The notes under the pieces: model-generated | Databases searched by the model: none | The model's input: only the letters and a program-made list of their open reading frames with translations | What the model was told of the DNA's origin: nothing | Part shown: in pieces, positions 1 through 35,051 of the stretch | Layout of the letters: every line of letters begins with the position of its first letter | How positions within the stretch are numbered: position 1 is the first letter of the stretch | Program-made: the position numbers and the translations under genes | Assembly (NCBI GenBank): GCA_021808485.1 | Contig: JAKBBN010000031.1 | Location: 1-35,051 of the forward strand | DNA from: Planctomycetota bacterium | GTDB lineage: Bacteria > Planctomycetota > Phycisphaerae > WQYP01 | Direction: 5' to 3' | DNA: 35,051 nt

Positions 1-781
1 GCCCGGCCACCCCAAACTCTGGGCGAAGCGCGTGAACGCATCGCTCGGTTGACAAACATCTACCGCAGCCGCACGCAGGTATGGGAATTTCTACGCAAGG
101 AATTAGGCTTACGCTTCCGCAAGGTTGCGGCCATTCCGTTGCCGCCCAATCGCACGGCCCCGGAACACGCCGCCACTCAGGCGGCTTTCCTTAAAGAAAG
201 AGTTGGAGCCGCGTTTGGCCGAGGCGCAAGCCGGTCGGCGATCGGTCTACTTTGTTGACGCGGCCCATTTCGTCCTGGCGACGTTCTTGGGCTACCTGTG
301 GAGCGTGAAGCGGTTATTTGTGCGGGCTGCGTCAGGACGGCGGCGCTATAACGTGCTGGGAGCCATCAACGCCACGACACATGAGCTGGTTCACGTTACC
401 AACGAAGGCTACATCAACGCCTGCAGCGTATGTGAATTACTGACCAAGATTGCGGCGCATAGCATGGGCATGCCCCTGACCGTGGTGCTGGACAACGCAC
501 CCTACCAGCGCTGCCAGGCGGTGCGGGATATGGCGGCGGCCCTGCACATTGAACTGCTTTTCTTGCCATCCTATTCCCCGAACCTCAATCTTATCGAGCG
601 ACTCTGGAGATTCACCAAAAAGACGGCACTGAATTCCCGTCACCACGGCTCGTTCCAGGAATTTCGTCAAACCATTGATCGGTGCCTGGATGAACTGCCA
701 ACCACCCACCGCGACACCATCGACACGCTGATGGCACCGCGATTCCAAACCATCGAAAATGTCCCGTTAATAGCCGCATAG
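1..781 (+). mobile_element. IS630-family insertion sequence, 3' part
   Basis: The window opens inside an insertion sequence of the IS630/Tc1-mariner group, recognised from its transposase (described separately). The left end lies outside the window. The right terminal inverted repeat is not resolved: it should lie shortly after the transposase stop at 781, but its partner is not visible. IS630 elements normally insert at TA, and several TA dinucleotides follow the stop, so the boundary cannot be fixed. The next real gene, rpsO, starts about 210 bp downstream. Confidence 0.75.
1..781 (+). pseudogene. IS630-family transposase, frameshifted and 5'-truncated
   Basis: DDE transposase that would cut and paste its own element. 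The N-terminal DNA-binding part is read in frame 1 from the window edge to about 192 (includes a TQVWEFLRKELGLRFRK stretch typical of IS630). The catalytic part is read in frame 2 from about 191 to the stop at 779-781. It holds the triad as VDAAHF (Asp codon 257-259), VLDNAPYQ (Asp 491-493) and NLNLIERLW (Glu 596-598). The two frames join smoothly at the CTTAAAGAAAGAG stretch (190-200) if one base is skipped, a +1 shift. That makes it either a one-base insertion (dead gene), a sequencing error, or programmed +1 frameshifting; -1 shifting, as known for some IS elements, would lead to the wrong frame. Family assignment is firm; functionality is doubtful. Confidence 0.85.
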
Positions 782-990
782 AGTATAATTCACGGCTGGC
801 TAATCGAAAACTTAGACCCGGGAAGGCATAAACATAATCCGTATAAGCGAATTAATTTCAATGTGAGTAAACGCGTCGCTTGCCTCTTTATTCCAAACCG
901 GTAATAATATCCGGTCGAAAGATAATGTGCGTGGAACACGCCGGCATGTGCTGGTGGTCTCCCGCGGTTGCACGAAAGGTTTTGGGTTTC
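782..990 (+). promoter_or_regulatory. rpsO leader and promoter region
   Basis: No gene is seen between the IS transposase and rpsO. TATAAT at 784-789 lies just after the transposase stop but has no good -35 at 17 nt. TTGCCT (about 880-885) followed by TA-rich TAATAATAT (902-910) is an alternative promoter candidate. Two small hairpins precede the gene: ACCGG/CCGGT (897-901 with 911-915) and GCGTG/CACGC around a GAA loop (929-933 with 937-941). S15 is known to repress its own translation through leader structures in several bacteria, so these may be regulatory; that is inference. Confidence 0.35.
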
Positions 991-1257
991 ATGCTTACGG
1001 TTGATCGGAAGAAAAAAGTTATTACAGAGTCACGCATTCACGAAAAAGACACGGGATCAGCTGAAATCCAGATTGCTCTGCTGACAGAGCGCATAAATGA
1101 GCTTTCCTCGCACTTTAAGGCTCATAACAAGGACTTTTCTTCGCGGCGCGGCCTGTTGAAAATGGTCGGCAAACGCTCCAGCCTGTTGAAATACCTGACG
1201 CGCACCGACCCGCAACGCTACCAGGCCATTATCACCCGGCTGGGCCTGCGTAAATAA
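991..1257 (+). CDS. rpsO: 30S ribosomal protein S15
   Basis: Primary 16S rRNA-binding protein of the small subunit platform, contacting helices 20-22. The 88-residue product has the whole S15 signature, including [19 protein letters not shown], the L[17 protein letters not shown] segment that carries the RNA-binding His/Asp/Ser residues, and the C-terminal [10 protein letters not shown]. An ATG at 880 in the same frame would add 37 non-homologous residues; the start at 991 gives the family's usual length and has an AAAGG ribosome site at 975-979. It is followed by pnp, as in most bacteria, so the two are probably co-transcribed. Confidence 0.97.
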
Positions 1258-1629
1258 ACCCGCTGCGCCTTGGCGGTTACACGGCCGGCGGGATTGAACC
1301 AGCAGCGGTTTTCCACCGACGATGAACTGAATCAGGTTCCAAGGCATAGGCATCCCGGCTCCGGCATTTTGCCCGGCACGCCCCGTCGGTTGTTCGGCGG
1401 GAAGCGTTAATGGCCTGAAGCGGAAGGTGCGGAAGGGTGAATTCATGTCAATGCACTATTGCCGTGGCAAGTGCGTTGAAAGGCTGCAACAGCGGCCGTC
1501 GGGATCGGCCCCGGTTTGAAAAATGGCCGGTCGGAGTGGAAAAGGGATTGTATTGGCGCCGCTTGAGCATATTGGGTGCTTAAGCGGTAATTTTGAATGG
1601 CATACCTATTTTTATCAGGTGAAGGTTTT
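1258..1629 (+). promoter_or_regulatory. rpsO-pnp spacer with leader hairpins
   Basis: This 372-bp gap holds no conventional gene and no clear terminator for rpsO. It has two stem-loops upstream of pnp. The first pairs GATCGGCC (1503-1510) with GGCCGGTC (1525-1532) around a 14-nt loop, with one G-U pair. The second pairs CCGCTTGAGCA (1559-1569) with TGCTTAAGCGG (1577-1587) around a 7-nt loop, 11 pairs with one wobble, and is followed only by a short T run. In E. coli the equivalent spacer is an RNase III site used in PNPase autoregulation; a similar role here is inferred from position and shape only. The pnp ribosome site AGGTGAAGG is at 1617-1625. Confidence 0.55.
1445..1519 (+). CDS. possible 24-aa leader peptide between rpsO and pnp
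   Basis: A short ORF beginning MSMHYCRGKC and ending SGSAPV has a well-placed ribosome site GGAAGGG (1431-1437, 7 nt before the ATG). Its stop codon (1517-1519) falls inside the loop of the first spacer hairpin (1503-1532), so a ribosome translating it would open that stem. No homologue is recognised. It may be a leader peptide that couples translation to pnp expression, or a chance ORF. Confidence 0.25.
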   Translation: MSMHYCRGKCVERLQQRPSGSAPV

Positions 1630-3789
1630 ATGGCAGTTACCAAAGTTGAAATGGAAATTAACGGTCGCAAATTAATCTTGGAAACGGGTCATCTGGCGAA
1701 GCAAGCCGATGGCGCAGTTCTTGTTACTTACGGAGAGACGGTTGTATTAGCGACGGTGGTCTCTGCGGATCCCCGCCCCGGCACGGATTTCTTCCCGCTC
1801 ACCGTTGATTATCGTGAAAAGACGTCAGCCGCCGGCAAGTTTCCCGGTGGATTTATCAAGCGTGAGGGGCGGCCGTCCACCAAGGAAACCCTTACGGCAC
1901 GCATGATTGACCGGCCGATTCGACCGCTCTTTCCCGTGGGATACTTTGATGAAGTGCTTATCCAGGTCATGGTGCTTTCCGCAGACGGACAGAATGACCC
2001 GGACGTTCTGGCCATGATCGGCTCTTCCGCGGCGCTGGCTATCAGCTCCGTTCCCTTTGAAGGCCCGATCGCCGCAGTCCGCGTCGGGCGCGTAAACGGC
2101 CAGTTTATCCTGATGCCGACCTCGGCGGATGTGGATCAGTCCGATCTGGACCTGCTGCTGGCCGGTACGGAAGAAGCGGTCAACATGATTGAAGTGGGTG
2201 CTCGCGAGTTGCCGGAAACAATTGTGTTGGACGCCATCGCCATGGGCCACGATGTGATTCGCTCCATCACCGGCATGATCCGGGACTTGGCGGTTAAAGT
2301 CGGCAAAGCCAAAGTCTGCAGGCTCCACAACCCGCCGGAAGATCTGGTCAAAGGCGTCGCCGCTTTTGAAAGTCAGCTCAAAGCAGCCAAACAGATCCCA
2401 GGCAAACAGGCCCGCGGCGAAGCCTGTGAGGCGATACGCAAACAGGTAATCGATCAGTTTTCCGCCGCAAATCCGGCTACCGGCAAACCGGCCAATGAGT
2501 CCATGCATATAGCGATGGCATTCGCCCATCTGGAAGAAAAAGTCGTCCGCGACCTGATTCTTTCCGGCACCCGTGCCGACGGCCGAGATTATACAACGGT
2601 CCGGCCGTTGGAATGCCTTGTCGGCGTGCTGCCGCGCACGCATGGATCGTCAATCTTCAGCCGCGGTGAAACACAGGCACTGGTTACCACGACCCTGGGC
2701 ACCGGTGATGATGAGCAGATCGTGGATGGCCTGGGTGAAGAATATTCCAAGAAATTCATGCTGCATTATAATTTTCCGCCTTTCTCCACCGGCGAGGTAA
2801 AACGCATCATGGGCCCCGGCCGTCGGGAGATCGGGCATGGCGCCCTTGCGGAGCGTTCTCTGGAGCCGGTGCTGCCATCGCCGGAGCAATTTCCCTATGT
2901 CGTGCGGCTGGTTTCGGATATTCTCGAATCCAACGGCAGTTCGTCCATGGCCAGCGTATGCGGAGGGACTCTGGCGCTGCTGGATGCCGGCGTGCCGCTG
3001 ATTCGTCCGGTAGCCGGGATCAGCGTGGGGCTGGTAAGCGAAGGGACACACGAAGTTCTGTTGACCGATATTCTTGGTGAAGAAGACCATTTCGGCGATA
3101 TGGATTTCAAGGTTTCCGGCACCACGCAGGGAATTACCGGGATTCAACTTGATCTTAAAATTCGCGGCTTGCGGCATGATTTGATCGTCAAGACCTTTGA
3201 ACAGGCTCGAACCGCCAGACTCCAGATTCTGGAAAAAATGCTTGCCGCAATTCCCACCCATCGTCCGCAGATTTCGCCGTTTGCTCCGCGATTGCTCACC
3301 ATTCGCATCAATCCCGATAAAATCGGCAAGGTCATCGGCCCGGGCGGCAAGACCATCAAGAAAATCGTGGAAACCACCGGCGCAAAAATTGACATTCAGG
3401 ATGACGGCAGCGTCTTTATTGCCGCAGTCGGCATGGAAGCCGCCGAACGGGCCCGCGAAGAAGTGGAGCGCCTCACCGAAGATGTTAAGATCGGCCGGAT
3501 ATACAACGGCCGCGTAAGCTCGGTCAAGGATTTCGGCGCATTTATCGAGGTGATTCCGGGCGTGGACGGTCTGTGCCACATCAGCGAGTTGTCGGATAAA
3601 TTCGTCAAGAATGTGAACGAGGAAGTAAAGGTGGGCACGGAGCTTCGCGTTAAAGTCATTGCAATTGATGACCAGGGTCGCATCAAACTGTCGCGGAAGC
3701 AGGCGATTCGCGATGAAAGCCCGGCCCAGACGCCCCCCGCCGCGCACACGCCGGCTCCGGAGCCTGCGGCCGCACCGGCCGGCCACTGA
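1630..3789 (+). CDS. pnp: polyribonucleotide nucleotidyltransferase (PNPase)
   Basis: Phosphorolytic 3'-5' exoribonuclease that degrades mRNA to nucleoside diphosphates and can add tails in reverse; core of many RNA degradosomes. The 719-aa product has the full order: first RNase PH domain (with FFPLTVDYREK and the GGFIKREGRPS loop), alpha-helical linker, second RNase PH domain, KH domain (about 560-615, GKVIGPGGKTIKKI) and S1 domain (about 625-695, VSSVKDFGAFIEV). The catalytic aspartates are Asp486 and Asp492 in EEDHFGDMDFKV, the same numbers as in E. coli. The tail after the S1 domain is Pro/Ala-rich and probably disordered. ATG 1630 is chosen over the in-frame ATG 1597 because AGGTGAAGG sits just before it and homology begins at MAVTKVEME. 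Likely in an operon with rpsO. Confidence 0.98.
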   Translation: MAVTKVEMEINGRKLILETGHLAKQADGAVLVTYGETVVLATVVSADPRPGTDFFPLTVDYREKTSAAGKFPGGFIKREGRPSTKETLTARMIDRPIRPLFPVGYFDEVLIQVMVLSADGQNDPDVLAMIGSSAALAISSVPFEGPIAAVRVGRVNGQFILMPTSADVDQSDLDLLLAGTEEAVNMIEVGARELPETIVLDAIAMGHDVIRSITGMIRDLAVKVGKAKVCRLHNPPEDLVKGVAAFESQLKAAKQIPGKQARGEACEAIRKQVIDQFSAANPATGKPANESMHIAMAFAHLEEKVVRDLILSGTRADGRDYTTVRPLECLVGVLPRTHGSSIFSRGETQALVTTTLGTGDDEQIVDGLGEEYSKKFMLHYNFPPFSTGEVKRIMGPGRREIGHGALAERSLEPVLPSPEQFPYVVRLVSDILESNGSSSMASVCGGTLALLDAGVPLIRPVAGISVGLVSEGTHEVLLTDILGEEDHFGDMDFKVSGTTQGITGIQLDLKIRGLRHDLIVKTFEQARTARLQILEKMLAAIPTHRPQISPFAPRLLTIRINPDKIGKVIGPGGKTIKKIVETTGAKIDIQDDGSVFIAAVGMEAAERAREEVERLTEDVKIGRIYNGRVSSVKDFGAFIEVIPGVDGLCHISELSDKFVKNVNEEVKVGTELRVKVIAIDDQGRIKLSRKQAIRDESPAQTPPAAHTPAPEPAAAPAGH

Positions 3790-3824
3790 TACCCGGGTCG
3801 GCCCGGCAATGTTTTGTTTAAACA

Positions 3825-3864
3825 AGCCCGTTGTGAGCAATCATGCTGCAGCGGGCTTTTTTTT
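3825..3864 (+). terminator. intrinsic terminator of pnp
   Basis: AGCCCG (3825-3830) pairs with CGGGCT (3852-3857), with an inner AGCA/TGCT pairing, followed by eight T (3857-3864). It lies 35 nt after the pnp stop and upstream of the lipoprotein start. Confidence 0.9.
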
Positions 3865-3921
3865 GCCTGGGCCGCCGACGACCGGGGTTGCCGCTGCGCC
3901 GTCTTAGATTATGCTATCGTC

Positions 3922-4521
3922 ATGATGACTTTCAATACGCTCCGTCGTTGCATTGTGCTGGCCCCGGTTGTTTTGATCTGCCTGATAATCAGTGGGTGCA
4001 AATCCTTTGGGCCGTTGCGCATTAAGCCGGTTCAAAATACGGCCAGCGGCGAACTGCGGCCGCAGTTCCCCACGGCGTATTACCGCGTGAGTCGTGACGG
4101 AACATGTTATTTTTATCTTCAAACATCCACCCCGGCCCGCGCCGGTCAAGTGATTCGGCAAATTGCGTTGATCCGGGTCTTCTGGCGTCCGGTTCCGGGT
4201 GAAACACCGATTCTACCGACCGCAATCAACGCAACATTTCGCTACATCGTCATTACCCCCTCGGGTGCGGGAATTTATTCCGGTGCGGGCTTTATCCGGC
4301 TTCACAATAGCCGGCATGCGCGAGTGATGCACGCTTCGATTGTGGACGGCAGCCTGCATCTTATTTCTTCCAGCGGTTATTTTCACGATCCACTCGGACC
4401 GGCGCGAATAACCGGTGATTTCCATGCATTAAGATCAAAGGAAAAAACCATTTCACTCAGCCTGCAGACGCGGCGTGAATTCTTCCTGAAAACATTTCAA
4501 ATGCGGCCGGATCACCATTGA
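3922..4521 (+). CDS. putative lipoprotein of unknown function
   Basis: A 199-aa protein beginning MMTFNTLRR, then a hydrophobic stretch and the lipobox ISGC (Cys about residue 26), so it is predicted to be exported and lipid-anchored on Cys. The mature part is beta-rich with many aromatic residues (for example FRYIVITPSGAGIYSG and YFHDPLGPARITGDF). No enzyme motif or known domain is recognised. The frame is open back to 3814, but that would run across the pnp terminator; starting at 3922 leaves a clean signal peptide. It is convergent with the lyase gene and shares the hairpin at 4541-4563. Confidence 0.65.
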   Translation: MMTFNTLRRCIVLAPVVLICLIISGCKSFGPLRIKPVQNTASGELRPQFPTAYYRVSRDGTCYFYLQTSTPARAGQVIRQIALIRVFWRPVPGETPILPTAINATFRYIVITPSGAGIYSGAGFIRLHNSRHARVMHASIVDGSLHLISSSGYFHDPLGPARITGDFHALRSKEKTISLSLQTRREFFLKTFQMRPDHH

Positions 4522-4540
4522 AAACAGCAGGGCGGCAATC

Positions 4541-4563
4541 CCCGCCGGGCCTAACCCGGCGGG
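4541..4563. terminator. hairpin terminator between convergent genes
   Basis: A perfect 9-bp stem, CCCGCCGGG (4541-4549) with CCCGGCGGG (4555-4563), encloses the 5-nt loop CCTAA. On the plus strand it is followed by a short CTTT, so it best fits the lipoprotein transcript. The stop codon of the minus-strand lyase (4551-4553) lies in the loop, so the same stem can also form at the 3' end of that mRNA. Confidence 0.65.
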
Positions 4564-5447
4564 CTTTCCGAGCAGGTGAGAATTCGCCGGCAGGTTGCGG
4601 TTTGTAAATCAGGTTGTGAGCCGGGACTGCATACCGATAACAATTCAATTGCCTGCCGCAGGGCCGCCGCATCGCGCTCCACGGCGGCAGCGCTGCGTGC
4701 ATACATCGCCGCCATCTCCCGGCGTATGCTCTGGATCGCGGTGAATGTCGGATGACCGCCGGTATCAGCCAGAAAACTTCGTCGTAGAAAGCAAAACGAG
4801 GTCGCCATTCCGGCCATTTCACCCATCAGCAGCCGACATGGAATCGGACGCCCTTTTTCCGGCAGCGTAAGGCCGCCGAACCCGAACGGACATTGAAATT
4901 TGCCGCGAATCGCTTCCAGCAGGCCATCCACGATTGATTCGAATATGTGGGCGGAACGCCTTTGAATGGCCAGATCATTTAACCCCACATAAACGCGCCG
5001 CAGCGCCAATCGTCCCAGTTCCGCGGCACACGCCGCACCGTCCAGTGTTTCCACAAGTATTCCAACGCCGGCTCGCCCGCGTACCATTTCAAGGGTTGCC
5101 GCCGCCTGGTCCGGAGTTGTCACCATCGGCAGCAAAACTTCATCCGCTCCGGCGGATATTGCCATCTCTATTTCGTACTCTGTTGCATCGCCGAAACCAT
5201 TAATGCGGACGATAACCGTGGCAGAGGTTGCCGCCCGTACCCGAAGAAGGTCCTCCAATGTGTCCTGGTTTATCTGGGTGTCCGCGCCGCGCTGTCGCTC
5301 CGCTTTTCCCCGGAATTCCCAGTCCACAATAATTCCGTCCACCCCGTTTTCCACGGCCTGTTTTATGGTCGGCACGCAGATTGAAAACAGCAGCAGTTCA
5401 AACGGCTTGACCGCGTCCTGACGGCTCCATCTATGGATCGTGTACAT
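4551..5447 (-). CDS. HpcH/HpaI aldolase/citrate lyase family protein
   Basis: 298 aa, a TIM barrel of the PEP-mutase-like superfamily whose members make or break C-C bonds of 2-oxo acid substrates with a divalent metal. Visible family features are the first strand ending GVDGIIVDWE, the arginine strand VIVRINGFGD, the LLPMV strand with the preceding GADE, the metal-ligand Glu in GILVETLDGA and the metal-ligand Asp in VGLNDLAI. Both metal ligands and the arginine are present, so it is probably active; the substrate is not predictable. The start is well supported: AAAGGAGG on the minus strand (5456-5463) sits 8 nt before ATG 5447. That start lies 85 nt inside the 3' end of the glycosyltransferase gene, so the two are co-transcribed and probably translationally coupled. 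The pairing suggests surface glycan metabolism (inference). Confidence 0.8.
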   Translation of the reverse strand: MYTIHRWSRQDAVKPFELLLFSICVPTIKQAVENGVDGIIVDWEFRGKAERQRGADTQINQDTLEDLLRVRAATSATVIVRINGFGDATEYEIEMAISAGADEVLLPMVTTPDQAAATLEMVRGRAGVGILVETLDGAACAAELGRLALRRVYVGLNDLAIQRRSAHIFESIVDGLLEAIRGKFQCPFGFGGLTLPEKGRPIPCRLLMGEMAGMATSFCFLRRSFLADTGGHPTFTAIQSIRREMAAMYARSAAAVERDAAALRQAIELLSVCSPGSQPDLQTATCRRILTCSESPPG

Positions 5448-6397
5448 CGCCCACGCCTCCTTTCATCCCTTTCCCCCGGCTTGCCGCCAACAGCGCCCGC
5501 GCCATCAACCCATAGGGCCTGTACATCACCCGGCCATGTCCGCAGTGCCCGGCAGAGCGTTGCTATCGCCGGCCGGGCCTGATCCGGTGTCCGGATTTGA
5601 ACGCGGGCCATCTCTCGCAACCACCGCCCGCAGCGCCGGCGCAGCAACCCGGCAAGATCCGGGCGCTGCTCCCGTGTCCACTCCGCTGTTTTTTCCATCA
5701 CACGCACGGACGCGGTTGTTATCAACATGCCCTGCCTTGACCATTGATCCGGATGCTCCCGGTAAAAGGTCACGACTCGCGAATCCTGCACAATTGCGCC
5801 ATGGGCCGCGGCCCGTATCCACATGTCCCAATCGGCGGCGCCTCGAATCGTTTCGTCAAACAAGCCGATTGTGTCAAATGCGGTGCGTCGCATCATCACC
5901 TGGGATGGGCAGTGAATAATATTACGGTGGATCATCTGCCTGAGAAGATCACGTTGCAACTTCGGAGTTTCCGGCTGCTTGTCCTTTTGAACCCCGGCCG
6001 CGTCTATTCTGCAATAATGACCGAACGTAAGTAGAACCGCGGCATCGCGTTCCATAATCGCCGCCTGCCACGCCAGCTTTTCCGGAACCCATTGGTCGTC
6101 CTGATCCAAAAAGGCAATGTACTTGCCGGTTGACAGGTGAATTCCCGCATTCCGGTTCACCGCCGCCGTCGCACGGTTCCGGTCATGAATCAGCAGTTTG
6201 GCGCCCGGCGGCAACCGGTACTGCTCGACGAAATCCGCACCGGAGGCATCGTCCACGACGATGATCTCAATATTGCTCCATGTTTGCCGGAGAACGCTCT
6301 CAATTGCCTGGTTCAAAAACGCCGGTTGACGATACGCGGACATCACCACCGATATCAATGGGCCCACACCATTAACGCAGCCATCGCGGTCTGACAT
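5363..6397 (-). CDS. family 2 glycosyltransferase
   Basis: 344-aa GT-A fold enzyme that would transfer a sugar from a nucleotide donor during polysaccharide or glycolipid synthesis in the cytoplasm. It starts with the typical ISVVMSAYRQPAFLNQAIESVL strand and helix, has the IEIIVVDDASG nucleotide-binding segment and a DxD-type metal site in AFLDQDDQW, followed by the GLFDETIRGAADWDMWIRA acceptor region. Two in-frame ATGs occur (6403, 6397). The ribosome site AAGGAAG is only one base before the first and seven before the second, so 6397 is chosen. The last ~50 residues are Arg- and Cys-rich, unlike the family, and overlap the start of the downstream lyase gene by 85 nt; a late frameshift that removed the original stop is possible. 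A promoter precedes it. Confidence 0.88.
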   Translation of the reverse strand: MSDRDGCVNGVGPLISVVMSAYRQPAFLNQAIESVLRQTWSNIEIIVVDDASGADFVEQYRLPPGAKLLIHDRNRATAAVNRNAGIHLSTGKYIAFLDQDDQWVPEKLAWQAAIMERDAAVLLTFGHYCRIDAAGVQKDKQPETPKLQRDLLRQMIHRNIIHCPSQVMMRRTAFDTIGLFDETIRGAADWDMWIRAAAHGAIVQDSRVVTFYREHPDQWSRQGMLITTASVRVMEKTAEWTREQRPDLAGLLRRRCGRWLREMARVQIRTPDQARPAIATLCRALRTWPGDVQALWVDGAGAVGGKPGERDERRRGRCTRSIDGAVRTRSSRLNCCCFQSACRP

Positions 6398-6485
6398 GGC
6401 CATGCTTCCTTAAATAAATGGGCCTCCCCCGTAGCGTTGCGCACCGCCGCGGCTGGGCGCTGCGATGGAAAAGAACTAGCTATCT

Positions 6486-6513
6486 ATATTATCTGATATT
6501 TCGGTCGCGTCAA
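6486..6513 (-). promoter_or_regulatory. sigma-70-like promoter for the GT2-lyase operon
   Basis: On the minus strand TTGACG (6513-6508) is separated by 16 nt from TAATAT (6491-6486). Transcription would start near 6479, giving a leader of about 80 nt before the glycosyltransferase ATG. The same -35 box occurs before actA and rpsB. Confidence 0.65.
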
Positions 6514-6618
6514 TTTCGTGTCACGGCTTGACGGGTTGGACCGAATCAGCACCGCTTTCACTTTTGCGAAAAGGCATAACCCGCTGTTGACGGACGGCAA
6601 TCGGAAAATGCACGCGGC

Positions 6619-7248
6619 TTAGATAGCCGGTTTTATCATGGCGATGGCGTGTGTGCTGCGCTTTTCCGCCTGATATTTTTTTTCAAAATTAGTTCCAACC
6701 ACCAGCCCGTCGGCGGTTTGGACGGGCGAATCAAATTCGTGCGGCATCAAGCCGTTAAAACCGCCGAACACCTGCTGAATGTGCTCGAAATAACCCGCAT
6801 GATCCGTTACCACTCGCAAAATACCGCCCGGCGCCAGAATGCGAACGACCTCGTTTAAAAACGCGGGCTGAATCAGGCGGCGTTTATGGTGCCGTGATTT
6901 TGGCCAGGGGTCCGGAAAATAGACATGCAATGCGGATATGGAGGCATCCGGGACATGGCATCGAATCCACCAATTGGCGTCAGCCCGAACCATCCGGCAA
7001 TTCAGCATGCCATGGCGGCGCAAACGGTCCGCGGCAAAATTCGCATAAGCTCCGGCCCATTCAATGCCTATGAAATTACTCGCCGGATCGGCCTTTGCCG
7101 CAGCCAGCAAAAATGTGCCCTTGCCCGATCCGATTTCCAATTCAACGGGATGGGTATTGCCGAAAATATCCAAAAAATTAAGCCGTCCCTGTTCAACGGG
7201 AATTTCAAGCAATATCGGTTCAACAATGAGATTCGGGCGAAGTGCCAA
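6619..7248 (-). CDS. trmB: tRNA (guanine-N7)-methyltransferase
   Basis: SAM-dependent enzyme that methylates G46 in the variable loop of tRNAs. The 209-aa product has the SAM site VELEIGSGKGTFL, the acidic second strand FIGIEW, the diagnostic HVYFPDPWPKSRHHKRRL, and the C-terminal TNFEKKYQ that corresponds to the family's T-x-F-E tail. Length matches compact TrmB proteins. The start codon is TTG at 7248, with GAGG seven bases before it; no upstream ATG exists because a stop precedes in frame. It is divergent from actA and separated from the downstream GT2 gene by 220 nt containing that gene's own promoter, so it is probably transcribed separately. Confidence 0.95.
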   Translation of the reverse strand: MALRPNLIVEPILLEIPVEQGRLNFLDIFGNTHPVELEIGSGKGTFLLAAAKADPASNFIGIEWAGAYANFAADRLRRHGMLNCRMVRADANWWIRCHVPDASISALHVYFPDPWPKSRHHKRRLIQPAFLNEVVRILAPGGILRVVTDHAGYFEHIQQVFGGFNGLMPHEFDSPVQTADGLVVGTNFEKKYQAEKRSTHAIAMIKPAI

Positions 7249-7520
7249 TGGTTTACCTCGTTGGTTTTATGGGCCAGCCTATCTCAGACTCAAAACTTTC
7301 AATTGCAGTTTTGGACTGATTTCAAGGCGATATGATAGCCGAAAATAGCGAGTTTGCGGACCTCTATCTATGATGCGATCAATCATCGCCCGGTTGTTTT
7401 CATGATTATGAAGGACAACTTTTGCGGAAAGCATAATCAAATTGGAATGCGGCAAGCGCAAAAGAAGACAGAAAGTGACAAAGTATTGATGGTGAAAAAC
7501 ACCAAATAGCCCGAACATTG

Positions 7521-7549
7521 TTGACGGAAAAATGGCTCGGCATTAGTAT
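7521..7549 (+). promoter_or_regulatory. sigma-70-like promoter of the ACIII/oxidase operon
   Basis: TTGACG (7521-7526), a 17-nt spacer and TAGTAT (7544-7549). Transcription would start near 7556, about 88 nt upstream of the actA ATG and just ahead of the leader stem-loop. It is the only strong promoter seen before this operon. Confidence 0.7.
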
Positions 7550-7564
7550 CTTCAAAACTTTGTG

Positions 7565-7606
7565 CAAACTTTCACAACCTGCCGGCTGGCGGATTGGGAA
7601 AGTTTG
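7565..7606 (+). promoter_or_regulatory. long stem-loop in the actA 5' leader
   Basis: CAAACTTTC (7565-7573) pairs perfectly with GAAAGTTTG (7598-7606). The inner part continues the stem as CAA/TTG, CC/GG and GCC/GGC around a GGCT loop, with one mismatch and two single-base bulges, 17 pairs in all. It starts about nine bases after the predicted transcription start and ends 37 nt before the ATG. There is no T tract after it, so it is not a standard terminator; mRNA stabilisation or a protein/RNA binding site is possible. Confidence 0.6.
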
Positions 7607-7643
7607 AGGTTGGTGCAATAACGAATTGGGACAGCGGCCACAA

Positions 7644-8354
7644 ATGAGCGACAGACCATTTTTCGTATTTCCGCGGTGGTCAGATACCGCCACCAAAATT
7701 ATTCTGGCGGCGGCGGTTCTTATCCCTGTCTACTTGGTCATATTGCTCGGTTATGGGGCTAATGCGCGAACATTGAATGTTAACTATCAGCCGATACAGC
7801 CCGTTGCCTATAGTCATGCCTTTCATGCCGGAAAATTGGGCATTAATTGCCAGTATTGCCATACCGATGTGAAGCGTGCTGCATTTGCGGCTCTCCCCCC
7901 CACCCAAACGTGCATTAATTGCCACGCGGCCATTGCACCGCATAGCGCCGCTTTGGCGTGGATCCGTAAAAGTTACAAAACCGGCATGCCGGTGCCCTGG
8001 AAAAAGGTCAATGACCTGCCTGACTATGTTTATTTCAACCATGCCGCACACGTGAATGCCGGCATCAGTTGCCTGATTTGCCATGGCCATGTGAACGAAA
8101 TGACACAGGTGTACCAGGCCAAGCCGCTGAATATGGCTTGGTGTTTGCAGTGCCATCGTGACCCGGCCCCATTCCTCCGGCCGCGAAATGAGGTAACAAA
8201 TCTGAACTGGACACCCGCCAACAAAACCCGATTGGCCAAGGACCTTGGACTGACAACCGCGACATTGCCGAAGAATTTGGGCAAATATCTGGAGAAGCGG
8301 TATCACATTCCCAATAGCAAGCTTTTAACGGATTGCGAGTTATGTCATCACTGA
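7644..8354 (+). CDS. actA: alternative complex III pentaheme cytochrome c subunit ActA
   Basis: Electron-transfer subunit of ACIII, the quinol:electron acceptor oxidoreductase that replaces the bc1 complex. The 236-aa protein has one N-terminal membrane helix (about 18-38) and then a periplasmic domain with five CxxCH heme c sites: CQYCH 69-73, CINCH 90-94, CLICH 143-147, CLQCH 167-171 and CELCH 231-235, the last ending the protein. Additional histidines (H58, H61, H133, H136, H149) can serve as distal ligands. Five hemes match ActA of characterised ACIII complexes. The start ATG 7644 is preferred to an in-frame TTG at 7626; no strong ribosome site is seen. Its end overlaps the actB start by 13 nt, so translation is probably coupled. 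Confidence 0.95.
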   Translation: MSDRPFFVFPRWSDTATKIILAAAVLIPVYLVILLGYGANARTLNVNYQPIQPVAYSHAFHAGKLGINCQYCHTDVKRAAFAALPPTQTCINCHAAIAPHSAALAWIRKSYKTGMPVPWKKVNDLPDYVYFNHAAHVNAGISCLICHGHVNEMTQVYQAKPLNMAWCLQCHRDPAPFLRPRNEVTNLNWTPANKTRLAKDLGLTTATLPKNLGKYLEKRYHIPNSKLLTDCELCHH

Positions 8355-11300
8355 GCGATCAGAATCTGACCGGTAAGGAATATTGGCGAAGCCTCAACGA
8401 ATTGGCTGACACGCCGGAGTTTAAGGAATTCGTCCGCAGGGAGTTTCCGAACCGCGCGTCGGAATGGATGAATGCCGACCGCAGACGCTTTCTAAAAATC
8501 ATGGGCGCCTCATTCGCCCTGGCCGGACTGGCCGGCTGCCGTCGCTGGCCCGCCGAAACGCTGGCCCCCTATGCCCATCGACCGGCAAACCGTGATCCCG
8601 GCACCCCTGTCTATTATGCCACCGGCATGGATATCGGCGGTATTGGCCAAGGTATGCTGGTAACCAGCGTGGATGGCAGGCCCATTAAAGTTGACGGGAA
8701 CCCCACTCATCCTCTTAACAAAGGCGCCAGCGATTTGTATGGTCAGGCCAGCGTGCTGGGCGTTTATGACCCGGATCGCAGCCGCACGGTGATGCGCAAA
8801 GGGAAGGCCGGCCTGGAACAAAGCAGCTGGGAGAATTTTTCCGCTGCGTGGCGGCAAATCGGCGGGGAATTGAAGAACAATCAGGGCAAGGGTCTGGCGA
8901 TTTTGACAGGGGCCTCTTCTTCCCCAAGCGTGGAAGCCATGCTGAAACGGACGGCGAATGAATTTCCCGCGGCACGTTTCTATCAATACGAGGCAATTTC
9001 CTGTGACAATGAGCGTGCAGGCACCACCATAGCCTTCGGAGAGCCATTGCGTGCGGTTCCGCAACTCGGCAAGGCCAGGGTTATTGTTTCGCTGGATTTT
9101 GATTTTGTGGTTGGAGACCCGCTTTCCGTAAAACTGGCCCGCGATTTTTCCGCGGGACGGCAGTTAACCAATCCTGTCACCGGCGAAAATGCGACGGAAA
9201 TGAACCGTCTGTACGTTATAGAATCGACCTTTACCGCAACTGGTTCGCTGGCGGAAAATACACTGCATCGTATTCCCGTACCGGCCCAGGACGTGGCAGT
9301 TGCGGCATTGGCTATTGCGACGGGCCTGAAAAAGCACGGACTTGATGTTCCAGAATTGCCCGGACTCGGTGGTGCGATCCCTGAACCGATTCGGCAGAAG
9401 GTCATTGACGCAATTGTCGCCGATCTTCTGGCACATCGGGGACAATGCGTGGTAATCGCCGGCAGCCAGCAGTCGCCGGCGGTACATACTCTGGCCGCGG
9501 TCATTAACAGCGCGCTGGGCAACACGGGCAAAACCGTGGACTATTACCGCCCTCCTGCAACCAATGATTCGACTGATGGGCAATCCATTACCAACCTGAC
9601 CACGGCATTACGGAATAAAGAAATCAGCACACTGGTCATGCTGGATGTTAACCCGGTGTACAATGCGCCGGCAGACCTGGATTTTGCCTCCGCACTGGCC
9701 GGCGTGCCGCAAAGCATACAACTCGCAAATTATGTGGATGAAACCGCCCGCTTGTGCACATGGCATCTGCCGGCGGCCCACTACCTGGAAAGCTGGGGAG
9801 ACATCCGCACATTTGATGGAACAGCCAGCATTGTTCAGCCAATGATTGAACCAATTTTTGGCGGCAAAAGCGTGATTGAAACGCTGGCCATGCTTTTGGC
9901 CGGTGCCGCAGGCCAGGCGAAGACCAAAACTTCAGGGTATGAAATTGTTCAGCAGACGCTGGGGCTTAAGGCGGGCCAGTGGAAATGGAAAAAAGCCCTG
10001 TTTGACGGCTATGTTGAAAATAGCGGCTGGTCCGCGTTGACACCCGTTTTGGCCTCGCGTATTGCCCATGTCCTGCCCCAGGTAATGGATGCCCGGCCGC
10101 GGGCGGAATTAAGCGTTGGAAATCTTGAGGTCGTGTTCCGTCCGGATAACAAAATGTATGACGGCCGCTATGCCAACAACGGCTGGCTGCAGGAGTTGCC
10201 GGATCCGATGACACGGCTGACTTGGGACAACGCGGCGGTAATCAGTCCAAAACTGGCCAAGACCCTTGGATTGACTTTTCATAAAACAGAGTTGATCTCC
10301 ATTACGGTCGGCGGAAAAACCTTGAAAATGCCGGCATATATCATGCCGGGACAGCCCGAATTTTCCATTTCCCTTCCACTGGGTTACGGACGATCGGAGG
10401 TGGGATCGGTGGCGGATGGCGCCGGGTTCAACGTGTACACCCTGCGAACCACGGCGGCGATGAATTTTCAAGCTGGTGCGACCGTCAAACTGACCGGTGA
10501 ACACTATGAACTGGCCAACACACAGGATCACTTTGCCATAAGCACGCTAAGCCAGGAAACCGTTGCGGCACGCATTCCAGATTTGATTCATCAGGCGACA
10601 TTTGCCGAATTGCAGAAAGACCCCTCCCTGGGTCATAAAAAGGCAAAAGCGGTCTCACTATGGGAAATGCACCATTATGACACGGGATACCAGTGGGCGA
10701 TGGCCGTGGACCTTACCACTTGCACGAGTTGCTCGGCTTGTGTGGTGGCGTGTCAGGCGGAAAACAACATTCCGATTGTGGGCAAGCAGCAGGTGATAAA
10801 CGGCCGCGAAATGCAGTGGCTGCGAATTGACCGCTACTTTCGCGGTCCCGACGCCATTTCACCCGAAGCGGTGCATGAACCGATTTTGTGCATGCAATGC
10901 GAAAACGCGCCGTGCGAGGCGGTCTGCCCGGTGGGCGCCACCAGCCACAGCGCCGATGGTTTAAATATGATGACATACAACCGGTGCATCGGCACGCGTT
11001 ATTGTGCCAATAATTGCCCGTACAAAGTCCGCCGGTTCAACTTCTTCGACTATAACAGCGGTTCACTCAAAAACCTGTATGAACCGAATATTCTGCGATC
11101 CAACATGAATGATCTGGTGGCGATGCAGAAAAATCCGCAGGTTTCGATCCGGATGCGCGGCATCATGGAAAAGTGCACCTACTGCATTCAACGAATTGAC
11201 GATGCCCGTGTGACGGCCGAACGGCAAAACCGCCGGATCCGTGACGGTGAAATTACACCGGCATGTTCTCAGGCGTGCCCCACGCAGGCGCTGGTGTTCG

Positions 11301-11473
11301 GCGATATGCGCGATCCGAAATGCCGGGTGGCTCAATTGTTCAAACAACCGCGAATATACGGCATTCTGAATGATGATCTCAACACGCGCCCGCGCACGCG
11401 CTATCTGCCGAAGATCAGCAATCCGAATCCGTCGCTTGTGGCGATGGAGAATTGGCCGCTTGGTTCGCAGTAA
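8342..11473 (+). CDS. actB: alternative complex III iron-sulfur/molybdopterin-like subunit ActB
   Basis: 1043-aa fusion typical of ActB. A TAT motif RRRFLK (47-52) is followed by a hydrophobic stretch and LAGC (Cys66), so the protein is predicted to be TAT-exported and possibly lipid-anchored. Residues ~80-750 resemble the molybdopterin oxidoreductase fold; in ACIII this part carries no molybdenum cofactor. The C-terminal ferredoxin-like domain has the cluster motifs CTSCSACVVAC (794-804), CMQC (850-853) with CEAVCP, CIGTRYCANNCP (from 882), CTYC (945-948) and CSQACP (from 975), matching three 4Fe-4S clusters and one 3Fe-4S cluster known for the family. These would carry electrons from quinol toward the ActA/ActE hemes. 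Start ATG 8342 lies inside the actA end. Confidence 0.96.
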   Translation: MSSLSDQNLTGKEYWRSLNELADTPEFKEFVRREFPNRASEWMNADRRRFLKIMGASFALAGLAGCRRWPAETLAPYAHRPANRDPGTPVYYATGMDIGGIGQGMLVTSVDGRPIKVDGNPTHPLNKGASDLYGQASVLGVYDPDRSRTVMRKGKAGLEQSSWENFSAAWRQIGGELKNNQGKGLAILTGASSSPSVEAMLKRTANEFPAARFYQYEAISCDNERAGTTIAFGEPLRAVPQLGKARVIVSLDFDFVVGDPLSVKLARDFSAGRQLTNPVTGENATEMNRLYVIESTFTATGSLAENTLHRIPVPAQDVAVAALAIATGLKKHGLDVPELPGLGGAIPEPIRQKVIDAIVADLLAHRGQCVVIAGSQQSPAVHTLAAVINSALGNTGKTVDYYRPPATNDSTDGQSITNLTTALRNKEISTLVMLDVNPVYNAPADLDFASALAGVPQSIQLANYVDETARLCTWHLPAAHYLESWGDIRTFDGTASIVQPMIEPIFGGKSVIETLAMLLAGAAGQAKTKTSGYEIVQQTLGLKAGQWKWKKALFDGYVENSGWSALTPVLASRIAHVLPQVMDARPRAELSVGNLEVVFRPDNKMYDGRYANNGWLQELPDPMTRLTWDNAAVISPKLAKTLGLTFHKTELISITVGGKTLKMPAYIMPGQPEFSISLPLGYGRSEVGSVADGAGFNVYTLRTTAAMNFQAGATVKLTGEHYELANTQDHFAISTLSQETVAARIPDLIHQATFAELQKDPSLGHKKAKAVSLWEMHHYDTGYQWAMAVDLTTCTSCSACVVACQAENNIPIVGKQQVINGREMQWLRIDRYFRGPDAISPEAVHEPILCMQCENAPCEAVCPVGATSHSADGLNMMTYNRCIGTRYCANNCPYKVRRFNFFDYNSGSLKNLYEPNILRSNMNDLVAMQKNPQVSIRMRGIMEKCTYCIQRIDDARVTAERQNRRIRDGEITPACSQACPTQALVFGDMRDPKCRVAQLFKQPRIYGILNDDLNTRPRTRYLPKISNPNPSLVAMENWPLGSQ

Positions 11474-11551
11474 GCAGGATTTACCGCCGCGAAAGGACAA
11501 CGAACGCCCGCGGCATTTAAGATTGTTCAGGAAAGACCGGGAATTGAACCC

Positions 11552-12982
11552 ATGACGTTAGCAGTGAATGAAGTTTCCGTGCCTGTCGATTTTGACAATA
11601 CCGGCGAGGATATCATTCATCCTCCGGTGCTGATGACCGGCGAGGCGAGCTATAAGCGCGTGACAACCCTTGTCAGCCGCATTATTGAAGCTCCCAAGGC
11701 GCCGGCAATCTGGTATCCGTGCTTTTTCCTTTCGGCCGGGCTGGCCGGATTGCTCTTTGCGCTCATTGGATATGAAGTTTTCACCGGCGTGGGCGTGTGG
11801 GGGAACAATTCACCCCAGGGCTGGGGATTCCCCATTATTAATTTCGTTTTTTGGGTGGGTATTGCGCATGCCGGCACACTGATTTCGGCGATTCTGCTGC
11901 TGTTCCGCCAGAAGTGGCGCACCGGTATTAACCGCTTTGCCGAAGCCACGACGGTGTTTGCCGTCGTGTGCGCGGGAATATTTCCGGGGATTCACGTCGG
12001 CCGGCCGTGGTTTGCATATTGGTTGGCGCCTTACCCGAACATCATGGGCGACTGGCCGAATTTTTACAGCCCGCTGCTGTGGGATGCCCTGGCGGTTGGA
12101 ACGTATACCACCGTGAGCGTTCTGTTCTGGTATCTGGGAATGATCCCGGATCTGGCAACATTACGTGACCGGGCCACCACCCGTTTTCGTCACACGGTTT
12201 TCGGCATTCTAAGCATGGGTTGGCGTGGATCGGCAAGGCATTGGAAAATATATGATCGGGCATTGCTGGTGATCGCCGGTCTGGCAACTTGCCTGGTCAT
12301 GGGCGTGAGTTCAACGGTCAGCACGGACTTTGCTGTTTCGCAAATCCCCGGCTGGCATGAAACCATATTTCCGCCGCTGTTCACCGTGGGCGCTATTTTC
12401 AGCGGCTTTGCCACGATCCTTTTTCTTGCTTATCCGGTTCGCGCGATTTTCGGGCTTAAAAGCCTGATCACGGATCGCCATCTGGACAACGTAGCCAAGA
12501 TCACGCTGTTTATGGCATCCATCGTATTCTATATTTACCTGATCGAATTCTTTACCGCCTATTACAGCGGCAGTACGATGGAACGTTATGTGTACCTGAA
12601 CTGGATGTTCGGCCCCTATTGGTGGGCAGCCTGGGCCATGCTGGTGTTTAACGGCGTGATTCCGCAGGTGCTGTGGTTTAAAAAGGCCCGCAAAACGTGG
12701 TGGATCGCCGCCCCCGTCGGCCTGTTCTGTCTGGCCGGTATGTGGTGCGAACGGTTTGTCATTATTATTTCCTCGATTACACATGATTTTTTGCCGTCAT
12801 CGTGGCATCATTTCGTGCCGACATGGGTTGATTACGGCATGCTGGCCGGCAGTTTCGGCCTGTTTTTTACTCTGTTCCTGTTGTTCTGCCGGTTTGTGCC
12901 GGTGGTGGCCATGTATGAGGTAAAAAGCATTCTGCCGCAGTCGCACGTGCATTTGCCCAAAGCGGCTGGAGAAAAAAAATAA
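11552..12982 (+). CDS. actC: alternative complex III membrane subunit ActC (NrfD/PsrC family)
   Basis: 476-aa polytopic membrane protein of the NrfD/PsrC family, with about ten predicted helices, for example ACFFLSAGLAGLLFALIGYE-like and FVFWVGIAHAGTLISAILLL segments. In ACIII this subunit holds the quinol-binding site facing the periplasmic side and touches ActB. The FWVGIAHAGTLISA segment and H residues near it match the quinol region described in the family. It follows actB after 78 nt with no terminator, and is paralogous to ActF further downstream. The start is the first ATG of the frame; a clear ribosome site is not seen. Confidence 0.94.
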   Translation: MTLAVNEVSVPVDFDNTGEDIIHPPVLMTGEASYKRVTTLVSRIIEAPKAPAIWYPCFFLSAGLAGLLFALIGYEVFTGVGVWGNNSPQGWGFPIINFVFWVGIAHAGTLISAILLLFRQKWRTGINRFAEATTVFAVVCAGIFPGIHVGRPWFAYWLAPYPNIMGDWPNFYSPLLWDALAVGTYTTVSVLFWYLGMIPDLATLRDRATTRFRHTVFGILSMGWRGSARHWKIYDRALLVIAGLATCLVMGVSSTVSTDFAVSQIPGWHETIFPPLFTVGAIFSGFATILFLAYPVRAIFGLKSLITDRHLDNVAKITLFMASIVFYIYLIEFFTAYYSGSTMERYVYLNWMFGPYWWAAWAMLVFNGVIPQVLWFKKARKTWWIAAPVGLFCLAGMWCERFVIIISSITHDFLPSSWHHFVPTWVDYGMLAGSFGLFFTLFLLFCRFVPVVAMYEVKSILPQSHVHLPKAAGEKK

Positions 12983-13044
12983 GCGGAGCCGTGTGACTTG
13001 CGCCAAAATAACCGCAATGACTTTGAATGCGGACGGATAAGATT

Positions 13045-13617
13045 ATGACAACGATTGCAACAAGTTCCTCCAGTGCCGGTTCTGAGCACGCCGGCCTTTT
13101 CGGCGTGCTGGCTGAGTTCGACGGGCCTCAATCCCTCGTGGATGCGGCGGCCAACATCCGCACGGCCGGCTACAGGCGCTGGGATTGTTATACCCCCTTC
13201 CCCATTCACGGCTTGGACAAGGTCATGGCCATTCCAAGGTCCATTTTGCCGATGGTGGTTGCCGGAGCCGCGGCTTCCGGAGCGATCGGGGCGCTGGCCC
13301 TGGCTTGGTTTTGCAATGCCTACGACTATCCGATGATCTTTTCCGGCAAACCGTATTGGGGGCTGCCGGCCCACACCGCAGTCGCCTTTCCCGCGCTGGT
13401 ACTTTCCGGTGTGGTCACATCGTTCATGTGTGTTTTTGTATTTTGTGCATTGCCGCGATTTCACCATCCGCTGTTTGAAATGCCGCAGTTCCGGCGGGTT
13501 ACGGACGACGGCTTTTTTCTGGCGATTGAAGCCACGGACCCCTGCTTCAGCCCCGTTAACACGGCCGAATTGCTCCGGTCGCTGGGAGCTGTGAGTGTGG
13601 AACTGGTGAAGGACTGA
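13045..13617 (+). CDS. actD: alternative complex III subunit ActD (DUF3341 family)
   Basis: 190-aa protein with a soluble N-terminal domain (GLFGVLAEFDGPQSLVDAA, and the TPFPIHGLDKVM stretch that marks DUF3341) followed by two membrane helices (about 75-95 and 120-145) and a short C-terminal domain. ActD is a structural subunit of ACIII located at the cytoplasmic side in solved complexes, without cofactors. The in-frame ATG at 13027 has no ribosome site; GGACGGA precedes ATG 13045 at suitable distance, so the latter is used. It lies between actC and actE, the usual place, and its stop is three bases before actE. Confidence 0.92.
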   Translation: MTTIATSSSSAGSEHAGLFGVLAEFDGPQSLVDAAANIRTAGYRRWDCYTPFPIHGLDKVMAIPRSILPMVVAGAAASGAIGALALAWFCNAYDYPMIFSGKPYWGLPAHTAVAFPALVLSGVVTSFMCVFVFCALPRFHHPLFEMPQFRRVTDDGFFLAIEATDPCFSPVNTAELLRSLGAVSVELVKD

Positions 13618-13620
13618 AGT

Positions 13621-14388
13621 ATGAATCGAAAAGCGACACTTTTTTTTCTTATTGGCAGCATTGTCATGGCGGCGCTGATTCCGTTGGCGGTCATTGCGGA
13701 TCGCCGCTACGAACGAACGGATATTCCGCGAATCGCGATTATTCCGGATATGGACAAAATGCCTTACCTTAAGCCGGAGCGCAGCAGCGATCTTTTTGCG
13801 GATCACCGCGGCATGAGGCCGCACATTCCCGGAACCATGGCCCGGGAAGATTTTATTTTCGACAATATGGCGGAACAGCGGGCGCATCCGAATAACTGGA
13901 AAAAGGACCATGTTGTACTGTCCAATGGAAAGCAGTTTCAGCGAGTGATGTACGGTCAGGTGCTTACCAACGGGCAGGCAAGCTTTATCAATCATATTCC
14001 GATTCCGGTCACTCGCAGGCTCATCGCCCGGGGAGAAGAGCAATTTGATATCTTCTGCGCTCCATGTCACGGTTATAACGGCCAGGGGAACGGCACCGTC
14101 AATATTTACGACAGCGAACTGCGTGCGGAAGGGGAGAGCCGGGAGGCCGGAACATGGGTGCAGCCGAGCAATCTGACGCTCATCGGCGTTCAGGCACTTC
14201 CGGACGGCGGCATTTACGATGTGGTGACCAACGGGATCGCGGCAATGGCGGCCTATAAGGACCAGATACCGGTCGTTGACCGCTGGGCTATTGTGTCCTA
14301 TGTCCGCGTGCTTGGTCTCTCACAAAAAAAAGTTCCGGCCTATCGGTTGCCCGCGACTGTGCGCACGGAACTAACGAACAGGAAATAG
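13621..14388 (+). CDS. actE: alternative complex III monoheme cytochrome c subunit ActE
   Basis: 255-aa protein with an N-terminal membrane anchor or signal (residues 8-25), a region containing MDKMPYLKPE that is typical of ActE, and a cytochrome c domain with one CAPCH site. The segment NGIAAMAAYKDQIPVVDRWAIVSYV supplies the likely axial methionine and the final helix of the class I fold. ActE accepts electrons inside ACIII and is a candidate exit point to the oxidase. A ribosome site GAAGGA lies in the end of actD, three bases separate the genes, and coupling is likely. Confidence 0.93.
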   Translation: MNRKATLFFLIGSIVMAALIPLAVIADRRYERTDIPRIAIIPDMDKMPYLKPERSSDLFADHRGMRPHIPGTMAREDFIFDNMAEQRAHPNNWKKDHVVLSNGKQFQRVMYGQVLTNGQASFINHIPIPVTRRLIARGEEQFDIFCAPCHGYNGQGNGTVNIYDSELRAEGESREAGTWVQPSNLTLIGVQALPDGGIYDVVTNGIAAMAAYKDQIPVVDRWAIVSYVRVLGLSQKKVPAYRLPATVRTELTNRK

Positions 14389-14446
14389 CATTGGTCCCGG
14401 CCGGCTGCCAGCATGAGCCCCGGCCGCTGACGGAGAAAAGCAGTTT

Positions 14447-15763
14447 ATGAATGATGCTTCCCAACAGATTATCAAGCTTGGTTCGCGCGATGAATTGTAC
14501 CTGCAAAACGCCGGCACGCGGTGGATGGGAATTTTCGCCGGTATCGGAATTGTCGCATTGGCGGCGGCATTCGGTGTTGGCGCATCGCTGCACGATCACT
14601 TAAGACAATTCTATTTCAGCTACCTTACCGCCTGGATTTTCTGCTTTGCCATCGCGGCCAGCGCCCTGTTTTTCGTCATCGGCCACCATCTGTTCAAATC
14701 AAGCTGGAGTTCGGTGGTACGAAGGCTGGCGGAAGGCCTTGCGGGAAATTTCGTGCCGCTGCTGGTTCTGTTTTTACCGATCATTCCTGGTATGCGACAG
14801 CTTTATCCGTGGATGAGCCGAATGTACATGAATTCATCGCCGGACCTGCACAATAAAATCGGCTTTCTGAATCCGCAGTTTTTTGCCCTGCGGATGGCTT
14901 TGTATGCCGCGGCTCTTATCGGGATCAGCCTGTATATGCGAAGCGCATCATTGCGACAGGATCAGGACGGCAAAGTCAAGCGGTTGCTGAATCTGCAATG
15001 GCATTCGGCTTGGTGCTATCTGACTATTTTCTGGGTTATCAATCTGGTCGGTGCGGATCTTGTGATGACGCTCCAGCCGACATGGATCAGTTATATTGAG
15101 CCGGCATTTTTCTTTGCCGCCACTGGAATGATGGTGTATGCGGTTTTGCCGCTGCTGGCAATGGCCTTGCAGGCCGGCGGCCGATTAAAAGACATTATCA
15201 CCGCGGAACATTATGAGGATATGGGTCGCTGGCTTTATGCCTGGGCGATGTTCTGGACCTATCTTGGGTTCGCCCAATACATGCTGATCTGGTATGCCAA
15301 CAAACCGGACGAAACGATGAACTATCTCATCCGTGACATGGGGCCGTGGGTGATCATTACGATCGTGCTGTTCCTCGGTCATTTTATAATCCCGCTTTTT
15401 GGAATGCTTCCGCGCCAGTGCAAACGCGTCAAGCCGCTGCTTGCGTTCTGGTGCATTTGGCTTTTGTTTTTCGGTTATCTGGACTTTTTTGAGCGGATAC
15501 AGCCGCAGGTCTGGTCCGCAACCGCCGCCGGGCGCAAGGCAATGGCCGGGGTGCATAAATTTAATCCATATGCCCTGCCGCACAGTCTGGCCGGCCTGGC
15601 ATGGATGCCGCTGCATCCAGCGGCACTTCTTACGAGCCTGCTTTGCCTGGTGGGACTGGTGTCATTGCTGCTGGCCCACACGTTTTACCTGTTACAAAAG
15701 GGAGCACTGCTCCCGATTCGAGATCCGAAACTACCAGAATCAATCGCATTTGAGAATTTTTGA
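14447..15763 (+). CDS. actF: alternative complex III membrane subunit ActF
   Basis: 438-aa polytopic membrane protein with about ten helices, homologous to ActC and to the NrfD/PsrC family but usually without a quinol site. Recognisable ActF traits are HHLFKSSWSSVVRRLAE, the MYMNSSPDLHNKIGFLNPQFF loop, WAMFWTYLGFAQYMLIWYAN and the IPLFGMLPRQCKR segment. In the complex it packs beside ActC and may take part in proton movement, which is not established. An ACGGAGAAAAG ribosome site precedes the ATG. The stop is eight bases upstream of the cytochrome c gene. Confidence 0.94.
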   Translation: MNDASQQIIKLGSRDELYLQNAGTRWMGIFAGIGIVALAAAFGVGASLHDHLRQFYFSYLTAWIFCFAIAASALFFVIGHHLFKSSWSSVVRRLAEGLAGNFVPLLVLFLPIIPGMRQLYPWMSRMYMNSSPDLHNKIGFLNPQFFALRMALYAAALIGISLYMRSASLRQDQDGKVKRLLNLQWHSAWCYLTIFWVINLVGADLVMTLQPTWISYIEPAFFFAATGMMVYAVLPLLAMALQAGGRLKDIITAEHYEDMGRWLYAWAMFWTYLGFAQYMLIWYANKPDETMNYLIRDMGPWVIITIVLFLGHFIIPLFGMLPRQCKRVKPLLAFWCIWLLFFGYLDFFERIQPQVWSATAAGRKAMAGVHKFNPYALPHSLAGLAWMPLHPAALLTSLLCLVGLVSLLLAHTFYLLQKGALLPIRDPKLPESIAFENF

Positions 15764-15771
15764 GGTGACCT

Positions 15772-16539
15772 ATGTCTGAATCGCATGACCAGAAACAGCA
15801 TCACGACCCAATAACCCACTCCCATCCGAAGTCCACTTCCAATGACGGCACGGATGCCAAGAGCATTATTATCGTCGGAACGTTTCTCGTATTGTTCGTA
15901 GCATTCCTAATTATTGCCGTCAGCGCGTATTTCCATCATTACCGCCACGAACTGCAAAGACAGCGAATGGCGAGCGTTGGGGATTGGGCGGCGAAGATTA
16001 AAGCCCGTCAACTTGCGGATTTGCGTCCCCACTGGGCCAACGCCGCACATAGCCAGGCCACTGTTGGTTTGAGGATGGCGGAGGACCTTTATCTTCGACA
16101 GTATTACCCATCTATGCCGCCAGTGTTGCTGGCTGCGAAGAAGACAGCCAAGAAGAAAGCCTCAGGCGCTCCGGTCGTCATGCATGTACTTGGCGCAAAG
16201 CTATATGTAAGCATGGGTTGTAATGCCTGCCACACCAACAATGGCAATCCGGGTGCCGGTCCGACTTGGAAGAATTTGGCTGGTTATCCGCAAACACTTA
16301 CCAATGGCAAAACCGAGATCGCGGACTATAAATATTTGAGATACATGATTCTGCATCCGGATAAGCTGGTGGTGAAGGGGTTTGCCCCAATTATGCCGCC
16401 TATTTACGCGGCGCAACTTTCCGGGCCAAGCCACCCGCATGAACAAAAACTCAACGCGCTCATCTGGTATATCAACACGCTGAGCAATAAATCGAATAAA
16501 GCATCTCAGCCGCCGGTTCCAGATAAACCCGCGAAATGA
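15772..16539 (+). CDS. membrane-anchored monoheme cytochrome c
   Basis: 255-aa protein with a short His-rich cytoplasmic N-terminus, one membrane helix (about 38-60) and a C-terminal cytochrome c domain (about 135-245). The heme site is CNACH (150-154) and the likely axial methionine is in GFAPIMPPIY. The domain is about 86% identical over ~72 residues to the second cytochrome domain of CoxB downstream, and more distantly like the first. It sits between ACIII and the oxidase genes, where some ACIII clusters carry an extra subunit or a small cytochrome, so an electron shuttle between the two complexes is a reasonable inference. The AGGTGA ribosome site is close to the ATG. Start is the first in-frame ATG. 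Confidence 0.88.
   Translation: MSESHDQKQHHDPITHSHPKSTSNDGTDAKSIIIVGTFLVLFVAFLIIAVSAYFHHYRHELQRQRMASVGDWAAKIKARQLADLRPHWANAAHSQATVGLRMAEDLYLRQYYPSMPPVLLAAKKTAKKKASGAPVVMHVLGAKLYVSMGCNACHTNNGNPGAGPTWKNLAGYPQTLTNGKTEIADYKYLRYMILHPDKLVVKGFAPIMPPIYAAQLSGPSHPHEQKLNALIWYINTLSNKSNKASQPPVPDKPAK
16190..16500 (+). repeat. cytochrome c domain repeat, copy A
   Basis: This coding repeat matches the domain at about 18755-19055 within coxB (copy B2) at roughly 80% of nucleotides in the aligned core, with most differences at third codon positions. Copy B1 at about 18315-18625 is more divergent. Figures come from reading the aligned stretches by eye. Confidence 0.75.
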
Positions 16540-16631
16540 TAAAATTGGTAGTGCCCAAAGCCACTGTCGTTACGGCACGATTTTCATGTGACAAAACCGG
16601 TCGCCTGGAAGAAATCGATGGGCAAACAGGT

Positions 16632-16637
16632 TATAAT
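16632..16637 (+). promoter_or_regulatory. possible internal promoter -10 box before sco
   Basis: The 183-nt gap between the cytochrome c gene and sco is the largest inside the respiratory operon. It contains a perfect TATAAT, but there is no convincing -35 box 16-18 nt upstream. It could be a weak internal promoter for the oxidase half of the operon. Confidence 0.25.
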
Positions 16638-16722
16638 TGTTGGCCCGGCGACGTAAAGGGTTGCCTGGAAAATTGAACGGTTTCTGCCGCATTTTGGGCA
16701 GGGTTCAGGGACGTAATGGGAC

Positions 16723-17589
16723 ATGTTCCAAGGCAGAACAATTTCAGTACTACTCATCTTTCTGCTGGCGACAGCTGCGTTGCCTGCTCGCTCATTATTT
16801 GCCGATTTTAATTCAATTCAGAATGCGGTGCAGCAATCGCGGCAAGCGGTGCAAGCCGGTATTACGCCCAAACCTGGCGCCCGGCTTCCCATGGGCGTTA
16901 TGTTTACGAACAGTCACGGTCAGCGGGTGAAGCTTGGTGATTATTTTCACAAAGGGCGACCGGTTATCCTTGACTTCGTTTATTTCCGCTGTCCGGGTGT
17001 TTGTAATTTTGTGCAGTCGGGATTGGTGCAATCACTCAATAAGATTCCGGCCCATATCGGCACGGATTACGACGTAATTACCATCAGCTTTGATCCAACC
17101 GATACACCCCATGCCGCGCAAACGAAAAAAGCCGGTTATTTGGTGGAGTCAAATGATGCCTCAGCTTTGAAGAAGCACTGGCACTTTCTGGTGGGCAGTG
17201 AATCGGCTATAAAAAAAGTCACGTCCGCGGTCGGTTTTCGCTATGTGTACTATCCGGCACTCGGCCAATACAACCATGCCGCATGCATTTATGTGTGCAC
17301 ACCGGGCGGCCGGATGTCCAATTACTTTTTTGGCATTAAATATAATCCGGCCAATTTGAACCTGGCCCTGGTGCAGGCGGGTGATCACCGCATTACCAAT
17401 ATTTTTGATCAAATTCTTCTGCTATGCTGCCAGTTTGATCCAAATACGGGAAAGTACACGCCGGTGGCACTGCGGGTTATGGCGCTGGCGGGTATTGCGG
17501 TGGTGCTGGGACTGGGAACCATGTTCGGTTCATTGTTTTACTGGGAACACAAGCATCGCCGACCCCCTGCTTCGGGAGCAAAATCTTGA
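16723..17589 (+). CDS. SCO1/SenC family copper chaperone for CuA assembly
   Basis: 288-aa thioredoxin-fold protein that delivers copper to, or reduces, the CuA cysteines of cytochrome oxidase subunit II. It has a signal peptide (residues 1-25), the copper motif CPGVC (90-94) and the third ligand His185 in NHAAC. A C-terminal membrane helix (about 245-265) follows a LLCCQFDPNTGKYTP stretch, a layout common in SCO proteins from ACIII/caa3 clusters. It lies directly before coxB, whose CuA centre is the expected target. The stop overlaps the coxB start in TTGA (17586-17589), so translation is coupled. Confidence 0.94.
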   Translation: MFQGRTISVLLIFLLATAALPARSLFADFNSIQNAVQQSRQAVQAGITPKPGARLPMGVMFTNSHGQRVKLGDYFHKGRPVILDFVYFRCPGVCNFVQSGLVQSLNKIPAHIGTDYDVITISFDPTDTPHAAQTKKAGYLVESNDASALKKHWHFLVGSESAIKKVTSAVGFRYVYYPALGQYNHAACIYVCTPGGRMSNYFFGIKYNPANLNLALVQAGDHRITNIFDQILLLCCQFDPNTGKYTPVALRVMALAGIAVVLGLGTMFGSLFYWEHKHRRPPASGAKS

Positions 17590-19085
17590 TTTTATCCAAT
17601 CTTCTTCAAACGCATGCGTCCCTGATCGGTCCGTTGTCAAAAATGGCGGGCGACTGGTGGTTGCCGAAAGGCGCATCCACGTTCAGCCCGGAAGTGCGGT
17701 TTCTCTGGATACTGTTCTTCTGTATTACCGTATTTTTTACATCCCTGATTGTGGTACTCACTGTTTTCTTTTCCATCCGATATCGCCGGACGGAAAACCG
17801 CCAACATGCGGATCCATCACCGGATCACAATACACCATTGGAAATTACGTGGACTGTCATTCCATTGATTATTGTCATGGTAATTTTTGCCCTTGGCTTT
17901 AAATATTACATGAATATGAATGTCCCCCCCACCAATACTTACAATATCGGGGTCAAAGCGCAAAAATGGTCATGGACATTCACCTATCCGAATCATGCGG
18001 TTTCCAAAACTCTGTATTTGCCGTTAAACCGGGCGGTTAAGCTTTCCATGACTTCCGCCGACGTTTTGCATGGATTCTGGATACCAAGCTTATCAATTCA
18101 AAAGGACGTTGTGCCCGGCCGCGTGATGACGATCTGGCTGGAGCCAACACGCGTCGGCCGTTACGAATTGCAATGTGCCGAATATTGCGGGGATGGACAT
18201 TCCCTGATGCGGTCTCCGGTGATTGTCGCGAGTCCCGCGAAATTCGCGGAATATCTTAAGGCGGCCGCCAATATCTGGGTGCATAACGGCAAAACACTCC
18301 CACTCGCCCAAGTTGGCCGGGAGTTATATTCCACGTATGGCTGCAACGGCTGCCATACCGCGGACGGTTCAATGGGGACCGGTCCGACCTGGAAAAACCT
18401 GGCGGGGAATCAGGTGCAGCTTGCCAACGGTCAGACGGTAACCGCCGACTATGCCTACCTGAGGCAGGCGATTTTGTATCCGGGGCGAAAACTGGTAAAA
18501 GGCTACGGCAATATTATGCCGGACTTTTATAACGACTTTGCGGGGCCGGGGCATACGCGCAACCGCCGGTTGAACGCAATGATCTGGTATATCAATTCGC
18601 TCAGCAACAAGGCTAATTCCGCATCGCAGCCGAAAATTCCCAACATTCCCGGAACAAAAGCGATGTCGGCGCCCGCGGCTGGTAAAGCGCCGGCAAAAAC
18701 AACGGCGGCATCCGGCGGCGCGAAATCGGCCTTGCCCGCGGCAACGGTGGCAATGGGTGAAAAACTGTATTCGACACTTGGCTGCAATGCCTGCCACACG
18801 AATAACGGCAAGCCAGGTGCCGGCCCCACATGGAAGAACCTGGCAGGCTACCCGCAGGCGCTTACCAACGGCAAAACCGAGGTCGCGGATTATAAGTACA
18901 TCAGGTATATGATTTTGCATCCGGATAAGAAGGTGGTGAAAGGTTTCGCCCCTATTATGCCGGCGATTTACGGTGCGCAACTCGGCGGCGCGGCGAATCA
19001 GAAAAAGCTTGACGCGATCATATGGTACATAAATTCGTTAAGTGACAAGCGCGGTCCATCGACAGAACCGCCGACAGGAAAATAG
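17586..19085 (+). CDS. coxB: cytochrome c oxidase subunit II with two C-terminal cytochrome c domains
   Basis: 499-aa caa3-type subunit II. Two membrane helices (about 37-60 and 80-105) precede the cupredoxin domain with the CuA ligands His162, Cys197, Cys201, His205 and Met208 ([12 protein letters not shown]). Two cytochrome c domains follow in tandem: CNGCH (253-257, Met in GNIMPDFY) and CNACH (400-404, Met in [10 protein letters not shown]), joined by an Ala/Pro/Lys-rich linker (about 355-385). Known caa3 subunit II proteins usually carry one such domain. The second domain closely matches the free cytochrome encoded at 15772. TTG 17586 is chosen as start because GGGAG lies seven bases before it and it overlaps the sco stop; ATG 17643 has no ribosome site. 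Confidence 0.93.
18315..19055 (+). repeat. tandem cytochrome c domains (copies B1 and B2)
   Basis: Within coxB, copy B1 (about 18315-18625) and copy B2 (about 18755-19055) encode the same fold with shared [18 protein letters not shown]-like and IMP motifs. B2 is much closer to copy A at 16190-16500 than to its neighbour B1. Confidence 0.75.
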
Positions 19086-19134
19086 TATTATTTACGCTGC
19101 TTCAGGGCGGCGGCGATTTTTAGGGAGTTATCCC

Positions 19135-20865
19135 ATGGCCACAATAAGTCTGCACGAAGCCGATGCTGCCGTCGGTAAACGGAAAAACTATCTTAACCAG
19201 ACGACAACGATACGGTCTTGGTTGTTTACGCTGGACCACAAGCGCATCGGCCTGATGTATCTTGCGGCCGGTCTGACGCTGTTCTTCATCGGCGGCATGC
19301 TGGCCGAGGTAATTCGGACGCAGTTGCTGGTGCCCACCGGCCTGATATTTCATGGGACGGGCACCATTCAATCGAGTTACGCGGCCTATAAACATTACAA
19401 TCAGGTGTTTACGCTTCACGGAATCATCATGGTATTCATGGTGCTGGTGCCGATGATTCCCGGCGCGCTGGGCAACTTTGCTCTTCCATTAATGCTGGGC
19501 GCCAAGGATGTCGCGTTCCCGCGGCTGAATTTGTTAAGTTTCTGGTTGTACATTTCCGGTGCGGTGCTGGCCGTGATCTCCACGATTATGGGAGCGGTGG
19601 ACACCGGATGGACATTTTACACGCCGTACAGCATTGATACGTCAACGTATGTCGTCCTGATGGTTTCCGGCATATTCCTGCTTGGATTCAGTTCCATTTT
19701 CACCGGTCTGAATTTCATCGTCACCATTCACAAGCTCCGGCCGTTCGGCATGACATGGTTTCGGATGCCGCTTTTCCTGTGGGCCACATACGCTACCGCG
19801 GTCATTCAGGTGGCGGCCACTCCCGTGTTGGGCGTAACGCTTCTTCTGCTGATCGTGGAACGTGTCATGGGGATCGGCATTTTTAATCCGGCGCTGGGCG
19901 GGAACCCCGTGTTGTTCCAGCACTTTTTCTGGTTTTACTCGCATCCGGCGGTATATATCATGATCCTGCCGGCCATGGGCATCATTTCGGAAATCGTACC
20001 GACCTTCAGCCGCAAACATATTTTCGGCTATGAATTTGTGGCGTTCAGTTCTCTGGCGATTGCATTAATCGGGTTTATGGTATGGGGGCATCACCTGTTC
20101 GTGAACGGACAATCCGCCGAGCTTGACGCCATATTCAGCTTTTTGACATTCCTTGTTGCCGTCCCCTCGGCCGTGAAGGTCTGGAACTGGCTTGCCACGA
20201 TGTACAAAGGCGCCATAAAGCTTGACACGCCGATGCTATACGCGCTGTCATTCATCATTTTATTCACCATCGGCGGTCTTACCGGCGTGGTGCTGGGCGC
20301 TTTGGCGGAGGATGTCGTCCTGCATGACACATATTTTGTGGTAGGACACTTCCATTACGTGATGTTCGGCGGAACAATTATCGCGATGCTCGGCGGCATT
20401 CATTATTGGTGGCCCAAGATGTTCGGCAAAATGTACAACGAATTCTGGGCCAGAACGGCGTGTATTCTGCTGTTTATCGGAGTGAACCTCACATTTTTCC
20501 CGCAGCTTATGGTGGGCGCTTACGGCATGCCACGGCGATATGCCAGCTATCTGCCCAAATATCAGCCCTACATGGTCGCTTCCACCATCGGCGCTTACGT
20601 GCAGCTTGTTGCGTTCCTTATCATGGCGTCCTATCTCCTCCATTCCCTGTTTCGCGGCAAAAAAGCGCCGGTAAACCCATGGGGTTCCGGTTCGCTGGAA
20701 TGGACAACCTCATCGCCGCCGCCCACGGACAATTTTGATACCATTCCGGTCATTGGCGACCATTATGATCCCTATGATTATTCCCATTTGCAGTTTGACC
20801 CGGCGATCGGCGGATACGTACACACGGAAGAGCATGTGGGGCCCCACCATGTGTATCATCGATGA
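19135..20865 (+). CDS. coxA: cytochrome c oxidase subunit I, A2-type heme-copper oxidase
   Basis: 576-aa catalytic subunit that reduces O2 to water and pumps protons. Twelve helices are expected. The ligands are present: His95 (heme a), His270 with the cross-linked Tyr274, His319 and His320 (CuB), His405 (heme a3) and His407 (heme a). Helix VI reads YSHPAVY, so the glutamate that ends the D-channel in A1 oxidases is absent and the Tyr-Ser motif of the A2 subfamily takes its place, as in caa3 oxidases found with ACIII. The K-channel lysine is present in VPSAVK. An in-frame start at 19042 would overlap coxB; ATG 19135 has GGGAG about nine bases upstream and begins family homology. Confidence 0.97.
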
Positions 20866-20874
20866 CCCGCCTGA

Positions 20875-20890
20875 CGTCCGCGGGCGGACG
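20875..20890 (+). promoter_or_regulatory. hairpin between coxA and coxC
   Basis: CGTCCG pairs with CGGACG around CGGG in the 89-nt gap after coxA. No T tract follows, so it is not a standard terminator; it may stabilise or separate the upstream message. Confidence 0.35.
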
Positions 20891-20954
20891 ATACGGAAAT
20901 GGAAAGCAAGCCGCGGCGGAATCGCGGCCCCATAATAGAAAGCAGTGAGTGACC

Positions 20955-21803
20955 ATGAGCGAAACAATCAGTCCGGCAGCAATGCCTGGGGTAGATCAGG
21001 CAGTGGTGCGAAAGCACCTGGCACATCACTTTGATACGCCGCAGCAACAGTTTGATTCCGGCAAGCTGGGAATGTGGTTGTTTTTAACCACCGAGCTTCT
21101 GCTGTTCAGCGGGCTGTTTTGCGCCTATGCCGTTTACCGGGCGTTGCATCCGGAAATTTTTCAGTTTGCATCCCAATACCTGGACCCGACCAGCGGCCTT
21201 ATCAACACCATTGTGCTGCTGACCAGCGGTTTGACCATGGCCCTTGCGGTCCGTTTTGCCCAGACCGGAAAAAGAACGCCGCTGTCCATCTGTCTGGTGT
21301 TGACGATGTTGTGCGGGCTTACATTTATCGCCATTCACGCCGACGAATACTTTGAGAAATACCAGCAAAAACTTTTGTGGGGCACCAACTACGCACCGAA
21401 GATTGTACAACCGGCGGTTAAGGCTGCCGCCGGGTCCCCTGGGACTTGGTCAAGCCTGAACCGGCTTGCCGCCCGCGGCTATATTTCCTCGCATTCAACC
21501 ATCGCCCCGGCCAGTATTGGACCGGCCGGTGTGGCGGCGGCCCATGCCGCGGCCCCCACAGTTCCGCTAATCCCGCAGCCGCATAACGTGCAGATATTCT
21601 TCGGCATTTATTTTTTAATGACGGGTTTGCATTCCATTCACGTGATCATAGGCGTGATTTTAATGGGATGGCTGCTGGTACGAAACATTCGCGGAGACTT
21701 TGGCCCCAACTATTACAATCCGGTGGACTTTGTCGGATTGTATTGGGGAATTGTGGATATGGTATGGATGTTCCTGTTCCCGCTGCTTTATTTAATTCGT
21801 TGA
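20955..21803 (+). CDS. coxC: cytochrome c oxidase subunit III
   Basis: 282-aa membrane subunit of the oxidase, needed for stability and proton uptake. It has the KLGMWLFLTTELLLFSGLF helix with the conserved Glu, FFGIYFLMTGLHSIHVIIG with the HxxH-like pair, and the terminal YWGIVDMVWMFLFPLLYL. An Ala/Pro-rich insert of about 70 residues (roughly 140-210) separates the central helices, longer than in most subunits III. The GTG at 20949 in the same frame is possible, but ATG 20955 is favoured by position after the preceding gap. It lies between coxA and coxD in the operon. Confidence 0.95.
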   Translation: MSETISPAAMPGVDQAVVRKHLAHHFDTPQQQFDSGKLGMWLFLTTELLLFSGLFCAYAVYRALHPEIFQFASQYLDPTSGLINTIVLLTSGLTMALAVRFAQTGKRTPLSICLVLTMLCGLTFIAIHADEYFEKYQQKLLWGTNYAPKIVQPAVKAAAGSPGTWSSLNRLAARGYISSHSTIAPASIGPAGVAAAHAAAPTVPLIPQPHNVQIFFGIYFLMTGLHSIHVIIGVILMGWLLVRNIRGDFGPNYYNPVDFVGLYWGIVDMVWMFLFPLLYLIR

Positions 21804-21831
21804 TCATACGCATTTAATCCCGGAGTTTACC

Positions 21832-22272
21832 ATGACCCATGACGCGCATAGTTCCATTGACCCGCATTCCTTGCCTCTCACGCCCGCCAAATCGCATATT
21901 GTGTCGATCCCCATGCTGGTTGCCGTGTGGGTGCTGTTGTGCGGTCTGGCCGTTCTGAGTACGTTCGTGGCGGCCGTGAATATCGGTTCGCTCAATGTGC
22001 TGGTGGAGATGGTCATCGCCTCCGTCATGGCCATTACGGCGGCTCTTTATTTCATGCACCTTAGATATGACAATCCTTTTAATATTGCCGCCATGCTGCT
22101 GACGCTCATTTTCATCACGTTGTTCATCAGTTTCTCCCTTACGGATACAACCGACTATCGAGCTGAATTGATTCCCGGCTACGCCCCCGCCATGCAACGG
22201 GCCGCCGCTGCCACTGCAGCCTCATCCGCTGCGGAGGCAAAATCCGCCGCATCCACGTCCGCGGCCAAATAA
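21832..22272 (+). CDS. coxD: cytochrome c oxidase subunit IV (prokaryotic type)
   Basis: 146-aa small membrane subunit with three helices (about 27-48, 55-75 and 84-102). The central helix ends YFMHLRYDNPFN, the hallmark of this family, which stabilises the oxidase. The C-terminal 30 residues are an Ala/Ser/Lys-rich tail with no recognised role. A CCGGAG ribosome site precedes the ATG. A small hairpin CGGGTG/CACCCG (22273-22287) begins right at the stop codon and may mark the operon's 3' end, though it lacks a T tract. Confidence 0.9.
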   Translation: MTHDAHSSIDPHSLPLTPAKSHIVSIPMLVAVWVLLCGLAVLSTFVAAVNIGSLNVLVEMVIASVMAITAALYFMHLRYDNPFNIAAMLLTLIFITLFISFSLTDTTDYRAELIPGYAPAMQRAAAATAASSAAEAKSAASTSAAK

Positions 22273-22369
22273 CGGGTGTGGCACCCGGCTGTCGACCGCG
22301 CCATGGCTTGCTGAAAACAGCTTGCCTCGACTGGTCAGCTGTGCCGGCTGTCGGTTATTCTAACTGCCT

Positions 22370-24517
22370 ATGGCCATTGATACAGAGCGGTTTTTGTCCT
22401 CCAGCGGCCCTGTGGCCCGCCAGCTGGGCAATTTTCAGTTGCGGCCGCAACAGGTTGAAATGGCTGTCGCCGTTGATCGTGCCATGAACAACGGTGAACA
22501 CTTGGTGGTGGAGGCGGGAACGGGAGTGGGCAAATCGTTTGCGTACCTTATTCCGGCCATCAGTCAGGTGGTGAACCACGGGCGGCGGGTCTTAATATCC
22601 ACCCATACCATCAGCCTGCAGGAACAACTGGTCAACAAGGATATTCCATTTCTGCAATCCGTCAGTGGGGAAGAGTTCTCCGCGGTATTATGCAAAGGCC
22701 GCAGCAATTATATCTGCCTGCGCCGGCTGGAAACGGCCCTGCAAAAGGCGCTTCATCTTTTCACGGCATCGTCCCAGCATGATGATCTTGAAATGATCCG
22801 CAACTGGGCGAAAACCACCACCGATGGATCCACCACCGATCTGCCGCGACAGCCGCAATGGACGGTGTGGGACAAAGTATGTGCGGAGCGCGGCAACTGC
22901 CTGGGCCGCCGCTGCCGATTTTATGAAAAATGCTTTTACCAGTCCGGCCGGAAAAGAATCGCCAACGGCCAGCTCCTTATCTGCAACCATGCCATTTTTT
23001 TTTCCGATCTGGCGCTGCGGCGCATCGGCACGTCCATGCTGCCGCGCTATGACGTGGCAGTGCTGGATGAAGCCCACACGCTTGAGGCGGTGGCGGCGGA
23101 TCACATGGGATTGGCAATCGGCGAATTTGGATTGATGCGCCTGGTCGGAGCGCTTTATCAGCCGCGAACCGGACGGGGTTTTCTATCCGGAGTGCGGTAT
23201 TGCGATGCCCGCACGGCCATTGAAGCGGCGAGAAACACGGAAATAGAGGCGCAGCGGTTTTTTGACTCATTGCATGACTGGAAAAAACAATTCGCGCCGG
23301 CAAATGGCCGCGTGCAGGACGCCAATATCGTGGAAAACGCACTTTCCCCGGCCCTTGAACGCCTTGAAAAATCGCTTCGCGATATGGTCCGCCAATTGGC
23401 GGCCGCGCAAAAATCATTGCCGGACGTGGATGATGATACAAGCCGGGGAAAAGCCGTCTCAGGCGAGGAATTTGAGATTGAAAAGGAACGATTTGAGCTT
23501 TCCAGCCTGGCGGATCAGTGTCATGGCCAGAGTACATCGTTGACGGCGCTTCTGGGTCAGCAATTGGCGGAAAGCGTGTATTGGCTGGAAGATGGAGGGC
23601 GGTCGCGCCGCAGCCTGCTACTGAAAAGTTCACCGATCAGCGTTGCCGATCATCTGAGGGAGAACTTATTCAAGGAAATCAAGAGCGTCATCCTGACCAG
23701 CGCCACTTTGGCCGCGGACAGCGCCCTGCAAACATCCCGGGCGAAAGGGAAGCGACAAAACAAGCCGGACACCGTTGCGGCGCCGGATGCGAAGCCTGCG
23801 GAGCCCCCCGAGGCGCACGACGTTGATGGACCGTTTAGTTTTTTTCGCCGCCGTTTGGGAATCGATACGGGGAGTGATCTTCTGCTGGGATCCCCGTTTG
23901 ACTATGCCCGGCAGGTCACGCTCTATCTGGAAGCGGATATGCCCCCGCCGACCGATGCGGAATTCATTCCCTTGGCGATGGCTCGGGCGTTGCATTATAT
24001 CCGGCAGTCGAAGGGGCGGGCATTTGTGCTTTTTACCAGTTACGGAAGTCTGACGCAGGCGGCCAAAATTCTCCAGCCGGAACTTGCGGAACTCGGCTAT
24101 CCAATGTTGGTACAGGGTGGTGATGAGGGGAGGTCCCAACTGCTGGCCAAATTTCGTAATAATGATCACAGCGTCCTGCTGGGTGTGGATTCCTTCTGGC
24201 AGGGTGTGGATGTGCAGGGTGAAGCCCTTTCCAATGTGATCATAACCCGGCTGCCTTTTGCCGTCCCGGACAAGCCGCTGGTTCAGGCACGCATGGAAGC
24301 AATTGAGGCTTCCGGCGGCAATTCATTTCGGGAATATTCGCTTCCCGAGGCCATCATCAAATTCAAACAGGGATTCGGCCGCCTGATCCGTACACGGGAA
24401 GATGCAGGCATTGTCGTGGTGCTGGATTCGCGAATTGTGACAAAATACTACGGCAAGTATTTCGTATCTGCGTTGCCGGAATGCAAAGTGGTGCGGTTGA
24501 GCAGCAAGTCGCGATGA
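22370..24517 (+). CDS. DinG/XPD-family ATP-dependent DNA helicase
   Basis: 715-aa superfamily 2 helicase of the iron-sulfur XPD/DinG branch, which unwinds DNA 5'-3' and acts on R-loops, forks or damaged DNA. It has Walker A EAGTGVGKS (about 48-56), motif Ia STHTISLQEQL, and the iron-sulfur signature KGRSNYIC (Cys116) with three more cysteines in CAERGNCLGRRCRFYEKC (about 171-188). Walker B is LDEAH (about 232-236), and motif VI is FKQGFGRLIRTRED near the C-terminus. A charged low-complexity stretch (about 460-480) interrupts the second half. It begins 97 nt after coxD on the same strand with no clear ribosome site, and is probably not part of the respiratory operon functionally. DinG orthology versus a YoaA-like paralogue is not resolved. 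Confidence 0.92.
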   Translation: MAIDTERFLSSSGPVARQLGNFQLRPQQVEMAVAVDRAMNNGEHLVVEAGTGVGKSFAYLIPAISQVVNHGRRVLISTHTISLQEQLVNKDIPFLQSVSGEEFSAVLCKGRSNYICLRRLETALQKALHLFTASSQHDDLEMIRNWAKTTTDGSTTDLPRQPQWTVWDKVCAERGNCLGRRCRFYEKCFYQSGRKRIANGQLLICNHAIFFSDLALRRIGTSMLPRYDVAVLDEAHTLEAVAADHMGLAIGEFGLMRLVGALYQPRTGRGFLSGVRYCDARTAIEAARNTEIEAQRFFDSLHDWKKQFAPANGRVQDANIVENALSPALERLEKSLRDMVRQLAAAQKSLPDVDDDTSRGKAVSGEEFEIEKERFELSSLADQCHGQSTSLTALLGQQLAESVYWLEDGGRSRRSLLLKSSPISVADHLRENLFKEIKSVILTSATLAADSALQTSRAKGKRQNKPDTVAAPDAKPAEPPEAHDVDGPFSFFRRRLGIDTGSDLLLGSPFDYARQVTLYLEADMPPPTDAEFIPLAMARALHYIRQSKGRAFVLFTSYGSLTQAAKILQPELAELGYPMLVQGGDEGRSQLLAKFRNNDHSVLLGVDSFWQGVDVQGEALSNVIITRLPFAVPDKPLVQARMEAIEASGGNSFREYSLPEAIIKFKQGFGRLIRTREDAGIVVVLDSRIVTKYYGKYFVSALPECKVVRLSSKSR

Positions 24518-24588
24518 ATCCGGAGGCGGGAAGCGGCCATTTTCGTCTGCCGGCCATCTTCAACCGCAAGGTCCTGTAACATTCACGC

Positions 24589-24617
24589 TTCTGAATCGAC
24601 TAGAAGCACAATATAAC
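24589..24617 (+). promoter_or_regulatory. possible promoter before the ECF sigma gene
   Basis: TATAAC (24612-24617) with a weak TTCTGA (24589-24594) 17 nt upstream. Transcription would start near 24624 and give a leader of about 55 nt. The gap from the helicase stop (24518-24679) holds nothing else recognisable. Confidence 0.35.
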
Positions 24618-24679
24618 ACCCGGCGGAACCGCAGTGGACACGCGGCCTTGGCGGGAAATGGAGATATTTTGGCGGGAAT

Positions 24680-25207
24680 ATGGAAAAAGAAAGGGTGAAT
24701 GCGAACGAGGTGCTGGTGCGCCAGTGGACGGTTTGTCAGCCGTCAGTGGCGGCGTATATATCGCTGATGGTGCCGAACTATCACGATGCGCAGGATATTC
24801 TGCAGGAAGTCGCCGTGGCCATATTCTCCCGTGATTATTCATCGAGTCAGATGCCGCTGTCATTTAAGGCATGGGCCTTGGCCATTGCCCGGAATAAAGT
24901 GATTGATTTCCGCCGCCGCGGTGTTCAGGTGAAGTTGCCGGACGAAATTCTTGATATGATGACGGGGGTATTTCACGAATTGTCACATGAGGAAAGCCCC
25001 CGCCGCGATGCGCTGGAGCAGTGCATTAAACGGTTGTCGGCGAAAGCATTGCATTTGCTGGAACTGCGGTATCGGCAGGATCAGAATATGGCGGCGGTGG
25101 CACAATTAAGCGGTCAAAGTCTGGTAGCCGTTCGGGTGGCGCTCCATCGAATACGCACTACCCTGCGCCGCTGTATTGAGCAGCGGCTGATGCCGGAGAA
25201 GGCTTAG
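24680..25207 (+). CDS. ECF-type RNA polymerase sigma factor
   Basis: 175-aa sigma-70 family protein of the Rhodopirellula/Verrucomicrobium-type ECF group. Region 2 (about 25-78) includes YHDAQDILQEVAVAIF and FKAWALAIARNKVIDFRRR, for core binding and -10 recognition. Region 4 (about 112-168) includes LSAKALHLLELRYRQ and a helix-turn-helix ending VAVRVALHRIRTTLRR, for -35 recognition. It is followed after seven bases by the FecR-domain membrane protein, the usual arrangement for a sigma factor and its transmembrane regulator. Its targets may include the neighbouring secreted proteins (inference). Start ATG 24680 follows a GGCGGG ribosome-like site. Confidence 0.93.
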   Translation: MEKERVNANEVLVRQWTVCQPSVAAYISLMVPNYHDAQDILQEVAVAIFSRDYSSSQMPLSFKAWALAIARNKVIDFRRRGVQVKLPDEILDMMTGVFHELSHEESPRRDALEQCIKRLSAKALHLLELRYRQDQNMAAVAQLSGQSLVAVRVALHRIRTTLRRCIEQRLMPEKA

Positions 25208-25214
25208 GCAAGAG

Positions 25215-26939
25215 ATGGAAAACGATCGGATATATCTGATTATCGAAGCATATCTGGACGGCAGCGCCACAGCGGAGGAAATTGCCGGGCTCGTCCAATG
25301 GCTGGCTGCGGATTCATTGAATGCCGGGGAATTTGCACGGCTTGGAATGCTGCACCGGAACCTTACCGATCATTTTAAGAGCCGTGACAATTTGTTGGAT
25401 ACCAGCCTGACAATTGACGGTTTATCCGAAACCATGATTTTGCCCGCGATTGGCTTGCCCGCGCAGAATGAAGAATCGCCGCTGCAGCAACTGCATCAGC
25501 ATCATACATTTTATTCGCCCGCCGAGCCTCATGTATGGCGGGGAAGGAAGCCGAACCCTCAAGCGGCGACGGCTGCGGAAAAGCCCCCGAAATTGCGGTG
25601 GAGGCAAAACTCAACCCTTGCGGCTGCGGCGATCCTTGTACTTTTACTGATCGGCCTTGCCAGCCTGAAACTGTTGATCAAACCGCAATCGCCGCCGAAA
25701 GGGCCTATCCCGGGACGAATTTCCGAAACGGTTAATGCGCAGTGGGCGGCAGGCGAGGCCGGGCTATCGCGGGGGAGCGAAGGCATACCCCGGAATGGGC
25801 TTTATTTAACCAGCGGTCTTGTTCAGGTAACGCTTTCCAGCGGGATTTCAATTGTGCTGCAGGGGCCAACCAGCTTTCGCTTCCGCAGCCGCTCCCACCT
25901 GGAACTGATTCATGGCAAGGTATCGGTGAATGTTCCACATACCGCGATTGGCTATTCGGTGTATACGCCGGATGCCGTCGTGACGGACCTGGGAACGGAT
26001 TTTGGCGTCATTGCCAAACGTAGCGGTAAAAACAGCAGCGTGGTGGTATTCAAAGGCAGAGTTGTAACGCAGCAACGCAGCCGTAATATCGACAAATCGC
26101 CTGAAAAAGCGCAAATCATAACGCAGGGGCAGGCGGCTACGGTCCGGAGCGGCGGCATGCATGTATATAGCGCGGCAAATTTGCACGTACGCTTTATACG
26201 CTCATTAACCCGGCGGCCGCTTAAGCTTTCATTGGTGGATTTAATGTGCGGCGGTAACGGTTTTGGGATTGGCGGGAGTGTGGAAATTGACCCGCTCACA
26301 GGCCGATCAGGCCATCTTCCACCGGTCGGCGGTCGGCCGGGGAATGGCTTTTTCCATCCGGTAAAGGATATACCGATTGTGGATGGATGCTTTGTGCCGG
26401 GAGGCGGAAAAGGGAGCAATAAGATTGATTCAGCCGGGCAGACATATACCTTTCATACCAGTGTTGACGGCACGTTCGGCAATATCAGCGCCGGCGGAAG
26501 CATTCCATGGTTGGATAGTCCGCCCACCGTACCGGTCAGTACTTTGTTGCGCGGCGTGAATTACAGCCTGTTTCCGCATAGCCTGGTGGTTATTCACTCC
26601 AACAGCGGTCTGACACTGAGCCTGAATTATCTGCATAAACTATATCCCGCCATGCGGATTCGCAGTTTTCAATGCCTGGTGGGCGACAGCTTCAAGGGCA
26701 CGGATAAATATGCGGACGTAACCAATCCAACAGCATCCATTCATGTGCTGGTGGACGGCCGGGAAGTCTACCATCGTTTGAGATTTTCCGGACTTAGTGC
26801 CCCGTTCCGGCTCAATATTCCGCTGCCCGCTCATGCCCATTTTCTTACTCTGGTGACAACTGATGGCGATGACGGTTACACCGATAATTGGGTACTTTGG
26901 TGCGATCCACATTTCCTGGCGGCGCCGGCAAAGCATTAA
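25215..26939 (+). CDS. FecR-domain transmembrane regulator with C-terminal NPCBM-like module
   Basis: 574-aa probable anti-sigma or sigma-regulating protein. The cytoplasmic N-terminus (1-60: IIEAYLDGSATAEEIAGLVQWL, LARLGMLHR-like) resembles the short sigma-binding segment seen before FecR domains. One membrane helix follows (about 135-155), then a FecR beta domain (about 190-300: LYLTSGLVQVTLSSGISIVLQG, GKVSVNVP, AVVTDLGTDFGVI, VVVFKGRV). The C-terminal part (about 385-570) looks like an NPCBM/NEW2 carbohydrate-binding module: ASIHVLVDGREVYHR, a jelly-roll stretch, and LVTTDGDDGYTDNWVLW near the end. In FecR systems the external domain relays a surface signal to the sigma factor; here the likely ligand would be a glycan. 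The NPCBM call is from pattern recognition only. Confidence 0.82.
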   Translation: MENDRIYLIIEAYLDGSATAEEIAGLVQWLAADSLNAGEFARLGMLHRNLTDHFKSRDNLLDTSLTIDGLSETMILPAIGLPAQNEESPLQQLHQHHTFYSPAEPHVWRGRKPNPQAATAAEKPPKLRWRQNSTLAAAAILVLLLIGLASLKLLIKPQSPPKGPIPGRISETVNAQWAAGEAGLSRGSEGIPRNGLYLTSGLVQVTLSSGISIVLQGPTSFRFRSRSHLELIHGKVSVNVPHTAIGYSVYTPDAVVTDLGTDFGVIAKRSGKNSSVVVFKGRVVTQQRSRNIDKSPEKAQIITQGQAATVRSGGMHVYSAANLHVRFIRSLTRRPLKLSLVDLMCGGNGFGIGGSVEIDPLTGRSGHLPPVGGRPGNGFFHPVKDIPIVDGCFVPGGGKGSNKIDSAGQTYTFHTSVDGTFGNISAGGSIPWLDSPPTVPVSTLLRGVNYSLFPHSLVVIHSNSGLTLSLNYLHKLYPAMRIRSFQCLVGDSFKGTDKYADVTNPTASIHVLVDGREVYHRLRFSGLSAPFRLNIPLPAHAHFLTLVTTDGDDGYTDNWVLWCDPHFLAAPAKH

Positions 26940-27230
26940 ATTTCGGATGCCGGCCGCCACCGGCTATCGCCGCTTTAATACAGGCTGCGGGACACGCCGC
27001 GGTTCAGCATTAAAATTCCCCGATGTAACAAATTTTGAATTCAGACGACTAGCAGGTACGCAGTTTATGCGAACTCCCGGAAGTTTACTGTCGCTTGTCA
27101 ATCAATGGCGATCGGCGTGGGACGGAGGCGCGGCGGCAATAAGTTGGAACCGGGATTACCGCGGTGGTCCCGGGAAGGCGATAGGAACAAATGTGATAAT
27201 CGCCTCTTTTCTTTCAGAAAGGGCATGGCA
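26940..27230 (+). promoter_or_regulatory. leader region of the prepilin-like gene
   Basis: The 291-nt gap contains a hairpin, CCGGGA (27150-27155) with TCCCGG (27168-27173), and a ribosome site AGAAAGGG (27217-27223). No promoter with good boxes is evident, so co-transcription with the FecR gene or control by the neighbouring ECF sigma factor is open. Confidence 0.3.
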
Positions 27231-28169
27231 ATGGTGCATATCAGTGGAACTTTCGCAGCCGCACGTAAGCTTCGCCCCAGGGTGGCATTCACCCTTGTCG
27301 AGCTGCTTGTTGTTATTGCAATAATCGCTCTTTTGATCGCGCTGCTTCTGCCGGCCCTGGCACAGGCAAAAAATGACGCGAATACCGTGGTGTGTGCATC
27401 CAACCTGCGGCAGTTGGACATGGCCTTTAATATTTACAGTCAGGCAAACCGGGGCGCCACGATTCCGCCTTCCAGCCCTTATCAGGGCTATTCATCGGCG
27501 ACCACAAAAACATCCTTTATTTCCCAATTCTGGATGACGCCCATGCTTCCGGATACAGACCGTACCCGTGCTCTCCGCTTCTGCCCCAGCGCGCCGCAGG
27601 TTGACGCAATTGACACGGATGTTGGCTCGGTTTTTCGACCGTGGTCCGGCAGCGCGAATCCGAATGGATATCTTGGTGACCGGGCCGGCATGACGGATCA
27701 TTCAACCTATCCACCCACGGCAATAGCCGGAAGCTATGGAATCAATGGCTGGCTTTATGACATATCCGATCTCAATAATCCGTATGTCCAATTGAACATC
27801 TACTTTACGGGCTTGCCGACGGCTACGGCGGTCAGCTATTACATTACACGGATTTCGTCCGTATCGCAGCCGACCCGCACGCCTGTATTTGCCGATTCCA
27901 CATGGCACGAGGGATGGCCGGTGGAAACAGACTGGTTTCCCGCTCAGGCCGGTTACACCAGCCTTAACCCCACCGATCCAATTACAACCGGATTTGGCTA
28001 TATGATGTCCCGCTTTTATATAGGCCGCCATGGCAAAGCCATCAATGTTTCATTTCTTGACGGCCATGTAGCCCTGACACCGCTGAGCGACCTGTGGAAC
28101 CTGCATTGGCATCGGAATTATAACGTGCCGTATGCCAGGATAACGCAAAATAAGAACCGCTGGCCGTAG
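27231..28169 (+). CDS. prepilin-type N-terminal methylation domain protein
   Basis: 312-aa protein of the planctomycete/verrucomicrobial pseudopilin-like group. It starts with a basic leader ([10 protein letters not shown]) followed by [24 protein letters not shown], including the conserved Glu at +5. Prepilin peptidase would cut before F, but the -1 residue is Ala, not the usual Gly. The extracellular part contains [17 protein letters not shown], which is standard after the helix, and the C-terminal [19 protein letters not shown] motif of this family. The function of these proteins is unknown; they are highly expanded in these phyla and often sit beside secreted glycosidases. Two ATGs (27225, 27231) exist; the ribosome site is one base from the first and seven from the second, so the second is used. 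Confidence 0.9.
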
Positions 28170-28262
28170 GTAAATGAAGAACAGGCTGCGTTTTGCAGAC
28201 GGCGCCGGCGAATCTGCATTAAACTATCATGTGCATTTGGATTGTGATGGAAAGGATTTTTA

Positions 28263-29684
28263 ATGAAATTATCCTCATGCGGGTGCAGCCGATCACGCCG
28301 TGAATTTCTAATGGGTGTCGCCGCCGCATCCGGCGCCGGGATTTTGTCGCAAACAAGCGCTGCTAACGCCATGCATGGAGCCGCAATTGCGGCCTCCAAG
28401 CCTGCGTTCTGGCGGAACGCGTTAACACCCCCCATGGGCTGGAACAGTTATGACAATTACGGCGGAAGCGTAACGGAAGGAGAATATCTGGCGAATGCCA
28501 GGTACATGCAGACTCATTTGCGGCATTTTGGGTACCAGTATGCGGTCATCGACTATCTATGGTTTGATCCGCAACAGGCGCCACGATCTGTCTGGCAGCG
28601 CGGTCCGCTGGCGATGGATTCCCATGGGCGGCTGCAACCGGCGCTCAATAAGTTTCCATCCGCCGAGAATGGACAGGGCTTTGCCCCCCTTTCACGGCGC
28701 ATTGGCGGGATGGGATTAAAATTCGGATTTCATATCATGCGCGGCATCCCACGGCTGGCTGTTGAAAAAAACCTGCCGATTGAAGGCTCAAGCTTTAAGG
28801 CGCGTGATGCGGCGGATATCCATAGCACTTGCTCATGGAACAGCGACATGTACGGCGTGAGGGGCAACACGGCGGCCGGTCAGGCCTATTATAATTCGCT
28901 TATACGGCTTTACCGGACATGGGGCTGTGAATTTATCAAAGTGGATGATTTATCGCGTCCGTATCACAAGGCGGAAATTCACGCGCTGCGCCGCGCACTC
29001 AACCGCTACGATCCGCACATTGTATTCAGCACCTCACCCGGCGCTACGCCGGTAAGTGAAGGCGTGGACATTATGCATAACGCCAACATGTGGCGAATTC
29101 GTGACGATTTCTGGGACTCCTGGCCACTGGTCGACAATATGTTTGATCTGACGGCCGCATGGAAAGGATTTGCCGGTCCGGGCCACTGGCCGGATCTGGA
29201 CATGCTGTGCCTGGGTAGGATTGGCGAGCGCAGTGTCGGCGGTCCGCGTTTTACGCGGTTTAACAGGCATGAGCAGCGCACCGTCATGACTTTCTGGGCC
29301 ATGGCGCCTTCCCCGTTGATGCTGGGAATGAATTTGACACGGATGGACCCATGGACGCTTTCCCTGATCGCCAATCCCGCGGTTCTTGCGATTAACCAGG
29401 ATATGCTTGGCGCACAGGCCATTCGTCGGTTTCGGCATGGTCCGATGGATGCCTGGACCAAGCCTTTGCATAATGGAGACATTGCACTGACCGTTATAAA
29501 CCGTGGTTCAAACCAACGCGCGATCACGACACTCCAACTCCCATTTGAGTCATTGGGGCTTTCCGGAAAATACAACGTGAATGATCTTTGGAGCAACAAA
29601 CCGGCCGACAGCGGCGTAAATGGACTGGCGGTTTCGCTGGTGGGACATGAATCACGCCTTTATCGCATGAGCCGGGCTTTATGA
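28263..29684 (+). CDS. glycoside hydrolase family 27, alpha-galactosidase-like
   Basis: 473-aa exported enzyme expected to remove terminal alpha-galactose (or alpha-N-acetylgalactosamine / beta-arabinopyranose in some subfamilies) from oligo- and polysaccharides by a retaining mechanism. A TAT signal is present (SRREFLMGVAAASGAG, residues 11-26). The TIM barrel starts LTPPMGWNSYDNYGG. The nucleophile is Asp228 in FIKVDDLSRP and the acid/base is Asp281 or, more likely, Asp282 in WRIRDDFWD. FAGPGHWPDLDML and APSPLMLGMNLTRM are further GH27 signatures. The tail is a short beta domain. GGA (28254-28256) lies six bases before the ATG. It follows the prepilin-like gene by 93 nt and is probably co-regulated with the sigma/FecR pair; the exact substrate is not predictable. 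Confidence 0.92.
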   Translation: MKLSSCGCSRSRREFLMGVAAASGAGILSQTSAANAMHGAAIAASKPAFWRNALTPPMGWNSYDNYGGSVTEGEYLANARYMQTHLRHFGYQYAVIDYLWFDPQQAPRSVWQRGPLAMDSHGRLQPALNKFPSAENGQGFAPLSRRIGGMGLKFGFHIMRGIPRLAVEKNLPIEGSSFKARDAADIHSTCSWNSDMYGVRGNTAAGQAYYNSLIRLYRTWGCEFIKVDDLSRPYHKAEIHALRRALNRYDPHIVFSTSPGATPVSEGVDIMHNANMWRIRDDFWDSWPLVDNMFDLTAAWKGFAGPGHWPDLDMLCLGRIGERSVGGPRFTRFNRHEQRTVMTFWAMAPSPLMLGMNLTRMDPWTLSLIANPAVLAINQDMLGAQAIRRFRHGPMDAWTKPLHNGDIALTVINRGSNQRAITTLQLPFESLGLSGKYNVNDLWSNKPADSGVNGLAVSLVGHESRLYRMSRAL

Positions 29685-30187
29685 CATCCATAGGCTTGTA
29701 TTGCAGCCGCGTGGATCAGAGTCTGCCGGAAAAAAGCACCGTTCGCCATTTATAAAGCGCCAGTCGGCCAGATACTGTTGCGTGGTACGCCTCCACCGCC
29801 CGGCAGGTGGAATATCTGCAGGTCCCCGAAAACATTCACTGCAAGAGAATGTAACGTTTTTATTAATTGACCGACTTAATTGCAGCGCACTTTCTGTGCG
29901 CATGATCTGAGAGTTTCCGGGTCCTGAGGCAGCGTAAGTTACAGGAGGTGAGCTTGATATCGAGATGATGGGAAAATTAGGAATGCGGTCCTGCCGTACG
30001 CCATGGATTTTCCGATTGCGGGAAGCACGGTAGCCTGGCTTGGGAATCCGGTTCAAAGCAACCTCATTCCCCCTTCAGGTGAATTCATCTGCCGGATAAT
30101 CCGCATTTTGGACTGCCATTCTTCCGAAATTGTCTGGAAACGTGTTCCGGGCGGATATTTTAGAACGTTCTATTTGGAGAATCGTAT
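29685..30187 (+). promoter_or_regulatory. intergenic region before the PEP-CTERM gene
   Basis: This 503-bp stretch has no convincing gene. A perfect 6-bp hairpin GCGCAC/GTGCGC with loop TTTCT lies at 29885-29901, without a T tract. AGGAGG (29942-29947) precedes a 22-codon ORF starting at the ATG near 29965, but at a spacing of about 15 nt, so translation is doubtful. GGAG about eight bases before 30188 is the ribosome site of the PEP-CTERM gene. No clear sigma-70 boxes are seen, so an alternative sigma factor may be used. Confidence 0.3.
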
Positions 30188-30964
30188 ATGTTGAACACAA
30201 AAGCGTTGGTTTTAGGTGCACTTTCTGTCGGAATCGCGGGGCTTTTCAGCAATGCCCACGCATCCACAAACCTGTTGCAGAATCCAGGGTTTTCCGGCAC
30301 GCTGCAGAATGGCGGCAATTGGACCGCTTTGGTAAGTTCCGGTGCATATGCTCCGCAAACAAATTCCACGCTTGCGGATTGGGGCGGTGCGGTGCCAAAC
30401 ACGACACAATCGTACTGGTCGGTCGGCTTCCAGGCGGCTACAACCAGCAACGGCGCCGGTTTAACTGCAACCGATGTGAACAATAATCCGGTGACTGGAA
30501 ATGTCGGCGATTCGAATAACACTGGTGATTATGAATTTCAGGATGTCGGTGCGCTTCAGGCCAATACAACCTATACATTGACCGTGGGTGTTGGGTCCAA
30601 GACCACCGGCGCCGTCGCCTCCGCACTGCTGTACAACGGAACAATCAGCAGTGTTCTTCCACTGACTACCGCATCCAGCGGGGTTCTGGCGTCCGGCAGC
30701 TATTTAACGCCGAGTCCCGTCGTAAATTATCTGACGGTTTCTTACACCACCGGTGCAACAGTATCCGGCGACTTAACCGTGGTGCTGGGTGAAGATTTGC
30801 AGGCATCGCCGACTACTTCGCCGACAACTTTTTTGCAATCGAGCTTCTATAACCCGATCCTCACCGCCACCACAACAGCGACACCGGAACCGGCGGAACT
30901 TGGTTTATTTGCGATTGGCGGCATGGGATTGCTGATGCTCCGTCGTCGCAGGCAACTTGCCTGA
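30188..30964 (+). CDS. PEP-CTERM sorting domain protein
   Basis: 258-aa secreted protein. It has a signal peptide (residues 1-26, ending NAHAS), a Ser/Thr/Asn/Gly-rich beta domain that starts NLLQNPGFSG like carbohydrate-binding jelly rolls (CBM-type or discoidin-like), and a C-terminal sorting tag: TPEPAELG, a hydrophobic helix and RRRRQLA. Such tags are processed by exosortase EpsH/XrtA systems and tie the protein to the cell surface or exopolysaccharide. No catalytic motif is visible. It follows the GH27 gene by 503 nt and ends upstream of a strong terminator. Confidence 0.9.
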   Translation: MLNTKALVLGALSVGIAGLFSNAHASTNLLQNPGFSGTLQNGGNWTALVSSGAYAPQTNSTLADWGGAVPNTTQSYWSVGFQAATTSNGAGLTATDVNNNPVTGNVGDSNNTGDYEFQDVGALQANTTYTLTVGVGSKTTGAVASALLYNGTISSVLPLTTASSGVLASGSYLTPSPVVNYLTVSYTTGATVSGDLTVVLGEDLQASPTTSPTTFLQSSFYNPILTATTTATPEPAELGLFAIGGMGLLMLRRRRQLA

Positions 30965-31050
30965 TGCGGCCGCTTACCCCGAACCGCGGACGGGTCGCCT
31001 TGCACACGGCGATCCGGCGGACCGGATCCTAATGGCATGCAACGCCTTTA

Positions 31051-31090
31051 CCCTTCGGCGAACCAATGGTCCGCCGAAGGGTTTTCTTTT
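31051..31090 (+). terminator. intrinsic terminator of the PEP-CTERM gene
   Basis: A perfect 10-bp stem, CCCTTCGGCG (31051-31060) with CGCCGAAGGG (31072-31081), followed by TTTTCTTTT (31082-31090). It lies 87 nt after the stop. Confidence 0.93.
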
Positions 31091-31140
31091 GGCCTTGTTG
31101 CGGTGGATAATGACTTATCTCACTGATTTGTCGGCTGCAT

Positions 31141-31177
31141 AAAAAAAGACGCCAGCCCGAATTCGGACGCGGCGTCT
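31141..31177 (-). terminator. intrinsic terminator of rpsB
   Basis: On the minus strand AGACGCC (31177-31171) pairs with GGCGTCT (31153-31147), with an inner CCGAATTCGG self-complementary stretch, followed by seven T (31147-31141). It lies about 30 nt after the rpsB stop and faces the PEP-CTERM terminator. Confidence 0.93.
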
Positions 31178-31205
31178 GCATTTTTCTGCTTTTCAGGATG
31201 TGTGC

Positions 31206-32063
31206 TCAGGCATTGGCCGGGGCATCGGCAGCCGGGGTGGGAACGTCAGCCGGAACTTCCGGCTTTTCCGGCCCAGCATCGTCTTCCGCGGCCTGCGACG
31301 TGGTTCGGCGGCGGCCGCCCTTTTCCGCACGGGCCGTTCGTTGCTGTGCTTTATCCTGCTCTTCCTTGGCAATTCGGCCGGCCTTTCCTTCCATAATTGC
31401 GGTAAGCACTTCCTTCATAATAAGATCAATGCCGCGCAAGGCGTCATCATTGGCGGGAATTGCAATATCCACCAGATCCGGATCGCTGTCGGTATCAATT
31501 ATCGCCACCACCGGAATACCCAGTTTACGGGCCTCGGCAATGGCAATAACTTCGCGGCGGACGTCTACCACAAACAGCGCACCCGGCAGGCGTTCCATGG
31601 TGCGTATACCGGCCAGATTACGCAAAATCTTGCGGTATTCCCGTTTCAGGCTGGATTCCATTTTTTTGGAGTAGCTCTTGTTGACATCCGGCGAATTCAG
31701 AACCCGTTCAAGTTCTTCCAGGCGTTGAAGACGTGAGCGGATGGTGCGGAAATTAGTGAGCGTGCCGCCAAGCCAGCGCTCCGTCACCACCGGCATGCCC
31801 GCCTGCTTGCCGATATCGTCGATCACCGCCCGGGCCTGCCGCTTGGTCCCGACAAACAGCACATCCCGGCCGTTGGCGACAAGGCGGCTTAAAAACCGCT
31901 GTGCGGCCAGCACGCCCTTCAGTGTTTCGCGTACATCAATAATGTGGATCAAATTGCGCTTGCCGTAAATATAAGGCTTCATTTTTGGATTCCACCGGCT
32001 TGTGCGATGTCCGAAATGAATACCTGCGTCAACGAGGTCGCGCACCAACTGAGAATTGGCCAT
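31206..32063 (-). CDS. rpsB: 30S ribosomal protein S2
   Basis: 285-aa small-subunit protein that binds late in assembly and is needed for S1 attachment. Family motifs are LVDAGIHFGHRTSRWNPKMKPYIYGKRN at the start (in part), FVGTKRQAR, VVTERWLGGTLTNFRTI, ERLPGALFVVDVRREVIAIAEARKLGIPVVAIIDTD-type sequence and the IPANDDALRGI strand. The last ~50 residues are an Ala/Pro/Glu-rich tail beyond the usual core, predicted to be disordered. GGAG lies six bases before ATG 32063. The gene ends at its own terminator, so tsf, its usual partner, is not in the same operon. A promoter and structured leader precede it. Confidence 0.98.
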   Translation of the reverse strand: MANSQLVRDLVDAGIHFGHRTSRWNPKMKPYIYGKRNLIHIIDVRETLKGVLAAQRFLSRLVANGRDVLFVGTKRQARAVIDDIGKQAGMPVVTERWLGGTLTNFRTIRSRLQRLEELERVLNSPDVNKSYSKKMESSLKREYRKILRNLAGIRTMERLPGALFVVDVRREVIAIAEARKLGIPVVAIIDTDSDPDLVDIAIPANDDALRGIDLIMKEVLTAIMEGKAGRIAKEEQDKAQQRTARAEKGGRRRTTSQAAEDDAGPEKPEVPADVPTPAADAPANA

Positions 32064-32130
32064 GAAAGGCTCCGGAATGAGTCAGCGATGTCAGCAACTA
32101 CGCCGCGGAATTGCCTACTGTCGCTTATGG

Positions 32131-32195
32131 GCGGCACGGGGCCGCAAAAGCAATATTCAGATTCTGACCGGAAGCATCCCGGTTACGCAATCTGA
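32131..32195 (-). promoter_or_regulatory. structured leader of rpsB
   Basis: Two hairpins can form in the rpsB mRNA leader. The upstream one pairs TCAGATT with AATCTGA (32195-32189 with 32163-32157) and, inside, ACCGG with CCGGT (32083-type positions 32183-32179 with 32171-32167, in plus coordinates) around a 7-nt loop. The second pairs GCGGC with GCCGC (32145-32141 with 32135-32131) around CCCGT. S2 autoregulates through its leader in several bacteria; a similar role here is inference. Confidence 0.5.
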
Positions 32196-32212
32196 CAACG
32201 GCGTAATCCAGT

Positions 32213-32241
32213 ATGCTAACAGAATTACCGGCCTACGTCAA
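32213..32241 (-). promoter_or_regulatory. sigma-70-like promoter of rpsB
   Basis: On the minus strand TTGACG (32241-32236), 17-nt spacer, TAGCAT (32218-32213) preceded by TGT, which matches an extended -10. Transcription would start near 32206, giving a leader of about 140 nt. Confidence 0.7.
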
Positions 32242-32360
32242 TTATAGCTTTCGCGTCTTTTTTCACCGCGTTTGCGTTTGCGTCGCCTGTTTTCAGCTTT
32301 TTTTCCGTTGTCCTGTATGGCTTTTTCGAACACCGTGCGGCGGCTTTCCACCACCGCCAC
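32238..32360 (-). CDS. possible 40-aa highly basic small protein
   Basis: A GTG-initiated ORF of 40 codons encodes a peptide beginning MAVVESRRTVFEKAI and ending with a Lys/Arg run (RRRKRKRGEKRR) before ESYN. A stop codon lies two codons upstream of the GTG. GGTGGA occurs 13-18 bases upstream, too far for a convincing ribosome site. The stop codon overlaps the -35 box of the rpsB promoter. The basic tail resembles small ribosomal or nucleic-acid-binding proteins, but no family is recognised; it may be chance. Confidence 0.2.
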   Translation of the reverse strand: MAVVESRRTVFEKAIQDNGKKAENRRRKRKRGEKRRESYN

Positions 32361-32675
32361 CGATTAAGTCAGGTCCACCAGTCGGCGCTTAAGGCAACAG
32401 GTATCATCAAAACACCAAGTCATGCGATGGGATGCGGACAATGCCGGGCCCATCATGGCCGTGGAAGCCTTTTGCCAAAGCAATCTTTGGAACACATGAT
32501 CGCAAAAAACGCGACGAAGTATCGCCGCCTGGTAAATTTCAGATTTCAATGGGCACGCCCGTCAATGGCTCACATCTTGCTGCATGCCCCGGCGACTGCG
32601 GGCGATGCAAGAACAGGCCTCCTGAGTTTCGCTGGCTAAGGATAAATCAATTTGGTAGAATTCGTGAGCCTGAAA
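32242..32675. other. gene-poor stretch between rpsB promoter and tRNA-Val
   Basis: About 430 bp with only short ORFs. Apart from the small basic ORF at 32238-32360, the sole signal is TAGAAT at 32656-32661, well placed as a -10 box for the tRNA (start expected near 32668), with no clear -35. The rest shows nothing recognisable. Confidence 0.4.
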
Positions 32676-32749
32676 GGGCGATTAGCTCAGTTGGTTAGAG
32701 CGCATGCATGACACGCATGAGGTCACAGGTTCGAATCCTGTATCGCCCA
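32676..32749 (+). tRNA. tRNA-Val (anticodon GAC)
   Basis: A complete cloverleaf of 74 nt. The acceptor stem is GGGCGAT with ATCGCCC (32742-32748) plus discriminator A. The D arm is GCTC/GAGC. The anticodon stem CATGC/GCATG encloses loop ATGACAC, giving anticodon GAC. The T arm is ACAGG-TTCGAAT-CCTGT. CCA is not encoded. GAC reads valine codons GUC and GUU. Confidence 0.96.
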
Positions 32750-32985
32750 TATCTACCTTATGCACATTGCTGCATATATCTGCACATAGCTGTAAATCAA
32801 GGCGTTTCTCACTTTCACCAATTCCCTGTTGCATAGCCGTGCGGGCCGTTTCAGCCATAGGGTGCAGCGCCTTTTGCAGTTCGCTGCAACCACTTACAGC
32901 CCGCTTATGCTGTCCAAGCATCCATCGGGCCGTTATGATACCCGATGACATTTTTTTGGTACGTAATTTTGGAGCAATGCAGGCT

Positions 32986-33708
32986 ATGGCGGGTCATTCT
33001 CATTGGAAATCCATCAAACATAAAAAGGCCGTTGTGGATGCCCGCCGCGGCAAGGTCTGGAGCAAGCTCGCACGCCTGATCATCATTGCCGCCAAACGCG
33101 GCGGAAATCCGGATGACAACCTGGCACTGCGTTACGCCATTGAAAAAGCCCGTGCCGCCAATATGCCCAACGACACCATCGATAAGGCCGTAAAAAAGGG
33201 CACGGGGGAATCAGGCTCCACCAATTATGAAAGCGTGCTTTACGAGGGTTACGGCCCCGGCGGTGTGGCCATCCTGGTTGACGCCCTGACTGATAACCGC
33301 AACCGTACAGCGGGCGAAATCCGGGTCATATTTGATCGCGCCGGCGGAGCCGTCGGCGCCGCGAATTCCGTCGGCTGGATGTTTTCAAAACTGGGGATTA
33401 TCGCCATTGAACGCTCCCTGGTCCGGGAAGATACCCTGTTGGAAATCGCCCTTGAAGCCGGCGCGGCCGATGTGGTTTCCTCTCCGGAAGGCTACACCGT
33501 TCAAACAGGCCTGCAGGAATATGAAAAAGTCCGCAAGGCTGTTGAGGCTGCGGGAATTGCCATGGCTTCCGCGGAAATCACTCTTATCCCCAGCCAGACA
33601 GTGGCCATGTCCGCCGAAGTCAGCACGGCAATTCAGGCTTTGATTGATGCCTTGGAAGAACATGACGACGTGCAGAATGTTTACACCAATGCACAATGGG
33701 GTGAATAA
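32986..33708 (+). CDS. YebC/PmpR family transcriptional/translational regulator
   Basis: 240-aa protein of the widespread YebC family. Members act as DNA-binding regulators in some bacteria and as ribosome-associated factors that relieve stalling in others, so the role here is undetermined. The N-terminal MAGHSHWKSIKHKKAVVDARRGK matches the family's invariant opening (here read in two parts: MAGHSHWKSIKH and KKAVVDARRGK). Further signatures are GGNPDDNLALRYAIEKARAANMPNDTI-type sequence, YEGYGPGGVAILVDALTDNRNRTA and the C-terminal DDVQNVYTNAQ. ATG 32977 is also in frame but is only two bases after GGAG; 32986 begins the family consensus and is used. No RuvC or other usual neighbour is seen. 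Confidence 0.95.
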   Translation: MAGHSHWKSIKHKKAVVDARRGKVWSKLARLIIIAAKRGGNPDDNLALRYAIEKARAANMPNDTIDKAVKKGTGESGSTNYESVLYEGYGPGGVAILVDALTDNRNRTAGEIRVIFDRAGGAVGAANSVGWMFSKLGIIAIERSLVREDTLLEIALEAGAADVVSSPEGYTVQTGLQEYEKVRKAVEAAGIAMASAEITLIPSQTVAMSAEVSTAIQALIDALEEHDDVQNVYTNAQWGE

Positions 33709-33888
33709 TTCGATCGCGGCACAACCGGATTCACATTGGAGAGCAAGCGTGGCGGGGCCACCAATTTAACCACATGTCCCCACCCATCTTGACCGGAAGG
33801 TATCCCCCCCGCCGAACCCGGAACTTTTTTTCCCGCCGTCCATGGTTTGACGTCTAAACTTGAAATGCCGGAAAATCCACGGCAACGC

Positions 33889-33926
33889 AAAAAAAGCCGG
33901 GGCCTGCCGCTATTGGCAGACCCCGG
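33889..33926 (-). terminator. intrinsic terminator of ahcY
   Basis: On the minus strand a 12-pair stem with one G-U wobble (33926-33915 with 33908-33897), 6-nt loop, followed by seven T (33895-33889). It lies 33 nt after the ahcY stop. The rest of the 250-nt gap after yebC (33709-33888) holds only a short GTGGC/GCCAC hairpin and no clear yebC terminator. Confidence 0.93.
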
Positions 33927-33958
33927 TCAAGAAATTCCTTTTATAGCGGAGATTGGAA

Positions 33959-35051
<1,093 letters not shown>

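Follow-up and report, generated by a model that had tools for sequence, protein, structure and literature searches.

One caa3-type cytochrome c domain in both parts of a putative ACIII-oxidase superoperon in uncultured Planctomycetota

The locus described here raises the question of how ACIII hands electrons to an adjoining oxidase when related cytochrome c domains are encoded on both sides. In ACIII-oxidase supercomplexes, electron transfer is proposed to need no soluble carrier, with ActE or a mobile head as the candidate for making the hand-over (PMC8552683, in the excerpts available). The stretch analyzed is contig JAKBBN010000031.1 of a Planctomycetota bacterium (35,051 nt, referred to as a whole as the window); all of its features given below are on the + strand.

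Results

The genes actA, actB, actC, actD, actE, and actF of ACIII (positions 7626 to 15763) lie directly upstream of the gene carrying the first cytochrome domain, D0, which begins 8 bases past actF. ActD has a Pfam match at 3.3e-53 and ActE matches PDB 6f0k_E at 7e-25, while the QrcA/B/C- and DsrP-type NCBIfam matches of ActA, ActB, and ActC are below cut-off. ActF has no match in Pfam or NCBIfam and is named from its operon place, and the actABCDEF set of ACIII is thus present with ActF by place only. ActA has five CXXCH motifs and therefore no sixth-heme head. A Sco/SenC copper chaperone (16723 to 17589; Pfam SCO1-SenC, 2.4e-8) separates D0 from CoxB (17586 to 19085; 499 aa), whose TTG start overlaps the Sco stop, and CoxA, CoxC, and CoxD of the same oxidase, recognized by Pfam and NCBIfam, follow (19042 to 22272). 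The listed GTG start of CoxA at 19042 overlaps CoxB, and the ATG at 19135 is the more probable start; its score of 651 bits is just below the CtaD_CoxA cut-off (670.75). As judged from its genes, the locus is probably an ACIII-oxidase superoperon with one caa3-type cytochrome c domain on both partner complexes.

CoxB passes the NCBIfam CoxB equivalog (169.2 bits; cut-off, 147.7), and its Pfam content is COX2_TM, COX2, and Cytochrom_C. The nearest solved chain to its transmembrane and CuA part (17586 to 18260; COX2_TM, 2.5e-8; COX2, 1.4e-16) is 2yev_B, and the CoxB sequence contains a 12-residue pattern that we take to be that of the CuA ligands. Two heme c motifs, at aa 253 and 400, lie toward the C terminus, making this a predicted ccaa3-type subunit. 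The first belongs to D1 (18294 to 18641; CXXCH at 18342 to 18356), which from the domain tree is probably the original caa3 domain of CoxB, and the second belongs to D2 (18714 to 19082; CXXCH at 18783 to 18797; Cytochrom_C, 5.4e-11), separated from D1 by a stretch of sequence rich in Ala, Gly, Lys, and Pro (18642 to 18713). The D0 and D2 genes are in the same orientation, about 2.5 kb apart.

D0 itself (16168 to 16539; CXXCH at 16219 to 16233) is the C-terminal part of a 255-aa protein (15772 to 16539) with a single CXXCH, at aa 150. It matches Pfam Cytochrom_C at 9.7e-6, and its best solved match is 1w2l (E = 3.5e-14; molecule name, cytochrome oxidase subunit II), presumably the caa3 domain of Rhodothermus marinus. 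The open reading frames, the CXXCH motifs, and the pairwise scores agree with the proposal of an earlier note that the locus holds three copies of one cytochrome c domain, two of them in tandem in CoxB. With 200 shuffles per pair, D0 and D2 are identical at 80 of 115 residues (score, 453; shuffled maximum, 64), D0 and D1 at 61 of 111 (336 versus 42), and D1 and D2 at 60 of 114 (306 versus 53). The first CoxB domain is therefore the more divergent one, as had been suggested, with an identity of 53 to 55% to either of the others. The distal Met is present in 22 of 22 D0 domains and, among domains cut at CXXCH for the count, in all 79, including both CoxB domains of the window. On the basis of CXXCH and this conserved Met, D0, D1, and D2 are likely to be working hemes.

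The D0-D2 pair of the window is close as protein and not as DNA. The core identity claimed previously, 62 of 72 residues, is exact, with 62 identical residues whether 70 or as many as 75 aligned columns are counted from GCNACH, and the nucleotide differences are indeed mainly at third codon positions (18, 7, and 45 by position, i.e., 45 of 70). Counting of synonymous and nonsynonymous changes, which had been recommended, gave a dN of 0.13; silent sites are almost saturated (pS, 0.71; dS, ~2.2), and because of this saturation the dN/dS ratio of the pair is not meaningful. Identical residues use identical codons in 35 of 74 cases against 30.7 expected (z = 1.05, chance level), and the longest identical run in the window is 14 nt, just the mean length under the null. 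The saturated silent sites and the chance-level codon identity rule out recent conversion in the window. The special closeness of the two domains is confined to the core: across its full length, the window's D0 has 70% identity to the D0 of G026, which belongs to another genus, and 68% to its own D2.

The 15772 open reading frame had been called a free cytochrome c, a designation that is ruled out by its N-terminal half (15772 to 16167), which has a His-rich N terminus, one hydrophobic helix, and then a region that stands alone without heme in relatives; it belongs to a single-helix, heme-less family that occupies the ActF-Sco slot. All 27 loci in which both genes are present have a family member between them, in the heme-less form at all 10 loci without D0 and in the heme form at all 17 with D0. 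An HMM of 26 heme-less stand-alone copies matches 22 of 22 D0 N-terminal halves (window, E = 1.9e-9; weakest, E = 0.023, in a truncated sequence) and none of 1,100 shuffled or reversed controls. In the reverse direction, an HMM of the 22 N-terminal halves finds 27 heme-less open reading frames at E < 2e-3 among 10,047, from loci mostly centered on CoxB, and all 27 are on the same strand, upstream of Sco or CoxB, and within 2.6 kb.

A profile of stand-alone copies (A5; 16 rows, window excluded) matches PDB 8k9e_G, a chain named ActG, weakly and in its C-terminal part only (E = 4.3e-4; next match, 0.28). We take the organism of 8k9e_G to be Chloroflexus aurantiacus. The 132-aa N-terminal half of the window's own protein has no PDB match up to an E value of 5, and none of eight stand-alone copies passes the cut-off of a Pfam or NCBIfam family. 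From the slot and the weak C-terminal match, we infer that the N-terminal half is ActG-like and that the D0 protein is such a subunit fused to a cytochrome domain. Since a CXXCH domain is present in every one of the 22 D0 proteins found, unlike the cofactor-less plain ActG, the protein would be an ActG-like cytochrome fusion rather than plain ActG.

In the domain tree, the window's D0 has its own D2 as sister (99/98), and grouping that D2 with the D2 of g5 (genera of the family are given g labels) is rejected (P = 0.0045), which bears out the close pair in a phylogeny across relatives. D1 falls outside the D0/D2/X clade, with the D1 of g5 (95/83) and near the single-domain CoxB of g11. AU tests reject both an all-D2 clade (P = 1e-4) and an all-D0 clade (P = 7e-4). 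Genus-wise pairing of D0 with D2 is seen in g1 and g5. It is absent from g3, where each of the two has a clade to itself within an unresolved group, and in g2 and g6, D2 is on its own long branch. The D2 of the window is a mosaic with two breakpoints, in which a core of about 70 codons (aa 401 to 470; 18786 to 18995), probably overwritten from its own D0, lies between flanks that both go with the D2 of g5 and keep the D2 ancestry. The site-wise likelihood for the window's own D0 is +47.7 lnL in the segment (columns 23 to 93) and -16.4 outside it (permutation P = 0.0022), and the putative tract on the D0 side covers aa 151 to 220 (16222 to 16431).

Residues found in <10% of sequences elsewhere tell a similar story. 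D0 and D2 of the window share eight of them, a count that is eased by the representation of its genus by one genome, compared with one for D0-D1 and two for D1-D2; D0 and D2 of other genera share two (g8), one (g3 and g5), or none (g2 and g6). Three genomes of other genera also have an excess of identical D0-D2 codons and long identical runs: G022 (z = 3.6; 25 nt, P = 0.0005), G013 (z = 2.8; 34 nt, P = 0.0015), and G007 (z = 2.4; 36 nt, P = 0.001), with mean z values of 0.22 for D0-D1 and -0.27 for D1-D2 control pairs. These silent-codon matches and tracts indicate that DNA copying does occur between D0 and D2. The tails show exceptions, with a D0-type tail on the D2 of g3 and a D2-type tail on the D0 of g6. 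The conversion event in the window is old, and the fresher tracts are in the three relatives. Gene conversion between D0 and D2 is supported by these sequence comparisons, in line with the earlier proposal of copying or conversion under protein constraint, but the window itself has no recent DNA-level signal of it. No report of gene conversion of such domains was found in the accessible part of the open-licence literature.

Diheme CoxB is encoded in 20 of the 28 family genomes and in 0 of the 49 CoxBs read elsewhere in Planctomycetota, where 189 genomes had a match. A CoxB scan of genome contigs gave two loci, L034 and L035, in the MAGs G010 and G016. The double-domain form is hence not common in the phylum, nor is it described for it in the open-licence excerpts available. 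Within the family, D0 is absent from g7, g9, and g10, is present alone in g11, and occurs with D2 in g1, g2, g3, g5, g6, and g8. The lack of D2 in g11 implies that the second head is dispensable there, and no D2 remnant was seen in the ~700 bases after the stop of its single-domain CoxB. The tail of this single domain leans to D0 (-11.6 lnL after column 108, versus +85 in total for D1), possibly through another exchange.

Discussion

The reading that we favor, with a probability of roughly 0.7, is that of a superoperon with one domain on both complexes, in which D0 and D2 arose by duplicate fusions and were kept alike by conversion; the ActG name, the tethered relay, and the shared docking are its inferred parts. 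D1, which adjoins CuA, would be the usual c domain of CoxB. A duplicated domain would have given D0 by fusion to the C terminus of an ActG-like single-helix ACIII subunit and D2 by attachment after D1 in CoxB through a flexible linker. Conversion between the two genes would then have kept D0 and D2 alike in several genera.

Whether conversion needs to be invoked for the window's own lineage can be questioned, as D0 and D2 could have been selected in parallel for docking on the same partner. The saturated silent sites and chance-level codon identity of this pair fit such selection, as does the position of the shared stretch in the core that carries the heme, the expected place of a docking surface. 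However, that core is one block of ~70 codons between two flanks that go with g5 D2 (P = 0.002), silent-codon matches and identical tracts of 25 to 36 nt are seen in G022, G013, and G007, and D1, in the same protein, shares just one or two private residues, so that we consider parallel selection improbable. A history in which D2 was added to CoxB repeatedly from the local D0 gene, instead of once with later conversion, would account for the failure of D2 to form one clade (AU P = 1e-4), for g11, which sits beside g8 in the cluster tree with neither D2 nor a remnant in ~700 bases, and for the D0-type tail on the D2 of g3. This is about equally doubtful, given that the D2 tails of g1 and g5 are alike (INSLSD, EPPT type) while their own D0 tails differ, that the site-wise test places the D2 of the window with g5 D2 on either side of its core, and that one gain and one loss in g11 are simpler on the cluster tree.

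Even less probable is that D0 is a spare or serves another enzyme, such as the genome's second heme-copper oxidase, and not an ACIII-CoxB wire. In its favor, a second COX2-COX1 pair (G012 C44) is followed downstream by a multi-pass membrane protein that also carries a domain of this type, and the same fusion follows a cut COX1 on G000 C40. This second oxidase has a copy of the domain of its own, though, and D0 forms one protein with the member of the ActF-Sco slot family, starting 8 bases after actF.

Under the favored reading, with D0 and D2 on opposite complexes, the electron path may lead from ActE over D0 and D2 to D1, and on to CuA and CoxA, via tethered heads that would stay alike through use of the same docking surfaces. 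As the tethered heads would carry the electrons, no soluble cytochrome c would be needed. The longer wire from ACIII to CuA proposed earlier is plausible as a tethered heme relay. AlphaFold models from three-row alignments were too poor for use (mean pLDDT, 38 for CoxB and 42 for D0).

Comparable systems are known in part. In the ACIII-caa3 supercomplex of R. marinus, ActE faces the cytochrome domain of subunit IIc in a 20 Å map, and ACIII genes are followed by caa3 genes (PMC5928083, available text). The best solved match of D0, 1w2l, adds to this likeness; however, R. marinus has a single c heme in subunit II and an ActG predicted to be without a redox cofactor, according to the excerpts. 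For the ACIII-aa3 of Flavobacterium johnsoniae, the part proposed to take electrons from ActE over to the oxidase is a mobile N-terminal heme head of ActA (PMC8552683, in excerpt); this is likewise a tethered extra c heme between the two, but there the head is on ActA and replaces the oxidase c domain, whereas the extra heads of the window are on the ActG-like subunit and CoxB. In C. aurantiacus, the actG gene closes one act operon and stands immediately ahead of SCO1 and COX in a second (available part of PMC3150298). The small membrane-bound ActG (8k9e_G) resembles the window's N-terminal half in its comparable gene place and in a matching C-terminal PID.AM motif; it differs in having 112 aa and no heme reported in the available part of PMC3150298, while the window's protein bears a C-terminal cytochrome c domain. 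Excerpts disagree on its range: according to PMC9316378, ActG is peculiar to C. aurantiacus and missing from R. marinus, whereas PMC5928083 reports it in R. marinus. No description of an ActG-cytochrome fusion was found in the available open-licence literature.

The earlier statement that caa3 subunits II usually have a single domain is right, with the qualification that two-heme CoxB (ccaa3) has been described in other phyla, according to the excerpts available. The ccaa3 oxidases of Desulfovibrio vulgaris and Shewanella oneidensis have CuA and two C-terminal heme c motifs in similar domains, those of S. oneidensis being 61% alike and read as a duplication (PMC3899249), and Pseudomonas pseudoalcaligenes KF707 has a ccaa3-type oxidase with a diheme subunit II (PMC5492768). 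Unlike these, the oxidase here is from Planctomycetota, adjoins ACIII, and has a D2 nearer to a domain of another gene, D0, than to its tandem neighbor D1; the available portions of PMC3899249 and PMC5492768 mention neither such a partner domain nor gene conversion.

A related heme head appears to be present on both sides, and to be kept alike, in several genera of uncultured Planctomycetota, which suggests that ACIII and the oxidase share an electron hand-over part. It also suggests a role for ActG, which might hold a position from which an extra heme comes within reach of the oxidase. A further step, tentative and rather unlikely, is that the two complexes carry interchangeable cytochrome heads, matched by recurrent conversion for homotypic D0-D2 contact or for swapping on shared docking sites. 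If true, the two respiratory complexes would be joined by an electron bridge enforced at the genetic level, its parts having been traded between one gene of a complex III-like enzyme and one of complex IV. Heads on both sides make the contact testable by swap or deletion of single heads, and the natural series from g7, g9, and g10 through g11 to g1, g2, g3, g5, g6, and g8 offers a ready comparison within one family.

Operon layout and the three domain copies

The ACIII operon comprises actA (start at 7626), actB (8333), actC (11552), actD (13027), actE (13621), and actF (14447) and is followed by genes for a 255-aa cytochrome protein (15772), Sco (16723), CoxB (17586), and then CoxA, CoxC, and CoxD. 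ActA has five CXXCH motifs; ActF, which had no family match, is named by its operon place. The predicted CoxB start codon (TTG) shares bases with the Sco stop (TTGA), which points to translational coupling. The genome assembly is 3.3 Mb in 147 contigs.

The 255-aa protein carries one cytochrome c domain (D0) and CoxB carries two (D1 and D2, the latter behind an Ala/Gly/Lys/Pro linker). As the earlier note had proposed, these are three copies of one domain, with D1 the more divergent: identities are 80/115 for D0-D2, 61/111 for D0-D1, and 60/114 for D1-D2, all far over shuffled scores. Its estimate of about 62 of 72 core residues shared by D0 and D2 was reproduced (62 of the first 70 to 75 columns, counted from GCNACH), as was the excess of nucleotide differences at third codon positions (18, 7, and 45 by position). 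What sets the pair apart is the core; over the whole domain, D0 is 68% identical to its own D2 and 70% to the D0 of another genome (G026).

An ActG-like subunit fused to a cytochrome domain

A single hydrophobic helix lies within the first 132 residues of the 255-aa protein, which lack a heme motif. The best solved match of the protein's cytochrome half (E = 3.5e-14) is 1w2l, which carries the molecule name cytochrome oxidase subunit II and is the R. marinus caa3 domain. A profile of 22 N-terminal halves of D0 proteins, searched against 10,047 ORFs from the fetched loci, gave 27 heme-less hits with E < 2e-3, the strongest at 6.8e-15. Each of the 27 precedes Sco or CoxB in the same orientation, although CoxB neighbors are over-represented because most loci were chosen around CoxB. 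One match, a long 444-aa frame (L127), was excluded from later models. The reverse profile, built from 26 heme-less copies only, recovered all 22 D0 N-terminal halves (E = 1.9e-9 for the window and, at worst, 0.023 for a truncated half) but 0 of 1,100 shuffled or reversed copies.

Among 27 loci holding both ActF and Sco, the member between them is heme-less in 10 of 10 loci without D0 (seven from other families and three from the window's family) and carries the cytochrome domain in 17 of 17 loci with D0. Six of the 10 heme-less members were found with the first model and four (L046, L047, L048, and L050) only with an iterated one built without them (E = 3.6e-16 to 5.4e-10), the L050 match being the end of a long frame overlapping ActF. 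The 15772 product had previously been called a free cytochrome c. Membership of its N-terminal half in this heme-less family rules that out; it is instead an ActG-like part fused to a cytochrome domain.

The stand-alone profile, built without the window, gave a clear top hit among solved structures: chain G of 8k9e, which bears the name ActG (E = 4.3e-4; runner-up, 0.28). With the window row added, the same chain came first (E = 0.0042; next, 0.098), and the window's N-terminal half alone matched none of these structures. In Chloroflexus aurantiacus, actG is described as last in one act operon and, in the other, ahead of SCO1 and COX genes (PMC3150298). We use the name ActG-like because of the 8k9e match and this placement.

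Distribution of diheme CoxB

The family survey covered 28 genomes (own included), whose clusters were fetched and ORFs read. CoxB is diheme in 20 of them, namely, one from the window's genus (g1) and five, six, four, two, and two from genera g2, g3, g5, g6, and g8, respectively. It has a single heme in five, G010 and G016 (Planctomycetota MAGs of genus g11) with D0 and G006, G008, and G009 without it, and ordinary CoxB was not found in G003, G021, and G027 (completeness, 53, 76, and 67%). D0 was found in 22 of the 28. In G003, a 423-aa frame (L051, contig C405, 552 to 1820) ends in a D2-like domain, and the region ahead of that domain has a weak alignment to CoxB starting near residue 115; the frame, in this incomplete genome, may be a degenerate relative of CoxB.

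In each of seven loci from other families of the class, CoxB carries a single heme motif. A draw of 391 further genomes from the phylum gave 189 with a CoxB match at E = 1e-20. Of these, 49 CoxBs were read (the 29 top matches and 20 others chosen mainly for the length of their frames), and in every one a single CXXCH follows the CuA part. Among the matches listed, none from another genome extends past query residue 408. Because of these single-heme CoxBs, the diheme form looks restricted, within our sample, to part of the window's family. The claim that subunits II usually carry a single domain holds, but the diheme form is also reported from Desulfovibrio, Shewanella, some Psychromonas, Colwellia, Methylosarcina, and Pseudomonas KF707 (PMC3899249, PMC5492768).

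A third carrier of the domain type is a multipass membrane protein with a D0-like domain at its C terminus, encoded at L038 (G000, C40; 342 to 1370), L052 (G012; 7370 to 8278), and L049 (G057, another family; 4954 to 6063). It directly follows COX1 of a second heme-copper oxidase; a short COX2 precedes COX1 in L052 and L049.

Domain phylogeny and the mosaic structure of D2

The domain-level phylogeny suggested in the earlier note (79 domains, 124 columns) places D0, D2, and a third type, X, in one clade (99/97), with D1 and single-domain CoxBs outside. Sister pairs are D0 and D2 of the window (99/98), D0 and D2 of g5 (98/86), and g8 D2 with g11 D0 (100/91). The g3 D0 and D2 form separate clades within an unresolved group, and the D2 domains of g2 and g6 each have a long branch of their own. 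AU tests reject all D2 as a clade (P = 1e-4), all D0 as a clade (P = 7e-4), and window D2 with g5 D2 (P = 0.0045), but not D1 with g11 CoxB as one clade (P = 0.355), for groups chosen with the alignment and tree already in view, with few columns and window D2 on a long branch (0.58). A quick-search tree of nine aligned proteins from the same loci, three rows under half filled, gave ((g6,g2),((g8,g11),(g1,g5),g3)), with a support of only 84 for g1 and g5.

Site likelihoods, summed with window D2 regrafted next to either its own D0 or g5 D2, fall into three blocks: columns 0 to 22 lean toward g5 D2 (-5.6), 23 to 93 toward its own D0 (+47.8), and the rest toward g5 D2 (-10.8). Overall, its own D0 is ahead by 31.4 (AU P = 0.019 for g5 D2). 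The best segment, columns 23 to 94, has +47.7 inside and -16.4 outside (P = 0.0022; 5,000 column permutations); P is 0.0016 with g8 D2 as the alternative and 0.012 with g3 D2, for a much broader segment (3 to 113). Window D0 and D2 have in common eight residues rare elsewhere (control pairs, one and two); other genera have zero to two for every pair, and only one genome represents the window's genus. The tails agree with this picture in g1 and g5, with exceptions in g3 (D2 with a D0-type tail) and g6 (D0 with a D2-type tail).

The single-domain CoxB of g11 (L066, 8866 to 10080; L067, 6446 to 7528) has a D1-type core and a tail nearly identical to that of its own D0 (INTLSNRS-KATRPPVP-KP in G010), toward which it leans by -11.6 lnL after column 108. 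Its sequence reads as if the tail had been exchanged or D2 lost by D1-D2 recombination.

Proposed exchange between D0 and D2

Of the 74 residues that D0 and D2 of the window have in common, 35 also have the same codon, where 30.7 would be expected (z = 1.05). The longest stretch of identical nucleotides in this pair is 14 nt, close to the null mean of 14.1, so any exchange there is not recent. Since the window's silent sites are uninformative, parallel selection rather than conversion is possible as the source of the D0-D2 likeness in the window itself. Across genomes, mean z is 1.30 for D0-D2 (19 genomes with both), against 0.22 for D0-D1 (19) and -0.27 for D1-D2 (20), and codon identity is 0.47 for D0-D2 within genomes versus 0.385 to 0.429 between genera. 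G022 (z = 3.6; 25 nt; P = 0.0005), G013 (2.8; 34 nt; P = 0.0015), and G007 (2.4; 36 nt; P = 0.001) have long runs that hold after correction for 19 tests. G012 (z = 2.5) and G019 (2.3) lack one, G025 (-1.16) and G002 (-0.25) are negative, and among the control pairs G017 D0-D1 shows an identical run of 20 nt (P = 0.03). In G022 (L059), LAGSHVKL replaces the genus's LAGYPVKL in both D0 and D2, on the identical 25-nt stretch; its D1 also has LAGSHVKL, so exchange may reach D1 there. The proposal of domain copying or gene conversion thus draws support from the mosaic and from relatives' identical runs, but not as recent copying in the window's DNA.

The simplest history is one duplication, two fusions, repeated exchange, and loss of D2 in g11. 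The CoxB c domain would have been duplicated once, in the ancestor of a 23-genome clade, and the copy fused to the ActG-like subunit (as D0) and to CoxB (as D2). Exchange between the two would have recurred afterwards, weakly or not at all in g2 and g6, and g11 would have lost D2.

The three-copy finding is real, with the ActG-like fusion and the mosaic as gains, and is weaker than first stated in two respects, diheme CoxB being already known and the window lacking recent DNA-level copying. Known ACIII-caa3 supercomplexes are described with ActE beside the CoxB c domain (PMC5928083). In F. johnsoniae, an extra tethered heme head has been proposed on ActA (PMC8552683), whereas the window's extra heads are on the ActG-like subunit and CoxB. 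Electrons may pass from ActE to D0 and/or D2, then to D1, and on to CuA.
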